DNA of 64,000 nucleotides, from the NCBI RefSeq assembly GCF_021532275.1, contig NZ_JACBOT010000021.1, positions 310,001-374,000 on the forward strand, written 5' to 3'. The DNA comes from Brevibacterium sp. UCMA 11754. GTDB lineage: Bacteria > Actinomycetota > Actinomycetes > Actinomycetales > Brevibacteriaceae. Each line of letters opens with the position of its first letter. The first letter of the stretch is position 1. The notes under the pieces were generated by a model. That model made no database searches. It saw only the letters and a program-made list of their open reading frames with translations, and had not been told where the DNA came from. Both the position numbers and the translations under genes were made by a program. This document shows positions 1-64,000 of this stretch, in pieces.

Positions 1-1
1 G

Positions 2-547
2 ACCCGGTACGAGTGGAATGATTTTGCCGCCGAGGCGGACTTCGGCATGCTGAATACGCTGGCTGATCGCGGGGTGCCGATCACAGAGGTGATCGCACGG
101 GCGGCCGAATCCGATCCCAGTCACGGCGAAATCATCGCCGCCTACTATGACCGCTTCGACCTGTCCCTGACCGGTCCGATTCAGGGAATGGCCGAGGTCG
201 TCGCCGAGCTCAGGGCCTCCGACGTCAGGCTGCTGGGTCTCTCGAATTGGTCGGCCGAGACCTTCCACCATGCGCCGAAGGTCGCGCCGGCGATCAACGA
301 ACTCGAAGATATCGTGGTCTCGGGGCGGGAGAAGCTGATCAAACCCGACCCTGAGATCTTCCATGTACTGAGCCGACGCTTCGACCTTGTCCCCGAACGA
401 ACGGTCTTCGTCGATGACCTGCCGGCTAACATCGATGCCGCCGAACAGCTCGGCTTCATCGGCCTGCTCTTCACCGATGCCCGGCAGCTGCGAGACGACC
501 TCATAGGCCTCGGACTCCTCTCCTCCCCTGCTGCCGCTGAAAGCTGA
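2..547 (+). CDS. HAD-family hydrolase, 5' truncated by window edge
   Basis: The reading frame is open from the first bases of the window, so the true start and the N-terminal DxD nucleophile motif lie outside. What remains shows HAD motif II (LSNWS), the motif III lysine in KPDPEIF, and motif IV VFVDDLPANIDAA, in the expected order and spacing. These are typical of the haloacid-dehalogenase-like IA subgroup of small-molecule phosphatases and dehalogenases. The substrate cannot be told from sequence. It is a soluble cytoplasmic enzyme with no signal peptide or membrane segment in the visible part. The first in-window ATG (position 47) is internal, because conserved-looking residues precede it. 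The family is certain and the substrate unknown. Confidence 0.85.
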   Translation, partial: TRYEWNDFAAEADFGMLNTLADRGVPITEVIARAAESDPSHGEIIAAYYDRFDLSLTGPIQGMAEVVAELRASDVRLLGLSNWSAETFHHAPKVAPAINELEDIVVSGREKLIKPDPEIFHVLSRRFDLVPERTVFVDDLPANIDAAEQLGFIGLLFTDARQLRDDLIGLGLLSSPAAAES

Positions 548-554
548 GGACGGG

Positions 555-786
555 TCGTTCCCGTTCACACTCGAACTCGAGGAGCACAAGACTTCTGAGC
601 GAATCGAATCCGAGCTCAAAAACCTCGGTCTGGAGTCCAAACACGTCTCGAAGACGGGCCTCGTCACTGTCATCGAGAACGGTCAGGGCCCGACAGTCCT
701 CGCCCGGGCCGACATCGATCGGAACTGCTGCCGCGATCTCCGCCGACGCCTTCGACTGCACCATCGAAGACCTCTTCACGCCCTGA
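555..786 (+). pseudogene. Remnant of M20-family amidohydrolase
   Basis: One plus-strand frame from about 564 reads TLELEEHKTSERIESELK, then GLVTVIENGQGPTVLARADID. This is the characteristic start of M20D amidohydrolases (HPELS-x-EEH, the LARADxDALPI region). At about 720 the match jumps by one frame to GTAAAISADAFDCTIEDLF and a stop at 784-786, which resembles the extreme C-terminus of the same family. The zinc-ligand core is missing. The simplest reading is an internal deletion that joined the N-terminal and C-terminal ends, leaving about 75 codons of a roughly 400-codon gene. No start codon or ribosome binding site is evident. The family assignment is from memory of the motif and not from a search. 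Confidence 0.5.
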
Positions 787-812
787 ACCGAGCCCAGATC
801 AATGCGGCTGCC

Positions 813-1382
813 TCAGGCGGTGGCCGACCGCACCACGCGTGCCGGTGATCCGACCACGACGGTTCCTCCACGCACGTCCTTGGTCACGACCGAGGCCGCC
901 GCAACCACGGCGTTGTCGCCGATGGTCACGCCGGGAAGAATGGTCACATTCGAACCGATCCAGACGTTGCGCCCGATGACGATGGGTGCCGGGTGCATGT
1001 CGGCACGACGATCCGGGTTGATGTCGTGGTTGAGGGTCGCCAGAACCGTGTTGTGGCCGATGAGGCTGTCGTCGCCGATGGTGATTCCACCCTGGTCTTG
1101 GAAGCTGCATCCGGAATTGATGAAGACCCGTCGACCTATCGTCGTATTCTTCCCGAAGTCGGTGTGAAACGGCGGGAACATCGTGACTGTCTTGTCCACT
1201 GGTTTCCCAATCAGCGCAGTCAGCAGCTGCCGAACCTCGTCTGGCTCGTGATACGAACCGTTGAGCTCGGCGGTGATGCGCAGCGCCTCTTGGCTGCTGC
1301 GGTGCATGACCGCGTGCAGGGGCGAATCGCCGACGATTGTCTCACCGTTATTGAGTGCTTTGACCAGATCTTTGAGTTCCAC
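813..1382 (-). CDS. Hexapeptide-repeat sugar O-acetyltransferase (Maa/LacA type)
   Basis: This 189-aa protein has left-handed beta-helix hexapeptide repeats in its C-terminal half: NTTIGRRVFINSGCSFQ, ITIGDDSLIGHNTVL, IVIGRNVWIGSNVTILPGVTIGDNAVVAAASVVTKDV. It also has the NHDINPDRR segment carrying the catalytic histidine of maltose/galactoside acetyltransferases. It would transfer acetyl from acetyl-CoA to a sugar hydroxyl in the cytoplasm. The longest frame starts at 1418. I prefer the GTG at 1382, because AAAGG precedes it by seven bases while the 1418 ATG has no visible ribosome site. It is convergent with the M20 remnant. The exact acceptor is not predictable. Confidence 0.85.
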   Translation of the reverse strand: MELKDLVKALNNGETIVGDSPLHAVMHRSSQEALRITAELNGSYHEPDEVRQLLTALIGKPVDKTVTMFPPFHTDFGKNTTIGRRVFINSGCSFQDQGGITIGDDSLIGHNTVLATLNHDINPDRRADMHPAPIVIGRNVWIGSNVTILPGVTIGDNAVVAAASVVTKDVRGGTVVVGSPARVVRSATA

Positions 1383-1436
1383 ACTGACCAACCTTTCGCG
1401 TTTCTCGCTTTCCTGCATTTTCGGCGGGAATGATGC

Positions 1437-2459
1437 TCAGGGTTTGAGCAGAACTTTGATCGCCTCACGCTTGTCCATTGCGGCATATGCCTCGGCGGCC
1501 CGATCCAGTGTCATCGTCTGGTCGAAGACCTTGCCAGGATCGATGGTGCGGCTCCAGATGAGGTCGATGAGTTCGGGCAGGAATCGACGCACCGGAGCCG
1601 GGCCGCCATGCAGATGGACAAGACCGAAGAAGAGTTCACCGCCGGGCAGTTCGACATCGTGCGAAACGCCCACATATCCCACGTGGCCTCCGGGACGTGT
1701 GGAGCGGATCGCCTGCATCATCGATTCCTGTGAGCCGACAGCTTCGATGGTGCTGTCGGTGCCGAGTCCGTCGGTGAGCTCCTTGACCTTGGCCACACCG
1801 TCATCGCCGCGTTCTTCGACGATATGGGTCGCGCCGAATTCACGTGCGAGTTTCTGCCGGTCCTTGTGGCGGCTCATGGCGATGATCGTCTCGGCGCCCA
1901 TCTGCTTCGCGGCGAGGATCCCCATCAGGCCGACTGCGCCGTCGCCGATGACGGCGACAGATCTGCCGGGTCCAACCTCGGCAGCGTCAGCTGCGAACCA
2001 GCCGGTGCCCAGCACGTCCGAGGCGGCCAGGAGCGATGGGATGAGGTCCTCATCGGGCTGCCCGGGTGTGGCGACGAGAGTGCCGTCGGCATGCGGAATA
2101 CGAGCGTATTCGGCCTGAGTGCCGATGCCGCCGTCAACGAATTCCCCGTTCACGCACCTGGACTGGTAGCCGGCGGTGCAGATCGGGCAGGTGTTGTCGG
2201 AGATGACGAAGGATCCGACGACGAAGTCTCCGAGTTTGACCGTGTTGACCTGGTCTCCGATCTGTTCGACGATGCCGACGTATTCGTGGCCCATGAGCTG
2301 CTGATCCGGGGTGTCGGCACCGCGGTAGGGCCAGAGGTCGGACCCGCAGACACAGGCAGCCACGATCTTGATGACCGCGTCAGTGGGTTCCTGAATCTCA
2401 GGGTCGACTCGTTCTTCGACTCGAACGTCGCCGGGGCCGTGCATGATGATTCCGCGCAT
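1437..2459 (-). CDS. Zinc-dependent alcohol dehydrogenase (MDR superfamily)
   Basis: This 340-aa medium-chain dehydrogenase has the catalytic-zinc ligand region CVCGSDLWPYRG, the GHEYVGIVEQIG signature, and the structural-zinc loop TCPICTAGYQSRC. The loop has three visible cysteines, as in one MDR subgroup. Its Rossmann motif is VIGDGAVGLMGILAAKQMGA. It should oxidise an alcohol or reduce an aldehyde with NAD(P). The start is secure because AAGGAG lies six bases before the ATG. The leader just upstream carries three tandem 16-bp repeats. The gene lies downstream of, and in the same direction as, a decayed cupin and an XRE regulator, so the three probably formed one operon controlled by the regulator. 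The substrate is unknown. Confidence 0.9.
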   Translation of the reverse strand: MRGIIMHGPGDVRVEERVDPEIQEPTDAVIKIVAACVCGSDLWPYRGADTPDQQLMGHEYVGIVEQIGDQVNTVKLGDFVVGSFVISDNTCPICTAGYQSRCVNGEFVDGGIGTQAEYARIPHADGTLVATPGQPDEDLIPSLLAASDVLGTGWFAADAAEVGPGRSVAVIGDGAVGLMGILAAKQMGAETIIAMSRHKDRQKLAREFGATHIVEERGDDGVAKVKELTDGLGTDSTIEAVGSQESMMQAIRSTRPGGHVGYVGVSHDVELPGGELFFGLVHLHGGPAPVRRFLPELIDLIWSRTIDPGKVFDQTMTLDRAAEAYAAMDKREAIKVLLKP

Positions 2460-2469
2460 AGGTGTCTCC

Positions 2470-2517
2470 TTGAATTGTGGTGGTGTTGAATTGTGGTGGT
2501 GTTGAATTGTGGTGGTG
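2470..2517 (-). repeat. Three tandem 16-bp repeats in the ADH leader
   Basis: On the plus strand the unit TTGAATTGTGGTGGTG occurs exactly three times head to tail (2470-2485, 2486-2501, 2502-2517). On the coding strand the block ends directly at the AAGGAG ribosome site of the alcohol dehydrogenase gene, so copy-number change would alter the 5' leader length. Confidence 0.95.
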
Positions 2518-2555
2518 TCAGAGCCGATGTCGGCGCTGGGTACTGTCAGCCCGGG

Positions 2556-2699
2556 TCAGGGGCGGTGGTAATCCTCGTCGGCCACGTGTTCGAGCCAGGC
2601 TGTGTGACCACCGGATGCGAAGCGGACCCGGGCGACGACCATCGACTGTCCGGGAGGGTTCTTCACGGTCGGAGTGGTGGGGAGGATCGTGTGCGACAT
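2556..2699 (-). pseudogene. Internally deleted cupin, 47-codon remnant
   Basis: A short frame begins MSHTILPTTPTVKNPPGQ and continues VVARVRFASGGHTAWLEHVADEDY before a stop. The first part matches my memory of small cupins found beside XRE regulators and alcohol dehydrogenases, and VRFAxGxxTAW is the first cupin strand. The metal-binding H-x-H and second cupin motif are absent, and the end EHVADEDY resembles the usual C-terminus. An in-frame internal deletion explains this. A good ribosome site (AAAGGAA, seven bases before the ATG) is intact, and the start lies four bases after the stop of the XRE gene. A short protein may therefore still be made, but it is unlikely to be an active cupin. Confidence 0.5.
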
Positions 2700-2702
2700 G
2701 AG

Positions 2703-3605
2703 TCATTTCCTTTCGGCAGCCGATGCATCGCCTGCAGGAGGCGCAGAATCGAACTGCGTCTTGTTCCAAGAGGCAAGCAGTTGAAGTTTCTGATGGGACT
2801 CCGAACCGGGTTCGGCCGTGTAGATGTAGAGGGCGAGTCCCTCCTCGGCGGTGACGCTCAGCTCCTCGTAGGCCAGGTTCAGTTCGCCGACTTCCGGATG
2901 GTTGAAGCGCTTCGTGCCCGAGCCATGCGTGCGCACGTCGTGAGCGGCCCACAGTTCTCGGAAGGTCTCGCTCTGGGTGGAGAGCTCACCGACGAGATCC
3001 TGGATGCCGCGGTGGTGCGGATCCTTCCCGGCCGCATTGCGGATGATCGCCACACACATCTGGGCGAACATATCCCAGTCCGGGTAGAAGTCCCGCGAAG
3101 CCGGGTCGAGGAATTGGAATCGCGCGAGGTTGGGGGTGCGACCACCGTCGCCGATGACCGGGGAGTAGAACGCTCTGCCGAGTTCGTTGATGGCGACGAT
3201 GTCCTGGACATCATTGCGGACGAAAGCGACGGAATCCTTGATCGACTCGAGCACCCAGTGCAATGTTTCGTGGGGCGGCTTGGCCGGTGAAGTCGGCCGC
3301 CGGTGCCTGCCCGAGGTGGGAATGCCGTCAGCTGCCCGTGCGAGGTCGACGAGGTGGCCCCGTTCCGTCTCATTGAGCATCAGTGCCGAGGCGAGCGCGT
3401 CCAGTACGGACGCCGATGCCCCGCAGATCGCTCCACGTTCGAGCTTCGAGTAGTACTCCACACTCAACCCGGCGAGAGTGGCGACCTCGCTGCGACGCAG
3501 CCCGGGCACCCTCCGGTTGCCGTAGGACGGGAGCCCGACTTGATCGGGCGTGATCTTCGCCCGGCGCGACATCAGGAACTCGCGTACCTCTGCTCGGTTG
3601 TCCAT
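2703..3605 (-). CDS. XRE-family regulator with MmyB-like ligand domain
   Basis: This 300-aa protein has an N-terminal helix-turn-helix (about residues 10-75: VREFLMSRRAKITP, RRVPGLRRSEVATLAGLSVEYYSKLERG). An MmyB-like C-terminal domain follows, with the hallmarks ALVRNDVQDIVAINELGRAFYSP-type and FNHPEVGELNLAYEELSV. In this family the C-terminal domain binds a fatty-acid-like or other small ligand and modulates DNA binding. Such regulators usually control an adjacent dehydrogenase/oxidoreductase gene. Here a cupin remnant and a zinc alcohol dehydrogenase lie immediately downstream on the same strand. No clear ribosome site precedes the ATG, so translation may be leaderless. Confidence 0.9.
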   Translation of the reverse strand: MDNRAEVREFLMSRRAKITPDQVGLPSYGNRRVPGLRRSEVATLAGLSVEYYSKLERGAICGASASVLDALASALMLNETERGHLVDLARAADGIPTSGRHRRPTSPAKPPHETLHWVLESIKDSVAFVRNDVQDIVAINELGRAFYSPVIGDGGRTPNLARFQFLDPASRDFYPDWDMFAQMCVAIIRNAAGKDPHHRGIQDLVGELSTQSETFRELWAAHDVRTHGSGTKRFNHPEVGELNLAYEELSVTAEEGLALYIYTAEPGSESHQKLQLLASWNKTQFDSAPPAGDASAAERK

Positions 3606-3720
3606 GTCATCAAGACTAGACTCGCCTCGAGCCGAGAGGGATACCCTGTCAAGGCACCCCTCGCCAGGACTTCCCCCGACGTCTCACGATGGCATCCATT
3701 CGACTTCGTGATGGTGCTTT

Positions 3721-4239
3721 TCAGGCCGCCTCGGAGTTCTTCCCGAGCGAGAACTCGTCCTTCATCGCTGTCAACGTCCCGTGGATGTTCAGTCTCTGGA
3801 AGTCTGCGAAGAGTCTGCCGCTGGTGAGTACACGGTCGACGATCGCCGCGAACCAGTCGGGCCATGCTGTGCGGTCGTCGTTCCAGGTCTCGGTGACTCG
3901 TGTGCGCCCGTCGATGTCCTCGAACTCATAGATCCAGGTGGCGATGCCGGCACGGAGCTTCGGTGAGCCGGCACCGATCTTGCGTACCTTGAAGGCGAAC
4001 CGTTCACCCGGATCCGAGGCTGTGACGACGCATTCGGTGACCCACCCCGCCCGGCCCCGATGATTGCTTCCCTCGAAGACTTCGCCGACCTGCAGCGGCC
4101 GAGAGTCTGCCGGCGTGTGTGCGCCGATGTTCTCCGGACTCCAACGCGGCATCTGCGTCGGATCGGCCACCTGCTCCCACAGGGTGAGTGCGTCGACGTC
4201 GATGATCATGGCGTCGCTGACCTGCATTGTGCGCTTCAT
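3721..4239 (-). CDS. SRPBCC-family (START-like) protein
   Basis: This 172-aa single-domain protein starts MKRTMQVSDAMIIDVDALTLWEQVADPTQMPRWSPE. That is the classic opening of polyketide-cyclase/START-like SRPBCC proteins, in which a hydrophobic cavity binds a lipid or small aromatic. Later segments GWVTECVVTASDPGERFAFKV and WIYEFEDIDGRTRVTETW are the paired beta-strands of the same fold. The frame extends further upstream (to 4395), but I chose 4239 because AAGGAG lies immediately before this ATG at good spacing. No partner enzyme is adjacent, so the function cannot be specified beyond the fold. Confidence 0.85.
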   Translation of the reverse strand: MKRTMQVSDAMIIDVDALTLWEQVADPTQMPRWSPENIGAHTPADSRPLQVGEVFEGSNHRGRAGWVTECVVTASDPGERFAFKVRKIGAGSPKLRAGIATWIYEFEDIDGRTRVTETWNDDRTAWPDWFAAIVDRVLTSGRLFADFQRLNIHGTLTAMKDEFSLGKNSEAA

Positions 4240-4300
4240 CTGATCTCCTTCCTCGCTTACGTCCACCCTACTGTCGCGAGCGTGGAGTACCCTGAAATCC

Positions 4301-4798
4301 ATGCCACCGAACGCGACTTCCCGCTTGAGATTCCGTGAGATGTCAACGGACGATCTCGACGAAATGGCGGACCTCCTCGGCGACCCCCGGGTCATGGAGT
4401 ACTACCCGCACCCCAAGAATCGCACTGAAGCCGCTGGGTGGATCGATTGGAACGTGCGCAACTATGCCGAATACTGTCACGGGCTCTGGGTCATAGAGAC
4501 GCATGCCGGCGAATTCATCGGAGACTGCGGCCTTACCTGGCAGAAGGTCGATGATACACGCGGCCTGGAACTCGGATACCACGTGAAGAGTTCAGCCCAG
4601 AAGTTCGGCTATGCCACAGAGGCGGCCATTGCCTGTCGCGACTACGCCGGTTCACATGCGCTGGCGTCTCGTTTGGTCTCGATCATCCACCAGGACAACA
4701 GATCCTCCCAGCGGGTGGCTGAGAAGGTCGGCATGAGACTCGATCGATCACTGCGCCACGCATCGCCGGTCCACCTCGTCTTTACCATGGAGCTGTGA
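4301..4798 (+). CDS. GNAT acetyltransferase, RimJ/RimL type
   Basis: This 165-aa protein begins with a substrate-loop pattern (SRLRFREMSTDDLDEMADLLGDPRVMEYYP). It has the GNAT central strands and the acetyl-CoA region QKFGYATEAAIACRDYA (the Q/R-x-x-G-x-A/G pyrophosphate loop, Q-K-F-G-Y-A here). It ends with the VSIIHQDNRSSQRVAEKVGMRL helix common in RimJ/RimL relatives. It would acetylate an amine, either a protein N-terminus or a small molecule. No strong ribosome site is present. Its 3' end overlaps the convergent LysR gene by 51 bp. It is divergent from the SRPBCC gene across a gap of about 60 bp. Confidence 0.85.
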   Translation: MPPNATSRLRFREMSTDDLDEMADLLGDPRVMEYYPHPKNRTEAAGWIDWNVRNYAEYCHGLWVIETHAGEFIGDCGLTWQKVDDTRGLELGYHVKSSAQKFGYATEAAIACRDYAGSHALASRLVSIIHQDNRSSQRVAEKVGMRLDRSLRHASPVHLVFTMEL

Positions 4799-5710
4799 GG
4801 GCGCCGGTTGAGTGCCACGCTGCCCCAGGAGAGCCTTTTCATGAGCAACCGTCTGATCCCGCAGGGCCTGGACGACGGCGGCAACGGCGGGGCGGCGCAT
4901 CGAGTCGGGCCGCAGCACCATCCAATAGGGAAGCCGTTCCGACAGGGTCTCCGGTAAGAGTCGGACCAGGTCGGCATGCAGGTCACCCATGAAACAGGGC
5001 AGGAAGCCGATCCCCGCACTGGCGCGTGTGGCTTCCACGTGGACGAAAACATTGGTCGAGGACAATCCGTCTTTCATCGTGGGGACCAGGCGACGCGGGG
5101 CGTCGAGGTCGTCGACTTGGAGCATGGAGTCTACGAAGTAGACCAGTCGATGTTCAACCAATTCCTCGACCGTTGCCGGTGTGCCCTGTTCAGCCAGATA
5201 GTCCTTTGAGGCATACATGCCCAATTCGTAGTCGCCGAGTTTGAACGCTTCAGCGCGGTGCACCTGCGGCTCGCCCACCACGACTTCGATATCCAACCCG
5301 GATCGCTGCTGCAGAGCCTGGCGGGTCACGGTCACGATCTCCACGCTGAGTCCGGGATGTCGACTCCGCAGTTTTGCCACGGCCGGGGCCGCCACGTAGG
5401 CGCTGAAGCCGTCCGTGGCTGTCATTCGGACCACTCCGGTGATCGGGTCGGGGGCACGGCCTGGTTCGCCGAGGCTGCGCACCGCATCCTCCACCTGTTC
5501 CGCCACCCGCACTGCCTCTGCACCCAATTCGGTGAGTTCCCAACCGCCGGACGCTCGAGACAGGACACGTCCGCCCAAGGCTTTCTCCAGAGCCGCGATG
5601 CGACGCGAGATGGTCGTGTGATTCAGCCCCAACGTCGCCGCCGCAGTCGTGAACTTGGCTGATCGGGACACCGTGAGCAGCACAAGCAGGTCGTTCGGCT
5701 TCATGTCCAT
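4748..5710 (-). CDS. LysR-family transcriptional regulator
   Basis: This 320-aa regulator opens MDMKPNDLLVLLTVSRSAKFTTAAATLGLNHTTISRRIAALEKALGGRVLSR, the canonical LysR helix-turn-helix (residues about 3-60). The remainder is a periplasmic-binding-like effector domain (FVDSMLQVDDLD, SSTNVFVHVEATRASAGIGFLPCFMGD). I moved the start from 5788 to 5710, where the HTH begins and a TAATAT-like hexamer sits about 15 bases upstream, suggesting a leaderless or very short leader. The last 17 codons run into the convergent GNAT gene. The tail VDRRCVAQ is not recognisable as family sequence. The target gene is not evident. Confidence 0.88.
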   Translation of the reverse strand: MDMKPNDLLVLLTVSRSAKFTTAAATLGLNHTTISRRIAALEKALGGRVLSRASGGWELTELGAEAVRVAEQVEDAVRSLGEPGRAPDPITGVVRMTATDGFSAYVAAPAVAKLRSRHPGLSVEIVTVTRQALQQRSGLDIEVVVGEPQVHRAEAFKLGDYELGMYASKDYLAEQGTPATVEELVEHRLVYFVDSMLQVDDLDAPRRLVPTMKDGLSSTNVFVHVEATRASAGIGFLPCFMGDLHADLVRLLPETLSERLPYWMVLRPDSMRRPAVAAVVQALRDQTVAHEKALLGQRGTQPAPSQLHGKDEVDRRCVAQ

Positions 5711-5827
5711 ATCTGCAATATTAGGCAGAGAGGACTCCGAAATGGGTCGAAGAGCCGCAACGTCTGTGCATGAATGCTCACCACCCACGCAGAACGATCG
5801 GACTCAACTGTTCAGAATCGGTACTGT

Positions 5828-6361
5828 TCAGAATCGGTCAAAGGGACCTGCGTATTGGAATGTTCCGCCCTGACCGTCATAGTCCGAGAGTGTGCGGATC
5901 TGGAAGTAGTCGCCCCACTCGGACTCCGGTGAGCAGACTGCAGTCGCCGAGGCTGGGACGAAACCGAAGCGCGCGTAATAGGCAGGCTCTCCGAGCAGGG
6001 CGACAACTGTCTCACCTCGTGCATCTGCAGCACCGAGTACCGCATGCATCAGGGCGGAACCGACACCTCTTCCCTGCTGCCCGGGTTGGACACTGACCGG
6101 TCCGATGCCAAGAGCTGGGGAGGAATCGATGTGAGCACGCGTGGCCAGAACGTGCCCGATGATCACGTCGTCTTCTACGGCGACGAGAGAGAACTCGGGG
6201 ATCCACGCGGCGTCGTCTCGAAGCCACGAGATCAGGGTCGCTTCCCCAGGATCTCCGCCCGGCTCCACCGGTGGAGCGCTGTGCTCTGCGCCGCGAAATG
6301 CGGCCGCAGTCACGGCGCGGATGGCTTCGATGTCGCCGGAACGTTCCCGTCTGATCAGCAT
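5828..6361 (-). CDS. GNAT acetyltransferase, YhbS-like
   Basis: This 177-aa protein begins MLIRRERSGDIEAIRAVTAAAFRG. It carries the acetyl-CoA motif GPVSVQPGQQGRGVGSALM and the following EPAYYARFGFVPAS segment that typifies YhbS/COG3153 acetyltransferases. The substrate is unknown. The longest frame starts at 6400, but the first 13 residues there do not look like the family, so 6361 is preferred. The ribosome site is weak in either case. It lies back to back on the same strand with a dihydrofolate-reductase-like gene that ends 39 bases upstream of the chosen start. Confidence 0.85.
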   Translation of the reverse strand: MLIRRERSGDIEAIRAVTAAAFRGAEHSAPPVEPGGDPGEATLISWLRDDAAWIPEFSLVAVEDDVIIGHVLATRAHIDSSPALGIGPVSVQPGQQGRGVGSALMHAVLGAADARGETVVALLGEPAYYARFGFVPASATAVCSPESEWGDYFQIRTLSDYDGQGGTFQYAGPFDRF

Positions 6362-6400
6362 GGAAGTCAGGCTACCGTGCACCGATGCGCACTCGGACAC

Positions 6401-6964
6401 TCAACGCCTTGTCTCGTATCGAGTCAGGAGAACACCGTTGGGAAACGACTGTGTTCCCACCAGATTCACATTCACCCAGCTGTCCAGGTGTGTGAAGAAC
6501 GGCGTACCACCGCCCACCAGGACGGGGTAGGTGACAAGAATGTACTCATCGATCAGTCCGGCCCGCATGGCCGCGGAAGCAAGCGTGGCGCCCACGATGT
6601 CCATGGGACCACCACCGTCTGACTTGAGCCGAGTGATCTCAGCAGCGGCATCGCCGGAGAACAGCCGCGCGTTCCAGTCGACCGCGCTGATCGTCGAGGA
6701 GAACACCACCTTCGGCATGTCCAGCCACCTGCGCGCATACTCAAGTTCTGCTGGTGTGGCCCCAGGCTGCTGGGCTGCCGTCGGCCAGTGAGAACTCATC
6801 GCCTCCCAGAGTCGCCGACCGTACAGCGCCAGCTCAGTCGCACCCACCCGATCGGACCACCACTGGAACACCTCGTCATTCGGCGTGGTCCAGCCAAGAT
6901 CATCTTCAGGCGCGGCGACGTAGCCGTCCAGGCTCACATTCATCGCAAAGGTCAGTTTCCGCAT
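6401..6964 (-). CDS. Dihydrofolate reductase family protein (RibD C-terminal domain)
   Basis: This 187-aa protein starts MRKLTFAMNVSLDGYVAAPEDDLGW. It continues with ALYGRRLWEAM, PKVVFSSTIS, PMDIVGATLASAAMRAGLIDEYILVTYPVLVGGGTPFF, the standard signature chain of YwjB/YyaP-like stand-alone RibD-C proteins. These bind NADPH and reduce an unknown substrate, and they are not the essential folate enzyme. A GAGAGG ribosome site lies upstream of the 6964 ATG, while the longer frame to 6982 adds six residues with no site. Its function in the cell is undetermined. Confidence 0.88.
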   Translation of the reverse strand: MRKLTFAMNVSLDGYVAAPEDDLGWTTPNDEVFQWWSDRVGATELALYGRRLWEAMSSHWPTAAQQPGATPAELEYARRWLDMPKVVFSSTISAVDWNARLFSGDAAAEITRLKSDGGGPMDIVGATLASAAMRAGLIDEYILVTYPVLVGGGTPFFTHLDSWVNVNLVGTQSFPNGVLLTRYETRR

Positions 6965-7008
6965 GACATCGGCACCTCTCAAGTCGGCAGCCGCTGGTGC
7001 AGAAGAGT

Positions 7009-8382
7009 CTACTGCGGCATGTTGACGAAACGGGACTTCGCGCCCTGGAAGGCCACAGAGATGTCAGCTGTCGGACCCGCACGGTGCTTGGCGACGATGA
7101 TGTCGGCCTCGCCGGCACGTTCGTGTTCCTTGTCGTACATGTCGTCACGGTGGATGAGCAGCACCATATCGGCGTCCTGCTCGATCGAACCGGACTCACG
7201 CAGGTCCGAGATCATCGGCCGCTTGTCAGTCCTCTGCTCGCTGCCGCGGTTGAGCTGTGAAAGCGCGATGACCGGGATCTCGAGCTCTTTGGCCAAGAGC
7301 TTGAGCGAACGGGAGAACTCGGAGACCTCCTGCTGACGCGACTCGACTCGTTTGCCAGAGCTCATCAGCTGCAGGTAGTCGACGCAGACCATCTTGAGAT
7401 CGTGCTGCTGCTTCAGGCGTCGGCACTTCGCACGGATCTCGGTCAGTGCCATGTTCGGGGAATCGTCGACGAACAGCGGGGCATCGTTGATGCGCGATTC
7501 CGTTGCGGCGAGGGTCGTCCAGTCATGAGGGGACAGTTCACCGCGGCGAAGGTTCTGGAGGGGAATCTCCGACTCCGCGGACAGCAGACGCATGACGAGT
7601 TCGTTCTTGCCCATCTCCAAGGAGAAGAAGACGGCGGCCTGGCCATGGTGGATCGCCGCCGACCGCATGAAGTCCAGCGCCAGGGTGGACTTGCCGACAC
7701 CGGGACGAGCCGCGATGACGATCATCGTGCCCGGGTGGAAACCATTGGTGAGCTGGTCGAATTCGGTGAAACCGGTCGGCACACCCGCGGTCTGCCCATC
7801 GGTGTCGCCATTGCGTTCGATCTCCTGAGCGACATCGCTGAGGATGTCGGAGAGGATCACATAATCCTCTGTGGTGTGACGCTCGGTGACCTGGTAGATC
7901 TCCGCCTGGGCCGAGTTCACGACCTCATCGGTGTCCCCTTCCGCGTCATAGCCCATCTGCACGATGCGAGTGCCGGCTTCGACGAGGCGGCGCAGGACGG
8001 CCTGCTCGCGCACGATCGCGGCATAGTAGCCGGCGTTCGCGGCAGTCGGAACGGAGGAGATGAGCGTATGCAGGTACGCTGCGCCACCGACTCGGGAGAG
8101 GTCACCGGTCTTCGTGAGGTAGTTGGCCACCGTCACCGAATCCGCAGGCTCACCGCGCGAATACAGGTCGAGTACGGCCTCATAGATAGTCTCGTGAGCA
8201 GGCTTGTAGAAGTCATCGCCGGTCATGGATTCGACGCAGTCGGCGATCGCATCCTTGGACAGAAGCATCGCACCGAGGACGCTCTGCTCGGCCTCGACGT
8301 CCTGCGGCGGGGTCCTCATCCCGTCAAACCCCTGATTGTTGCTCAATCGTCTTCCTCTTCCTCGAACCTTGCCGGCGGACAC
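7009..8382 (-). CDS. dnaB: Replicative DNA helicase DnaB
   Basis: This protein of about 457 aa is the hexameric 5'-3' helicase of the replication fork. The N-terminal domain starts at TPPQDVEAEQSVLGAMLLSKDAIADCVE. The RecA-like motor has Walker A ARPGVGKST, the H1a SLEMGKNELVMRLLSAES segment, Walker B VCVDYLQLM, and SQLNRGSEQRTDKRPMISDLRESGSIEQDAD with the arginine-finger region. No intein interrupts it, although DnaB inteins occur in some actinobacteria. The listed start is a GTG. A TTG at 8346 with an overlapping purine-rich ribosome site (AGGAAGA) is a plausible alternative and would give 445 aa. The gene is separated here from the rplI cluster by accessory genes. Confidence 0.97.
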   Translation of the reverse strand: MSAGKVRGRGRRLSNNQGFDGMRTPPQDVEAEQSVLGAMLLSKDAIADCVESMTGDDFYKPAHETIYEAVLDLYSRGEPADSVTVANYLTKTGDLSRVGGAAYLHTLISSVPTAANAGYYAAIVREQAVLRRLVEAGTRIVQMGYDAEGDTDEVVNSAQAEIYQVTERHTTEDYVILSDILSDVAQEIERNGDTDGQTAGVPTGFTEFDQLTNGFHPGTMIVIAARPGVGKSTLALDFMRSAAIHHGQAAVFFSLEMGKNELVMRLLSAESEIPLQNLRRGELSPHDWTTLAATESRINDAPLFVDDSPNMALTEIRAKCRRLKQQHDLKMVCVDYLQLMSSGKRVESRQQEVSEFSRSLKLLAKELEIPVIALSQLNRGSEQRTDKRPMISDLRESGSIEQDADMVLLIHRDDMYDKEHERAGEADIIVAKHRAGPTADISVAFQGAKSRFVNMPQ

Positions 8383-8492
8383 CCGCTTTCAACGCCCTCC
8401 AACTGTACCTGGATCGAGAAGCCGCAGACCCACCTCGGCGGGGATATCCGAGTGTGAGTACACGCTCACTCCGGCATGCTCACAGCCCCTCC

Positions 8493-9887
8493 TCAATCCC
8501 GTGAACGGCCTGCGGTCGCCACGGTCACGAGGATCGGCTTCGCCAGCTGCAATCCCGATCTGATGATGAGGATACCGAGGACCACTGACGCGAGAATCGT
8601 TGAGAACGTGATTGGTTTGAGCACGAGCGCTGCCCCGGCCAAAGGCAGAACGAGAAGCAGACCGAGCCCGCCTGCCAGCAGCGACACCCAGATGACCGGC
8701 CCCAGAACTGCTCTCACCATGGCTTTGTGCATGGTCTCCGGATCCATTCCCGCGGCATAGAGATCTTGGAACGTGTCGGCTCGATCGTAGATGTCGGCAA
8801 CCTGGTTGATCAGCGCGGATACAGCGATCAACAGGATCGAGATTCCCATCACCAGCATGACTCCGGTGAAGATGTCCTGCAGGAGGAACCGGTCGGCGTC
8901 GTGCATCCGGGTGCCCGGCTCGTCCCCCGCGTCGAGGCCGAGCTGCATGAGCGAGATGCCGGTTCCGCCCACGGCAGCGACGAACGCAGTCATGGCCAAC
9001 CCGGAGACTCTGCGCCAGAACCGCTTGGGTTCGTCGGAGACCAACCGCGCGGCGATGAGTCGTTCCGGGGTCTGCGCCCGATTCCCGCTCAGGTGGGCAA
9101 ACCACCTGATCAGCAGGCCGCCGACGAGGTCGACGACGATCAGTCCGAGGATGAACATGACCATGATGGCCGCGATCAGGATGCCCAGTCCGAGGCCGCC
9201 GCTCTGCGTCAACGACACGGCGACCGGCAGGAGCACAATCGCGACGACTGCCAGGATCACCTGCCCGAGGGGAAACTTCCGCTCGAGTGACTTGGTGCGC
9301 ACACCCAGCGGTGAGATCGCGACCCTGCGCAGGCCCATCAGCGAGGCCGCGATGCACACGAGGATGAGGAACACGACCACCGAGGCCACCAACCACGCGG
9401 GCATGAGCATGTTCGCGTATCCGATGGGATGTCCCATGAAGTGGATCAGGCTCACCGGCCAGGCCAGTCCCAGGTAGCCGAGGACGCCGAGGACGATTCC
9501 GCAGATCGCGGGCACCAGCGGTTCGGCCACCGCGAGAGTGACGATGGACGAGCGCCTCGCCCCGAGCAGCGACATCGTGGACAGCCGCTCATCCTGTCGC
9601 CGGGCGGACAGCGTCGCCGAGGCCGACGCCAGTGTGCTCGCGGGAATCACGAGCAGGACGGTCGCGAAGCTCGCAAGGAACTTGTACATGAAGTCCATGC
9701 CAGCCATACCCGGGTCCGGGCTGGGTGGGGTCTGGAAGAACATCCAGGCTCCGGCGGCGACGGTGAGGAACAGGGAGGTACAGGCGAAGAACGCGCTCGT
9801 CACCAGCAGCGAACTCGACGAGGTCAGCGTCGTGCGCCCCAGGACGAGGGGAACGACGCGGGTTGCTGTGGGCAGAACGATCGGCAT
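8493..9887 (-). CDS. ABC transporter permease, FtsX-like (second of a tandem pair)
   Basis: This 464-aa integral membrane protein has about eight to ten hydrophobic segments and FtsX/MacB-type permease sequence (SARRQDERLSTMSLLGARRSSIVTLAVAEPLVPAICG, VSALINQVADIYDRADTFQDLYAAGMDPETMHKAM). It is clearly homologous to the next gene upstream: both contain ISPLGVRT-K/R-SL and RRV-x-GLAM. The two therefore arose by duplication and probably form a heterodimeric export channel with the ATPase encoded first in the operon. AGGGAGATCGAC precedes the ATG. The cargo is unknown; peptide-antibiotic resistance or lipid export are typical roles for the architecture. Confidence 0.88.
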   Translation of the reverse strand: MPIVLPTATRVVPLVLGRTTLTSSSSLLVTSAFFACTSLFLTVAAGAWMFFQTPPSPDPGMAGMDFMYKFLASFATVLLVIPASTLASASATLSARRQDERLSTMSLLGARRSSIVTLAVAEPLVPAICGIVLGVLGYLGLAWPVSLIHFMGHPIGYANMLMPAWLVASVVVFLILVCIAASLMGLRRVAISPLGVRTKSLERKFPLGQVILAVVAIVLLPVAVSLTQSGGLGLGILIAAIMVMFILGLIVVDLVGGLLIRWFAHLSGNRAQTPERLIAARLVSDEPKRFWRRVSGLAMTAFVAAVGGTGISLMQLGLDAGDEPGTRMHDADRFLLQDIFTGVMLVMGISILLIAVSALINQVADIYDRADTFQDLYAAGMDPETMHKAMVRAVLGPVIWVSLLAGGLGLLLVLPLAGAALVLKPITFSTILASVVLGILIIRSGLQLAKPILVTVATAGRSRD

Positions 9888-9900
9888 GTCGATCTCCCTC

Positions 9901-11271
9901 TCAGGCCGCAGCGTTCGCAGCGGTCACGCTGCGCACGAGCGGTCGGGTGAACTGCAGCCCCAGCCACACCATCGCCACGCCGCCGACGAGCACTGCTGCG
10001 ACGACCCCAATGGTCAGCGGATCGCCGAGATCACTGGCCGAAGCCATGAGTCCGGCCAGCATTCCGCCCAGCACCAGGGACACGAGGGTGACGAGGACGA
10101 TGGGCGACATGACCGCGTTGACAGTGACTCGGTGCATCATCTTCTGCGTCATTCCCGCCGAGTGCAGCTCACGGTAGGTCGATGCCCGGTCGAGGATGTC
10201 TGCTGCCTGGTTGATCGTCGCGGAGATGACAATGAAGACGAAGGCGATAGCCAGGGTGAGGGTCAGTCCGGTGAAGATGTCATCGGCCATGTACTGGTAC
10301 GGGCCCATGATCGCCTTGTCTTCAGCGGTGAGATCGCCCTGATTCGCCCGCATCATCGCCGTTCCGGCACCACCGACGACCGCGATGAAGGTGATCATCG
10401 CCAGACCTGCCACGCGACGCCAGTACTGTGCCGGTGCATCGGCGATCATCGACGCAGCGATCATCGACGTGGGTGTGCGGGCGATCCGGTGACTGAACCA
10501 GCCGTGGATGCGCATGACGAGGACACCGATGACATTGATGAGCAGGAGCGCGATGCCGATCGTGATGATGCTTGCAATCGTATAGGTCATCGTCGGCTGG
10601 TCCCGGTTGAGGGAGAAGACCAGGGCGCCGATCATTCCGACCGCGAGCACGATCACGGCGATGATGCGAGCGATGGGGAACTTCCTGGCCAAGGACCTGG
10701 TGCGCACGCCCAACGGTGAAATCGTGATTCTGCGCAGGCCGAGCAGTGCGGAGATGAGGCAGACGAACAGCAGTCCGATGACGACTGCGGCGAGCAGCCA
10801 CGTCGGCATCATCAGTGCGGAGTACCCTAACGGCTCACCGGTGAAGACGAGGAAGCTGAGTGGGTAGGCGAGCAGGAAGTAGCCGACGATCCCCGCGATG
10901 ATGCCGGCCGAGGCGGGGATGAAGGGTTCGGCGACCGCCAGCAGCCGGACGGTGCCGGGCTTCGCGCCCAGCAGTGAGAGTGTGGACAGGCGTTCATCCT
11001 GACGCCGGGCACTCAGCTTCGCCGAGGCGACCCCCAAGCTGATCGCGGGAACGATGAGGAAGACCGTGGCCAAGATCGCGAGCATGCGATAGAGGTCGGC
11101 CACCTCGGCGTATCCGGAGACATCGGGTCGGTCGTTGAACGCCCAGGCACCGCCGGCGACCGTGAGGAAGAGCGTCGAGCATGCGAAGAATGCGATGGCG
11201 ACGAGCTTTGAAGTCGTCGAGGTGAAAGATTTCTTGGTCAGTACGACGGGAAGGATATTCATGGTCGGCAT
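9901..11271 (-). CDS. ABC transporter permease, FtsX-like (first of a tandem pair)
   Basis: This 456-aa membrane protein is homologous along its length to the following permease (SARRQDERLSTLSLLGAKPGTVRLLAVAEPFIPASAG, VISATINQAADILDRASTYRELHSAGMTQKMMHRV). It has a first membrane segment near residues 22-45 and several more after residue 120. The ATG at 11271 overlaps the TGA of the upstream ATPase (TGATG), a translational-coupling arrangement. A GTG one codon earlier is the longest-frame alternative. It would form the membrane half of an ABC exporter with its sister permease and the ATPase. Confidence 0.88.
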   Translation of the reverse strand: MPTMNILPVVLTKKSFTSTTSKLVAIAFFACSTLFLTVAGGAWAFNDRPDVSGYAEVADLYRMLAILATVFLIVPAISLGVASAKLSARRQDERLSTLSLLGAKPGTVRLLAVAEPFIPASAGIIAGIVGYFLLAYPLSFLVFTGEPLGYSALMMPTWLLAAVVIGLLFVCLISALLGLRRITISPLGVRTRSLARKFPIARIIAVIVLAVGMIGALVFSLNRDQPTMTYTIASIITIGIALLLINVIGVLVMRIHGWFSHRIARTPTSMIAASMIADAPAQYWRRVAGLAMITFIAVVGGAGTAMMRANQGDLTAEDKAIMGPYQYMADDIFTGLTLTLAIAFVFIVISATINQAADILDRASTYRELHSAGMTQKMMHRVTVNAVMSPIVLVTLVSLVLGGMLAGLMASASDLGDPLTIGVVAAVLVGGVAMVWLGLQFTRPLVRSVTAANAAA

Positions 11272-12035
11272 CACCGGTTGTTCTGAACGTACTGGCTGGT
11301 CTGCACGAGCTGGTCGTTCCCCATAGGCTGGTTCGCGGAGTCGGAGACGATCCGACCGTCTGCAAGGCGGACGATGCGCGAGCAGCGAGCGGCCACCGTC
11401 TCATCGTGGGTGACCACGACCAGAGTGGAGCCCCGTCCGGTCGTGGATGCCAGGAGTTCGGAGAGCACCTCGCTGGAGGTGGAGGAGTCCAGGGCGCCGG
11501 TGGGCTCGTCGGCGAAGGTGACCACGGGCTGGGTGACCTGGGCGCGGGCGATGGCCACGCGCTGAGCCTGCCCGCCGGAGAGTTGTCCGATGCGTTTGTT
11601 CAGGTGCTCGGCCAGTCCCAGGCGCTGGAGCCACGCGCGGGCATGTTCGGTTGCATCGGTGCGCTTCAAGCCTGAGAGCATGGCGGCGAGCGCGACATTG
11701 TCAAGAGCGGTGAGTTCGGGCAGGAGCAGACCCTGCTGGAAGACAAAGCCGAAGACCTCGCGGCGCAGTGCAGTGCGGCCCTTCTCCTTCAGTGACGTGA
11801 TCTCGGCGGCAGCGCTGCGGTCGGTGGGCAGGAGGCGGATATTTCCCTCATCAGGACGGATGATGCCGGCCAAGCAGTGCAGGAGGGTCGTCTTTCCGGA
11901 ACCGGAGGGCCCCATGATGGCCAAAGATTCGCCGAGGCCGATGGTGAGGTCGACTCCGGCGAGCGCATAGGTCTGGTTGTAGTGCTTGGTCACGTTCGTT
12001 GATGTGATGATTGCGGGAAGCTGTGTGTTTGTCAT
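11271..12035 (-). CDS. ABC transporter ATP-binding protein
   Basis: This 254-aa ATPase has Walker A MGPSGSGKTT (about residue 39), Q-loop FGFVFQQGLLLPEL, signature LSGGQAQRVAIARA, Walker B VVTFADEPTGALD, and the H-loop histidine in VVVTHDETVAARC. It belongs to the LolD/MacB-like group that pairs with FtsX-type permeases, which matches the two genes downstream. I placed the start at MTNTQLPAII (12035); the longer frame to 12071 lacks a ribosome site. An AT-rich stretch just upstream of the ATG may hold the operon promoter. The substrate is unknown. Confidence 0.9.
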   Translation of the reverse strand: MTNTQLPAIITSTNVTKHYNQTYALAGVDLTIGLGESLAIMGPSGSGKTTLLHCLAGIIRPDEGNIRLLPTDRSAAAEITSLKEKGRTALRREVFGFVFQQGLLLPELTALDNVALAAMLSGLKRTDATEHARAWLQRLGLAEHLNKRIGQLSGGQAQRVAIARAQVTQPVVTFADEPTGALDSSTSSEVLSELLASTTGRGSTLVVVTHDETVAARCSRIVRLADGRIVSDSANQPMGNDQLVQTSQYVQNNR

Positions 12036-12317
12036 GTCTCTATATTTTCGCAATCGGACTTGCCCGACCATGAAGACCTCCCACCACCTCGGCGAGGAAA
12101 ACCCGACACTTGGGAGGGGGATTGCAGATCCGGCGAATCACTTGGTGATTGGCACGGGGCCGGACCCGCCGATAGACCAATCGGCGATCAGCCGCCTATT
12201 GTGAATGCGCAGCGGACGCCCGATAGCTCCGCTTCCAATGAACCACTTCGCGTGAACCGCTCTGGGTGGACTCGCGACGAGGACGAACCAAGACACGTCT
12301 ACTACTGAGGAGTCATC

Positions 12318-12728
12318 ATGAAGGCACAGTGGATCAGCATTCCGGTCGACGATCAGGCTCGTGCTCTGAAGTTCTACACGGATCGGCTCGGCTTCATTCC
12401 AAAGGTCGATGTGCCGGTCGGCGAGGACTTCCGCTGGCTGACAGTCGTCTCACCAGAGGATCCCGATGGCGTGGAAGTCGTCCTCGAACCCAAGGGACAC
12501 CCCGCCGCGAACGACTTCACTTCTGCGCTGAAGGCAGACGGAATCCCCATCAACCAGTTCTCCGTCGACGACGTCCAAGCAGAATACGATCGACTCACCG
12601 CGCTCGGCGTGACCTTCACTCAGGAACCGACGACCATGGGCCCGGTCACCACGGCGGTTCTCGACGACACGGTCGGCAACCTCATCCAGCTCATCCACCA
12701 GGAAGAGGGCGAGGGGCCTCAGCTCTGA
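12318..12728 (+). CDS. VOC-superfamily (glyoxalase-like) protein
   Basis: This 136-aa protein begins MKAQWISIPVDDQARALKFYTDRLGFIPKVDVPVG and ends ALGVTFTQEPTTMGPVTTAVLDDTVGNLIQLI, the paired beta-alpha-beta-beta-beta halves of the vicinal-oxygen-chelate fold. Such small single-domain proteins include dioxygenases, glyoxalases and antibiotic-binding proteins, and this one cannot be assigned further. GAGGAG lies six bases before the ATG. It overlaps the end of the convergent TetR gene by 10 bp. Confidence 0.88.
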   Translation: MKAQWISIPVDDQARALKFYTDRLGFIPKVDVPVGEDFRWLTVVSPEDPDGVEVVLEPKGHPAANDFTSALKADGIPINQFSVDDVQAEYDRLTALGVTFTQEPTTMGPVTTAVLDDTVGNLIQLIHQEEGEGPQL

Positions 12729-13306
12729 AGTGAGCGGCAGATTCCGTCGAGAACAAATCCGGTTCGCCGATCGTAGGCCGCTCTGGAAGGGCGAACCCCG
12801 TACTTGAGTGCGAGTGAGTTGTCGACGGCCATCGCTTGAAAGTCCTCCGGGGTGACTCCTTCGGCCAGAGCGTTGGCCGCATGCCCATCCTGCACAAGCT
12901 CCTCGTGGAAGCTTCCCCCGAGGTGACAGAGTTCCATGAGTGGGCCCGAGGCAGGAAACGTCTGCAAGAGCACGTCATTGACCGCTGGTATTCGGAACTG
13001 AAGATCTCGGATGGCACTGACGTAGAATCGAATCCGCTCACTGATACCGGGAACCGAGCGGGCGTCATCAATAACGGACTTCAGCTTAGTCGCGACGACC
13101 TCGTCGATGACGGAATCGATCAGTCCGATCCGCCCGCCGAACCTGTTGAAGATCGTCGCCTTGCTCACCTGGGCGGAACCGGCGACGTTCTCCAGCGGTG
13201 CCGAAAGTCCCTCGACGCGAAACACCTCGATTGCGGCAGCGCGGATCCTCTCGACATTACGGCGGGCATCAGTGCGCAACATCGGCCCAGAATTCCTATC
13301 AGCCAC
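12719..13306 (-). CDS. TetR-family regulator
   Basis: This 195-aa protein has a TetR helix-turn-helix at about residues 17-62 (ERIRAAAIEVFRVEGLSAPLENVAGSAQVSKATIFNRFGGRIGLIDSVI). A TetR-type ligand domain follows, containing PEDFQAMAVDNSLALKYG and YDRRTGFVLDGICRSL. It is divergent from an NmrA-like oxidoreductase gene, with two TTGAC-N7-GTCA repeats between them, so it probably represses that gene and itself in response to a small molecule. The GTG start is uncertain. A later ATG (MLRTDARRN) is possible. Confidence 0.85.
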   Translation of the reverse strand: MADRNSGPMLRTDARRNVERIRAAAIEVFRVEGLSAPLENVAGSAQVSKATIFNRFGGRIGLIDSVIDEVVATKLKSVIDDARSVPGISERIRFYVSAIRDLQFRIPAVNDVLLQTFPASGPLMELCHLGGSFHEELVQDGHAANALAEGVTPEDFQAMAVDNSLALKYGVRPSRAAYDRRTGFVLDGICRSLQS

Positions 13307-13335
13307 CCTCAGCTCTTCCCTGTTCTCTCCATAAC

Positions 13336-13352
13336 TTGACTCTATTGGTCAC
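13336..13352. promoter_or_regulatory. Candidate TetR operator 1
   Basis: The sequence TTGAC, seven bases, GTCAC forms an imperfect inverted repeat in the tetR/NmrA divergent gap. It matches the spacing of a second copy at 13379-13401. Binding by the adjacent TetR is inferred. Confidence 0.5.
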
Positions 13353-13378
13353 TTTACCGCAGGATGGATGTCGGCACT

Positions 13379-13401
13379 AAGTTGACCATTCCAGTCAACT
13401 T
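13379..13401. promoter_or_regulatory. Candidate TetR operator 2
   Basis: A perfect inverted repeat with 8-bp arms (AAGTTGAC and GTCAACTT) is separated by seven bases. Its TTGAC-N7-GTCA core is shared with the site 46 bp upstream. It lies between the divergent TetR gene and the NmrA-like gene, before the ribosome site of the latter. Confidence 0.6.
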
Positions 13402-13459
13402 GAAAGGGGTGCCTCCATCAGCACCGGTCTCGGACCGGCTTCAGCGAAAGGTCGCCGTA

Positions 13460-14320
13460 ATGATCATCGTGACCGGAGCAACGGGCGCTCTCAACGGATT
13501 AACTGTGGAACATCTCCTCAACCGGATTCCGCCGAGTGACATCGGCGTCAGCGTCCGCGATCCTAAACGCGCGCAGCATCTGGCTGACAGAGGAGTCCGC
13601 GTCAGACAAGGAAGCTACGACGAGCCGGCCGCGCTCCGCGATTCGTTCGCCGATGCCGAGCAGGTGCTGCTGGTCTCATCGAGCGACGTCACCGCGGACG
13701 TCAACTCTCAGCACAGGACCGCCATCGACGCCGCAGTCGAGGCCGGGGCCAAACGGATCCTCTACACCAGCGCTCACGGAACAGGCTTCAATACGCCCTA
13801 TCCCCCGCTGGCAATCAACGCTGCTGCGGAGCAGTACCTCGCCGAGTCTGGCGTGGCATGGACGGCTCTGCGCAACGGCTTTTATGGTCACCTCGAGCAG
13901 CTCCTCGGACCATGGCAGGCAACGGGCACGATCGCCAAGCCGGCCGATGGCCCCTTCGCATGGGTCGACCGACGCGACGCCGGCGAAGCGGCCGCGACGA
14001 TCCTCACCAGCGCTGAGGCGTTCGAGGGCCCAGTCAATCTCACTCCGGCTTCTCCGGTGACTCTCACCGACTTCGCTGCACAGGCTTCCGAACTGTCGGG
14101 CCGCCCCGTCGAACGTATCGTTGTCGATGACGAGGAATGGGTTGCTGGTGAGATTGTCGACGGGGTACCCGAGTCGGCAGCACGCTTCACTTTGGCAATG
14201 TTCCAAGCAACGCGAAGCAACCACTTCGCTCAACCCGACCACACGCTGTCTCGCCTTCTCGGACGGGAGCCCCGCAGCATCGCTGACCAGCTCGCGGACC
14301 AGCCCGTGCGCGCCGTGTGA
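13460..14320 (+). CDS. NmrA-like NAD(P)-binding oxidoreductase
   Basis: This 286-aa protein opens MIIVTGATGALNGLTVEHLLNR, a Rossmann dinucleotide-binding motif of the GxxGxxG type with the middle glycine altered. It continues with VRDPKRAQHLADRGVRVRQGSYDEPAALRDSF, typical of NmrA/QOR2-type atypical SDRs. QOR2-like members reduce quinones with NADPH, and NmrA itself is a redox sensor. The start at 13460 follows AAAGG by eight bases; the longer frame from 13364 runs through the operator region. Control by the divergent TetR gene is likely. Confidence 0.88.
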   Translation: MIIVTGATGALNGLTVEHLLNRIPPSDIGVSVRDPKRAQHLADRGVRVRQGSYDEPAALRDSFADAEQVLLVSSSDVTADVNSQHRTAIDAAVEAGAKRILYTSAHGTGFNTPYPPLAINAAAEQYLAESGVAWTALRNGFYGHLEQLLGPWQATGTIAKPADGPFAWVDRRDAGEAAATILTSAEAFEGPVNLTPASPVTLTDFAAQASELSGRPVERIVVDDEEWVAGEIVDGVPESAARFTLAMFQATRSNHFAQPDHTLSRLLGREPRSIADQLADQPVRAV

Positions 14321-14351
14321 TCCTCCACGAGAACGCAGTGCTCCGCGCGGT

Positions 14352-15905
14352 TCAGGAACTCGAAACGGCAGTTTCGCTTTTGAGAAGCTCGTCACGGATT
14401 TCGACCTTGAGGACCTTGCCTACCTTGGATCGGGGCAGATCGTTCCAAGCATCGATGCGTTTCGGTGTTTTGATGCTTCCGACCAGTCCTTTCACATGGA
14501 CCCGCAGTTCATCCATGGTCACCTCACCGCCTCGGCGAAGTTGGACGACAGCGGTGACCATCTCACCCCAATGCTCGTCCGGAAGCCCGATGACAGCGCA
14601 GTCCTGCACATCAGGATGGGAGAGCAGTGCCTGTTCCACCTCGGTGGAATAGACGTTGAAACCTCCGGTGATGATCATGTCCTTGGCTCGATCGACGACG
14701 TAGAGGAGATTCTCCTCGTCGAGGTAGCCGATGTCGCCGGTGTGATGCCAGCCGAATCGCGTCGCCTCCTCGGTCGCCTCAGGATTCTTGTAGTAGCCCT
14801 CCATGACGAGAGATCCGCGCACGACGATCTCGCCGCGTTCTCCTCTGGGGAGGATCTCGCCGTCGGAAGACATCACCTCCACCGTACACAGAGGGGAAGG
14901 TCTGCCCGCCGAACTCAGGCGGTTCTTAGCCAATGTTCCGTCAGGCAGGAAATGATCCTCCGGTGCCAAGGTCGAAATCATCATGGGTGCCTCCGTCTGC
15001 CCGAACAGCTGCGCCATGACCGGGCCGATCCTCTCGATCGCCTCCTCCAAACGCACAGGCGACATGGGCGCAGCCCCGTACCACAGGCACTCGAGAGAAC
15101 TGAGATCGGTGGTCTCCAGCCCCGCCTCGGCGAGGATCATGTATACGATCGTCGGGGGCAGGAACGAGTGAGTCACCCCATGCTCTTCGACATTGATCAG
15201 GAACTGCCCGACGTCGGCACCGCGCATGATGACTATCTCACCGCCGAGGGAGAGGATCGGAAAGCAAAGGACCCCGGCAGCGTGTGTCAGCGGTGCCATC
15301 GCCAGGTACACGGGCTTCTTCCTGAACGGATAGGACATCAAGGTGAGCGCGGTCATCGTTTCGAGATTTTGATTCGATAACATCACCCCCTTGGGCCGTC
15401 CGGTCGTGCCCCCGGTGCCGACGACCATCGCCAGATCGCCCACAGGTGCGCCCGAAGCTTGCCGGTCCCCGCCAGCTTCGAGGAACGCTCCCCAGCTGAG
15501 CACCCCTCCGGGCTCGGCATCCAGGCATACCCAGGTATGGACCATGGGCAGATCGCTTCGAATACGGTCGACGAGTTCCGTGTAGGCATTCGCGAAGATC
15601 ACGACCTTGCAGTCAGAGAGCTCCAGCAACTCCCGATTCTCCTGAGCTTCGTTGCGAGGGTTGATCGGACACCAGACGGCTCCGATCCGGCTGATTCCGA
15701 AGACACAGGTGAAAGCTGTCGGATCATTGCCTGAGATGATGGCGACCTTGTCTCCCGGCTTGACCCGCCTGGCTGCGAGTCCGGCAGCGATCTCACGCGA
15801 GGTGGCCTGCACCTGTGCGTAGCTCAGGGTGTCGCCATCGGTCGTCAAGCATGGTGCCTTCGGGTCGATGGAAGCACCCTTGTCGAGATAGTCGAAAAGT
15901 CTCAT
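14352..15905 (-). CDS. AMP-dependent acyl-CoA synthetase/ligase
   Basis: This 517-aa ANL-superfamily enzyme has the P-loop VVGTGGTTGRPKGVML, the A5 motif LFGQTEAPM, the A7 motif HTGDIGYLDEENLLYVVDRAKDMIITGGFNVYSTEVE, and the C-terminal catalytic lysine in PRSKVGKVLK. It would activate a carboxylic acid as an acyl-adenylate and then as a CoA thioester. AAGGAA lies upstream of the ATG. It is the last gene of a three-gene leftward operon with a saccharopine-dehydrogenase-like protein and an SDR, next to a divergent TetR. This suggests an acid-catabolic or lipid-modifying pathway. Substrate length cannot be read from sequence. Confidence 0.92.
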   Translation of the reverse strand: MRLFDYLDKGASIDPKAPCLTTDGDTLSYAQVQATSREIAAGLAARRVKPGDKVAIISGNDPTAFTCVFGISRIGAVWCPINPRNEAQENRELLELSDCKVVIFANAYTELVDRIRSDLPMVHTWVCLDAEPGGVLSWGAFLEAGGDRQASGAPVGDLAMVVGTGGTTGRPKGVMLSNQNLETMTALTLMSYPFRKKPVYLAMAPLTHAAGVLCFPILSLGGEIVIMRGADVGQFLINVEEHGVTHSFLPPTIVYMILAEAGLETTDLSSLECLWYGAAPMSPVRLEEAIERIGPVMAQLFGQTEAPMMISTLAPEDHFLPDGTLAKNRLSSAGRPSPLCTVEVMSSDGEILPRGERGEIVVRGSLVMEGYYKNPEATEEATRFGWHHTGDIGYLDEENLLYVVDRAKDMIITGGFNVYSTEVEQALLSHPDVQDCAVIGLPDEHWGEMVTAVVQLRRGGEVTMDELRVHVKGLVGSIKTPKRIDAWNDLPRSKVGKVLKVEIRDELLKSETAVSSS

Positions 15906-15945
15906 GATCGTCGTTCCTTCAATCCTGTGTCTTCGGTTCTGAATC

Positions 15946-17079
15946 TCAGTCCTGTACGGTCAGCACGGGCTTGGCAACCAGCCCGAACTCCCGCAGGACG
16001 CCCAGCAGCTCCTGATGGCCAAGTGCCTGGCATCCGGAGGCGAACCCCACCCGCCGAGGTGCCTGCTGGGTCAGGTGGTAGGCGAAGTAGGCCTGCAGCA
16101 GTCCGGTCTGCTGATAATTGCTGTTTCCGTGGATGACACAATGTGCCCGTCCCAGAGGTCCACTGGCGTGGACCGAGTCGAGTGACTTGTTCACCAACGG
16201 GTTCTCCCTCGGCGGCATCTCGCTCATCACCTGGGCAGCAGTCTCGATGAGCACCTTGTCGCGGTCTTCATCTGACATGTCCTTGGTCTGTTCGAGCGCA
16301 TTGGCCACAATGACCGGAACACCCCGCATCAAGGGCGTATTGAACACGCCACCTTGAGCCTTCACATTGGCAACGCGAGGGTCGTTCTTGAACCAGACCG
16401 GGTGGCTGGTTCCGCCCCAGGGCAGGGACTGCGCCAGTTCGTGCTGGCCGGGAACGACAAGTGGAACCAGCCCCTCATTCGGATCGAATTCGGTGTACGC
16501 ATTGCGTTCGAGGTAGTACGCCTTCGAGGTCGCGGCATTGACGAGGATCGTCTGCGTCGAGGCGATCGTCGGGCTTCCACCCCAGAACACGGCGATGTCC
16601 AAGGTGTCGAGTCCAGGTTTCTCAAGACACAGGTTCGCTGCGATCTCGCCGATTGTGTACATCTGAGCGAGACCAGGTGAGAGGAGCAGCCCCTTGGCGG
16701 CGTATTTCTCTCCGAACTGCGTCTCACAGGTGAGCAGCCAATCCTGCTCACCGGAGGTATCCGTGTAATGAGCTCCTGCGGCCAGTGCCGCCTCGACGAC
16801 GGTGGGACTGTACTTGGTGAAGGGACCCACCGTGTTGAGCACAACGCTGGCTCCGCTGAAGAGCTCGGTAAGTGCCTCGACGGTGTGATCGACGGCTCGG
16901 ACCTCATAATCGGCGGTCTCGATCCCAGGGACGTTGGACTGCATCGACTCCCGAACACGGTCCTCGTTGCGGCCGGCTGCCACGAAAGGCACACCGTACT
17001 GACGAAGGTATTCGCAGATGATGCGGCCCGTATATCCGCTGGCTCCGTATACGACGACGGGCTTGTTCTGCTCAGGCAT
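15946..17079 (-). CDS. Saccharopine dehydrogenase-like NAD(P)-binding protein
   Basis: This 377-aa protein starts with a Rossmann motif VVVYGASGYTGRIICEYLRQYG. It carries ALTELFSGASVVLNTVGPFTKYSPTVVEAALAAGAHYTDTSGEQDW, the signature of saccharopine-dehydrogenase-like and trans-acting enoyl-reductase proteins of actinobacteria. These act on lipid or polyketide intermediates and not on lysine. AGGAG lies well placed before the ATG. It is the middle gene of an operon between an SDR and an acyl-CoA synthetase. The reaction is unknown; reduction of an acyl intermediate is a guess from context. Confidence 0.82.
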   Translation of the reverse strand: MPEQNKPVVVYGASGYTGRIICEYLRQYGVPFVAAGRNEDRVRESMQSNVPGIETADYEVRAVDHTVEALTELFSGASVVLNTVGPFTKYSPTVVEAALAAGAHYTDTSGEQDWLLTCETQFGEKYAAKGLLLSPGLAQMYTIGEIAANLCLEKPGLDTLDIAVFWGGSPTIASTQTILVNAATSKAYYLERNAYTEFDPNEGLVPLVVPGQHELAQSLPWGGTSHPVWFKNDPRVANVKAQGGVFNTPLMRGVPVIVANALEQTKDMSDEDRDKVLIETAAQVMSEMPPRENPLVNKSLDSVHASGPLGRAHCVIHGNSNYQQTGLLQAYFAYHLTQQAPRRVGFASGCQALGHQELLGVLREFGLVAKPVLTVQD

Positions 17080-17163
17080 AATTTTCTCCTACTCGTGAAT
17101 GGCGTTCAGGTGCACATGGGTATGGGCATGCAGATCTCAAATGGTTGGAAGCGTAATTACGGG

Positions 17164-17955
17164 TCACATGCCCATTCCCCCATCGACCTGCAGGGCGGCT
17201 CCGTTGACGAATCGTGATTCATCCGAGGCCAGGAACATCAAGGCATCCGTAATGTCTTCCTCCTCGCCCAAGCGACCCGAGGGAGTCAGATCGACGACTG
17301 CACCGACGGCAGCTTCCGGTGACTCGAAAAGACCCAGCTCGGAGACATCGTTGGCCAACCCGGCTCCCATCGCATTGGGGACCAGACCAGGGAAGATGCA
17401 GTTCACGCGGACCCCGTATCCCAGTTTTCCGCTCTCCATTGCGGCCACTCTTGTCAAGCGATCGATCGCTGACTTGGTCGCGGAATAGACGGAGATTCCG
17501 GGAAAGGCGATGGTCGCCGCCACAGAGGCGACGTTGATGATCGTTCCGCCGCCTTCTGCGGGCCCACCCGGTCGCATAGCACGCATTCCGTGTTTGAGGC
17601 CCAGGACCGTACCGAGAACATTGACGTCGAGCATCTTCTTGGCGTCAGCAGGATCGATATCGGTGATCAGACTGGTGATCTCCAGACCGGCATTGTTGAT
17701 GACAATGTCCAATCCTCCGAGTGCACCGACCGTTGAGTCGATCGCGGCCTGCCACGACGCATCGTCTGTGACATCGAGTTTGACGAAGTGGTTGCCCTCA
17801 CCCAGTTCCGAGGCAACCTCGGCGCCGCGGTCCTGCAGGTCGGCGATCGCCACCGTGGCCCCTGCAGCGGAGAGTGCACGAGCGTATGACTCACCAAGGC
17901 CCTGTGCGCCACCTGTGACCAAAGCCCTGCGCCCGGTCAGATCGTATGTTGACAT
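17164..17955 (-). CDS. SDR-family oxidoreductase
   Basis: This 263-aa classical short-chain dehydrogenase has the coenzyme motif ALVTGGAQGLGESYARAL and the structural NNAG. The catalytic serine lies in INVASVAA, and tyrosine and lysine in SVYSATKSAIDRL. The C-terminal end FVNGAALQVDGGMGM is typical of FabG/hydroxysteroid-dehydrogenase relatives. AAAGGAG precedes the ATG at 17955, so I rejected the longer frame to 18015, which would cover the operator. It is the first gene of the three-gene operon divergent from TetR and would interconvert a hydroxyl and a keto group on the pathway intermediate. Confidence 0.9.
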   Translation of the reverse strand: MSTYDLTGRRALVTGGAQGLGESYARALSAAGATVAIADLQDRGAEVASELGEGNHFVKLDVTDDASWQAAIDSTVGALGGLDIVINNAGLEITSLITDIDPADAKKMLDVNVLGTVLGLKHGMRAMRPGGPAEGGGTIINVASVAATIAFPGISVYSATKSAIDRLTRVAAMESGKLGYGVRVNCIFPGLVPNAMGAGLANDVSELGLFESPEAAVGAVVDLTPSGRLGEEEDITDALMFLASDESRFVNGAALQVDGGMGM

Positions 17956-18006
17956 TTTCGGCTCCTTTGCCTGTGATTTAACTGGTGCGACCAGCGTCAC
18001 ATTCAT

Positions 18007-18024
18007 TCTTGACAAGTGTCAAGA
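18007..18024. promoter_or_regulatory. Perfect 18-bp palindrome, candidate TetR operator
   Basis: The sequence TCTTGACAAGTGTCAAGA has 8-bp perfect arms around a 2-bp centre. It sits between the divergent SDR operon and the TetR gene. It contains a TTGACA hexamer on both strands that could double as a -35 element, so repressor binding would block transcription in both directions. Confidence 0.75.
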
Positions 18025-18075
18025 CCAATTGTCCAAACCATTGATCCAGGTTCGGTCACCAGCTAGCATGGAAGC

Positions 18076-18726
18076 GTGGCAAGCACTCAGACTGAGCAGA
18101 AGTCTGCCCGCAGCAGGAGGAGCACGGGCAGCTACGACGAACGTCGGATCAAGCTCGCAGAATCCGCCTTGCGGACCCTCGGCCAGCTCGGCTATGCGCG
18201 AACGAGCCTGCGCGATATCGCGGCGAACTCTGAATTCAGCCACGGCGTGGTTCATTACTATTTCCGCGATAAGACCGAACTCATCATCTTCTGCGTCAAG
18301 CACTACAAGACCCAGTGCATGCACCGTTATGACTCGGCCGTGTCAGAGTCCACCACAGCGGATGGACTGCTCACCGGATTCGCTGACAAGCTCGTGCAGA
18401 CGCTGTCGGAAGAGCCGTCGATGCACCGTCTCTGGTACGATCTGCGATCGCAGAGCATGTTTCAGGAGGCGCTTCGCGTCGATGTGTACGACATCGATCG
18501 TGGACTCGAGGACATGATCTGGCGGGTGGTGACCCGATACGCGGAGTTGAGCGAGAGTCGACCGATGATCGAATCGCGTGCCGCCTACACCATGTTCGAT
18601 GGCATCTTCGAAAGCGCGCTGCGGGATTTCCTTGCCGATCGAGCGGGCACGGTCGAGTGGATCAGAGCTCAGGTGACAAGCCTTCTTCCGGCGCTGTGCA
18701 CACCCGTGGACTCAACCTCGAGCTGA
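18076..18726 (+). CDS. TetR/AcrR-family regulator
   Basis: This 216-aa protein has an N-terminal basic stretch (QKSARSRRSTGSYDERR). The helix-turn-helix IKLAESALRTLGQLGYARTSLRDIAANSEFSHGVVHYYFRDKTELI follows (residues about 24-70). The rest is a helical ligand-binding domain. The GTG start lacks a strong ribosome site. It is divergent from the SDR/saccharopine-like/acyl-CoA-synthetase operon and faces a perfect 18-bp palindrome, so it most likely represses that operon, probably responding to an acyl-CoA or related intermediate. Confidence 0.88.
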   Translation: MASTQTEQKSARSRRSTGSYDERRIKLAESALRTLGQLGYARTSLRDIAANSEFSHGVVHYYFRDKTELIIFCVKHYKTQCMHRYDSAVSESTTADGLLTGFADKLVQTLSEEPSMHRLWYDLRSQSMFQEALRVDVYDIDRGLEDMIWRVVTRYAELSESRPMIESRAAYTMFDGIFESALRDFLADRAGTVEWIRAQVTSLLPALCTPVDSTSS

Positions 18727-18782
18727 TCGCCTGGCTGCTGCGGGCAACGGCGATTTCCACGGTCGCGACAGCATGATCGCCC

Positions 18783-20081
18783 TCACCCGGGCAGCAGCAC
18801 GATGATCGTGTGGATGAGAAGTCCGACCAGGGCTCCGATCACGGTTCCGTTGATACGGATGTACTGCAGATCCCGGCCGACGTAGAGCTCGATACGCTCG
18901 GCGGCTTCCTTCGCGTCCCAGCGTTCGATCGTGTCGGAGATGACGCTGGCGATCTCGGGGCCGAAGCTCTCGGCCAGGTCTCCGGCCGTGGTGGCGATCC
19001 TGTCATCGATCTTGGCGGCGAACTTCGAGTCAGCCTGCAGCCGCTGGGCGAACTCTCCGATGAGTTCCGAGATGCGTCCGCGCACCTCGCCATTGGGGTC
19101 GATGATGGCTTGGCGCAGGAGCTGCTTAAGGCTGCTCCAGATCTCGAGCACGGAGTCGACGACCCCTGACTGGCTGAGCAGGTCGTTGATGATGACCTCT
19201 GCCTTCTCCGACAGCGGAGTCTCCCCATTGAGGTCGTCGGAGAGGTCGACGAGCCAGGCGTCGAGGGCCTGACGGGCCTTGTGGTATTCGTTGTCGCGGA
19301 CGTCGGCGACCCAACCGAGCACCTCTCGCTGCAGCCGGTTCGACAGCTGCTCGTTGACGAAATCGGGGACCCAGGACGGTGCCCGATTGTGGACGATCTC
19401 ATCGATGACCTGCGGATTGTCGCTCAACCAGGAGTACGCCTCGGCGACGATGAGGTCGACAAGTTTGTGGTGCGCACCGTCGAGGACGATCTGGCGCAGC
19501 AGCTGCGCCAGCACCGGGGTCTTGCGGGTCGCGACCAGGCGCGGAATGATGACGTTCTTGGTCAGAGCCACGACGGATTCGTCGTCGATGCGAGCCAGCA
19601 CATATTCGAGCCCACCGGCCGCGCGGTCGACCACGAGGTCACGGTTGGCGGATCTGCTCAACCACTCACCGGCACGATGGGAAACCTGAGCGGACCGGAT
19701 CTTCGTCGACACCGCCTCGGCGTGGAGGAAGTTCGCGGCGACGAATGCGGACAGGCTCGCGCCCAGGGTGTCCTTCTTGCGCGGAATGATCGCGGTGTGC
19801 GGGATCGGCAGACCGAGCGGGTGGCGGAAGAGTGCGGTGACGGCGAACCAGTCGGCGATCGCACCGATCATCGCGGCCTCGGACGCGCGCGAGACGAAGC
19901 CCCAGACCCCGGTGTTGTCGGTGAAGATGTGGGTGATAAGGAAGATGATGGTGGCGAGGATGAGCAGCGACAGTGCCAGTGTGCGCATCTTGCGCAGACC
20001 CCGTCCCCGCTCCTGATCTTCCGGCGTCAGTTCGCTCGGACCGCCGAAGCGCGGCACGGACGGTGCTTTTTCGATCGACAT
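18783..20081 (-). CDS. DUF445 membrane protein
   Basis: This 432-aa protein has a membrane segment near residues 31-50 and another at the extreme C-terminus (GTVIGALVGLLIHTIIVLL), flanking a long helical middle. RASEAAMIGAIADWFAVTALFRHPLGLPIPHTAIIPRKKD is the DUF445 signature. No biochemical function is established for the family to my knowledge; some members are envelope proteins. A strong AGGGGGA ribosome site precedes the ATG. It is convergent with the TetR gene across 56 bp. Confidence 0.9.
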   Translation of the reverse strand: MSIEKAPSVPRFGGPSELTPEDQERGRGLRKMRTLALSLLILATIIFLITHIFTDNTGVWGFVSRASEAAMIGAIADWFAVTALFRHPLGLPIPHTAIIPRKKDTLGASLSAFVAANFLHAEAVSTKIRSAQVSHRAGEWLSRSANRDLVVDRAAGGLEYVLARIDDESVVALTKNVIIPRLVATRKTPVLAQLLRQIVLDGAHHKLVDLIVAEAYSWLSDNPQVIDEIVHNRAPSWVPDFVNEQLSNRLQREVLGWVADVRDNEYHKARQALDAWLVDLSDDLNGETPLSEKAEVIINDLLSQSGVVDSVLEIWSSLKQLLRQAIIDPNGEVRGRISELIGEFAQRLQADSKFAAKIDDRIATTAGDLAESFGPEIASVISDTIERWDAKEAAERIELYVGRDLQYIRINGTVIGALVGLLIHTIIVLLPG

Positions 20082-20169
20082 CGTTCCCCCTTGTCATCTG
20101 TCATCGACTTTAGCGAAGTCCCCGCCCAAGATGGTCATCGGCAGGCTGTGCCGAGGCTGGGAACCTGTA

Positions 20170-20220
20170 TCACGGCCCCGCTTCCTCCGTCACGGCCCCG
20201 CTTCCTCCGTCACGGCCCCA
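20170..20220. repeat. 20-bp direct repeat, two and a half copies
   Basis: TCACGGCCCCGCTTCCTCCG occurs at 20170-20189 and 20190-20209, followed by a partial third copy TCACGGCCCC. It lies in the 257-bp gap between DUF445 and the small TUDOR-like gene. No gene is visible in that gap. Confidence 0.9.
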
Positions 20221-20338
20221 GTTTCTGAAACCGTACATGAAACCGCAACTGAGGCCGCAAGAGCGGTCCGCCCTGTTGCCGATGGCCTCATCGTGTTTGT
20301 ATGGGAGAGACAACATTCGACGAATTGAGAAGGATGAC

Positions 20339-20557
20339 ATGGCGGAGAACTTTGCCGTCGGCGATCACGTGGGGTGGAACTCGGAGGCCGGCGAAGTCTC
20401 AGGCACGATCACAAAGGTCCACACCACAGACTTCGAATACAAGGGCCACAATCGTCGCGCTTCGAAGGATGAGCCGCAGTACGAAATCAAGAGCGACAAG
20501 ACCGACCACATCGCCGCCCACAAGGGCACGGCTCTCCACCGGATCGACAAGGAGTGA
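20339..20557 (+). CDS. DUF2945/HVA1-like TUDOR domain protein
   Basis: This 72-aa protein is MAENFAVGDHVGWNSEAGEVSGTITKVHT... with a C-terminal SKDEPQYEIKSDKTDHIAAHKGTALHRI. It matches the small DUF2945 family named after a fungal hypervirulence-associated protein, and the fold is a TUDOR-like barrel. Its function in bacteria is unknown. GAGAAGGA lies at good spacing before the ATG, so I rejected the in-frame extension to 20237. The downstream DUF488 gene overlaps by 4 bp (GTGA), so the two are co-transcribed. Confidence 0.85.
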   Translation: MAENFAVGDHVGWNSEAGEVSGTITKVHTTDFEYKGHNRRASKDEPQYEIKSDKTDHIAAHKGTALHRIDKE

Positions 20558-21099
20558 GCAGCTCGCGGTTCCTCACCATCGGCCATTCGAATCATTCCCT
20601 CTCGGAGTTCATCGACCTCCTGACCGAGAATTCCGCTGAGGTGGTTGTCGATGTCCGCAAATTGCCCGGATCGAAGAGGAACCCCCAGTTCAACGCGGAT
20701 ACTCTCTTCGATGACCTTGCCGAGTCGGGGGTGGAGCTGCGTCGGCTCGAAGGGCTGACCGGCAGGCGACCCGTGAACCATGACATCGGGTTCGAGGTCA
20801 ATGGGTGGTGGAAGAACCGCAGTTTCCACAACTATGCCGATCATGCCCTGACGGAGGAGTTCCGCGACGATTTCGACCGGCTGCTTGAGTGGGGCGCGAA
20901 CAGACGCAGTGTGCTGACGTGCTCGGAGGCCGTGTGGTGGCGCTGCCATCGGCGCATCATCGCCGATAACCTGCTCGCCCACGACTTCCCAGTCACCCAC
21001 ATCATGGGCAAGAACCAGACCACTGCGGCCGAACTCAGCGCGGGAGCCACCGTCGCCAAGGACGGAACGGTCACGTACCCAGCTACCGACGAGGAGTGA
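20554..21099 (+). CDS. DUF488 domain protein
   Basis: This 181-aa protein starts SSRFLTIGHSNHSLSEFIDLLTENSAEVVVDVRKLPGSKRNPQFN. It contains LTCSEAVWWRCHRRIIADNLL, the DUF488 hallmark with conserved C-x(5)-C-H-R. The enzymatic role is not established. It starts at a GTG overlapping the stop of the upstream TUDOR-like gene, with AAGGA in place, so translation is coupled. It is followed by the ArgE-like gene after 155 bp. Confidence 0.88.
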   Translation: MSSSRFLTIGHSNHSLSEFIDLLTENSAEVVVDVRKLPGSKRNPQFNADTLFDDLAESGVELRRLEGLTGRRPVNHDIGFEVNGWWKNRSFHNYADHALTEEFRDDFDRLLEWGANRRSVLTCSEAVWWRCHRRIIADNLLAHDFPVTHIMGKNQTTAAELSAGATVAKDGTVTYPATDEE

Positions 21100-21254
21100 G
21101 GCAGTAGTCTCAATTGACGAGACCTAACAGTCTCACCAACATTTCGGACGTAGTGTGTCGGGGTCTGGTCACCGCTGTCCCGCACGGGAGGGATCCGACC
21201 AGGTTCCGCTTCAGGCTGACCAGACGGTTCATCCCCGTACAGTCAGGAGCAGCC

Positions 21255-22463
21255 GTGTCCGCACTACCGGCCGAGGCCACCATTTCCGAGATCACCGATC
21301 TCATCACCTTCGACACCACGAGCCGGGACACGAATCTCCCACTCATCGATCACGTCGTCGAACGCCTCAAGGCCGCGGACTTCGAATCTCAGCTTGTGCC
21401 CAACGCCGAAGGCACCAAGGCGAATCTGCTGGCCACTCTGCCGGCCGCCGACGGTTCCACCAGCGGAGGCATCGTCCTGTCCGGGCACACCGATGTCGTA
21501 CCTGTCGACGGTCAGGACTGGTCGAGCGATCCCTTCACCCCGCAGGTCAGGGACGGCAAGCTCTACGCGCGCGGCAGCGCAGACATGAAATCCTTCATCG
21601 GCGTCATCCTCGCCAAACTGCCCGAGCTGGCAGCCGCGAAGCTCAAGGAGCCCATCCACCTCGCCTTCTCCTATGACGAAGAGGTCGGCTGTGTGGGCGC
21701 GATCGACCTCGTGGACAAGATCGCCGAGGCGGGTCTGGCCCCTCGCGGCTGCATCGTCGGTGAGCCCTCGAGCATGCGGGTCGTGCGCGGACACAAGTCG
21801 ATGAACGTCTTCCGCGTCGACTTCCACGGCGTCGCGGCCCATTCCTCGCTGACCCCGGAAGGTGTGAACTCGATTGCCTACGCCGCCGAGTTCGTCACCT
21901 TCGTCCATGCGGTCGCCGCCGAATTCCGCACCGAGGGACCTTTCGATGAGAACTACGTCGTGCCCTTCACCACGGTGACGGCGAATACGATCAGCGGCGG
22001 CATCGCCGTCAACACGATCCCAGCCGAGGCGAGCGTGCAGTTCGAATTCCGATCCCTGGGAGCCGTCGACTGTGAGGCCCTGGTTGAACGATTCCGCGCC
22101 GAGGCGGCCCGTCTCGAACGCATGATGCGTGCGGGCAACGACAGCGCCCGAGTCGACTTCACCGTTGAGGCAGCCGCCCCCGGCTGCGAAACGCCGACCG
22201 AGGCCGACATCGTCTCCCTCGCTGGTCAGTGGGGCGGAGAGGTCAGCGACGACAAGGTCACCTACGGCACCGAAGCGGGACTGTTCTCCAATGCGGGCAT
22301 CCCCACTGTCGTCTGCGGCCCCGGGGACATCGCCCAGGCACACGCGCCCGATGAGTTCGTCGAACTCGAGCAGATCGCCGCCTGCGAAGCGTTCATCGGC
22401 AATCTCATCACCGATCTCAGCGCAGAGGCCGGCCTCAACGCAGCAGGAAAGCAGACACCATGA
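21255..22463 (+). CDS. argE: M20-family deacylase, acetylornithine deacetylase (ArgE) type
   Basis: This 402-aa metallopeptidase-family enzyme carries the zinc ligands in LSGHTDVVPVDGQDW (His), RGSADMKSF (bridging Asp), YDEEVGCVGA (general-base and ligand Glu) and GPGDIAQAHAPDEFV (His). The GVAAHSSLTPEGVNSI segment marks the dimerisation domain. It would hydrolyse N-acetylornithine or a related N-acyl amino acid in the cytoplasm. I chose the GTG at 21255, preceded by AGGAG, over the long frame from 21114. The next gene, a transporter, overlaps by 4 bp. The enzyme may therefore serve uptake and use of an acylated amino acid instead of arginine synthesis. Confidence 0.88.
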   Translation: MSALPAEATISEITDLITFDTTSRDTNLPLIDHVVERLKAADFESQLVPNAEGTKANLLATLPAADGSTSGGIVLSGHTDVVPVDGQDWSSDPFTPQVRDGKLYARGSADMKSFIGVILAKLPELAAAKLKEPIHLAFSYDEEVGCVGAIDLVDKIAEAGLAPRGCIVGEPSSMRVVRGHKSMNVFRVDFHGVAAHSSLTPEGVNSIAYAAEFVTFVHAVAAEFRTEGPFDENYVVPFTTVTANTISGGIAVNTIPAEASVQFEFRSLGAVDCEALVERFRAEAARLERMMRAGNDSARVDFTVEAAAPGCETPTEADIVSLAGQWGGEVSDDKVTYGTEAGLFSNAGIPTVVCGPGDIAQAHAPDEFVELEQIAACEAFIGNLITDLSAEAGLNAAGKQTP

Positions 22464-23761
22464 GCTCCTCCACCGCAAATCCGCAGCAAGAGCCCGTGCT
22501 CGAGGCTACTCCGGAACGTCTCCTTGCCGCACGCAAGGCCGTCATCTCCAGCTCGATCGGTGCGGCCCTCGAATGGTTCGACATCATCGTCTTCGCGTCG
22601 TTCGCCGTCGTGATCTCGGAGATCTTCTACCCTGAGGGTGATCCGGTCTTCTCCCTCATCCTCACGTTCGCCACGTTCGCGATCTCCTACCTGGTCCGCC
22701 CCATCGGTGGTCTGGTCCTGGGCCGGTTCGCCGATCGGCGCGGACGTAAGCCGGCGCTGACTCTGACACTGTTCCTCATGATGCTCGGCACGCTGCTCAT
22801 GGCGATTGCCCCGACCTATTCGCAGATCGGAATCTGGGGCGCGCTCATCATCCTGACTTCCCGCCTGCTGCAGGGATTCTCCGCCGGCGGCGAGTTCGGC
22901 ACGGCGACGACCTTCCTCGTGGAGACCGCTCCGCACCGGAAGATGTACTACGCCTCCTGGCAGATCGCCAGCCAGGGCGCGTCGATGGCATTGGCCTCGG
23001 CCTTCGGATTCGCCCTCAATACCTATCTCTCCGATGAAGCGCTCCATTCGTGGGGGTGGAGGGTGCCGTTCCTCATCGGTCTCCTCGTCGGACCCGTCGG
23101 ACTTTACATTCGCTCCAAGCTCGACGAGACCGAGGAGTTCACGTCGAGGCCTCCGGCGAAGTCGCCCCTGCGCACGCTCTTCGCCAACCACTGGGGTCGC
23201 ATCCTCGCCGCCTCCGCGTCGGTCGGTGTCGCCACGATCTCCGTGTACATGATCCTCTTCATGCCGACCTTCGCAATGTCCAACCTGGGCATCTCACCGA
23301 CGGCGGCCTACCTCGGCGGCATTCTGGCTGGTCTGATCTGCCTGATCGGATCACCGCTGGTCGGTCGTCTTGCCGATCGCGTCGGTCCCGCGCGGATCAT
23401 GACCTATGCAGCGATCGCGGCCCTGGTACTCGCGTGGCCGCTGTTCCAGCTCATCGTCACCCAGCGCAGCGTGCCCGCGTTCATCTTCGTCATCGCCGTG
23501 CTCGGTGTGATCATGGCGTTCTACTTCGCGCCGCTGCCGGGCATGCTCTCGGTGCTGTTCCCCGCCGAGATCAGGGGCACTGGGCTGTCCACGGCCTACA
23601 ACATCGGTGTGACGCTCCTCGGTGGCATCGCTCCCTTGGTGCTCACGTGGCTGCTCGATATCACCGGTTCACTGAACTCGCCGAGCGTCTACTACATGGG
23701 AGTCGCCGTGCTCTCCCTCATCGGCCTGTTCTTCGTCCGCAGGCACTACGGACAACGCTGA
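22460..23761 (+). CDS. MFS transporter, metabolite:H+ symporter (MHS) family
   Basis: This 433-aa transporter has 12 predicted membrane helices. It opens SSIGAALEWFDIIVFASFAVVISEIFYP and carries RPIGGLVLGRFADRRGRKPAL and RLLQGFSAGGEFGTATTFLVE, the MHS-subfamily signatures found in ShiA-, ProP- and KgtP-like carriers. The second half repeats GSPLVGRLADRVGPARIM. It couples proton influx to uptake of an organic anion or zwitterion. The ATG overlaps the stop of the M20 deacylase gene (ATGA), implying a shared substrate. A GGAAA ribosome site is in place. Confidence 0.92.
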   Translation: MSSSTANPQQEPVLEATPERLLAARKAVISSSIGAALEWFDIIVFASFAVVISEIFYPEGDPVFSLILTFATFAISYLVRPIGGLVLGRFADRRGRKPALTLTLFLMMLGTLLMAIAPTYSQIGIWGALIILTSRLLQGFSAGGEFGTATTFLVETAPHRKMYYASWQIASQGASMALASAFGFALNTYLSDEALHSWGWRVPFLIGLLVGPVGLYIRSKLDETEEFTSRPPAKSPLRTLFANHWGRILAASASVGVATISVYMILFMPTFAMSNLGISPTAAYLGGILAGLICLIGSPLVGRLADRVGPARIMTYAAIAALVLAWPLFQLIVTQRSVPAFIFVIAVLGVIMAFYFAPLPGMLSVLFPAEIRGTGLSTAYNIGVTLLGGIAPLVLTWLLDITGSLNSPSVYYMGVAVLSLIGLFFVRRHYGQR

Positions 23762-23768
23762 TTCAGAC

Positions 23769-23840
23769 GGCAGGGCGCGGCTGACTCCGGCGACCGGCTT
23801 CCCAGCTTCCCAGGATGATTCCCCGTCATCGCGCCCTGCC
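23769..23840 (+). terminator. Possible long-loop terminator after the MFS gene
   Basis: Eleven-base arms GGCAGGGCGCG (23769-23779) and CGCGCCCTGCC (23830-23840) are perfectly complementary, but they are separated by 50 bases and no T-run follows. This is weak evidence for termination. Confidence 0.3.
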
Positions 23841-23886
23841 CTCAGAAGGCCTGCACTCGGAGGGCCTGCCTTGGTATCCTGACGCC

Positions 23887-24324
23887 ATGTGCTGGCCACT
23901 GACGCCCCGGGAACATGAGGTCGCGCTGACGATGATCCGTCACGCCCACCCCTCACCGGATGAGGAGGACCGCGCGACGTTCACCAGAGTGCAGCAGGAA
24001 GCCTGGGACCCTCCGGCTCTGATCACACCGGCGCAGCGTGTGACCTGGGAGTCTAGCCTCGCCGAGGCGGTCGTGACCAACCCCTGCGACTGTGGTTCCT
24101 GCCCGTCGATCGGGATGCGCCCGGTGAATCGCGTCGATGACGCGGCCAGAGATGACACTGGTGGGCAGGGAGACTTCGCGAACCGCATCATTCTCGACGC
24201 GACGGTCGACGGGTGCATGTTGCTGCTGTTCATCGACGACGACAGCCCCAGCTATCTCGAGTTGGCGCCGACCGATGATGAGATCTACACAGAGTTCCCG
24301 CCACCCGAACGCATTCTGTTCTGA
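23887..24324 (+). CDS. Hypothetical protein with CDCGSC motif
   Basis: This 145-aa protein begins MCWPLTPREHEVALTMIRHAHP. In the middle it contains NPCDCGSCPSIGMRPVNR, and it ends LLLFIDDDSPSYLELAPTDDEIYTEFPPPERILF. Three cysteines in CDCGSC could bind a metal. I do not recognise a named family, although similar short actinobacterial proteins with NPCDCGxCPS seem familiar. It is probably cytoplasmic, with no membrane segment. The frame could start at 23815, but the conserved-looking part begins at 23887. A strong bidirectional terminator follows it. Confidence 0.65.
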   Translation: MCWPLTPREHEVALTMIRHAHPSPDEEDRATFTRVQQEAWDPPALITPAQRVTWESSLAEAVVTNPCDCGSCPSIGMRPVNRVDDAARDDTGGQGDFANRIILDATVDGCMLLLFIDDDSPSYLELAPTDDEIYTEFPPPERILF

Positions 24325-24401
24325 AGTCTCACCGACGTCTACCTCACTTCGCGCCCCACTCGTCGCCTCACCTCGCACCCCACTCGTCGAGAGCATACAA
24401 A

Positions 24402-24441
24402 AACGTCGAGGGGACACTCTATAAAGTGTCCCCTCGACGTT
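24402..24441. terminator. Bidirectional intrinsic terminator between hypothetical gene and rplI
   Basis: A perfect 17-bp stem (24402-24418 with 24425-24441; arm AACGTCGAGGGGACACT) has a 6-base loop, and GAGCAT/ATGCTC extends the pairing outside it. It lies between convergent genes and serves both. Confidence 0.9.
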
Positions 24442-24503
24442 ATGCTCTGCTTTCGACTACGAGTCGAACTGACCACCGGCCAGCCAGACTCGCTGCGGAA
24501 GCA

Positions 24504-24962
24504 TCAGGCCTTGCCGACGACCTCGAACTTGGCGTTCGCGGTGATCTCGTCGTTGACGCGCACGGTAGCGGTGTAGCTGCCGGAGGTCTTGACGTGAGCA
24601 GGCAGTGCAACCTGACGACGATCGAAGTCGTGTCCGGTTGCGGTGTGCAGCGCCTCGGCCACAAGTGCCGGGGTCACGGCGCCGAAGAGGCGGCCGTTCT
24701 TGCCGGACTTGAGCTCGATGCGAGCGCTGGAGGATTCCAGCTGAGCCTTGACCTTGACTGCCTCATCGTGGTCGGCGATCTGCTTGGCCTGACGGGTCTT
24801 GCGGAGAGCAAGGACATGCTTCTCTGCACCGGCGGACCATGCGGATGCCCAGCCACGGGGCAGCAGCAGGTTACGTGCGTATCCGGCGCGAACCTCGACG
24901 ATGTCGCCGGCGGCTCCCAGACCATCAACTTCCTGGTTAAGAATTACTTTACGGTTTGGCAT
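24504..24962 (-). CDS. rplI: 50S ribosomal protein L9
   Basis: This 152-aa protein starts MPNRKVILNQEVDGLGAAGDIVEVRAGYARNLLLPRGWA, which is the diagnostic L9 N-terminal RNA-binding domain with the V-x-x-GYARN-x-L-x-P motif. The C-terminal domain is LFGAVTPALVAEAL...VRVNDEITANAKFEVV. L9 sits at the base of the L1 stalk and helps frame maintenance. GGAGGG precedes the ATG. It is the last gene of the rpsF-ssb-rpsR-rplI operon and is followed by a strong terminator. Confidence 0.98.
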   Translation of the reverse strand: MPNRKVILNQEVDGLGAAGDIVEVRAGYARNLLLPRGWASAWSAGAEKHVLALRKTRQAKQIADHDEAVKVKAQLESSSARIELKSGKNGRLFGAVTPALVAEALHTATGHDFDRRQVALPAHVKTSGSYTATVRVNDEITANAKFEVVGKA

Positions 24963-24977
24963 GTTCTTTCCCTCCGA

Positions 24978-25217
24978 TCAGCGAGCGGTGCTCGAGTAGG
25001 GCAGAAGTGCCATCTCGCGGGCGTTCTTAACGGCCTTCGCGATGACGCGCTGTTCCTGCACGGTCACGCCGGTGACGCGACGGGCACGGATCTTGCCGCG
25101 GTCGGAAATGAACTTACGGAGCGTAGCGGTGTCCTTGTAGTGGATCTTCGCCGCTTCGCCCTTCTTGAGCGGATTAGCCTTCTTCTTGATAGGCTTCCGG
25201 ATCTCTGGCTTGGCCAT
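24978..25217 (-). CDS. rpsR: 30S ribosomal protein S18
   Basis: This 79-aa protein contains [52 protein letters not shown], the full S18 core. It has a lysine-rich N-terminus and no zinc-binding cysteines. S18 binds the 30S platform together with S6, whose gene is in the same operon. AGGAG lies seven bases before the ATG. Confidence 0.98.
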
Positions 25218-25253
25218 GAGTATCTCCTGATTTACGAAATGTCTTGAACGTGT

Positions 25254-25895
25254 TTAGAACGGTGGCTCATCGGCGCCCGGGTTGCCCCAGCCGCCGTTGC
25301 CGCCCTGTGGACTCGATGATGCCCACGGGTCGTTTGCCGGTGCGCTGTTCCCCTGGCCGTAACCGCCCTGGCGCTGACCACCCTGCTGCGAGCCACCCTG
25401 TTGTGGGTTGCCCTGCTGCGGGTTGTTGCCCCAGCCCGACGACTGCTGCTGACCGAAGCCACCCTGCTGGGAGCCTCCGCCCTGCTGCTGTCCGCCGAAG
25501 TTACCGCCACCGGAGAATCCGCCTCCGCTGCGTTCGTTCTTCGTCACCTGAGCGGTGGCGCGTCGCAGGCTGGGGCCGACTTCGTCGACGTCCAGTTCCA
25601 TGACGGTGCGCTTTTCGCCCTCTTTGGTTTCGAAGGACCGCGACTTGAGGCGGCCCTGAACGACGACCCGAGTACCGCGCTGCAAGGATTCGGCTACGTT
25701 TTCGCCCATCTCACGCCACACCGAGCAGCGAAGGAACAGGGTTTCCCCGTCCTTGAACTCGTTGGACTGACGGTCGAACATACGCGGCGTCGAAGCCACG
25801 GTGAAGTTTGCGACCGCAGCACCGTTAGGTGTGAAGCGCAGTTCGGGATCACTTGTCAGGTTCCCGACGACCGTGATGACTGTTTCGCCTGCCAT
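25254..25895 (-). CDS. ssb: Single-stranded DNA-binding protein
   Basis: This 213-aa protein has an N-terminal OB fold (about residues 1-115: [36 protein letters not shown]..., [36 protein letters not shown]). A Gly/Gln-rich disordered linker follows, and the acidic protein-interaction tip is DEPPF. It coats single-stranded DNA at forks and recruits partners through the tip. It lies between rpsF and rpsR, the usual bacterial arrangement. Confidence 0.98.
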
Positions 25896-25928
25896 TGACT
25901 GCTCCTTGAAACGAGGTGCTTGACGCTA

Positions 25929-26219
25929 TTACTTGGCGTCTGGGCGGAGGATCTTGGTGCGCAGGACGGACTCGTTGAGTCCGAGCTGGCGATCGAGTTC
26001 CTTGGTCGTTGCAGGCTCTGCGTGGAAATCAACCACGACGTAGAAGCCTTCGGACTTCTTCTGGATGTCGTAGGCGAAGCGCCTGCGTCCCCAGATGTCC
26101 ACGTTGTCGACGGTTCCGTTTTCAGCCGGGACAACCTTCATCAGTTTGTCCACGGTGTCAGCCAACGTCCGCTCTTCGGTTTCGTTGTCAAGAATGAGCA
26201 TGAGCTCGTAATGACGCAT
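25929..26219 (-). CDS. rpsF: 30S ribosomal protein S6
   Basis: This 96-aa protein is [69 protein letters not shown], the standard S6 sequence. S6 partners S18 on the 30S platform. A strong GGAGGTG ribosome site precedes the ATG. It is the first gene of the S6-SSB-S18-L9 operon, whose promoter should lie in the 137-bp gap to the membrane-protein gene upstream. Confidence 0.98.
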
Positions 26220-26356
26220 CTGTCACCCACCTCCTCTGGTCTTTGCGGCCATGGTCGTTCCATGGCAGGAGGGCATATGCTTGTCCGTTCCGGCCCCCAC
26301 GATGGTCGTGAAATGGGAACAGACCTACACAGTCTAGTGGACGCGCACCGGTGGTG

Positions 26357-27682
26357 TCATGTCGGATTCCCGTGCCCCTGGACACGGACCTTAGGGTGGT
26401 CGTCTTCGACTCGCCGAGGAGGTTCTGCCCTGAGCAGTCGACCGCGGATCCGTCGCCGGTACAGATTCTCACCCGCGCAGATCACGACAGCGACGAGAAC
26501 GAGCAGTCGCAGGAGTGTCAGGAGTGCGACGAAGGTCGGTTCGAGGCCCTTGTCCGCTTCGATCGCGGTGACGTCGCCGAGGTGAATGGCAATGGCGAAG
26601 GCCGCCTCCGCCATTGCCCAGAAGATGAGCACCCACCAACGACGGACTGAGAGCGCGAAGAACGGCAGGATCCAGAGACTGTCCCAGGGCATCATCCCCG
26701 GTGCCAGCAGCAGGCAGCCACCGATGAGGAGGCAGGCGGCCACGGCTGGGTCGAGTCCTGCTCTGCGCACCATGTACAGCGCGATGGTGACCGCGACGAT
26801 GACACCCGCACTGGCGATGATCCACACCGGTGCCCACACCTCGGCGGTTCCCAGGCGCGCCATCACCAGGATCGAGGCGAAGGATCCGCCGTCGACGGCG
26901 TCGCCCGTCCAGTCCACGATCCGTTCGATGGCGCTGCCGTCGATGACCAGGATGAGCGCCGAGGTGATTGTGAGCGCGGCGAACATCATCCGCGGATCCC
27001 GGGGGCGCAGTCTTCCGGCCGGGTGCTGCCCAGCGAGGCAGAGGGCGAGCACGACCAGAAGGGCCAGCGGGTTGACGAATGAGGCTATGCCGAGGAGGAC
27101 CCCGGACAGCCACGGTCGAGGGGTCACCGGCGACGATCCGACGAAGATGACCATCGCCCAGACGCTCAGCGACAAGGCCACCGGGTCCAGGGTCGAGCCC
27201 AAGGTGAAGAGGATGACCGGGGAGGCGAAGGCCGCGACCAGCCAAGCTCGCTGCCTGGCGAGGACCAGAAGTGCGACGCCGAGAGCCGCGAAGGCGATCA
27301 CGTTGACGATGAGAACGAACGTCATGAAGACGGAGACGTCGTCGGTCACGAACTTCATCAGTTGGACGAAGCGGGCGTCGATCACCGACAGGCCGGCCAT
27401 CCCTCCGTGGGAGCGGCCCAGGGCCTCCTCAGGATTGGTCTGGCCGAGGAATGCCGTGGACAGAGGTCCGGAGCACATCCTCGCCGAGGCGGACGGCTGT
27501 TCGTAGCCCGAACTCAGGCAGGGGCCCTGCAGGGCGAGGGCGAGAAAGGTCGTCAGGCCGAGGATTCCGGCGAAGATGTAGGCCTGGCCACGCCGGAACC
27601 GAGCACCAGCTGATGCGAGGTGAATGCCGTCCGGACCGCCGAGCAGAGGCTCGGCGATCCGGGTGCTGGACTGAGAAGGCAT
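26357..27682 (-). CDS. GT87/DUF2029-like integral membrane protein
   Basis: This 441-aa polytopic protein has about ten hydrophobic helices starting near residue 33 (AYIFAGILGLTTFLALALQG). Its features recall GT-C-type mannosyltransferases of the GT87/DUF2029 group: a large loop before the second helix, an aromatic-rich WDSLWILPFFALSVRRWWVLIFW segment, and a basic C-terminal tail. It sits between the class A PBP gene and rpsF, where mycobacteria also encode a membrane protein of this kind. I cannot point to a definite catalytic aspartate, so the glycosyltransferase activity is inferred. Confidence 0.65.
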   Translation of the reverse strand: MPSQSSTRIAEPLLGGPDGIHLASAGARFRRGQAYIFAGILGLTTFLALALQGPCLSSGYEQPSASARMCSGPLSTAFLGQTNPEEALGRSHGGMAGLSVIDARFVQLMKFVTDDVSVFMTFVLIVNVIAFAALGVALLVLARQRAWLVAAFASPVILFTLGSTLDPVALSLSVWAMVIFVGSSPVTPRPWLSGVLLGIASFVNPLALLVVLALCLAGQHPAGRLRPRDPRMMFAALTITSALILVIDGSAIERIVDWTGDAVDGGSFASILVMARLGTAEVWAPVWIIASAGVIVAVTIALYMVRRAGLDPAVAACLLIGGCLLLAPGMMPWDSLWILPFFALSVRRWWVLIFWAMAEAAFAIAIHLGDVTAIEADKGLEPTFVALLTLLRLLVLVAVVICAGENLYRRRIRGRLLRAEPPRRVEDDHPKVRVQGHGNPT

Positions 27683-27719
27683 GACTAGAGGTTACCGGCC
27701 CGAAGGCCGAAGGCTGTTA

Positions 27720-30179
27720 TCAGCCTCCGACACCAAGAGGTCCGCCATCGCCGTCGTTGCCGCCGGTGCCGCCTTCTCCTCCGGTGTCACCGCCGCCGCC
27801 AGTATCGCCACCACCACCGGTGTCACCGCCGCCGCCAGTATCGCCACCACCACCGGTGTCTCCACCGCCGCCAGTATCGCCGCCACCACCGGTATCGCCG
27901 TTGTCGCCGCCCTTCGAACTGCCGTCATCCTTCGAGGAGCCATTATCCTCACGGCCGTCGTCGGAGTCCTTGGAGTCCTTGGAGCCGTCCTTGGAATCCT
28001 TCGAACCGTCGGCGTCCTTGTCCTTATCCTTGCCCTTGTCTTCGTCGTCCTTCGGCTTCTCGCTCGGCTCGTCGACGGGGGCCTTCTCGTCGGACCCGTC
28101 GCCGCCATCGCTGCCGCTCGGAGCCTCGGGTTCCGGCGCCTTGGGTTCGGGTTTCGGAGCCGCCGGTGCGTTGGTGTTCTTAGGCTTCGGCTTGTCCGGC
28201 AGTTCTCCGCGCTCTGGGAACTGTTCGACCTTGGTTCCCTGGAGCGCGTCCTGCATGTACTCAGTCCACACTTGAACAGGGAAAGATCCGCCCGTGACCT
28301 CGCCGCGGCCGCCGTAGGAACCGATCGACATCTGCTTGCCGTCGACCTCACGGTAGAGGACCACTGATGTCGCAAGGTTCGGGGTGTAACCCGAGAACCA
28401 GGCCGCCGTGTTGTTGTTCGTGGTACCGGTCTTGCCCGCTGCTGGTCGTCCGAGCTGCTGGGCATAGCTGCCCGAGCCGCCGTTGATGACCTGCTGCAGA
28501 GCGAAAGAGGTCTCGGCTCCCACCGCCTTGTCGAAGACGCGCTTGCCCTTGGTCTCGCCCTTGTAGACTTCCGTGTCGTCGGCCCCCTGGGTGACCTCTT
28601 TGATCGTGTGAGTGTCATGGTGGACACCGTTGGCTGCGAAGGTCGCGTAGGCCGAGGCCATGTCGATCGGCTTCACGCTGGGCGTTCCCAATACGTTCGA
28701 GGGGTTCGGGGTGAGTCCAATGGAGCATCCGCCCGTGTCACCGGACTCCATCTCCTTGTCCGTGCAGTTGCCGCTCAGTCCCGCTCGCTGTGCCACGTCT
28801 ACAGTCTTGTCCGGACCGACCTGGACATTGAGCGCGGCATAGGCCGTGTTGATCGAGGACTGAGTGGCCTTGAGCAGACTCACCGGACCGTAGCTCGTAT
28901 TGCCGAAGTTCGACAGCTCCCACGGAGTGCCGTCGTTGTTCAGGGTCGTCGGACTCGTACCCGGGTAGGTATCGGTGAGTCGCACACCGTTCTCAAGCCC
29001 AGCCACCAGGGCGAAGGGCTTGAAGGTCGAACCGGCCTGTACATGGCTCTGTGTCGAAGCGTTGAATGCCTGATCGAGGTAGTTCTTACCGCCGTAGAAG
29101 GCCTCAATTCCACCGTTGTCCGGATCGATCGAGACCAGCCCCGTCTGCAGACCCTCCGGCTGATCGGACGGCAGGTTCTTGATGGCCTTCTCGGCCTGCT
29201 TCATGCGGTCCTCGTCGAAGGTGGTCGTGATGTCATAGCCACCGCGGTCGAGCTGAGCCTCGGTGATATCGAGCTTGCGCAGGGCCTCACGGCGGACGAA
29301 GTCCCACATGTAGCCCTTCTGGCCGGACAGTGAAGATTCTTTGTTCTGCTTCTCCACCTTCGGCATCTCGATCTTGGCTGCCTGCTCCTCGGTGATGAAG
29401 CCCTCATCGACCATCGACTTCACGACGTAGTCGAAACGATCCTGGTAGGCCTCGGGGTTGTCCGAGGGATCGGCGGCTCCTGGGCGCTGGATCATCGCTG
29501 CCAGCAATGCCGACTCGCTGACGTCGAGGTCCTTCGCCGACTTATCGAAGTAGTTCTGGCTGGCAACCTCGATGCCGTAAGACCGGCGTCCGAGGTAGAT
29601 GGTGTTGAGGTAGTTAGCAAGGATGTCGTCCTTGCTCTGCTGCTGATCGATCTTCAGCGAGATGAACATCTCCTTGACCTTGCGATCGAAGGAGTGCTCG
29701 TTCGTGAGGTAGAAATTCTTCACGTACTGCTGCGTGATGGTCGATCCACCACCGGCATACTTATTGGTCGCCACACCGACGACCGCGCGGGAGAGTCCCT
29801 TGATGGAGATTCCGCGATTCTCGTAGAACGAGGTATCTTCCGCAGCGACCGCTGCCTTCTGCATCGGCTCGGAGATCTCATCGATTCTGATCGACTTCCG
29901 GTCCTCGACCTTGTACTGCCCGATGGGCGTCTTGCCATCGTTGTAGTAGATGGTCGAGGTCTGACCTGTGGCCTCTTGATTGGGTTCGGGGACGTCTGTG
30001 GTCGCATATCCGATCGAGAACAGCACGCATAGGAGAATGACGATGCTGAGTCCGCCGACGACGAGCAGCCGGATGCTGGGCAGAAAACGGGTCCATCCGC
30101 GCACGCCTGAGCGCGGATAGTTGAGAATATTCTTCGTCTTCTTGCCTCTGGTTTTGGCTTGTCTTTGTCCCTTAGCCAC
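27720..30179 (-). CDS. Bifunctional class A penicillin-binding protein
   Basis: This 819-aa enzyme polymerises and cross-links peptidoglycan outside the membrane. It has a basic cytoplasmic tail, a membrane segment at about 35-58, and a GT51 transglycosylase domain with catalytic Glu in AAEDTSFYEN (E114) and GGGSTITQQYVKNFYL. The transpeptidase domain has SxxK STFK (S384), SxN SIN (S442) and KTGT (K583). The C-terminal tail of about 150 residues is rich in K/D/E/S and ends in seven DTGGGG-type repeats. The GTG start follows GGAGG by eight bases. It resembles PonA1 of mycobacteria in domain order and position near rpsF. Confidence 0.95.
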   Translation of the reverse strand: MAKGQRQAKTRGKKTKNILNYPRSGVRGWTRFLPSIRLLVVGGLSIVILLCVLFSIGYATTDVPEPNQEATGQTSTIYYNDGKTPIGQYKVEDRKSIRIDEISEPMQKAAVAAEDTSFYENRGISIKGLSRAVVGVATNKYAGGGSTITQQYVKNFYLTNEHSFDRKVKEMFISLKIDQQQSKDDILANYLNTIYLGRRSYGIEVASQNYFDKSAKDLDVSESALLAAMIQRPGAADPSDNPEAYQDRFDYVVKSMVDEGFITEEQAAKIEMPKVEKQNKESSLSGQKGYMWDFVRREALRKLDITEAQLDRGGYDITTTFDEDRMKQAEKAIKNLPSDQPEGLQTGLVSIDPDNGGIEAFYGGKNYLDQAFNASTQSHVQAGSTFKPFALVAGLENGVRLTDTYPGTSPTTLNNDGTPWELSNFGNTSYGPVSLLKATQSSINTAYAALNVQVGPDKTVDVAQRAGLSGNCTDKEMESGDTGGCSIGLTPNPSNVLGTPSVKPIDMASAYATFAANGVHHDTHTIKEVTQGADDTEVYKGETKGKRVFDKAVGAETSFALQQVINGGSGSYAQQLGRPAAGKTGTTNNNTAAWFSGYTPNLATSVVLYREVDGKQMSIGSYGGRGEVTGGSFPVQVWTEYMQDALQGTKVEQFPERGELPDKPKPKNTNAPAAPKPEPKAPEPEAPSGSDGGDGSDEKAPVDEPSEKPKDDEDKGKDKDKDADGSKDSKDGSKDSKDSDDGREDNGSSKDDGSSKGGDNGDTGGGGDTGGGGDTGGGGDTGGGGDTGGGGDTGGGGDTGGEGGTGGNDGDGGPLGVGG
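27781..27896 (-). repeat. 18-bp coding minisatellite in the PBP C-tail
   Basis: Seven near-identical 18-bp units encode DTGGGG (the last protein copy is DTGGEG). The first units form two nearly perfect 36-bp copies because the Asp codon alternates GAC and GAT. The array is prone to slippage but stays in frame with any whole-unit change. Confidence 0.9.
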
Positions 30180-30565
30180 CCAAGGTCCTCCAGGTCAGTT
30201 TGCCTGCCGCATTGCGTGGCGACGAGGTTCGATAAGGTCACACTTGAGCTTCAGTCTGGCACGCCTTCTTTGGAAGAGCGTGAAAGTCCCCTGAATCCAG
30301 CGCCCAGTCGCCCCAGTTGTTACTTGCCAGCACATATGAGTAGAGTCGTATGTCCACTCTCACCAGGGATTTTACCGTTGCACCTGGGTATCGACCACAC
30401 CAAGTGGCGAATTGCTCACATTTGGTCATTCTTTCAACTGTCAGCCGCCTGTCGGCCCATCCTTGTGCATAGAACTGTGCACTCCAGACCATAACTGCTG
30501 TTTGCGAGTACGGGGCCGACGAAGACTTTCCGAGCAGATTCGCCCTCGGGTCTCGCCGTGAGCGG
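30180..30565. other. Intergenic gap without recognisable gene
   Basis: These 386 bases lie between two leftward genes. I see no convincing coding frame, RNA gene or long inverted repeat. The promoter of the PBP gene should lie here on the minus strand. I looked for a WhiB-like gene with four cysteines and found none. Confidence 0.5.
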
Positions 30566-32272
30566 TCAGCCCTTGAGGTCGAAGTCCGTGTCTGCGTACT
30601 CCTTGCCTTCGACGGCAGGCTCACCGCTGAACGGGTGCAGCTGGTCTTCACGGGCCCGGAGTTCCACGCGGCGGATCTTGCCGGAGATGGTCTTCGGCAG
30701 CTCGGAGAACTCGAGCCGACGGATGCGCTTATAAGGGGCCAGGTGCTCTCGGCAGTAGGCGAGGATCTCCCGAGCGGTGTCCGCGTTGGGTTCGAAACCA
30801 CCCGCGACGACGACATAGGCCTTGGGAACAGCGAGACGGACAGGATCCGGCGAGGGGACCACGGCCGCCTCGGCGACAGCCTCGTGCTCGATGAGCACGC
30901 TTTCAAGCTCGAACGGCGAGAGTCGGTAGTCACTGGCCTTGAACACGTCGTCGGCGCGCCCGACATAGGTGATGTACCCGTTCTCGTCGCGTTCGGCCAC
31001 GTCACCGGTGTGATAGACGCCGCCTTCGAAGGCTTCAGCGGTCTTCTCCTCATTGGACCAGTATCCGCTGGTCAGTCCCAAGGGGCGCGGGTCGAGGCGA
31101 AGGCAGATCTCGCCCTCATTGCCCTCTTCACCGGTCGCGGGATCGATGAGGACCACGTCGTAGCCGGGGAGCACCTTGCCCATGGAGCCGTATTTGAGCT
31201 CCTGATCAGGGGAGTTGCCGACCTGCAGGGTGGTCTCCGTTTGGCCGTAGCCGTCGCGGATGAGCACATCCCATTCCTGCTTGACCCGGTCGATGACCTC
31301 CGGGTTGAGGGGCTCGCCGGCACCCAGGGCGATCTTCGGCGGAGTCTTGAGATGGCTGAGGTCTGCCTGGATGAGCATGCGCCACACCGTTGGAGGAGCG
31401 CAGAAGCTGGTCACGCCGACCCGGTCCATGGTCTCCATCAGTGCATTCGCATCGAAGCGCGAGTAGTTGTAGAGGAATACACAGGATTCGGCGATCCAGG
31501 GAGTGAAGATATTCGACCAGGCGTGCTTGGCCCAGCCGGGCGAGGCGACATTGAGGTGGACGTCGCCGGGCCTCAGGCCCATCCAATACATAGTGGACAG
31601 ATGGCCGACGGGGTAGGACACGTGAGAATGGGCGACCATCTTCGCCTTCGAGGTCGTGCCCGAGGTGAAGTAGAGGAGGAGCAGGTCATCGGCGCGGGAG
31701 GTACCCTGCGGGTCGAAGTGTGAATCTTCACCGTCGGCATCGACGTAGCTGTAGTCCTGCTGGCGCTTCGCATCGTCACCGACGACGATGCGCACCACCT
31801 CTGCGTCGACATCGTCGAACTTCGCAGCATCCTCAGATCCGGCGATGACGAACTCGGCCTTGCCGCGATCGACACGATCATTGAGGTCGATGGGACCCAA
31901 CTGGGTGGTTGTGGGCAGAAGGACCGCGCCGAGCTTGATGCCGGCGAGCATGGTCTCCCACAGCTCGACCTGGTTGTTGAGCATGATCATGACGTGGTCG
32001 CCGCGCTTCACACCGGACCGGCGGAGGAAGTTGGCCACCTGATTCGAGCGACGGGAGAGCTCCGCGTAGCTCCACTTGCCCTCTGTCCCGTCCTGCTCGA
32101 CGATCCACAGGGCTGGGCTGTCGTTGCCCTCGGCGACCTTGTCGAACCAGTCGATGCCGAAGTTGAAGTGATCGAACCGCGGCCATTCGAAGCCGTCACC
32201 GGCCGCCGCGGCATCGCTGCGCAACTCGATCAGCTTGTCTCTGGCTGCACGGAACTCATCGGTCACAGTCAT
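30566..32272 (-). CDS. Acyl-CoA synthetase, AMP-binding, medium-chain type
   Basis: This 568-aa ANL enzyme has the P-loop YFTSGTTSKAKMVAHSH, A5 DGYGQTETT, A7 GVYHTGDVAERDENGYITYVGRADDVFKASDYRLSPFELESVL, and the C-terminal lysine in LPKTISGKIRRVEL. The FNFGIDWFDKVAEG opening and SPGWAKHAWSN motif recall the acetyl/medium-chain acyl-CoA synthetase group. It activates a carboxylate to its CoA ester in the cytoplasm. GAGGAG precedes the ATG at 32272; the longer frame to 32308 is not needed. It stands alone. Confidence 0.92.
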   Translation of the reverse strand: MTVTDEFRAARDKLIELRSDAAAAGDGFEWPRFDHFNFGIDWFDKVAEGNDSPALWIVEQDGTEGKWSYAELSRRSNQVANFLRRSGVKRGDHVMIMLNNQVELWETMLAGIKLGAVLLPTTTQLGPIDLNDRVDRGKAEFVIAGSEDAAKFDDVDAEVVRIVVGDDAKRQQDYSYVDADGEDSHFDPQGTSRADDLLLLYFTSGTTSKAKMVAHSHVSYPVGHLSTMYWMGLRPGDVHLNVASPGWAKHAWSNIFTPWIAESCVFLYNYSRFDANALMETMDRVGVTSFCAPPTVWRMLIQADLSHLKTPPKIALGAGEPLNPEVIDRVKQEWDVLIRDGYGQTETTLQVGNSPDQELKYGSMGKVLPGYDVVLIDPATGEEGNEGEICLRLDPRPLGLTSGYWSNEEKTAEAFEGGVYHTGDVAERDENGYITYVGRADDVFKASDYRLSPFELESVLIEHEAVAEAAVVPSPDPVRLAVPKAYVVVAGGFEPNADTAREILAYCREHLAPYKRIRRLEFSELPKTISGKIRRVELRAREDQLHPFSGEPAVEGKEYADTDFDLKG

Positions 32273-32384
32273 CAGGATCTCCTCACATCGTCGCCTGCGC
32301 CACATCATGTGACGACAAGCACAAACATACGCGAATTACGAAGTTATCAGTTGGTGTGAGGACGACAACAGGCGGGGGTGGTGC

Positions 32385-33917
32385 CTAGGACTGCTCGCCG
32401 GGCTCAACGTCTCTGGGCCCAGCTTCTCCGGGCTCAACTTCCGCAGGCCCGTTCTCGGCCCACCACTGACGCAGAACCTCTTCGGCGCGCTCAGGTCCCA
32501 GCGGGCCGTGCTCCATCCGCTCCTCGAGAAGGTGCTTGTAGGCCTTGCCCACCAGCGGCGAGGGTTCGATGTCGAGGATCGCCATGATCTGCCGACCGTC
32601 GAGGTCGGGGCGGATCGCGGCGAGCTCCTCCTGTTCGCTGAGCTTCTCGATCCGGTGCTCCAGGTCGTCGTAGGCGAATGCGAGCCGATCAGCCTTCTTC
32701 TTGTTCCGCGTGGTCACGTCCGCGCGGGTGAGGATGTGCAGTCGCGAGAGCAGTGGACCGGCGTCGGTGACATAGCGCCGCACCGCAGAATCGGTCCACC
32801 CGGCGTCACCGTAGCCGTAGAAGCGCAGATGCAGTTCGACCAGACGGCCAACGGCCTTCGTGGTGTCCTTGTCGAAGCGCAGCGCCTTCATCCGCTTCGC
32901 GGTCAGCTTCGCACCGACGGCATCATGGTGATAGAAGGTGACAGCCCCACCGGGCAGGAATCTGCGTGTCGCAGGTTTGCCCACATCGTGCATCAGCGCC
33001 GCGAAGCGGACGGTGAAATCGGGCACGACGAGGTGGTTGGGGTCACCAGAGCTCAACCCGGCCTCGCGCTGTTTGGCCGCATACTGCTCTTCGAGCTCCA
33101 CAGCCTGGCGCAGCACGGTCAGTGAGTGCTGATAGACGTCCTTGTGGCGGTGGTGTTCATCGGTCTCCAGCCGCAGACCTGCGACTTCGGGCAGGACGTG
33201 ATCGGCGACATCGGTGCGCACCAGCAGATCGATGCCCGCGGCCGGGTCGATGCCGGTCATCAGCTTGAACAGTTCAACCTGGATACGTTCGGCGGAGATG
33301 ATCGCAATCCGATCGGCCATGTCACGCATCGCCGATTCCACCTCGGCGACGGGATCGAGACCCAGCTGAGCGGTGAAACGGGCAGCGCGCATCATGCGCA
33401 GCGGATCATCGGAGAACGAATCCGCGGCCGTGCCCGGGGTGCGGATGACGCCCTCGACGAGGTCGGTGAAGCCCTCGAACGGGTCGACGAAGGTCATTGC
33501 GGGCAGGCGAATCGCCATCGCACCGATTGTGAAATCGCGTCGGACCAGGTCAGCGTCGAGATCTGTGCCGAATTTCACCGTAGGTTTGCGCGAATCCGGG
33601 TCGTAGGCCTCGGCGCGGTAGGTCGTGATCTCGATCTGCACACCGGACTTGATCGCGCCGATGGTGCCGAATTCCCGCCCGATGTCCCAATGTGTGTCGA
33701 CCCAGTCGGAGATGAGGGAGAGGATGTCGTCGGGGCGCGCATCCGTGGTGAAGTCGAGATCGGGCATCGGACGGCCCAGCAATGCATCGCGAACGGAGCC
33801 GCCGACGAGCGCGAGTTCGAATCCGGCCGCGGCGAAGCGCTTGCCCAAGGGCCCGAGAATGTTCTCGAGCTCATCGAGCTTGTCGTACAGACGGGCGTGC
33901 GCGGTCTTCGGGTCCAC
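32385..33917 (-). CDS. cca: CCA tRNA nucleotidyltransferase
   Basis: This 510-aa class II enzyme has a head domain with FELALVGGSVRDALLGRPMPDLDFTTDARP (GG and D-x-D metal site), VRRDFTIGAMAI, and SFSDDPLRMMRAARFTAQLGL. An HD domain follows (RFAALMHDVGKPATR). It adds or repairs the 3'-CCA end of tRNAs. AAGGAG lies four bases before the GTG start. The C-terminal EPGEAGPRDVEPGEQS tail is low-complexity. It is divergent from the NUDIX gene, the usual actinobacterial arrangement beside the murJ cluster. Confidence 0.95.
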   Translation of the reverse strand: MDPKTAHARLYDKLDELENILGPLGKRFAAAGFELALVGGSVRDALLGRPMPDLDFTTDARPDDILSLISDWVDTHWDIGREFGTIGAIKSGVQIEITTYRAEAYDPDSRKPTVKFGTDLDADLVRRDFTIGAMAIRLPAMTFVDPFEGFTDLVEGVIRTPGTAADSFSDDPLRMMRAARFTAQLGLDPVAEVESAMRDMADRIAIISAERIQVELFKLMTGIDPAAGIDLLVRTDVADHVLPEVAGLRLETDEHHRHKDVYQHSLTVLRQAVELEEQYAAKQREAGLSSGDPNHLVVPDFTVRFAALMHDVGKPATRRFLPGGAVTFYHHDAVGAKLTAKRMKALRFDKDTTKAVGRLVELHLRFYGYGDAGWTDSAVRRYVTDAGPLLSRLHILTRADVTTRNKKKADRLAFAYDDLEHRIEKLSEQEELAAIRPDLDGRQIMAILDIEPSPLVGKAYKHLLEERMEHGPLGPERAEEVLRQWWAENGPAEVEPGEAGPRDVEPGEQS

Positions 33918-34037
33918 CGAGCTCCTTCGTGTTCTACCGTGTTCGTTCCGATCGGAGACGACTCATCTACAGCCGAGTCCAGCCTACCGGGAGCGCGCCC
34001 AACGACACTTCCAAGAATCGCCTACTAAGGTAGGAGA

Positions 34038-34526
34038 ATGACCACACCGATGCCCAAGCCGGGACCCAGAGCGTCTCGTCGCACCACGGTAGAGGAGATA
34101 TCCGCCGGGGGCATCGTCGTCGACTTCACACGCCCGGAACTGACCGTGGCCGTGATCGCCCGGATCAACCGGGCAGGACGGATCGAATGGTGCCTTCCCA
34201 AGGGTCACCTCGAAGGACTTGAGACCCCCGCCGAGGCGGCTCGCCGTGAGGTGGAAGAGGAGACAGGCATCCTCGGGCAGATAGTCTGTCCCCTGGGCAC
34301 CGTCGACTACTGGTTCACGGTGACCGGAATCCGCATCCATAAACTCGTCCACCACTTCCTGTTGCGTGCACGGTCTGGGACGTTGACCGTGGATAATGAT
34401 CCTGACCAGGAAGCGATCGACGCTGCGTGGATTCCGTTCAACGATCTGCGCTCCCGGCTCTCATTCGCCAATGAGCGTCGCATCGTTGCCGCCGCCCGTC
34501 CGATGGTCGCCCGATTGGAGCAGTGA
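34038..34526 (+). CDS. NUDIX hydrolase
   Basis: This 162-aa protein carries the Nudix box as GHLEGLETPAEAARREVEEETGI (G-x5-E-x7-REVEEETG) and the preceding WCLPK strand. It would hydrolyse a nucleoside diphosphate linked to another moiety. Actinobacterial members beside cca and murJ include MutT-like enzymes. TAGGAG lies before the ATG. The next gene overlaps by 4 bp (GTGA), so it heads the DUF6049-murJ-pseudokinase operon. Confidence 0.93.
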   Translation: MTTPMPKPGPRASRRTTVEEISAGGIVVDFTRPELTVAVIARINRAGRIEWCLPKGHLEGLETPAEAARREVEEETGILGQIVCPLGTVDYWFTVTGIRIHKLVHHFLLRARSGTLTVDNDPDQEAIDAAWIPFNDLRSRLSFANERRIVAAARPMVARLEQ

Positions 34527-36889
34527 AACCCATCAGCCATATGCGTTTCCTCCTCGCCCTGCTGAGCACAGTCCTTCTGCTCGCAGGGTCAGTTTTCGTC
34601 ATCCCGCTCATGGGATCGAGCCCCGCAGCCGCCGCCGGTTCGACCGCCGCCGATGGCACCTCGGCGGACGGGGGATCCTCAGCGGGCGGGGGCAAGTCCG
34701 GTGGCTCCGAAGTCGCCATCACCCTCGACGAGGTGACGCCCTGGGTCGATGCAAAGGGCACACTCAAGGTGCGCGGCACGATCACGAACCCCACGGATGA
34801 GGCGATCTCCGACCCTGACCTGCATCTGGCGATGTCGATGCAGAAGCTCGATTCCGGACGTAAGATCGAGAGCTGGAAGACCGACCAGTCCCAGAACCGC
34901 AGCATCGCCGACCTCGAGAACAACGGTCCCGACGCCCGGAAGAAGGCCAAGGAGGGCTCAAACGGAGACTCCGACCCGATGACTGCGGTGGACACCACGT
35001 TCGAGGATGAGATCGCGGCCGGGTCCTCCGCAGAATTCACGATCTCCGTCCCCGCAGATAATCTCGGACTGCAGAAGTCCTCTCCGGTCTCGAGCTGGGG
35101 CCCGCGCGGACTGAGCGTGCAGCTCGGCGATGCCACCGGGCGACTCGCCTCCGAAGTCGGCTTCTCCACCTGGTACCCGAGCCCGAAGTTCGACAAGACC
35201 AAAATCAGCATGCTCGCCCCGGTGACGATTCCGGCTCACACCTCTGACGGCATCATCGCCCCCGACGTCCTCGACAAGGCGATCGGCAAGGACGGCTCTC
35301 TGACGTCGATCATGAACGTTCTCGACACTCCCGGAGTGGGAATCGCCCTCGACCCCCGGATCATCGCCTCCTTTGAATCGGCTGTAGCCGAACCACCACA
35401 GGAAGATGACGGATCAGATCCCGAGGAGTCTGAAGAACCCTCCCCGCAGGGCACGGATACGGCAACCACGGGACCCGATGTCCAGGACACCGATCCCGGC
35501 GCGAACTCCAATGACGAGGGCGGCGGCGATGGGCTCAGCGCCGACGAGTCGGAGGCCCAGGAAGAGCAGCGCAAGCGCCTCAACACCTGGTATCAGGACT
35601 TCCTTGCCGAAGCGGAGTCGCACACCGTCATCGCTCTGCCCTATGGTGACCCCGACCAGGCGTCGCTGGTGGACAGTGACCTGGAGAGTCTGGGCAAGTT
35701 CGCGCAGAAACAGAAGCAGATCGTCAAGGATGTCCTGCCCAAGGCCAAGACCGACATCGCCTGGCCAGTCGCCGGCTCCGCACAGCGTGATCAGCTCGCT
35801 GACTTCGCCAAGGCCGGTGATCAGACCGTGATCCTCAGCAACAACCAGCAGCCATCGCTGGCAGGGGTCCACGACGACGCCCACTCGAAGACTCGCATCA
35901 CCGCCGATGCACAGTCATCGATCGACACTCTGATCACCGATACGGCTCTGGCACAGCAGAGCGCCAAGATCATCGGTTCCGATCATCCCGCTTCGGGCAT
36001 CTCAGAACTGGTCGCGACAACCGCCGCGATCCAAGCGGAGGCCCCTTACCGGACACGACATCTGCTCTTGCCCATGCCGCGCACGGCAGCCTCGGCGAAC
36101 TGGGAGGGTACGGTCAAGTCCGTCGCGGACGCTCCCTGGGTCGATCCGTCCGGCATCGATGATCTCCTCGACACCGACCCCGTGCCTCGCGGGCTGCTGC
36201 AGTCAGGAGCGGATCCGAAGGCGATTGGTACCAAGGCAGTCCACAGCCTCGCAGAGACCCGGACGACGCAGACGAGGTTCAACAGTGTGTTCTCTGACCC
36301 GGCGAGTGCGAATACACGGCTGGACCGTGAGCTGCTCAGCTGCACCTCGGTGGCGTGGACCCTGGAGGGCAGTGCGAAGAGCTGCGCCGACGATGCCCAG
36401 GCTTCGAGTGAGAAGGTGAGGAACAGCCTCTACCTCGAGAAGGGCTCCTCGGTGCTGCTGGTCACCGGTGAGGAGACGACTATCCCGGTGACGATCGTCA
36501 ACGATTCGCCCGCCGAGGCGAGCATGAGCATCCGGATGAAGCCGAATACCCCCCAGCTGCGGGCCGAGCCCACCAAGACAGTCGTCGTGCCCTCCCAGGA
36601 GACCATGCGCGTCGACGTTCCCGTCGAAGGCCTGGCCAACGCAGACGTCCCGACGACGATCGAGATGGTCGCCACCGATGACGTCGCCCTGCCGAAGAAC
36701 GAGACACTGCTCGTCAGGGTGCGCGCCGACTGGGAGAACATCGGTACAGCCTTAGTCGGATTGGCACTGGCCGCCGTGTTCGTGATCGGCTTGATCAAGA
36801 CGATCTCCCGCGGACGCAGGAAGATCCCCGAACAGCAGCTGGCCGATGCGATGGCCCGCGCGCAGAACGACGAATCGGAAAAGAGGTAG
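34523..36889 (+). CDS. DUF6049-like secreted, membrane-anchored protein
   Basis: This 788-aa protein has a signal peptide (MRFLLALLSTVLLLAGSVFVIPLMGSSPAAAA), a long extracellular region, and a C-terminal membrane helix (ALVGLALAAVFVIGLIKTI, about residues 742-760) with a short basic cytoplasmic tail. Inside it there is a Pro/Asp/Glu-rich low-complexity insert (about residues 292-345). DUF6049 proteins occupy exactly this position upstream of murJ in actinobacteria; their role is unknown but is presumed to be in envelope assembly. The GTG start overlaps the NUDIX stop; an ATG six codons later (34541) is an alternative. Confidence 0.85.
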   Translation: MKPISHMRFLLALLSTVLLLAGSVFVIPLMGSSPAAAAGSTAADGTSADGGSSAGGGKSGGSEVAITLDEVTPWVDAKGTLKVRGTITNPTDEAISDPDLHLAMSMQKLDSGRKIESWKTDQSQNRSIADLENNGPDARKKAKEGSNGDSDPMTAVDTTFEDEIAAGSSAEFTISVPADNLGLQKSSPVSSWGPRGLSVQLGDATGRLASEVGFSTWYPSPKFDKTKISMLAPVTIPAHTSDGIIAPDVLDKAIGKDGSLTSIMNVLDTPGVGIALDPRIIASFESAVAEPPQEDDGSDPEESEEPSPQGTDTATTGPDVQDTDPGANSNDEGGGDGLSADESEAQEEQRKRLNTWYQDFLAEAESHTVIALPYGDPDQASLVDSDLESLGKFAQKQKQIVKDVLPKAKTDIAWPVAGSAQRDQLADFAKAGDQTVILSNNQQPSLAGVHDDAHSKTRITADAQSSIDTLITDTALAQQSAKIIGSDHPASGISELVATTAAIQAEAPYRTRHLLLPMPRTAASANWEGTVKSVADAPWVDPSGIDDLLDTDPVPRGLLQSGADPKAIGTKAVHSLAETRTTQTRFNSVFSDPASANTRLDRELLSCTSVAWTLEGSAKSCADDAQASSEKVRNSLYLEKGSSVLLVTGEETTIPVTIVNDSPAEASMSIRMKPNTPQLRAEPTKTVVVPSQETMRVDVPVEGLANADVPTTIEMVATDDVALPKNETLLVRVRADWENIGTALVGLALAAVFVIGLIKTISRGRRKIPEQQLADAMARAQNDESEKR

Positions 36890-36892
36890 GGC

Positions 36893-38506
36893 TTGTCTAG
36901 CTTCTCATCGTTAGCCAGATCCTCGGCGATCATGACTGCGGGAACCCTGACCTCGAGAATCCTCGGACTGGTCAAGGCCTTCTTGCTGGCGCTGGCGCTC
37001 AGCGTCACCGCGGCCCAGGCCGATGCCTTCGACGTCGCCAACAAGGTGCCCAACACCCTGTACATGCTCCTGGCCGGAGGTGTCGTAAACGCGGTACTCG
37101 TCCCACAGCTCGTGCGGGCGACGAAGCGCAAGGACGGGGGCCAGGACTACACCAACCGCCTGCTGACGCTGTCGTTCATGATCCTTGGCGCCGTCGGTGT
37201 CATTGCCACTCTTGCCGCGCCACTCCTCGTATGGCTCTACTCCTCAGGGTGGGGGCCGGATCAGATGGCCCTGGCCACAGCCTTCGCCTACTGGTGCCTG
37301 CCACAGGTGTTCTTCTACGGCCTCTACACCCTATTGGGACAGGTGCTCAACTCAAGGTCCTCGTTCGGCCCGTATATGTGGGCACCGGTGCTCAACAACG
37401 TCGTCGCCATCGTTGGTCTCCTCATCTTCATCCTAGTCTTCGGCTCTGACAGTGCGTCCCCGCATCATCTGGGCACCTGGACCCCGGACAAGGTCGCCCT
37501 CATGGGCGGATCGGCTACCCTCGGTGTCGTCGCTCAGGCCCTGATCCTCATCTGGCCACTGAAGCGGATCGGCTTCAAGTACCGGCCGACCTTCGGATTC
37601 CGCGGAGTCGGCCTCGGCACCGCCGGAAAGGTGGCGTTCTGGACGTTCTCAGCAATGCTTGTCGGGCAGCTGGGATTCCTCGTCATCTCCCGGGTCGCCG
37701 CCGGAGCTTCGGACCCCGGAGCGGGCAATGCTTCGAACGCCGCCTATTCCTACGGCTATCTCGTCTTCATGCTCCCGCACTCGCTCATCGCGGTGTCACT
37801 GGCCACCGCACTCTTCACTTCGCTGGCCAGGAACGCCGCCAACAACGACACCGAAGCGGTCGTCGGCGACTTCTCCATGGGCGTGCGCATGGTCGGATTT
37901 GTGAATTCGTTTGCTGTGGCAGCTCTTATCGTTCTCGCCGCCCCGGTGGCGATGGTGATCGCCCCCAACGGCCGAGAACAGGCCATGGCCGTGGGACTCG
38001 TCATCATTACAATGGTGTTCGGGCTTATTCCCTTCAGTGCAAACTACCTGGCGCAGAGGGTGTTCTACGCCTATGAGGACGCGAAGACACCGTTCCTCAT
38101 CCAGCTCCCGCAGGTGATCTTCCAGTCCCTGGCGGTGCTCTCTGCATCGATCTTCCCGAAATCGGTCACGGTCGCCATCATCGGTCTGACGATGAGTCTG
38201 GGCTACCTGTTCGCGATGATCCTCTCGTTCGTGCTCCTGTCGAAGCGCCTGGGCGGGATTGATCTCCGCACCATCCTCGGCGCCCATGTGAAGTTCTTCG
38301 TAGCAGCTTTGCTTGCCGGGTTGGCCGGTTATGGGCTGCTCTTCTTCTTCCCAGACTTCGCGCTGTCGGGCCAATGGCAGGCGTTCGTCGTCACTGCTGG
38401 AGTCGGCACTCTCATGCTCATCGTCTTCCTGGGAGCATGTTATTTGCTGAAAGTCAGAGAGTTGCATTCGATTATTGGCGTGGTTGCTGGAAAACTAAGA
38501 AGATAG
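36893..38506 (+). CDS. murJ: Lipid II flippase MurJ
   Basis: This 537-aa polytopic protein of the MOP superfamily has about 14 helices. It begins SSFSSLARSSAIMTAGTLTSRILGLVKAFLLALAL and contains ADAFDVANKVPNTLYMLLAGGVVNAVLVPQLVRA and PFSANYLAQRVFYAYEDAKTPF, the MurJ/MviN signatures. It flips lipid-linked peptidoglycan precursor to the outer face. It starts at TTG after AAGAGG. The mycobacterial homologue carries a fused intracellular pseudokinase; here that domain is encoded by the next gene. Confidence 0.95.
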   Translation: MSSFSSLARSSAIMTAGTLTSRILGLVKAFLLALALSVTAAQADAFDVANKVPNTLYMLLAGGVVNAVLVPQLVRATKRKDGGQDYTNRLLTLSFMILGAVGVIATLAAPLLVWLYSSGWGPDQMALATAFAYWCLPQVFFYGLYTLLGQVLNSRSSFGPYMWAPVLNNVVAIVGLLIFILVFGSDSASPHHLGTWTPDKVALMGGSATLGVVAQALILIWPLKRIGFKYRPTFGFRGVGLGTAGKVAFWTFSAMLVGQLGFLVISRVAAGASDPGAGNASNAAYSYGYLVFMLPHSLIAVSLATALFTSLARNAANNDTEAVVGDFSMGVRMVGFVNSFAVAALIVLAAPVAMVIAPNGREQAMAVGLVIITMVFGLIPFSANYLAQRVFYAYEDAKTPFLIQLPQVIFQSLAVLSASIFPKSVTVAIIGLTMSLGYLFAMILSFVLLSKRLGGIDLRTILGAHVKFFVAALLAGLAGYGLLFFFPDFALSGQWQAFVVTAGVGTLMLIVFLGACYLLKVRELHSIIGVVAGKLRR

Positions 38507-38542
38507 CCTGCGCATCGAAGCCCTATTGAAGCCCCTCCGGAG

Positions 38543-41017
38543 GTGGTCACCCTGATCGATATCGAACCCGGCATGGTAGTTGCCGGTCGTTACGTCGTAT
38601 CAACGGTCGACCGTCGGTGGCTCGAGGACAATTCACAGGCGGGTGCCGTGTGCACGGCACTCGACGCCATTCTCGATGAACCCGTCCTCATCCACGTCGC
38701 CGATGCCGATGGGTCCACGGATGTTCTCGAAGCAGCGCGACGGGTCTCCATCCTCGGCGATCATCGCATTGCACCGACGTTGGATGTCGGTCATTCGAAC
38801 GGACTCGACTATGTCGTGTCCAAGCGCATTGCCGTCACCTCACTCAGCGAGATCCTGCCCAAGTCACCGCTTCCCATCGATGCCGCCTGCGCTCTCATCG
38901 GCGAGATCGGAACAGTTCTCGTCACGGCTGCCCGACGCGGCCTGTTCCACATGTTCCTGCGTCCGAACACGGTGGGCATCACGACCAAGGGCACCGTCCT
39001 GGTCTCCGGCATCGGCATCGATGCCGCTCTGGCGCTGGGCACGGGAGTCATCCGCCCCGAGGACTACACACCGACGAAGGCATCTCGAGAGGATGCCCTG
39101 GGCCTCATCCGGCTTTTCTACGCCGCCATCACCGGCTATTGGCCCACCGATGAGCCCTTCAACGGCATACCCGCAGCAGGGCGCGAGAATTCCCGCATTG
39201 CGAGGGCCAAGAGCCTCAATCCCGATATCTCCAATGAACTCGATGACTTCGTCAGCGGCATCCTCACCGGGACCGATCCAGGCCCTGGCTCCGCAGCCGA
39301 AGTACTGGGCTACCTGGACGAGTGGGATGCCGAGCTCCTGCGCTACGTCAACCGGGTTCCGGTACTCGACAACGACAGTGTCTTCAACCAGTCGCCGCGC
39401 AGCTTCGACGAGGCAACAAGCCTACCCGCACCACGATCAACGTCGATGGGTACCTCCACTGCGAACACAGCCAGCGACGACCAGGTCAAAGCGGCTCTGG
39501 TTCGCATCGGCATCACCCGTCCGGGAACTCGCGGACTGGCTGTGGGAGTCGTCGGCAAGACAACGGGGCAGTATGCCGACCGTATGCAGATGCGTGAGGC
39601 CTCGAGCTTCCCGATCGGCAAGGATCAGCTCGACAACGCCACCCAGGACTGGGAGGAGTGGGAGCCTGAACAGACCTATTCGGAGTACTCCGCATACGCC
39701 GACCATGAATACGACGAGAATCTGACGTCTCCGATCATGAATCGCGACGCCCAGGATACGGACCCCGACACCCAGGCCCTCGACATCGTGTCCGAGGACG
39801 GCGTTGACGAGACCGAGGACGATAACGACACCCGCGTCATCATGGATGATGAGGACGACGGGTCGTGGTTCCTCGGCGGAATGTTCGAGACTCATGAGCA
39901 GCAGCGCGAGCATCAGCTGCGCGAGTACGAACGCGAACGACGCATCGCGAAGGCCAAGGAAGACGAAGCACGCCGGCGCATCGCCGCGCTCGAGGCCGCC
40001 TCGATATCCAAACGACAGGAGGCGAACGCCGTAACGCCACCCAAACAGGTGCGCAGGCTTTCGCCCACTGCTGTCGATGAGTCACCAACCGATTCGTCTC
40101 GTTCGACCGCGCCCGTTGCCGCAGTCTCGCCCGAGCAGAAGTCGGACGACAATTCTGGAGCTGCATCAGCCGGAACTGCCGGCGTCGCGGGGGCTGCCGC
40201 CGTCGGGGCAGCTGGTGCAGCTGGAGCTTCCAAACCCGCTGACTCCGGGAGCAAGAAGAAGACTTCAACCACAACCAAGTCGGCTGCTGCTGGAGGGACG
40301 ACAGGTGGTGCGGGTGCCGGCACATCCGGCGCTGCGGCTGCTGGCGGTTCAACGGCCGGTGCGGCGGCAGGCGGTGGATCTGCCAACAATGGCGGCGACC
40401 CGGATGATGACCCGTCGAGTTCGCGAAAGCCGTTCGCTTGGTTGGTCCTTGCGCTGGTGGTCATCGCAGCCATCGTGATCTCGATTGCGGTCTTCAACTT
40501 CACTTCCGGCGACGACGAGCCTGAATCGGTAGCCGAAACCTCGGCCCCAGCCAAGACTGAGGACGGCAAGGACAAGAAGACAGAGGAGCCCAAGGCAGAT
40601 GCGCCGAAGATCGATAAGGTCGAGGCGTTGGATCCCGAGGGCGACAATGAGGAGAACGACGACAAGGCCAAAGACGTCGTCCCCAATACGGACGGGTCAT
40701 GGCGGACCGACCGCTACAATTCGGCATCGTTCGGCAACCTGAAGTCCGGCGTTGGACTGCATTTCGAACTCGAAGACAAGACGACGGTGAAGGAAGTCAA
40801 GGTCAAGTCCTCGAACTCGGGCGGCTCCTTCGAGATTCGCAATGGTTCCGATCCTGAAGATGCAAAGAAGGTCGGCGAGGGCAAATTCGACTCGGGCGGC
40901 GTCACCATCAAACTTGATGATGACGTTGAGACGGACAACCTGATTCTCTGGGTGACCGAGCTTCCTCAAGACGATGGCGGCTTCCGTGCCATCATCAACA
41001 CCGTCGACTTCAAGTAA
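38543..41017 (+). CDS. Membrane-anchored pseudokinase (MviN C-terminal-like)
   Basis: This 824-aa protein has a kinase-like N-terminal region (about 1-280). The HRD-type catalytic loop is replaced by RGLFHMFLRPNTVGI and the DFG motif by SGIGID, so it should be inactive. An acidic/low-complexity linker, a charged helix (HEQQREHQLREYERERRIAKAKEDEARRRIAALE), an Ala/Gly-rich stretch, a membrane helix (about 632-653, WLVLALVVIAAIVISIAVF) and an extracellular beta-rich domain (last 130 residues) follow. Domain order matches the C-terminal part of mycobacterial MviN, which binds FhaA when phosphorylated. The GTG start overlaps GGAGG; a CTG at 38552 has ideal spacing, so the start is uncertain. Confidence 0.85.
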   Translation: MVTLIDIEPGMVVAGRYVVSTVDRRWLEDNSQAGAVCTALDAILDEPVLIHVADADGSTDVLEAARRVSILGDHRIAPTLDVGHSNGLDYVVSKRIAVTSLSEILPKSPLPIDAACALIGEIGTVLVTAARRGLFHMFLRPNTVGITTKGTVLVSGIGIDAALALGTGVIRPEDYTPTKASREDALGLIRLFYAAITGYWPTDEPFNGIPAAGRENSRIARAKSLNPDISNELDDFVSGILTGTDPGPGSAAEVLGYLDEWDAELLRYVNRVPVLDNDSVFNQSPRSFDEATSLPAPRSTSMGTSTANTASDDQVKAALVRIGITRPGTRGLAVGVVGKTTGQYADRMQMREASSFPIGKDQLDNATQDWEEWEPEQTYSEYSAYADHEYDENLTSPIMNRDAQDTDPDTQALDIVSEDGVDETEDDNDTRVIMDDEDDGSWFLGGMFETHEQQREHQLREYERERRIAKAKEDEARRRIAALEAASISKRQEANAVTPPKQVRRLSPTAVDESPTDSSRSTAPVAAVSPEQKSDDNSGAASAGTAGVAGAAAVGAAGAAGASKPADSGSKKKTSTTTKSAAAGGTTGGAGAGTSGAAAAGGSTAGAAAGGGSANNGGDPDDDPSSSRKPFAWLVLALVVIAAIVISIAVFNFTSGDDEPESVAETSAPAKTEDGKDKKTEEPKADAPKIDKVEALDPEGDNEENDDKAKDVVPNTDGSWRTDRYNSASFGNLKSGVGLHFELEDKTTVKEVKVKSSNSGGSFEIRNGSDPEDAKKVGEGKFDSGGVTIKLDDDVETDNLILWVTELPQDDGGFRAIINTVDFK

Positions 41018-41122
41018 GAGCCCGTTCCAGGCACACGGTCCTCGGTAATCCTGGCAGACAGCGCCCTGGGAGATCGGCACCGGGCCTGGGAGAAGCGGGG
41101 TACATCGCTTGAGGCCAGGTGC

Positions 41123-41148
41123 GGAATAGTCGCAACCGCCGTACCGTT
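41123..41148 (+). promoter_or_regulatory. SigR/SigH-type promoter for trxB
   Basis: GGAAT (41123-41127) and GTT (41146-41148) are separated by 18 bases, matching the GGAAT-N18/19-GTT consensus of thiol-stress sigma factors that drive trxBA in actinobacteria. It lies 77 bases upstream of the trxB ATG. Confidence 0.6.
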
Positions 41149-41225
41149 ACACGTACGATAGTCAATCCGTGCCGCCATTGAGCGGGACTCTGAGTACACA
41201 GCGAGCAGAAACAGGGAATTTTCAC

Positions 41226-42221
41226 ATGACTGATACACAATTGGTGATCATCGGGTCGGGTCCGGCCGGATACACCGCGGCCGTCTACGCGGCTCGTGCG
41301 AACCTTTCGCCCGTGGTCATTGCAGGTTCTGTGACAGCAGGTGGTGAGCTCATGAACACCACCGACGTTGAGAATTACCCCGGTTTCCCCGCCGGAGTGC
41401 AAGGTCCAGAACTCATGGAGAGCATGCGCGAGCAGGCTGAGAAGTTCGGCGCCGAGGTGATCTACGACGATGTCGCAACCCTCAAGCTGGAGCCCGGTGC
41501 CCATCAGATCGAAACCGCGCTGGGAGCCAGGTACACGGCTCAGGCAGTCATCCTCGCCACCGGCTCGGCGTACCGCGAGCTCAACCTTCCCAATGAGAAG
41601 AAACTCTCCGGCCATGGCGTGAGCTGGTGTGCCACCTGCGACGGGTTCTTCTTCCGAAACCAGCACATCGCTGTTGTCGGCGGGGGCGACTCGGCCCTCG
41701 AAGAGGCAACATTCCTCACTCGGTTCGCCTCCAAAGTGACCCTCATCCACCGTCGTCAAGAGCTTCGGGCTTCGCAGGCGATGCAGGATCGGGCAGCCGC
41801 CGATGAGAAGCTCGAATACCTCCTCGACAGCGAAGTCACCGAGATCCACGGCGAAGAATCACTCACTGGTCTCACCGTCCGCAACACTGTCTCGGGCGAA
41901 ACGTCTGAGCTGCCGGTCACCGGTTTGTTCGTGGCAATCGGCTCGGATCCTCGCACCAGTCTCTTCGGCGATCAGCTCTCACTGCGTTCCGATGGCTATC
42001 TTAACGTCGAAGGGCGAACTTCCAAGACCGCGGTCGAGGGCGTCTTCGCTGCGGGCGACGTCATCGACTCCGTCTACAGGCAGGCCATTACGGCTGCGGG
42101 ATCAGGGTGCTCGGCAGCCCTCGATGCCGAGCACTACCTGGCCGATCTCGACGCAGTGACGAAACAGGCCGAGGCCGTAGCAGCTGAGGCTTCACAGGCT
42201 CCAGCGCCAATTGCGTCCTGA
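41226..42221 (+). CDS. trxB: Thioredoxin reductase
   Basis: This 331-aa flavoprotein has the FAD motif VIIGSGPAGYTAAVYAARANL, the redox-active pair in GVSWCATCDGFFF (C-A-T-C), the NADPH motif VVGGGDSALEEATFLTRFA, and the C-terminal FAD contact GVFAAGDVIDSVYRQAITAAGSGCSAALDAEHYL. It reduces thioredoxin with NADPH. CAGGGA lies before the ATG. A thiol-stress promoter sequence sits upstream, and trxA follows 140 bp downstream. Confidence 0.97.
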   Translation: MTDTQLVIIGSGPAGYTAAVYAARANLSPVVIAGSVTAGGELMNTTDVENYPGFPAGVQGPELMESMREQAEKFGAEVIYDDVATLKLEPGAHQIETALGARYTAQAVILATGSAYRELNLPNEKKLSGHGVSWCATCDGFFFRNQHIAVVGGGDSALEEATFLTRFASKVTLIHRRQELRASQAMQDRAAADEKLEYLLDSEVTEIHGEESLTGLTVRNTVSGETSELPVTGLFVAIGSDPRTSLFGDQLSLRSDGYLNVEGRTSKTAVEGVFAAGDVIDSVYRQAITAAGSGCSAALDAEHYLADLDAVTKQAEAVAAEASQAPAPIAS

Positions 42222-42361
42222 AAGACACCAGTCGGCTGACACCAACCGCAACGAAGCACACGCTTCAAATGACCCGACGAAGGTCTACGCGCGACGTTGG
42301 GGAATGAATCCTGCACAACGGCTGTTTCCGCTAGAGAACATTGTTAAGAGAAAGGTTGCTC

Positions 42362-42679
42362 ATGTCGACAGAAGTCACTGATGCCACGTTCGAAGAGACC
42401 GTATTGAAGTCCGACAAGCCAGTGCTCGTCGATTTCTGGGCTCCATGGTGCGGTCCTTGCCGCATGGTCAGCCCGATCGTTGACCAGATCGCGGAAGAGA
42501 ACACCGAGAAGCTCAACGTCGTCAAGGTCAACACCGACGAAAACCTCGAGACGGCGAGCAAGTACGGAATCACCTCGATTCCTGCGCTCTACGTCTTCAA
42601 GGATGGTGAAGTAGCAAAGACCATCATCGGTGCACGGCCCAAACCGGCGCTTGAGGATGAGCTGTCCGACTTCATCTGA
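42362..42679 (+). CDS. trxA: Thioredoxin
   Basis: This 105-aa protein has the canonical active site FWAPWCGPCRM and the cis-proline loop TSIPALYVFKDGE. It reduces protein disulfides and is recharged by the neighbouring TrxB. AAAGG lies seven bases before the ATG. A strong hairpin follows the gene. Confidence 0.98.
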   Translation: MSTEVTDATFEETVLKSDKPVLVDFWAPWCGPCRMVSPIVDQIAEENTEKLNVVKVNTDENLETASKYGITSIPALYVFKDGEVAKTIIGARPKPALEDELSDFI

Positions 42680-42687
42680 TCATGTTC

Positions 42688-42721
42688 TAAGGCGCCTGTT
42701 GTACGATCAACAGGCGCCTTA
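42688..42721 (+). terminator. Terminator hairpin after trxA
   Basis: Perfect 14-bp arms TAAGGCGCCTGTTG and CAACAGGCGCCTTA have a 6-base loop (TACGAT), starting 9 bases after the trxA stop. There is no long T-run, so it may act as an intrinsic terminator without a U-tract. Confidence 0.85.
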
Positions 42722-42782
42722 GGTCTATCTAGATGGCAGACAGGAACACGTTCAGAACTTCGCACAGCAGATTGGCATCGCA

Positions 42783-43919
42783 TTGACTCACAACCCACAC
42801 CCGCAGTTTTCACGCGGGAACAGCTCTGAGGTGTTGCCCAACATCAAATCTCAGATGGCTCGTCTGGGGCTCAATGTCGGTCAAGCCGAATCTGTCGAGT
42901 TCGATCGGACCTTCGAACTCGCCGTCCGGCAGTTCCAACAGGTGCGAGGGATTCTCTGTGACGGTGTGATGGGCACAGAGACCTTTTCAGAGCTCGAACG
43001 GGCTCGGTATCAACTCGGAGACCGTGTCCTCCGCTATGACCCTGTGAGAGTCCTTACAGGCGACGATGTACTCAGACTGCAGCGGACCCTCGCCGGTCTT
43101 GGGTTCTACGCAGGCCGCATGGACGCGGAGTACTCAGCAGTCACTGACGCCGCCGTCAAAGAGCTGCAGATGAGTCTCGGCACCAAGGTCGACGGAGTAG
43201 CAGGACCACAGACACTGCGCGGACTCGACGCGATTGACCGCAAACAGGACACCGGGAATCTCTTTGCTCTCGAGGAACGAGCACGAGTTGCAGCTTCTGG
43301 GACCTCGCTTGCCGGACGAACCTTCGTCATCGAGGCCGCGACTACAGTTGTAGATTTCGAAACTCTTCCAATGACAAGGGCTCAAGCCGACACCGAACGG
43401 CGCATCACCACCGATATCGCAAGTCGGCTTGCCGGGCGACTTGAAGCTGTCGGGGCAGGAGCAGTCGTTCTCGCCGGCGACGCTGTCGAGGTCAACAAGG
43501 CCGACCAACTCGGTGCTTCTGCCGTCATCACAGTCACCGCGGACATCAACAAGTCCACAGACGCCAACGGAATCGCGACCTTCTTCTTCGGACATGAGAC
43601 TCATTCGGACATCAACTCGCCGACAGGTGCACGTCTGGCAGAACTCATTCAAAGCGAACTCGCTGCCCGCACAGGAATGCGTGATTGCAGGAGCCATGCT
43701 CGCACTTGGTCTTCTCTGAAGCGGCTCCGAACTCCAAAGGTTCACGTAGTCGCCGGCTACCTCACTAACGCCGACGATCTCGATAACCTCGAAGACGCCA
43801 ACGTACGAGATGCGATTGCTGACGGCATCGCGGCTGGCCTGCAAAGACTATACGTGCGCGAAGACTCTGACCCTGAAACCGGGACCCTCAGCCTCGCGGA
43901 GATCAAGGCGTACAGCTAG
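42783..43919 (+). CDS. cwlM: CwlM-like N-acetylmuramoyl-L-alanine amidase homologue
   Basis: This 378-aa protein without a signal peptide has two peptidoglycan-binding repeats (about 15-75 and 85-150: AVRQFQQVRGILCDGVMGTETF, AVKELQMSLGTKVDGVAGPQTL) and an Amidase_3 fold from about 175. The usual DPGHGG zinc-ligand strand reads VIEAATTVVDF, and the second histidine motif reads SAVITVTADINKS, so key zinc ligands are missing. ANGIATFFFG, TGMRDCRSHARTWSSLKRLRTPKVHVVAGYLTN matches CwlM. In mycobacteria CwlM is a cytoplasmic regulator of MurA encoded between trxC and parB, the same place as here. The TTG start has no clear ribosome site. Confidence 0.85.
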   Translation: MTHNPHPQFSRGNSSEVLPNIKSQMARLGLNVGQAESVEFDRTFELAVRQFQQVRGILCDGVMGTETFSELERARYQLGDRVLRYDPVRVLTGDDVLRLQRTLAGLGFYAGRMDAEYSAVTDAAVKELQMSLGTKVDGVAGPQTLRGLDAIDRKQDTGNLFALEERARVAASGTSLAGRTFVIEAATTVVDFETLPMTRAQADTERRITTDIASRLAGRLEAVGAGAVVLAGDAVEVNKADQLGASAVITVTADINKSTDANGIATFFFGHETHSDINSPTGARLAELIQSELAARTGMRDCRSHARTWSSLKRLRTPKVHVVAGYLTNADDLDNLEDANVRDAIADGIAAGLQRLYVREDSDPETGTLSLAEIKAYS

Positions 43920-43935
43920 AACCTCAATGCCTGAG

Positions 43936-43949
43936 GTTTCACGTGAAAC
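43936..43949. other. parS site 1, perfect 14-mer
   Basis: GTTTCACGTGAAAC, identical to the ParB-binding consensus core, 16 bases after the cwlM stop codon. A 6-bp hairpin (ACCTCA/TGAGGT) overlaps its left edge. Confidence 0.95.
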
Positions 43950-44440
43950 GCGTGCTCGTTAGCCCTCAACGTAGCTCGGTCGCCGACGCCTAATCCGGCG
44001 CACACTCCAATCTGCCGTCTCCAATCCAGTCGCAGATTGCTGACTTCTTAGTCTGAAGACTTCGTTGCGTCTCGTCCGCCATCCCGTGTTGCGAATCGCA
44101 ACTCATTCTATTTCGTAGAGCCAGGCGTATCTGTACCGGGATGAGTGAGACGATACTGACAGATTCGTCACCCGCGCCTAATCGATTCCGCTGCATACGA
44201 TCTGACGAATTCCAAGTGCCACTCCGGGCCCACGGATCTCATCCTCAAATGTCGACTATTCCCACTAGGCAAATTTGGTCTCCACTGACGTTTGATTGAA
44301 TGCCCGGTTGGCAAGCCATCCCGTGACTAAGGGCAACACAGCTACGGGAGGATCTCCTGGGTGCAGTAACGACAACTAACCGTATGCGTCATCGACATTG
44401 CTCAAATGGATATAACGATCTACCGGCTCACCCGTCGGCG

Positions 44441-44454
44441 GTTTCACGTGAAAT
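44441..44454. other. parS site 2, one mismatch
   Basis: GTTTCACGTGAAAT; the last base differs from consensus. It lies 505 bp from site 1, about twice the common interval. Confidence 0.85.
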
Positions 44455-44656
44455 ATGCCTCGTGAGTAACACACAAGCCGAATGTCGGAGCTCGACGCCG
44501 CACAGCAATATTTACCGGTCACCTCGATGCGGGGGCGATATCAGAGACGATACCGGCACCCAACAGAGATAGTCGGGGCTCACTCCAGACAACGGCATGA
44601 ACTCTAAGTACCTCCAGTCACCGGTCAACGGCTGACAGTGACCACAGTTAGCATAT

Positions 44657-44670
44657 GTTTCACATGAAAG
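44657..44670. other. parS-like site 3, two mismatches
   Basis: GTTTCACATGAAAG; the central CG and the last base are changed. It is 216 bp from site 2 and probably binds weakly. Confidence 0.55.
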
Positions 44671-44880
44671 ATGCGAAACTCCACAACGTCCAAGGTTCCC
44701 ACTACCTCGACCGAGAGATGTCTCAATTACTATCTAAAGAATGGGGCGCTCCTGGGAATGCATAATCATCTTTCCGCGCCGCTATCCTCGAAGCCTGATT
44801 TGGCTGCGGCAAACACCGCGTCGGACTTACGAGGAAAACGAGACAATGTTCAGGTGAACCAGCCCCCAGCAGCCCTCCAT

Positions 44881-44894
44881 GTTTCACGTGAAAC
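44881..44894. other. parS site 4, perfect 14-mer
   Basis: GTTTCACGTGAAAC with a T on the left as in the 16-bp consensus. It is 224 bp from site 3. Confidence 0.95.
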
Positions 44895-45135
44895 TGCACT
44901 CGCCCGCGCATAGCCCAGATGTGCTCGTCAAGAATCGGACAGGCGCACGCTGCGCAATAGTCGTCAGGCCACATTCTACGTCGAACCAAAAAGGCGCGGT
45001 TCCAGTGAATACGACGGTGAGACTCGTAGGGCTGACATGGTGAGCCAAGGCATATACGAAGAGGACCTCTACGAACCGACATCTGTCACTCAAGCACGGG
45101 CAGCCTCGGCCGCCACTTGTTCAGTACAGCGAGTA

Positions 45136-45149
45136 GTTCCACGTGAAAC
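45136..45149. other. parS site 5, one mismatch
   Basis: GTTCCACGTGAAAC; the fourth base is C. As far as I recall, a variant with this change serves as a natural parS inside Bacillus spo0J. It is 255 bp from site 4. Confidence 0.85.
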
Positions 45150-45243
45150 ATTCTTCAATACCCGATCGACAAGGTCGGTCTAGAGGCCCGCAAGGCATAC
45201 GAGATTTCAGGTGCCTACGAAAGCAGCGAACGAATCGAGCTCA

Positions 45244-45257
45244 GTTTCACGTGAAAC
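45244..45257. other. parS site 6, perfect 14-mer
   Basis: GTTTCACGTGAAAC, only 108 bp from site 5. It is the one site that breaks the near-250-bp spacing by adding an extra copy. Confidence 0.95.
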
Positions 45258-45390
45258 GATCATGCTCCTTTGCAGGATAGGCAGAAGTTGAGTACAAAGA
45301 CGACGCGGAGATCCCACGTCAACCGCTCAATCGCTGGCACGTAGAGACTACTCGGCGGTGAACACACTCAGCGAGGTGTTTCGCCCCAGT

Positions 45391-45404
45391 GTTTCACGTG
45401 AAAC
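45391..45404. other. parS site 7, perfect 16-mer
   Basis: TGTTTCACGTGAAACA when one flanking base on each side is included, the full 16-bp consensus and the best site in the island. It is 255 bp from site 5. Confidence 0.97.
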
Positions 45405-45678
45405 ATCGAGCAGAATGCTGGTGACGGCATCGACAGGTTCACACATCGGCCGCAGCCACCAACAGTCGAAGGTGTCCTATTACAAGGTCAATGCGAACTG
45501 CGCACTGACTCATTTGGCCCCTCACCAGAATTCGAGTCAGTTGCCGAGCATTAGCGCACGTGCCGAATGAAAGCGTGCCGGTTGTGAATTCTCACCAGCG
45601 AATGCAGGAGATACATATAGGGGCTCTACCCGGGTGATGACGAAGTACGGAGCGCCTGACTTCGAACAGGAGGGAGCC

Positions 45679-45692
45679 GTTCCACGTGGAAC
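45679..45692. other. parS-like site 8, symmetric double change
   Basis: GTTCCACGTGGAAC; both half-sites carry the same T-to-C change, so it is still a perfect palindrome. It is 288 bp from site 7. Confidence 0.7.
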
Positions 45693-45922
45693 ATTCGCTC
45701 AAGCGAAACACCGCTGGAGGGCAGCTCGGTAGAGATGGAATGCGCACGTTGGTCGGATCGAGGGCACTCAGACTCGGAAGGCCCATGCCTTGGGAAGAGC
45801 GAACGCCTGAAATTCGCTCCTCTCAGTTGAACCGCGTGGCCTACCTAGCTGCCTCAGGTTGAGTTGCTCCGGGAACCAGCTCCGCAATATCGTATATGCC
45901 AACGGCGAATATGGTCGTCATC

Positions 45923-45936
45923 GTTTCACGTGAAAC
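45923..45936. other. parS site 9, perfect 14-mer
   Basis: GTTTCACGTGAAAC followed by A. It is 244 bp from site 8 and 532 bp from site 7. Confidence 0.95.
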
Positions 45937-46176
45937 AACCGTCGACCGCCAACAATTTTCGGAGTACCAGCGCAAAATTGCTCAAGCTAAGGCCGCGTTC
46001 TCGTGCGTTGCAAGCAGTCTAGGGTTGGGTTCTCAATGACCAGATGAGAAGTCCTCCGTGTCACGCGCAAGTCACGCGCTGCAAGTTGCCTCGAGCGGTA
46101 TAGACACTGCCCGAACACTCGGATTCACGTTGACCGAATACTACCCAGGAACGATGGGCGACACTGAGGATGCGTC

Positions 46177-46190
46177 GTTTCACGTGTAAC
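46177..46190. other. parS site 10, one mismatch
   Basis: GTTTCACGTGTAAC; one A-to-T change in the right half. It is 254 bp from site 9. Confidence 0.8.
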
Positions 46191-46436
46191 CCATCCGCAG
46201 GCGATGCGTCGTCAGAAGTGTAAATCTGTATTAGTCCGGGAGGAGTGTGAATCATGCGGTTGTCCGAGTTAATGCCCTCCACACAGCAGGACACCTCCGC
46301 AATCGAAGGCCTGGGGATTGAAGGTCAGAACTGCCAATTGCAGTCGTGCCTATTTCGCTTCTGAGCGACTTTCGTCACTCTGCGGCCAAACTCGTTGACC
46401 ACCAACCCTCAAAAAAGGGTGGACTTCCTGGTAGCC

Positions 46437-46450
46437 GTTTCACGTGAAAC
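46437..46450. other. parS site 11, perfect 14-mer
   Basis: GTTTCACGTGAAAC. It is 260 bp from site 10 and 514 bp from site 9. Confidence 0.95.
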
Positions 46451-46687
46451 CGTCGCCATCACCGACCAGGAAGGCCGCTCAATCCCGAAATCACTATTAC
46501 CGCTACCAAGTACCCATTTAGTGCAGGAGAGCGTGTTCTGTCTCGACGTCCCTTTTCAATAGATGGAAGTAGACACCCAAGCACGCCTCTCTCAGTACCG
46601 AAACGCTGAAATCAGGTGGGCCTACGCAACATGAGCGCTATTAAATCGCCATTGGCCAAGAACGCGGCGCAATCTTAGTGGCAACAA

Positions 46688-46701
46688 GCTTCACATGAAA
46701 C
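46688..46701. other. parS-like site 12, two mismatches
   Basis: GCTTCACATGAAAC; the second base and the central CG are changed. It is 251 bp from site 11. Confidence 0.55.
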
Positions 46702-46897
46702 ATGCATTACCAGGTGATTTCGCGGAGCCTGCCGCTGCGAATTGGCTGGAAGCATCGCTGAGAATGATTAGACCGCCGGCGCAAATGAACGACATAGCCA
46801 CGTCTTCCCGTTGCCACCAACGACGTGATCGACGGCAAGTTGGCCGGAGGCGAGCAGACGCAGACACACTCACAATGGAAACCGTAGGTTTGCCGAT

Positions 46898-46911
46898 GTT
46901 TCACGTGAAAC
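46898..46911. other. parS site 13, perfect 14-mer
   Basis: GTTTCACGTGAAAC with a T on the left. It is 210 bp from site 12 and 461 bp from site 11, the last site in the non-coding island. Confidence 0.95.
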
Positions 46912-47133
46912 GATCGCAAACGGCCTGACCGAGCGCGTTGACTTGCCACGTACGGGCAATTTCCGTGGCCGCCATCACCATCCGGGAAGCCAAATGGGGA
47001 AGCCCATACCCCCCGCGCTCGGCATGGCAGTCAACAGGCCCAAAGACAGAGCCATATCCCCATCGAATAGGGCCTGACTAACTCGGGGAGGTGAATTTCC
47101 TAGACCAACTCCGAAGACAACCTGAGCGGGGGT

Positions 47134-47188
47134 GAAAAGAAGTTGGACGGGTGACAATGAACAATGTCATCCTCACTCGCCCAACTTC
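47134..47188 (-). terminator. Intrinsic terminator of the parAB operon
   Basis: On the minus strand, reading away from parB, a 16-bp stem (47173-47188 with 47139-47154, two mismatches) is followed by a TTTT run. It begins 16 bases after the parB stop and separates parB transcription from the parS island. Confidence 0.75.
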
Positions 47189-47204
47189 AAACAATCTGCG
47201 GGAG

Positions 47205-48950
47205 CTATTCCGCCGGCTGCTCAACTCCAAGCAAGCTGAGGATACGATCGAGGTCGTCTTGGTTAGCGAATTCCACGCTCAGCTTGCCCTTCTTCTTTCC
47301 GACCGTGATGTTGACCTTAGTATCAAGACGATCGCCCAGGCGTTCAGCAACTTCGATAAACTGAGGTGCAACACGGGTGGTTGCACGTGAAACATTCACG
47401 GAGTCGCCACGGTTAAGAAGTACTACGGCTTCTTCGGACGCTCTCACAGAGAGTCCCTCAGCAACGATGCGCTGAGCAAGAACCTCCATGTGCTCCGGTT
47501 CGCGAAGGCCCAGAATCGCACGAGCATGTCCAGCCGAAATGACGCCAGCAGCTACACGTCTTTGTACCAACGGGGGCAACCGAAGCAGGCGAAGAGTATT
47601 GGAAATCTGAGGGCGAGAACGTCCAATGCGTTCGGAAAGCTCCTCCTGTGTGCAGCCGAAGTCCTCGAGCAACTGGCCATAGGCAGCAGCCTCCTCCAAC
47701 GGGTTCAGTTCTGCTCGGTGCAAGTTCTCAAGCAGAGCGTCCCGCAAGAGGTCTGTGTCGTCAACGTAGCGAATAATCGCAGGGATGGTTGAAAGACCTG
47801 CATCCTTCGTCGCCCGAAGACGACGTTCACCCATGATGAGTTCGAAGCGTTCGTGATCGCTTGGCTTCTGTCGGACAACGACCGGCTGCAGCACACCGAT
47901 CTCGCGGATGCTGTGCACAAGTTCACTGAGCTGATCTTCGTCAAAGAAGGTACGTGGCTGACGAGGGTTGGCATCAATGCGGTCAACGTCGATCTCGCCG
48001 AATTCTGTATCAGGGATCGAATCGACTCCCGCACGCTCAGTATCTTCGCTCGCTACCGAGCCGTCGTCTTCGTTACCGGAGTCAGGGCTCGACGAAGCGG
48101 ATGAAGATGCCGACGCAGGAGTCACTTCATCTGTAGTCGACGAGTCCTCTATCGTGGCCTCTTGTCGAGCTTCATCGAAGACCTCATGGCCTGACCTGTA
48201 TACCCCGGGATGGGTCTCCAGCACATCGTCGGCCTTTGTCGACTCCTCGTCAGCACCATCTGCGGTCGAGTACACAGGTGTCGCTTCGACGTCGGGTTCA
48301 GCAGTTTCAACGACAGATGCTTCCATGTCGGCTGCACTGTCGAGCTCCGGTTCCGCCGTCCGATCTACTGGCCCGGTCGCGGGTGCCTCGCTCGTCGCCT
48401 TGGTGCTCGAAGCATGAGTTGCAGTCTTGGTTCCTGTCGAGGTCTTAGCCTTCGATTTCGCAGGCGTCGACTTCGCAGAAGAGCTTTCTGTCGCTCCGGT
48501 CTTCGCTGGGCTGGTTTTAGCCGTTGCGGCCCTTTCCCCTGAACCGGCCTTCTTCGTCGTAGATTGAGACGCGGCGGGCTTGGTCGAGGTTGATCCGGTT
48601 GCCTTCTTTGCAGAGGCATTTTTCGCTGCCCCACTCTTCGCAGCCGTGCTCCCCGAAGTGGTGCTCTTCGCCGGGGACGACTCAGAAGCAGGTGCATCCG
48701 TCTTAGCAGTCTTCGACGTCGAAGACGCGGGTGAAGTTCCGGCCTTAGGCTTGCGCTTGCGTGAGGACTGCATGGAGGCTGCAGGATCTGTGCGAACGGC
48801 CCGAGGTGCCTTCGGCTCTTCTGTGGTCTGCTTTGCCTCTTCAGGCTCGCCACCGGAGAAGAACACGTCAACTGGTCGGTCGCTCGACGCCGCATCCGGA
48901 ATCAAAGCGCCCAGACCACGACCCAATCCACGCTTCCTGCGTTCAGCCAC
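47205..48950 (-). CDS. parB: Chromosome partitioning protein ParB
   Basis: This 581-aa protein is long for the family (usually about 280-400). The N-terminal ParA-contact tail is [15 protein letters not shown]. Residues about 21-316 are low-complexity: Ala/Ser/Thr/Lys-rich to about 190, then acidic. The ParB CTPase domain starts near 317 ([32 protein letters not shown]) with GERRLRA (374-380) and ENLHR (408-412). The helix-turn-helix is [26 protein letters not shown], and a dimerisation tail follows. It binds parS, closes as a CTP-bound clamp and slides. The GTG follows GAGGAG and overlaps parA by 8 bp. A parS site lies inside its own 3' coding sequence. Confidence 0.96.
47380..47393. other. 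parS site 14, one mismatch, inside parB
   Basis: GTTGCACGTGAAAC lies within parB, where its reverse complement encodes NVSRAT. It is 482 bp from site 13, again about twice the common interval. Confidence 0.8.
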
Positions 48951-49869
48951 GATTTACTCCTCGTTGTGCGATTTCTTCGGCTGCTTCCCGATAGGACAAA
49001 GCGCCACTGGAATGGGGGTCGTACGAAATGACAGTCTGTCCGTAGCTCGGAGCCTCTGAAATGCGCACGGAGCGGGGAATCGAGGATGACAGGACCTGCT
49101 CGGGGAAATGAGTCCGTACATCATCCGCTACTTGGGCGCTGAGGTTGGTCCGCCCGTCATACATCGTCAAAAGGATTGTGGAGATCGCCAATTTAGGATT
49201 GAGATGCTTCTGGATGAGCTGAATATTCTTCAGCAGCTGGCTCAAACCCTCAAGCGCATAGTATTCGCACTGAATCGGGATGAGCACTTCCCGGGCGGCG
49301 ACGAACGCATTGACTGTCAGAAGGCCCAAGCTCGGAGGGCAGTCAACAATGACATAGTCCACTCGACTTCCCGCTGCAGCCTGTTCATCGAGATAGACAT
49401 TCAGGGACCTCTGCAGGCGCTGCTCTCGAGCGACAAGAGACACCAGCTCGATCTCGGCCCCGGCCAGATCAATGGTCGCCGGCACACATTTGAGAGTCTC
49501 GAAGTCCGGGCACTGCGCTACGGCTTCGCGCATGGGTACGTCATCGATGATCACATCGTAGATGCTGGTGACTTCCGAATAGTGGTCAATGCCTAGAGCG
49601 GTGCTGGCATTGCCCTGAGGATCGATGTCGATGAGCAGGACGTTGAGATTCTGATTCGCCAGCGCAGCGGCGATATTCACAGCGGTCGTGGTTTTCCCGA
49701 CGCCGCCCTTCTGGTTGGCGATCGTGAAGATCCGGGTAGAGTCTGGTTTTGGAAAACTCACCTGGGACAGTCGATCTGCGCGTCGATTGTCGCGCGCGAT
49801 TGCAGCACCTATGGGAGACGACTCGTCCATGATCGGCATTCGGCGCACTCCATCATCCATTGGTTTCAC
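48943..49869 (-). CDS. parA: Chromosome partitioning ATPase ParA
   Basis: This 308-aa protein is a Walker-type ATPase with the deviant Walker A motif [22 protein letters not shown], Walker A' [12 protein letters not shown], and Walker [18 protein letters not shown]. It binds DNA non-specifically as an ATP dimer and is released by ParB, pulling the origin apart. The N-terminal region of about 45 residues before the ATPase core is typical of actinobacterial ParA. The start is uncertain: the GTG at 49869, the ATG at 49860 and another ATG at 49839 are in frame, and none has a clear ribosome site. Confidence 0.96.
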
Positions 49870-49905
49870 AAAGCTATACTCAGCCTAGACCAAATCTACT
49901 TCGTA

Positions 49906-50544
49906 CTATTTCTTGACTATCTCGACGACACGGCTAGGCACTTCGAGGATTCCGCCGTCGACGATGTGAATCTTCGGCTGAGACAGCCGGTATCGCTTCA
50001 ACAGCTTCTTCGTCTTCACCAGTTCAGCCTCGACAGAAGCCCCTTTGAGCGCGAGGATCCGTCCATCAGGACCCATCACTTCATGAGTCCATTCGATGAG
50101 AGTCGTCATCGCCTTGACCGCCCTCGATGTCACAACGGTGAACATCTCCTCGTCCACGAGTTCCTCGACGCGGGCTCGGACGATGCGAACGTTATCCAGT
50201 TGAAGATCATCGACGACCATCTTCAGCCATTCGACCCGCCGCTCCATCGGTTCGATGAGGACCACCTGCGCTTCAGGACGAAGCAGTGCTATCGGAATTC
50301 CTGGCAGCCCAGCCCCACTGCCAACGTCGCCGACGACATCATTGTCATCGATGAACTCAGCCACAACAGCACAATTGAGGATGTGCCTGGTCCAGAGCCG
50401 GTCGATCTCGCGGGGGCCGATCAGTCCCCATTCGATGCCGGTGGTTGCCAGGTGCTGCGCATACCGGGTAGCTGCGGGGTAGGCGGCCCCGAAGAATTCT
50501 TCCGTACCTGCCGGGGGAACTTCGAGGGCGGAAATGTCAGTCAT
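49906..50544 (-). CDS. rsmG: 16S rRNA m7G527 methyltransferase RsmG (GidB)
   Basis: This 212-aa protein has the SAM-binding motif DVGSGAGLPGIPIALL and the family motifs GPREIDRLWTRHILNCAVVAEFI and VTSRAVKAMTTLIEW. It methylates N7 of G527 in the 530 loop of 16S rRNA; loss in other bacteria gives low-level streptomycin resistance. I chose MTDISALEV at 50544, which overlaps the jag stop by 8 bp. The long frame to 50643 lies inside jag. Confidence 0.95.
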   Translation of the reverse strand: MTDISALEVPPAGTEEFFGAAYPAATRYAQHLATTGIEWGLIGPREIDRLWTRHILNCAVVAEFIDDNDVVGDVGSGAGLPGIPIALLRPEAQVVLIEPMERRVEWLKMVVDDLQLDNVRIVRARVEELVDEEMFTVVTSRAVKAMTTLIEWTHEVMGPDGRILALKGASVEAELVKTKKLLKRYRLSQPKIHIVDGGILEVPSRVVEIVKK

Positions 50545-51118
50545 GGGCAGGACGGACGAGTACATGCCGGCCGTCACCCTCACCTTCGGACTCCGAAGCC
50601 AAACCGGCCTGAGCAACCTGATCGTGGATGATCTTGCGCTCAAAGCTGTTCATCGGTTTGAAGGCGAATTCATTGCCGGATTCTTTGACGTCGTCGATTG
50701 CGCGCTTCGCCTGCTTGATGAGCTCGTCGCGACGGTTGTTGCGGAAGCCGTCGATGTCGAGCATCAGCCAGGATCGCTGACCGGTGCTGGTCTGGACTGC
50801 CAGCCGGCTGAGCTCCTGGAGTGCGCCGAGTGTTTTGCCGTCTCGGCCGACCAACATGCGCAGGTTGGAATCTTCGTCGTCTTCGCAGACGATCGACAGT
50901 TGTGCCCGTCCGTCTCCGACATCAATGTCGATGTCGCCATCGATGTCGGCAAGGTCCATCAGTTCTTCGAGGTAGTCCGCTGCGATCTCTCCCTCTTCTT
51001 CGAGGAGCTCGGCTCTCGTCGGCTTCGCATCTTTTTCGGCGCCGCTGTCCGCAGCACCTGCGTCGGCAGTCTCATCGACGGTCTCATCAACAGTCGTGTC
51101 GACATTCTCTTCAGTCAT
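50537..51118 (-). CDS. khpB: Jag/KhpB-type R3H RNA-binding protein
   Basis: This 193-aa protein has a low-complexity acidic N-terminus. A KH domain with the GRDGKTLGALQ loop (residues about 88-100) and SWLMLDIDGFRNNRRDELIKQAKRA follows. The R3H domain is FAFKPMNSFERKIIHDQVAQAGLASESEGEGDGRHVLV, where R-x3-H becomes R-K-I-I-H. It binds RNA and in other bacteria affects cell elongation. It sits immediately downstream of yidC, its usual neighbour. There is no separate Jag-N domain. Confidence 0.94.
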   Translation of the reverse strand: MTEENVDTTVDETVDETADAGAADSGAEKDAKPTRAELLEEEGEIAADYLEELMDLADIDGDIDIDVGDGRAQLSIVCEDDEDSNLRMLVGRDGKTLGALQELSRLAVQTSTGQRSWLMLDIDGFRNNRRDELIKQAKRAIDDVKESGNEFAFKPMNSFERKIIHDQVAQAGLASESEGEGDGRHVLVRPAHD

Positions 51119-51127
51119 GGTTCTTCC

Positions 51128-52087
51128 TCAGCGCTTCTTGTTCTTCTTGCGGTTCTTGCTCACCGGCTGCTGCCGCTGACGGCTCTGGTTCGGGGTCTGC
51201 TCAACAGCAGTGTCGGTGCCGCCCTTGATCTCAGGCTGCTGAACCGGCTTGCCCTTGCGAGCCTTCCGCTCCAGCATCTCCTTCTCGGCTTTGGAGCCGG
51301 GGGCCGGCATATTGCGGATGACCACGTGCTGCTGGCACATCGTCCAGGTGTTCGAGACGAGCCAGTAGAAGAGAACGCCGAGCGGGAAGTAGATGCCGCC
51401 GATGCCGAAGACTAGGGGCATCACGTAGAGGAGCATCTTCTGCGACTGCATCATCGGGTTCGCCATGGCGGACTCCGACATGTTCTTCGCCATCATCTGC
51501 TTCTGCGTGATGAACATGGTCGAGGCCATGATCACGATGAGAACGCCGGTAAGCAACTTGACGCCGATGCCGTCCGACATGAATGTCGCGGACAGCGAGA
51601 TCCCGAAGACCGAAGACTCCTCAGCCTGTTGAGCCAAGGTCTGGGTGAATCCACCGATTGCGTCGATTTTCCCCGAGGCTACATCCGGCATGTTGTGGAT
51701 GACGCGGAACAGGGAGAAGAAGATCGGCATCTGCACGAGGAGCGGCAGACACGAGGCCCACGGGCTCGTCTTGTTGTCGCGGAACAGGCTCATCTGCTCT
51801 TCGGCCATGGCCTGACGCGAGTACTGGTCCTTCTTGCCCTTGTACTTAGCCTGCAGGCGCTGAATCTGAGGCTGCAGCAGCTGCATCTTCCGCTGGGACT
51901 TGATCTGATAGACGAACAGCGGAATCAGGATTGCACGGATCACGAGGGTCAGTCCGGCGATCGACAGGACCCAGGTCCAGCCATTGGCTGCTGGCAGACC
52001 GATCGCAGTGAAGATCTCGTGGAAGATCGCGAGGATCCAAGCAACTACCCACTGCAGCGGGTAGAGCAGCTTGTCCATCCAGTCCAT
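51128..52087 (-). CDS. yidC: Membrane protein insertase YidC
   Basis: This 319-aa YidC/Oxa1 family protein has five membrane segments. It begins MDWMDKLLYPLQWVVAWILAIFHEIFTAIGLPAANGWTWVLSIAGLTLVIRAILIPLFVYQIKSQRKMQLLQPQIQRLQAKYKG. SPWASCLPLLVQMPIFFSLFRVI supplies the conserved hydrophilic-groove region. The C-terminal tail is basic. It inserts membrane proteins alone or with Sec. GAGGAG precedes the ATG. No large periplasmic domain is present, as in Gram-positives. Confidence 0.97.
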   Translation of the reverse strand: MDWMDKLLYPLQWVVAWILAIFHEIFTAIGLPAANGWTWVLSIAGLTLVIRAILIPLFVYQIKSQRKMQLLQPQIQRLQAKYKGKKDQYSRQAMAEEQMSLFRDNKTSPWASCLPLLVQMPIFFSLFRVIHNMPDVASGKIDAIGGFTQTLAQQAEESSVFGISLSATFMSDGIGVKLLTGVLIVIMASTMFITQKQMMAKNMSESAMANPMMQSQKMLLYVMPLVFGIGGIYFPLGVLFYWLVSNTWTMCQQHVVIRNMPAPGSKAEKEMLERKARKGKPVQQPEIKGGTDTAVEQTPNQSRQRQQPVSKNRKKNKKR

Positions 52088-52258
52088 TCAGTACTCCTCG
52101 TTACAACGATTCTTCACGATCGTTCATTTTGCCATTGTTCGCGGGTCTTCGCGACACAGAACCATGGGTCCTGCTCTCGCGTGTACCGGAGGGTTCAGCC
52201 ACCGGATTGTCGTGATGCACAGACGCGCTGAACATCTGCTGCACACACGACACAATTG
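52088..52258. other. Gap between yidD and yidC
   Basis: These 171 bases contain no gene that I can support. A promoter for the yidC-jag-rsmG run on the minus strand is possible. Confidence 0.4.
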
Positions 52259-52612
52259 TCAGCGGCCATCTTCGTCATGCATTGAAACTGAGCGGGCCTG
52301 GCGCGCTGAACCGGGAACATGGTCCACCCCGCCATGGGAAAAAGGATTGCATCGCAGTATTCGCCACCCAGTTAACACCATTCCCTTGAGAACTCCGTGT
52401 ATCTCGAAGGCCTCCAGACCGTACATCGAGCAACTGGGATAGTACCGACATACCTGTCCGTACAGTGGAGACACCACGACTCGATAAGCTCTGATGAACC
52501 ACACGAACGGAATGCGCGGCCCGATTCGGATCATCCACCAGACTGTGGGCCAGAAACCGGCCGGTCTGCGGGGCACCTCCGAGGGGTGCTTCAGATCATG
52601 TTCGGCGTCCAC
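52259..52612 (-). CDS. yidD: Membrane protein insertion efficiency factor YidD
   Basis: This 117-aa protein contains IRAYRVVVSPLYGQVCRYYPSCSMYGLEAFEIHGVLKGMVLTGWRILRCNPFSHGGVDHVP, the complete DUF37/YidD core with its conserved cysteines. It aids YidC-dependent insertion. It overlaps the rnpA end by 17 bp, a common arrangement. The first 20 residues are variable. Confidence 0.96.
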   Translation of the reverse strand: MDAEHDLKHPSEVPRRPAGFWPTVWWMIRIGPRIPFVWFIRAYRVVVSPLYGQVCRYYPSCSMYGLEAFEIHGVLKGMVLTGWRILRCNPFSHGGVDHVPGSARQARSVSMHDEDGR

Positions 52613-52961
52613 GTCGCTCTAGTTTCTTCTGCGCTTTGTCCATCAGCATCGTGACCTCGGACTCAAGCACGGAGAATTCCGCTTTTGCCGCTTGGGGCAA
52701 TGCTCTGATCACGAACAGTGCACCGGGTTCAAGGCTGTCGAGCCGGACTCGCATGATCTCTCGAAGACGACGTTTCACTCGGTTCCGTCGAACGGCATTT
52801 CCAACGGCCTTGGATACGATGAAACCCACGCGTGCAGCGTGGGAATCATCACTATCTATCAGGCTGTGTGCCATCAAATGGTCCGAGCGCACACGGACGC
52901 CAGCTTTGAAGACTCTTCTGAAGTCGTCTCCGCTGCGGATCCGGTGAGCCGCGTTGATCAC
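52596..52961 (-). CDS. rnpA: Ribonuclease P protein component
   Basis: This 121-aa protein contains HRIRSGDDFRRVFKAGVRVRSDHLMAHSL, GFIVSKAVGNAVRRNRVKRRLREIMR (the RNR motif) and a basic C-terminus. It binds the catalytic RNA and helps trim tRNA 5' ends. The GTG start lies just after the rpmH stop, and the two form the usual rpmH-rnpA-yidD-yidC cluster. Confidence 0.97.
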   Translation of the reverse strand: MINAAHRIRSGDDFRRVFKAGVRVRSDHLMAHSLIDSDDSHAARVGFIVSKAVGNAVRRNRVKRRLREIMRVRLDSLEPGALFVIRALPQAAKAEFSVLESEVTMLMDKAQKKLERRGRRT

Positions 52962-52963
52962 AC

Positions 52964-53101
52964 TTATGCCGAAACTTCGGCACGTCCCTTGCGACGACGT
53001 GCGGCCAGGATCGAACGGCCGGCACGAGTCCGCATACGCAGACGGAAGCCATGCTTCTTGGCGCGCTTGCGGTTATTGGGCTGGAAAGTACGCTTACTCA
53101 C
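52964..53101 (-). CDS. rpmH: 50S ribosomal protein L34
   Basis: This 45-aa protein reads (GTG-initiated) [19 protein letters not shown] followed by [18 protein letters not shown] and KGRAEVSA, the complete L34 sequence. It is shorter than the usual 60-codon ORF cut-off. The stop lies 2 bases before the rnpA start. The gene diverges from dnaA, so a promoter facing left lies between 53102 and about 53300. Confidence 0.98.
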
Positions 53102-53350
53102 TTCAAGTCTCCGATTTCTAGGTTGCGGTCGAACGACGGTGCGTTCTCACAAAAAACGGCGGTACGGGTCTCGACCGCCGAGCACTCCTGTGCATAAGAG
53201 CCAAAAGATATTCAAGATAATCGGATGAAGCCCGGTACACAGGACACTCCATCTTAGCCAAGGTCAAAGTTCCTGGTCAAACTCGATGCCAATGTTTCAC
53301 GTCACTGTTGTGAACCGCTCGCCGGAATTCATCCTCTGCACATCTGCGGT

Positions 53351-53478
53351 CGTCCACAAGTAACAAGCGTGTAGTTTTCCACATGGTTATCCACCAGTGT
53401 GGAGGATTACTGGGATGACTCGTCAGTTCTCCACAAACTGTGGAAAACTATGTGGAAGTCATACACAGGTGTGGACCA
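53351..53478. promoter_or_regulatory. DnaA-box cluster upstream of dnaA
   Basis: DnaA-box-like 9-mers crowd this stretch: CGTCCACAA (53351), TTTTCCACA (53375), TTATCCACC (53387), TTCTCCACA (53427), and on the minus strand TTTTCCACA (53439-53447), ACTTCCACA (53451-53459) and TGGTCCACA (53470-53478). None is a perfect TTATCCACA, though several differ by one base. They suggest dnaA autoregulation and possibly part of a bipartite origin. The 415-bp gap to rpmH holds no gene. Confidence 0.6.
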
Positions 53479-53516
53479 TGCCAATAAGAAACTACGAAAA
53501 CGGAGGAAGATTGACG

Positions 53517-55151
53517 GTGTCGAATTCCAAGAATGAGCTCATCAGCCAATGGCGGACGGTGGTCTCGACCCTGGATCAGGACCCCAGTCTCACCGCTCAT
53601 CAGAGAGGCTTCCTTTCGCTTGCTGTGCCCAAGGCTCTCGTCGACAACGCATTGGTCCTGCTTGCTGTCCGGGATGAGCACACGCGCAGAACCATTGAGA
53701 CTCGTCTCCTCGGGCCTCTGACCAGGGAGTTCTCTCATATTCTTGGTTTCGAGGTGACCTTCGGGTTCGTCGTCGATCCCGAACTCGACGTTCCGATCAG
53801 GTTCGAAGATCTCATCGGGGAACCCACACCGGGATCACCCATTGAAATCGATCCGGAGACATCTACTTCGGCGATGGGATCTACCGGGTCTCCGGCCTAT
53901 GCACCGTCACAGACTGCGAACGCTCAGCCTCAGACTCCGGCGCCTTATAACCGCGCGCCACATCCGCAGCCGCAGATGCCCAGGTACGAGGACACCGGGC
54001 CAGCGCCCGGCAACGGGGCACCTGTGGAAAGAACGACGCGAGAGATGAAGATCGCCGAGGCGACCGCCGCCCAGCCGACTCCACCGGTCGAGGTTCCCGG
54101 CGTCGCCCAGCTCAACCCCAAGTACACCTTCGACACCTTCGTCATCGGGGCGTCCAACCGCTTCGCCCATGCTGCGGCCTTCGCCGTGGCCGAAGCGCCG
54201 GCCAAGGCCTACAACCCGCTGTTCATCTACGGCGATTCGGGGCTGGGAAAGACACACCTCCTGCACGCGATCGGGTACTACGCGACGCAGCTGTTCCCCG
54301 AGATCAGAGTGAAATACGTCTCGAGCGAAGAGTTCGTCAACGACTTCATCAATACGATCGGTTCTTCGAAGACTTCGAACTCCCTGCGACCAGCATTTCA
54401 GCGTCGCTACCGCGAGGTCGACATCCTGATGATCGATGACATCCAGTTCCTGCAGGGCAAGGACGCGACGGTCGAAGAGTTCTTCCACACATTCAATGCT
54501 CTGCACAATGAGGTCAAGCAGGTCGTCATCACCTCTGACCAGCCCCCGAAGATGCTCAAGGGCTTCGAGGAGCGACTGCGCTCACGGTTCGAGTGGGGCC
54601 TCCTGACGGATGTGCAGCCCCCGGACATGGAAACGCGCTTTGCGATTCTGCGGCGGAAGGCGGCCGGCGAACAGCTCGATGTTCCCAATGAAGTGCTCGA
54701 ATACATCGCCTCGCGGATCTCCTCGAACATCCGCGAGCTCGAGGGAGCTCTCATTCGTGTGACGGCCTTCGCCAACCTCAACGATCAACAGGTCGACGTC
54801 AGTCTGGCCGAGACCGTCCTCAAGGACTTCATCACCCAGGACGACACTCCAGCCATCACCGCTGCCGACATCATGGGTCAGACGGCTGCCTACTTCAGCC
54901 TCACCCTCGATGATCTGTGCGGCACGTCCCGATCACGCACCCTGACCACTGCTCGCCAGATCGCCATGTACCTGTGCCGTGAACTCACGGAGCTGTCGCT
55001 GCCGAAGATCGGACAGGCATTCGGCGGACGCGATCACACCACCGTGATGCATGCGAACAAGAAGATTCGAACTCAAATGGCTGAACGACGGGCGGTCTAC
55101 ACTCAGGTCACCGAGTTAACAAACCGCATTAAACAGCAACATCGCCTATAG
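53517..55151 (+). CDS. dnaA: Chromosomal replication initiator DnaA
   Basis: This 544-aa AAA+ protein has an N-terminal DnaB/partner-binding domain, then a Pro/Gln-rich linker of about 90 residues. The ATPase has Walker A YGDSGLGKTHL and Walker B VDILMIDDIQFLQGK. The DNA-binding domain carries DDLCGTSRSRTLTTARQIAMYLCRELTELSLPKIGQAFGGRDHTTVMHANKKI. It melts oriC and loads the helicase. The start is a GTG ten bases after GGAGG; a TTG at 53511 is an alternative. The longer frame from 53397 runs through DnaA boxes and is not used. Confidence 0.97.
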   Translation: MSNSKNELISQWRTVVSTLDQDPSLTAHQRGFLSLAVPKALVDNALVLLAVRDEHTRRTIETRLLGPLTREFSHILGFEVTFGFVVDPELDVPIRFEDLIGEPTPGSPIEIDPETSTSAMGSTGSPAYAPSQTANAQPQTPAPYNRAPHPQPQMPRYEDTGPAPGNGAPVERTTREMKIAEATAAQPTPPVEVPGVAQLNPKYTFDTFVIGASNRFAHAAAFAVAEAPAKAYNPLFIYGDSGLGKTHLLHAIGYYATQLFPEIRVKYVSSEEFVNDFINTIGSSKTSNSLRPAFQRRYREVDILMIDDIQFLQGKDATVEEFFHTFNALHNEVKQVVITSDQPPKMLKGFEERLRSRFEWGLLTDVQPPDMETRFAILRRKAAGEQLDVPNEVLEYIASRISSNIRELEGALIRVTAFANLNDQQVDVSLAETVLKDFITQDDTPAITAADIMGQTAAYFSLTLDDLCGTSRSRTLTTARQIAMYLCRELTELSLPKIGQAFGGRDHTTVMHANKKIRTQMAERRAVYTQVTELTNRIKQQHRL

Positions 55152-55692
55152 AACGCGGTATACACATCTGTGGATAACCATGGGGACAAACCACGTAACC
55201 TGGGGATAGAATGGTGGATAACTTCACGAAGTGAGTGGACGGATGTGAACTACATGGATGTGCTTACCCAAGCGCCCACCGAAGCATGTGTGAGCGTACA
55301 CAGGGGATCCACACCCTCGGAGGTCGCTCAGCCCTTGATTACTAGGGCGTAGCAGTTGGTTGTCCACAAACTCCACAGGTGCTAATACTTCTACTCCATG
55401 AATTGAAGTTGTAAGAGGGTGACCGCCACCGACTGCATCGGCTCGGTCGGGAAGCTCTCACTCGAGAGCTCGACACAGACTTTGACCACACTCAATTATT
55501 CGAACACATGGTCACGGCCGATTCTCGAATGCGAGATCCTGCAGGTCCTGGACTGAGCAGCGCCTGTGGCTGATCATGTTGTCGTCAGCCCGATGCCCCG
55601 ACGCTGAGATTTCCGCTAGGCTGTGTAGAGTTTTCCGAGCAACGTCAAGCCAGTGTCTTGAACACGTCGGGTGGTCGCCCCGAAGGAGTAAA
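55152..55692. other. Candidate oriC between dnaA and dnaN
   Basis: This 541-bp non-coding gap contains a perfect DnaA box on the minus strand (TTATCCACA, 55169-55177) and TTGTCCACA (55360-55368). Near-matches lie at 55181-55189, 55201-55209, 55213-55221 (TTATCCACC) and 55305-55313. AT-rich stretches at about 55379-55417 and 55487-55500 could be the unwinding element. Actinobacterial origins characteristically lie here. Start and end are set by the neighbouring genes. Confidence 0.8.
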
Positions 55693-56832
55693 GTGAACGC
55701 CGAAGCATCTCCCCTGAAGTTCAAAGTCAACCGCGATGTCCTTGCCGATGCGGTGACTTGGGCAACCAAGACCCTCCCCAGTCGTCCTTCCGCACCAGTG
55801 CTCACCGGCATTCTCATCACCGCCGAGGCTGGTGGGACCGTTCGTCTTTCCGTCTTCGACTACGAAGTCTCATCCCGAGTCGAGATCTCAGCTGAGGTCG
55901 TCACCGCCGGCACCGTGCTCGTCTCCGGCCGACTCCTTGCCGACATCTCCAAGGCACTTCCGAACCAGGAAGTCACCCTCGAGCAGATCGATTCGAAGGT
56001 CGACGTCACCTGCAGCTCGTCTCGGTTCTCTCTCATGACGATGCCTGTCGGCGAATACCCGTCGTTGCCTCAGGTCCCCGACGCCTCAGGAACCGTGGCA
56101 GCCGGTGAATTCCAGAACGCCGTCTCACAGGTCACGATCGCAACGTCGAAAGACGACACCCTGCCGATCCTGACCAGCGTTCGCGTCGAGATCGAAGGCG
56201 AAAAGGTCACGCTTCTGGCCACCGACCGCTACCGGCTCGCTGTCCGGGAGTTCACCTGGAACCCCGGACGTCCCGACGTCTCCGCTGTCGCACTTCTGCG
56301 CGGACGCACTCTCTCCGATGTCTCGAAATCACTCGGCGGTGATGTCACGATCGGTCTGACCAACGATGCAGGCAAGGATCTCATCTCCTTCACCTCGGCG
56401 GGCCGAGTCACAACCTCACTCCTCGTCGAAGGCGAGTACCCCAAGGTTCGTTCGCTGTTCCCTGATTCCGTGCCGATCCACGCGATCGTCGAAACTGGCG
56501 TTCTGCGTGAGGCTGTCCGTCGTGTCTCCCTCGTCGCCGAACGGAACACTCCGCTGCGCTTCGAAGTCAGCGACGGAATGCTCACACTCCACGCCGGAAC
56601 CGGCGACGATGCCCAAGCTTCGGAAGCCGTCGAGGCAGTGCTCCAAGGTGACCCGATCACCGTGGGCTTCAACCCTCACTACATCGCCGAAGGTCTCGCT
56701 GCCATCGAGAGCCCATATGTGAACTTCTCGTTCACCCAGCCGATGAAGCCCGTCATCATCTCGGGTCAGAGGGATCTGGAATCGTCGGCCGACGAATCGT
56801 ATCGGTACTTGCTCATGCCAACGCGTATCTGA
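55693..56832 (+). CDS. dnaN: DNA polymerase III sliding clamp beta
   Basis: This 379-aa protein starts SPLKFKVNRDVLADAVTWATKTLPSRPSAPVLTGILITAEAGGTVRLSVFDYEVS and contains three clamp domains. It ends with FTQPMKPVIISGQ...YRYLLMPTRI, which carries the conserved MP-x-R/K-I terminus. It forms the ring that tethers polymerase. The GTG at 55693 follows AAGGAG; the longer frame from 55576 is not used. The recF ATG overlaps its stop (TGAATG is contiguous). Confidence 0.97.
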   Translation: MNAEASPLKFKVNRDVLADAVTWATKTLPSRPSAPVLTGILITAEAGGTVRLSVFDYEVSSRVEISAEVVTAGTVLVSGRLLADISKALPNQEVTLEQIDSKVDVTCSSSRFSLMTMPVGEYPSLPQVPDASGTVAAGEFQNAVSQVTIATSKDDTLPILTSVRVEIEGEKVTLLATDRYRLAVREFTWNPGRPDVSAVALLRGRTLSDVSKSLGGDVTIGLTNDAGKDLISFTSAGRVTTSLLVEGEYPKVRSLFPDSVPIHAIVETGVLREAVRRVSLVAERNTPLRFEVSDGMLTLHAGTGDDAQASEAVEAVLQGDPITVGFNPHYIAEGLAAIESPYVNFSFTQPMKPVIISGQRDLESSADESYRYLLMPTRI

Positions 56833-57957
56833 ATGTGGATATCCCGACTTTCGCTGCGTAACTACCGGTCCTATCCCGAACTCGATCTCGAGTTCGAACC
56901 CGGGGTCACCACATTCGTGGCCGACAACGGGACCGGCAAGACCAATATCGTCGAAGCCATCGGGTATCTTGCTCATCTGCGCTCTCATCGAGTTGCCTTC
57001 GATGCGCCGCTGGTCAATGAATCCGCCCAGACGGCAACCGTGTCCGCTCTCGTCAACCGTGATCAGCGACATGCCACGGTCGAAGTCTCGATCCAGTCCA
57101 AGGGCGCGAACCGGGCACGGGTCAACCGCTCCCCGGTGAAGATGAAGGAGATACTCGGACTCGTCTCGTGTGTCGTCTTCGCACCAGAGGATCTCAGCCT
57201 TGTCCGGGGCGAACCAGCAGAACGACGATCATGGATCGACACACTGGTAGTGTCCCGCAATCCTCGCTATTCCTCGGTGATCACAGATTTCGAACGTGCT
57301 CTCAAGCAGCGCAACGCACTGCTCAAGCGTCTGCGCGAGGATCGCGACCCCGGACTCGAGGCGACGTTGGACATCTGGAACATGGCCTATGCGGACTCCG
57401 CTTCCGAGCTGGTGTACGGCAGGCAGAGGATCCTCGCCGATATCGTCGAGCCGCTGCAGAAGAACTTCGCCTATATCGCTGCCGATGCTCGACTGGAACG
57501 CCAGGGAATCAAAGCTCGCTACGATTCACGCATCGACTATTCTCAGGCCGAATCCGCTGCCGAATGCCGGGAGCTGCTGCTGGCCGCCCTCGAGCGCAGA
57601 CGCACTACGGAGATCGAACGGGGTCTGACCCTGCACGGTCCCGGTCGTGACGATCTGGCTCTGACGATCGGCGAACATCCGGCGAAGGGCTACGCCTCAC
57701 ACGGCGAGACCTGGTCGCTGGCTCTTGCCATGCAGTTGGCCGGATGGGATCTGCTGAGCTCCGATGCCGGGTCGGCCGCCGAGCAGCCGGTCCTTGTCCT
57801 CGACGATGTCTTCGCCGAACTCGACACTGGACGTCGGAACCGACTGGCTTCTCGGATCACTGAAGCTGAGCAGGTATTCATCACCGCAGCCGTCGACGGC
57901 GATCTGCCCGCAGGGCTTGAGGGCCGAAGGATCGGTCAGGAGCGTCTGCTCCCATGA
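56833..57957 (+). CDS. recF: DNA replication and repair protein RecF
   Basis: This 374-aa ABC-type ATPase has Walker A FVADNGTGKTNIVEAIGYLAHLRSHR, the signature region YASHGETWSLALAMQLAGWDLL and Walker B PVLVLDDVFAELDTGRR. It loads RecA at gapped DNA with RecO and RecR. It begins immediately after dnaN and ends overlapping the DUF721 start (ATGA), so dnaN-recF-DUF721 are translationally linked. Confidence 0.96.
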   Translation: MWISRLSLRNYRSYPELDLEFEPGVTTFVADNGTGKTNIVEAIGYLAHLRSHRVAFDAPLVNESAQTATVSALVNRDQRHATVEVSIQSKGANRARVNRSPVKMKEILGLVSCVVFAPEDLSLVRGEPAERRSWIDTLVVSRNPRYSSVITDFERALKQRNALLKRLREDRDPGLEATLDIWNMAYADSASELVYGRQRILADIVEPLQKNFAYIAADARLERQGIKARYDSRIDYSQAESAAECRELLLAALERRRTTEIERGLTLHGPGRDDLALTIGEHPAKGYASHGETWSLALAMQLAGWDLLSSDAGSAAEQPVLVLDDVFAELDTGRRNRLASRITEAEQVFITAAVDGDLPAGLEGRRIGQERLLP

Positions 57958-58466
57958 GCGGGATCGAGAAGGACACTTCAACTCCGGTCGCGGCACTTGA
58001 AGCTCTCGACCGGGTGCGTCGGATGGAAGCGACCGAGGCGAAGTTCGTCCGCAGCCGTCGCCGGTCACGACTGCGAGGCGAAGCCATCTACTCCTCGCCG
58101 GGCAAGGACAAACGTGACCCTGCGGCGATCTCATCGGCGCTGGGAAAGCTGATCTCCGCCCGAGGCTGGTCGTCTTCCATCGACATCGGCAAGGTGCTGG
58201 GCCGGTGGCCCGATCTGGTGGGAGAACAGGTCGCAATGCACTGCAAACCCGTCGATTTCTCTCCTCCGCTGCTGATCATCGCCGCCGACTCGACGACATG
58301 GGCGACTCAGCTGCGGGTGCTCAAGCCCACGATCCTCAGAGCGTTGGAGGCTGGTCTCGGCTCGCAGACGATCACGGAGATTGAGATCCGCGGGCCACGA
58401 GGGCGCAGTTTCAAGAAGGGTCGGCGCAGTGTCTCCGGACGTGGGCCACGGGACACCTTCGGCTGA
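57954..58466 (+). CDS. DUF721 (DciA-like) protein
   Basis: This 170-aa protein has a core ALGKLISARGWSSSIDIGKVLGRWPDLVGEQVAMHCKPVDFSPPLLIIAADSTTWATQLRVLKPTILRALEAGLGSQTITEIEIRGP. This matches the KH-like DciA/DUF721 fold that acts as the replicative-helicase operator in many bacteria. Its place between recF and gyrB is standard in actinobacteria. Helicase loading in this organism is inferred from the family. Confidence 0.9.
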   Translation: MSGIEKDTSTPVAALEALDRVRRMEATEAKFVRSRRRSRLRGEAIYSSPGKDKRDPAAISSALGKLISARGWSSSIDIGKVLGRWPDLVGEQVAMHCKPVDFSPPLLIIAADSTTWATQLRVLKPTILRALEAGLGSQTITEIEIRGPRGRSFKKGRRSVSGRGPRDTFG

Positions 58467-58625
58467 GGAGTTTCTGAGTCTGCACCGCAGCAGATCTGAA
58501 GAACCATAGAGGGCCTTAAACGGCGATAGCCGGTCCCGTTCGTGCCCGGGGGTACATCTGAGGCTTCAAAATTCCGCAAATGCACCTTAATGGGCCGCTT
58601 ACGGGCATTTCCGGGCGTGGCGCGG

Positions 58626-60665
<2,040 letters not shown>

Positions 60666-60774
60666 TCCTCACCGTCTGTTCTCGGCCGCTGCCGGGAGCC
60701 GACGGTCACACAGACTCTGACGAATTCACTCACCGCCGTGCTGCGCGGGTTAAGACACAAGGGAAGAGCCCACA

Positions 60775-63333
60775 TTGGCTGACGAAAACGATATCGGAAC
60801 CGAAATCAACCGTGTCGAACAGGTTGATCTCAATCTGGAGATGCAGAGGTCGTACCTCGACTACGCGATGAGCGTGATCGTCGGCCGTGCCCTGCCGGAT
60901 GTCCGCGATGGACTCAAACCCGTCCACCGGCGCGTGCTGTACGCGATGTTCGACGGCGGCTACCGCCCGGACCGCAACTTCTCGAAGTGCTCACGCGTCG
61001 TCGGCGACGTCATGGGCCAATACCACCCGCACGGCGATTCTGCGATCTACGATGCGATGGTCCGCCTCGTGCAGCCGTGGACGATGCGCTACCCGCTCGT
61101 CGCCGGACAGGGCAACTTCGGGTCACCAGGAGATGACGGTGCTGCCGCGCCTCGTTACACCGAGTGCAAGATGGCTCCTCTGGCCCTTGAGATGGTCAGG
61201 GACATCGAAGAGGGCACTGTCGACTTCCAGGACAACTACGACGGTCGCAACCAGGAACCGACGGTTCTGCCCTCGCGGTTCCCGAACCTCCTGGTCAACG
61301 GATCCTCTGGTATCGCCGTGGGAATGGCCACGAACATCCCGCCGCACAACCTTCGTGAGGTCGCCGCCGGAGCTCAGTGGCTTCTCGCTCACCCCGAAGT
61401 CAGCAAGGAAGAGGCACTGGAGGCGCTGCTCGGCATCGTCAAGGGACCCGACTTCCCGATGGCCGCGACGATCCTGGGTCGCAAGGGCATCGAGGACATG
61501 TACCGCACCGGCCGCGGTTCGATCACACAGCGCGCTGTCGTCGAGGTTGAGGAGATCCAGGGACGGACCTGCTTGGTCGTCACGGAGCTGCCGCACATGG
61601 TCAACCCCGACACCCTGGCCGCGAAGATCGCCTCCTACGTCAAGGACGGCAAGGTCGCCGGAATCGCAGACCTCCGTGACGAGTCATCGGGACGCACCGG
61701 ACAGCGTCTGGTCATCGTGCTCAAGCGCGATGCGGTGGCGAAGGTCGTGCTCAACAACCTCTACAAGCACACCTCGCTGCAGGAGAACTTCTCTGCGAAC
61801 ATGCTGGCGATCGTCGACAGCGTGCCGCGCACCCTCAGCCTGGACTCGTTCCTGCGCCTGTGGGTCAAGCACCAGATCGAAGTCATCGTCCGGCGCACCG
61901 AATTCCGTCTGCGCAAGGCCGAGGAGCGCGCGCATATCCTGCGCGGCTACCTCAAGGCCCTCGATGCCCTCGACGAGGTCATTGCTCTGATCCGTCGTTC
62001 ACCTTCATCAGACGAAGCTCGTACAGGTCTGATGGAGCTCCTCGAGGTCGATGAGATTCAAGCCAATGCCATTCTCGATCTGCAGCTGCGCCGCCTCGCT
62101 GCCCTGGAACGCCTGAAAATCCAGGAAGAGGCCGAGAAGATCGAACAGCAGATCGCTGAGTTCAAATACATTCTCGCGACTCCTGCCCGCCAGCGTGAGA
62201 TCGTCTCGGAAGAACTCGACGAGATCGTCGATCGCTACGGTGACGACCGCCGGACCAAGATCCTGGCCGGATTCGACGGAGATGTGTCGATGGAAGACCT
62301 GATTCCTGAGGAAGAGGTCGTCGTCACCATCACCCGCGGCGGATATGCCAAGCGCACCCAGAACCACCTGTACCGGGCACAGCACCGTGGTGGAAAGGGC
62401 ATCAAGGGTGCAAACCTGCGCGGAGACGATGTCGTCGAGCAGTTCTTCGTCACCTCCACACACAACTGGCTGCTGTTCTTCACGAACACTGGTCGCGTAT
62501 ACCGGGCCAAGGCCTATGAGCTGCCAGAAGGATCACGGGATGCCAAGGGCCAGCACGTGGCGAACCTGCTTGCTCTGCAGCCGGGTGAGACGATCGCCAA
62601 GGTGCTCTCCATCCGAGACTACGAAGAGGCTGACTTCCTCATCCTGGCCACGATGTCCGGTGTCGTGAAGAAGACCCGTCTGAGTGAGTACGACTCGAAC
62701 CGCACAGGCGGCGTCATCGCGATCAACCTCCGTGAGTACAAGGGTCAGCCGGATGAGCTGGTCTCGGCCCGGATCGTCAGCTCCGAGGACCACCTCCTGA
62801 TGATCTCCCGCAAGGGAATGTCGATCCGGTTCGCAGCCGACGACGACTCGATTCGCCCACTGGGACGAGTCACCGGCGGTGTGACAGGAATGAAGTTCAA
62901 GGGTGATGACGAGCTGCTGACCATGGATGTCATCCAGCCCGACACCTTCGTCTTCGTCGTGACTGAGGGCGGCTATGCGAAGCGGACTCCGGTCGACGAA
63001 TACCGTCTGCAGGGCCGCGGCGGCCTGGGAATTCGGGTTGCCAAGATCACGGAGCAGCGCGGAGACTTGGTGGGTGGACTGATCGTCGATGAGGGAGAAG
63101 AGGTCCTCGTCGTCATGGAGCGCGGTAAGATCGTTCGGTCGAATATCGATGAAGTTCCGGCTAAGGGACGCAACACGATGGGTGTGGTGTTCGCGAAACC
63201 GGGCAAGAATGATCGTATTATCGCAGTAACGCGTGGACCCGAGACCGTGGTCGAAGAACTTGACGAAGAAGCTGAGGAACCGGAGGGTGAGGACGTAGAG
63301 CCTCAGACCGGCAGCGAGGATGTGGAAGAGTGA
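60775..63333 (+). CDS. gyrA: DNA gyrase subunit A
   Basis: This 852-aa protein has a winged-helix breakage-reunion domain with active-site tyrosine in [11 protein letters not shown]. The quinolone-contact region is [19 protein letters not shown], with serine and aspartate in the usual susceptible form. The C-terminal pinwheel carries the GyrA box [10 protein letters not shown] and repeated [22 protein letters not shown] blades. It ends in an acidic tail ([17 protein letters not shown]). It starts at TTG with AAGGGA upstream. The next gene overlaps by 4 bp. Confidence 0.98.
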
Positions 63334-64000
63334 GCGACAACAAACAGCCAGGCTCAGGCAAGATCATACGCACGTCCGGTGGTTCCACCCGCTTGACGGC
63401 AGGATCGTCGAAGAATGAGGAGAAGGCTGATCCTTCGGCCGGCTCCGGAAACTCGGCAGGTTCGGGCAACTCCGGGAATTCGGGCAAGCCATCCGATAAG
63501 ACCCGGGTGGTGGCTCCTCCTGCCCCCAAAGCCTCGCCGAAGCCCAACCGTGCTCCTTCGGCCGGACAGTCCTCAGGAGGTTCGGCTGCGGCCGGGCAGT
63601 CCTCGTCCGGAACTGCTGCAGGCGGCTCAGCTCCTTCGAGCCAGGCAGCCGGGTCACAGAAGGCCTCGTCCGGAAGCGGCCCTGCCACCTCGGCGATGGG
63701 ATCAGCGGCCAACACCGTTCGCGCCAGCTCCGGCAGCGTGAAAATGGGCGTCAAGAACATGGTCGACAGCGGCAAGGGCAATAAGAAGAAGAAGGGCCCG
63801 CGTACGGTTCGCCTCACCGTGTCGGCGGTGGACCCATGGTCGGTCATGAAGATGTCGTTCCTCATGTCCGTGGCCATCGGCATCGCCACCATCGTGGCTT
63901 TCGTCGTGCTCTGGGTCGTCCTCCAGGCCACCGGCGTCATGAGCGGCCTGGAATCGACGATTTCCGAAGTTGCGGGCGCAGAATCGGCCGAGAAGATCGT
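63330..64000 (+). CDS. DUF3566 domain protein, 3' truncated by window edge
   Basis: The first 223 codons are visible. A long Ser/Gly/Ala/Pro-rich N-terminal region (about 150 residues) is followed by [59 protein letters not shown], the DUF3566 signature with its first membrane helix. The family always follows gyrA in actinobacteria. Mycobacterial CwsA/Rv0007-type proteins in this position are envelope or division associated, and no biochemical role is set. The GTG overlaps the gyrA stop. The gene continues past the window. Confidence 0.9.

Follow-up and report, generated by a model that had tools for sequence, protein, structure and literature searches.

Plasmid centromeres such as sopC of the F plasmid carry many ParB sites beside parB, arranged as short tandem repeats. 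According to published studies, the actinobacterium Corynebacterium glutamicum has ten chromosomal parS sites, nine of them intergenic, in one origin-proximal cluster that is 35 kb wide and lies 73 kb from oriC; a single parS suffices for segregation, SMC is loaded from the cluster, and ParB occupies three propagation zones (PMC7083940). In Bacillus subtilis, where ParB loads SMC, eight sites are scattered across about 0.75 Mb (PMC8357415), and Caulobacter crescentus has five effective sites with three ParB peaks (PMC10387095); the latter report also suggests that separated parS sites may be beneficial for SMC loading. Here, we analyzed a 64,000-nucleotide stretch of the Brevibacterium sp. UCMA 11754 genome (hereafter, the window), which contains a parS island next to parB. 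Like sopC, it packs many ParB sites by parB, but its spacers are non-repetitive and about 250 bp long and its proteins are of the chromosomal type. It shares with C. glutamicum a single origin-proximal cluster in an actinobacterium; however, its 14 sites occupy 3.46 kb of gene-free DNA only 6.0–9.5 kb from dnaA. Its sites belong to the same palindrome family as those of B. subtilis, without their scatter, and, as in C. crescentus, several sites of a chromosomal ParABS system lie near the origin.

A scan of the window for GTTTCACGTGAAAC, the canonical parS palindrome of chromosomal ParABS centromeres, allowing up to three changes, returned 14 matches, all within 43936–47393 (Table 1). Seven are perfect, four carry one change, and three carry two; 13 lie in the gap between parB and an amidase gene (cwlM, the name used in an earlier sequence-only reading of this DNA), and one is within parB, an exact recount that agrees with that reading in every class. 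Shuffled windows are expected to give 2.25 matches, and none of 100 shuffles reached 14. Across the whole assembly (4,740,092 bases, 42 contigs), the sites that have no change or a single one number 11, and every one of them belongs to this cluster; at up to two changes, the remainder of the assembly has two 2-change sites only, on other contigs, and a reversed control pattern gave five matches in the same scan. Many equally strong sites elsewhere, named beforehand as a finding that would count against a single island, were thus looked for genome-wide, and none was found.

Table 1. Features of the parS island and its surroundings (window coordinates)
Feature	Position	Strand	Evidence
Gene for a cwlM-like N-acetylmuramoyl-L-alanine amidase; bounds the island on the left and is convergent to parB	42783..43919	+	Amidase_3 4.6e-18, PG_binding_1 1.6e-23
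parS island, non-coding gap of 3285 bp with 54.5% GC (60.9% in the window)	43920..47204	.	ORF list, codon model
parS, perfect core	43936..43949	.	pattern scan
parS, 1 change	44441..44454	.	pattern scan
parS, 2 changes	44657..44670	.	pattern scan
parS, perfect core	44881..44894	.	pattern scan
parS, 1 change	45136..45149	.	pattern scan
parS, perfect core; lowest conservation among the 13 in sister species	45244..45257	.	pattern scan, sister comparison
parS, perfect core	45391..45404	.	pattern scan
parS, 2 changes, palindrome nonetheless perfect	45679..45692	.	pattern scan
parS, perfect core	45923..45936	.	pattern scan
parS, 1 change	46177..46190	.	pattern scan
parS, perfect core; same letters in all 6 species compared	46437..46450	.	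pattern scan, sister comparison
parS, 2 changes	46688..46701	.	pattern scan
parS, perfect core	46898..46911	.	pattern scan
Strong hairpin, probable terminator, directly downstream of parB	47139..47188	-	z -5.3, 0/200 shuffles
parB, 581 aa; ParB_N, HTH_ParB, and ParB_C, preceded by a long N-terminal linker of low complexity rich in Lys, Ala, Ser, and Thr	47205..48950	-	Pfam
parS, 1 change, within parB coding sequence	47380..47393	.	pattern scan
parA, 308 aa, Walker-type ATPase	48943..49869	-	Pfam AAA_31
dnaA	53397-55151		Bac_DnaA 1.3e-70

Comparison of the cwlM–parB gap among related genomes, a check that the sequence-only reading had proposed, revealed a gap longer than 1.5 kb with 3–14 parS sites in 43 of the 52 assessable Brevibacterium species; the rest of the 57 genomes are G012, G013, and G034, whose loci are interrupted by contig breaks, G038 (contig end), and G051 (ParA not found). 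The gap measures 1.8–4.1 kb in all 43 island species and 88–889 bp in the other nine. Sites with at most one change occur in all 57 genomes; the nine small-gap species have one to four within parB/parA, where most island species have one. Since the island-less species carry few sites, mostly inside parB/parA or, in G023, scattered, the island is dispensable in the genus. That the gap is an assembly artefact is very unlikely, because related species, in independently produced assemblies that include several single-contig ones, have islands of similar length at the corresponding position. The sites of the window lie about 250 bp apart, and spacing was more even than uniform placement (p < 0.05) in 35 of 42 Brevibacterium arrays, with a median coefficient of variation of 0.41 versus 0.86 for uniform placement; the arrays are related and therefore do not represent 42 independent tests. 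Helical phasing of the spacings gave no clear peak. The length of the ParB linker was considered as a co-evolving trait and dropped: it does correlate with gap length (rho 0.54), but ancestry is a confounder and some species depart from the trend.

The 30 ORFs in the gap that reach 40 aa or more all scored negative by a codon model, which gave +0.22 to +0.53 for 14 genes, values that are positive by construction because these genes formed its training set. Pattern scan and codon model support the compact, gene-free array of the original reading, and it holds every strong site found in the assembly. Two promoters were found in the island against 1.7 expected from shuffles, i.e., no excess, and Rfam and tRNA scans of the 64-kb window returned no matches. 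The hairpin downstream of parB overlaps the best-conserved non-parS stretches of the gap and is absent from the output of a consensus terminator scan. Long non-coding stretches in bacteria are frequently decayed or missed genes, and on this general ground the gap could be what remains of decayed genes, with ordinary parS sites close to the origin surviving there by chance. We regard this as highly improbable: coding signal is nil in every frame, the gap keeps its size range in every island species while its identity between clades is close to the level of unrelated sequence (0.42–0.44), and the majority of long gene-free runs in the examined neighborhoods bear parS arrays. There were 14 other gene-free runs of at least 1.5 kb in 2.7 Mb, eight of which also have at least four sites.

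The genes around the island are those of a chromosomal origin. parA and parB are adjacent, and their products contain the expected domains (Pfam AAA_31 in ParA; the N-terminal, HTH, and C-terminal domains ParB_N, HTH_ParB, and ParB_C in ParB), together with a GERRLRA motif in ParB, which we take to function in CTP binding. They reside at an rsmG–parA–parB locus near dnaA; rsmG and yidC-type genes come before dnaA, and dnaN, a recF-like gene, gyrB, and gyrA (Pfam) lie to its right. Judged from dnaA and these neighbors, the island is in the origin domain. ScpB is also encoded. On these sequence features, we identify the parS island as a canonical chromosomal ParABS centromere. The resemblance to an incorporated plasmid centromere, put forward in the sequence-only reading, found no support. 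Plasmid systems reportedly have single compact clusters more often (PMC10387095), but capture of a plasmid centromere is extremely improbable given that ParA and ParB are at their usual locus near dnaA, that the parS sequence is canonical, and that the island is found across the genus, small-gap relatives included. ParA of plasmid class Ia has an N-terminal DNA-binding domain (PMC7022226), whereas in the 308-aa ParA encoded here AAA_31 starts at residue 46 and no HTH family was detected at E ≤ 0.001 (Pfam). The replicon context is not that of a plasmid: the contig that holds the locus is 463 kb long and includes dnaA, gyrA, and gyrB, the Pfam-checked neighbors of the locus are chromosomal housekeeping genes, and the cwlM–parB–parA neighborhood recurs in the genus. 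Class Ia centromeres consist of tandem iteron-type repeats; no tandem iterons are present here, every repeat family that exceeds three copies consists of parS cores and their flanks, and no long repeats are common to the spacers.

Given the observed sites and their confinement, the non-coding character of the gap, the regular spacing, the repeated occurrence within the genus, and the retention of most sites, the island is very probably a chromosomal ParABS centromere that serves as a transcription-free platform for ParB loading. By analogy with known ParB biology, each of the 14 sites would load ParB-CTP sliding clamps onto the 3.4-kb stretch, which is predicted to be the sole place found in the assembly for specific, strong loading. 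Because the stretch is gene-free, has convergent flanks, and is closed by the hairpin on the parB side, the clamps would be spared from being swept off by transcription and could accumulate and bridge. The expected outcome is one dense ParB domain 6.0–9.5 kb from dnaA, which would be pulled by ParA and then used in the loading of SMC-ScpAB. Alternatively, the array may be compact simply because clusters between convergent genes are cheap to keep.

The spacers are far more diverged than their surroundings. Against three sister species, they average 52–61% identity, compared to 88–93% for parS sites, 87–96% for other intergenic DNA, and about 85% for four-fold sites. Extending this to the 21 pairs ranked highest by closeness (two distant pairs were also aligned), we found parS 14-mers 88–98% identical and spacers 46–73% identical in 18 pairs; in the other three, the sites were only 55–72% identical, which points to site turnover or failed alignment. 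Spacer distance was 2.3–5.5 times the four-fold-site distance in all 21. A stretch of about 204 kb contained 77 intergenic regions with a length of 80 bp or more; the island was the most diverged of the 51 that mapped to G002 and the second most diverged of the 43 that mapped to G045; gene calls for this survey and for that of gene-free runs came from a purpose-built codon model, under which known islands were split in at least three cases (L051, L081, and L090). The similarity that persists between sisters (0.54–0.62) exceeds that of shuffled or reversed sequence (0.40–0.43), ruling out a random level and indicating real, very diverged homology; inversion or shuffling of spacers between palindromes is likewise ruled out, as sister islands are colinear and on the same strand except for short minus-strand matches. 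Of the 12 spacers common to L047 and the window, 8 have lengths within 5 bp of each other, but with indels at 2.4–4.1 per 100 observed substitutions, a rate not demonstrably below that of other DNA, we do not claim that spacer length is guarded. These results show that most parS sites are kept while the intervening DNA is replaced by substitution, and the spacer sequence is apparently irrelevant to function. The even spacing of the array and its hyperdivergent spacers are new here; literature on Brevibacterium parS arrays or fast-evolving parS spacers was absent among the matches listed (titles and abstract openings), where subscription literature, including a 2007 parS survey, is thinly covered.

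We conjecture that the fast divergence is best ascribed to a raised local substitution rate in ParB-covered, untranscribed, unconstrained DNA. Tentatively, the ParB-loaded centromere may be a local substitution hot zone, whether through repair impeded by ParB occupancy or replication conflicts or through selection-driven spacer turnover, while selection holds parS position and number, in what would be a bacterial parallel to the centromere paradox. A local rate gradient predicts the lower four-fold identity of cwlM and parB relative to parA and trxB, but that of yidC and of the gene at 36893–38506 is equal or lower in several comparisons. The spacer transition/transversion ratio is ordinary (0.79–1.25) and thus carries no mutator signature. 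A GC3 dip in cwlM/parB was dropped as proof of local mutation, because it occurs also in the nine island-less species (−0.072 vs. −0.104) and so does not single out the island.

Two other readings of the divergence were weighed. One attributes it to selection or exchange and not to mutation, with flanks homogenized by recombination, spacers acquired from distant donors, or selection for dissimilar spacers. Exchange is real: the window genome and G045 share 98–100% four-fold identity in 10 of 11 genes at about 11.3–21.1 kb, compared to 77–94% in most others, and four-fold identities of ParA and CwlM are discordant for some pairs (e.g., 0.99 vs. 0.79, L059–L093). Even so, this explanation is somewhat doubtful: detectable island similarity is always to sister species and gives no sign of distant donors; the slow baseline extends beyond the flanks, with an average four-fold identity of 0.85–0.89 over 44–48 genes; and tracts that replace cwlM or parB would often bring the island too. 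We consider it unlikely that the spacers simply evolve at the true neutral rate, unaccelerated, with other non-coding DNA and four-fold sites more constrained than thought. The spacers do lie between convergent genes and have no known constraint, convergent intergenic regions are somewhat less conserved than others (0.88 vs. 0.91–0.93, window genome vs. G002), and a few short intergenic regions are near the level of the island (0.60–0.77). However, given the excess of spacer distance, strong purifying selection would be demanded at most four-fold sites and also in almost every other intergenic region, of which 0 of 50 (G002) and 1 of 42 (G045) are less conserved than the island. If the hyperdivergence is mutational, occupancy by the partition complex would be tied to mutation rate; if it is selective, it would be, to our knowledge, the first sign of a fast-evolving bacterial centromere. 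As a compact natural chromosomal centromere with ParB loading predicted to be confined to one untranscribed 3.4-kb stretch, the island offers a clean test for models in which separated sites aid SMC loading, with the small-gap and scattered-site species of the same genus as natural controls.

The island is less exceptional than the sequence-only reading had supposed, as gene-free parS stretches by parB are frequent in Micrococcaceae and the families coded f6 and f11. Such stretches adjoin parB in Arthrobacter, Pseudarthrobacter, Paenarthrobacter, Sinomonas, Cryobacterium, and families f3, f6, and f11, and consist of 1.6–6.8 kb of non-coding DNA with 4–17 sites and a far gene that is mostly convergent. 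At least 1.5 kb of gene-free DNA with at least four sites lies next to parB in 69 of 173 loci in other families, and in 64 of these 69 the far flank is convergent. These fractions are not prevalences because of how loci were selected: those of f3, f17, and part of f11 were chosen for many sites or by listing order, those of f6 were added after the Arthrobacter islands had been seen, and a single genome (G304) contributed two of the f11 loci. The named Micrococcaceae loci were not picked for parS. Compared to the Brevibacterium island, the stretches of Arthrobacter and other genera are often longer, with wider and uneven spacing, and even spacing was absent in 6 of the 10 arrays tested from other genera.

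A scan of the 64-kb window for GTTTCACGTGAAAC, allowing up to three changes, returned exactly 14 parS matches (7 perfect, 4 with one change, and 3 with two), all within 43936-47393; none of 100 shuffles reached this number. One site lies within parB, and the other 13 reside in the cwlM-parB gap of 3285 bp. No coding signal was detected in this gap: each of the 30 ORFs with a length of 40 aa or more was negative in a codon model trained on 14 genes, which themselves score +0.22 to +0.53. An earlier sequence-only reading had described 14 sites of these grades, 13 in a gene-free gap and one in parB, and it proved right on every count. It had also proposed a genome-wide scan; the 4.74-Mb assembly has 11 sites with no more than one change, every one of them in this island, and the 2 two-change matches outside it are fewer than the 5 of a reversed control. 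It is very unlikely that the island is an artefact. The GC content of the gap is 54.5%, compared to 60.9% for the window, and promoter-like sites are not in excess there. The hairpin at its right end coincides in part with the most conserved non-parS stretches of the gap and was missing from the output of a consensus terminator scan.

Coordinates of features at and near the island
Feature	Position	Strand	Remark
cwlM	42783-43919	+	left border of gap
strong hairpin	47139-47188		directly after parB; z -5.3
parB	47205-48950	-	right border of gap
dnaA	53397-55151		

The identities of parA, parB, rsmG, the R3H gene, dnaA, dnaN, gyrB, gyrA, and the genes for RecF-type, YidC-type, and thioredoxin-reductase-type proteins were checked; ScpB is encoded in the genome, and the parS sites lie 6.0-9.5 kb from the dnaA start. 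The system is a ParABS centromere, a known kind, here compact and gene-free. Excerpts of a modeling paper state that ParB-CTP clamps load at parS and then slide until roadblocks on the DNA halt them; the paper suggests that chromosomal sites kept separate may aid SMC loading and that plasmids more often have a single cluster (PMC10387095). In gene-free DNA between convergent genes, many loading sites would supply one unbroken ParB domain; ParB binding, silence of the island, and condensate formation are predicted. In C. glutamicum, three ParB zones arise from ten sites across 35 kb, according to an excerpt of another report (PMC7083940), whereas the window holds 14 sites between 43936 and 47393. 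The island would be a chromosomal exception to the pattern of single clusters in plasmids. To the sequence-only reading it had looked more like a plasmid centromere built into the chromosome; this origin is improbable in view of the ParA type, the gene order, and the missing tandem repeats.

The island is not unique to the window. Sites with at most one change were found in all 57 Brevibacterium genomes, and a comparison with relatives, also suggested by that reading, revealed a cwlM-parB gap of >1.5 kb in 43 of 52 assessable loci (the window included) and of 88-889 bp in 9. The gaps of the 43 island loci carry 3-14 sites with at most two changes; inside parB and parA, the nine small-gap species have 1-4 sites and most island species have one. 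The compact gene-free variant is common in the genus and also in some families related to it. When an island was scored as a gap >1.5 kb with at least 5 sites of at most one change, a minimum of four state changes was needed on a five-protein tree, whose deep branches are long and unsure in order. Islands occur in all 36 rows of the main clade; the second clade (7 rows) comprises 4 islands, 1 long gap with three sites, and 2 unscorable rows; and in the third group (11 rows) gaps are mostly small, with two species at 1.8 and 2.3 kb. A scattered layout is also found within the genus: the small-gap genome G023 (loci L069 and L213-L220) has 10 perfect parS over 9 contigs, and eight of their flanking stretches have no mutual similarity. 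Positions 48051-48860 of the window encode the Lys/Ala/Ser/Thr-rich low-complexity linker of ParB, which measures 90-180 aa in the nine species without an island; in species that have one, it is mostly 225-408 aa long (exceptions: loci L053, 103 aa, and L079, 167 aa). A parA match in a compared genome (G029:C1:3908916-3909836) is interrupted by a single in-frame TAA, which may reflect a sequencing error or a pseudogene.

We surveyed 173 par loci, using our own gene caller, for gene-free stretches of at least 1.5 kb that adjoin parB and carry at least 4 sites. Such a stretch was present in 69 loci, and in 64 the far flank is convergent. The 69 were distributed as follows: 39/53 in Brevibacterium, 8/14 in Micrococcaceae, 1/11 in Microbacteriaceae, and 13/17, 7/7, and 1/12 in the coded families f6, f11, and f3, where, as in f17, many loci were chosen for their parS arrays. 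None was found in three other genera of the Brevibacterium family (0/3), among 29 Streptomycetaceae, or in the remaining families. Other gene-free runs of at least 1.5 kb numbered 14 in 2.7 Mb, and 8 of these carry at least 4 sites. The gene-free parS stretch is thus a layout that recurs in actinobacteria, and the window island is among its denser examples. In Nesterenkonia sandarakina (L177, 6534-7855) and Kocuria sp. (L161, 6823-7965), many parS occupy the interval that separates the ParB core match from parA, in or beside the linker-coding portion of parB; in L177 the gene caller left that portion partly uncalled. One f17 genome (G247) has 27 perfect parS, and 18 among the matches listed span ~235 kb.

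Sites were more evenly spaced than under uniform placement (p<0.05) in 35 of the 42 arrays with at least 6 sites, which, being related, are not 42 independent tests; the median CV of spacing was 0.41 vs 0.86 for the null. For the window array, p was 0.0005 and the median spacing 247 bp. Of 10 arrays examined in other genera, 4 were also evenly spaced, and helical phasing of parS spacing gave no clear signal.

The unexpected element of the system is the hyperdivergence of the spacers between sites. Compared to three sister species (G002, G005, and G045), the flanking genes are 92-99% identical, except for the parB linker (81-87%), and nearby intergenic pieces 85-100%; single spacers are 38-71% identical, and one is deleted almost entirely in G005. 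Mean identities were, in the same order, 0.56, 0.60, and 0.52 for spacers, 0.86, 0.87, and 0.85 for four-fold sites of nearby genes, and 0.93, 0.90, and 0.88 for parS 14-mers. Since shuffled or reversed islands align at only 0.40-0.43, the spacer homology is genuine, though heavily eroded. A portion of ~204 kb of the contig contains 77 intergenic regions with a length of 80 bp or more, of which 51 could be placed in G002 and 43 in G045, whose compared stretches span part of this portion; those less conserved than the island were 0/50 and 1/42 of the others, respectively. Intergenic class averages were 0.87-0.96, and four-fold identity averaged 0.85-0.89 over 44-48 genes.

Across the 21 closest species pairs, drawn from several sub-clades and not independent because species recur, spacer distance was 2.3-5.5 times four-fold distance, and parS sites were 88-98% identical in 18. 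In the other three (loci L081-L088, L063-L087, and L048-L070), sites are just 55-72% identical and spacers align near the unrelated level; in two distant pairs the ratio is 1.9-2.1, with saturated spacers. The detectable island similarity is colinear and to sister species, which looks like fast change by vertical descent rather than import. The transition/transversion ratio of the spacers is ordinary. Four-fold conservation of cwlM and parB is below that of parA and trxB, but in several of the comparisons the values for yidC and for the gene at 36893 match these low ones or fall beneath them. Island-less species also share the GC3 dip seen in cwlM and parB. Under a first-order model, spacers of 43 loci are depleted in AAAA, CCCC, TTAA/TAAA, CATG, and CACG and enriched in AATAG. 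Elsewhere in the window, at ~11300-21100, four-fold-site identity to G045 is 98-100% in 10 of 11 genes (77-94% in most of the other genes), indicating recent exchange between the two species.
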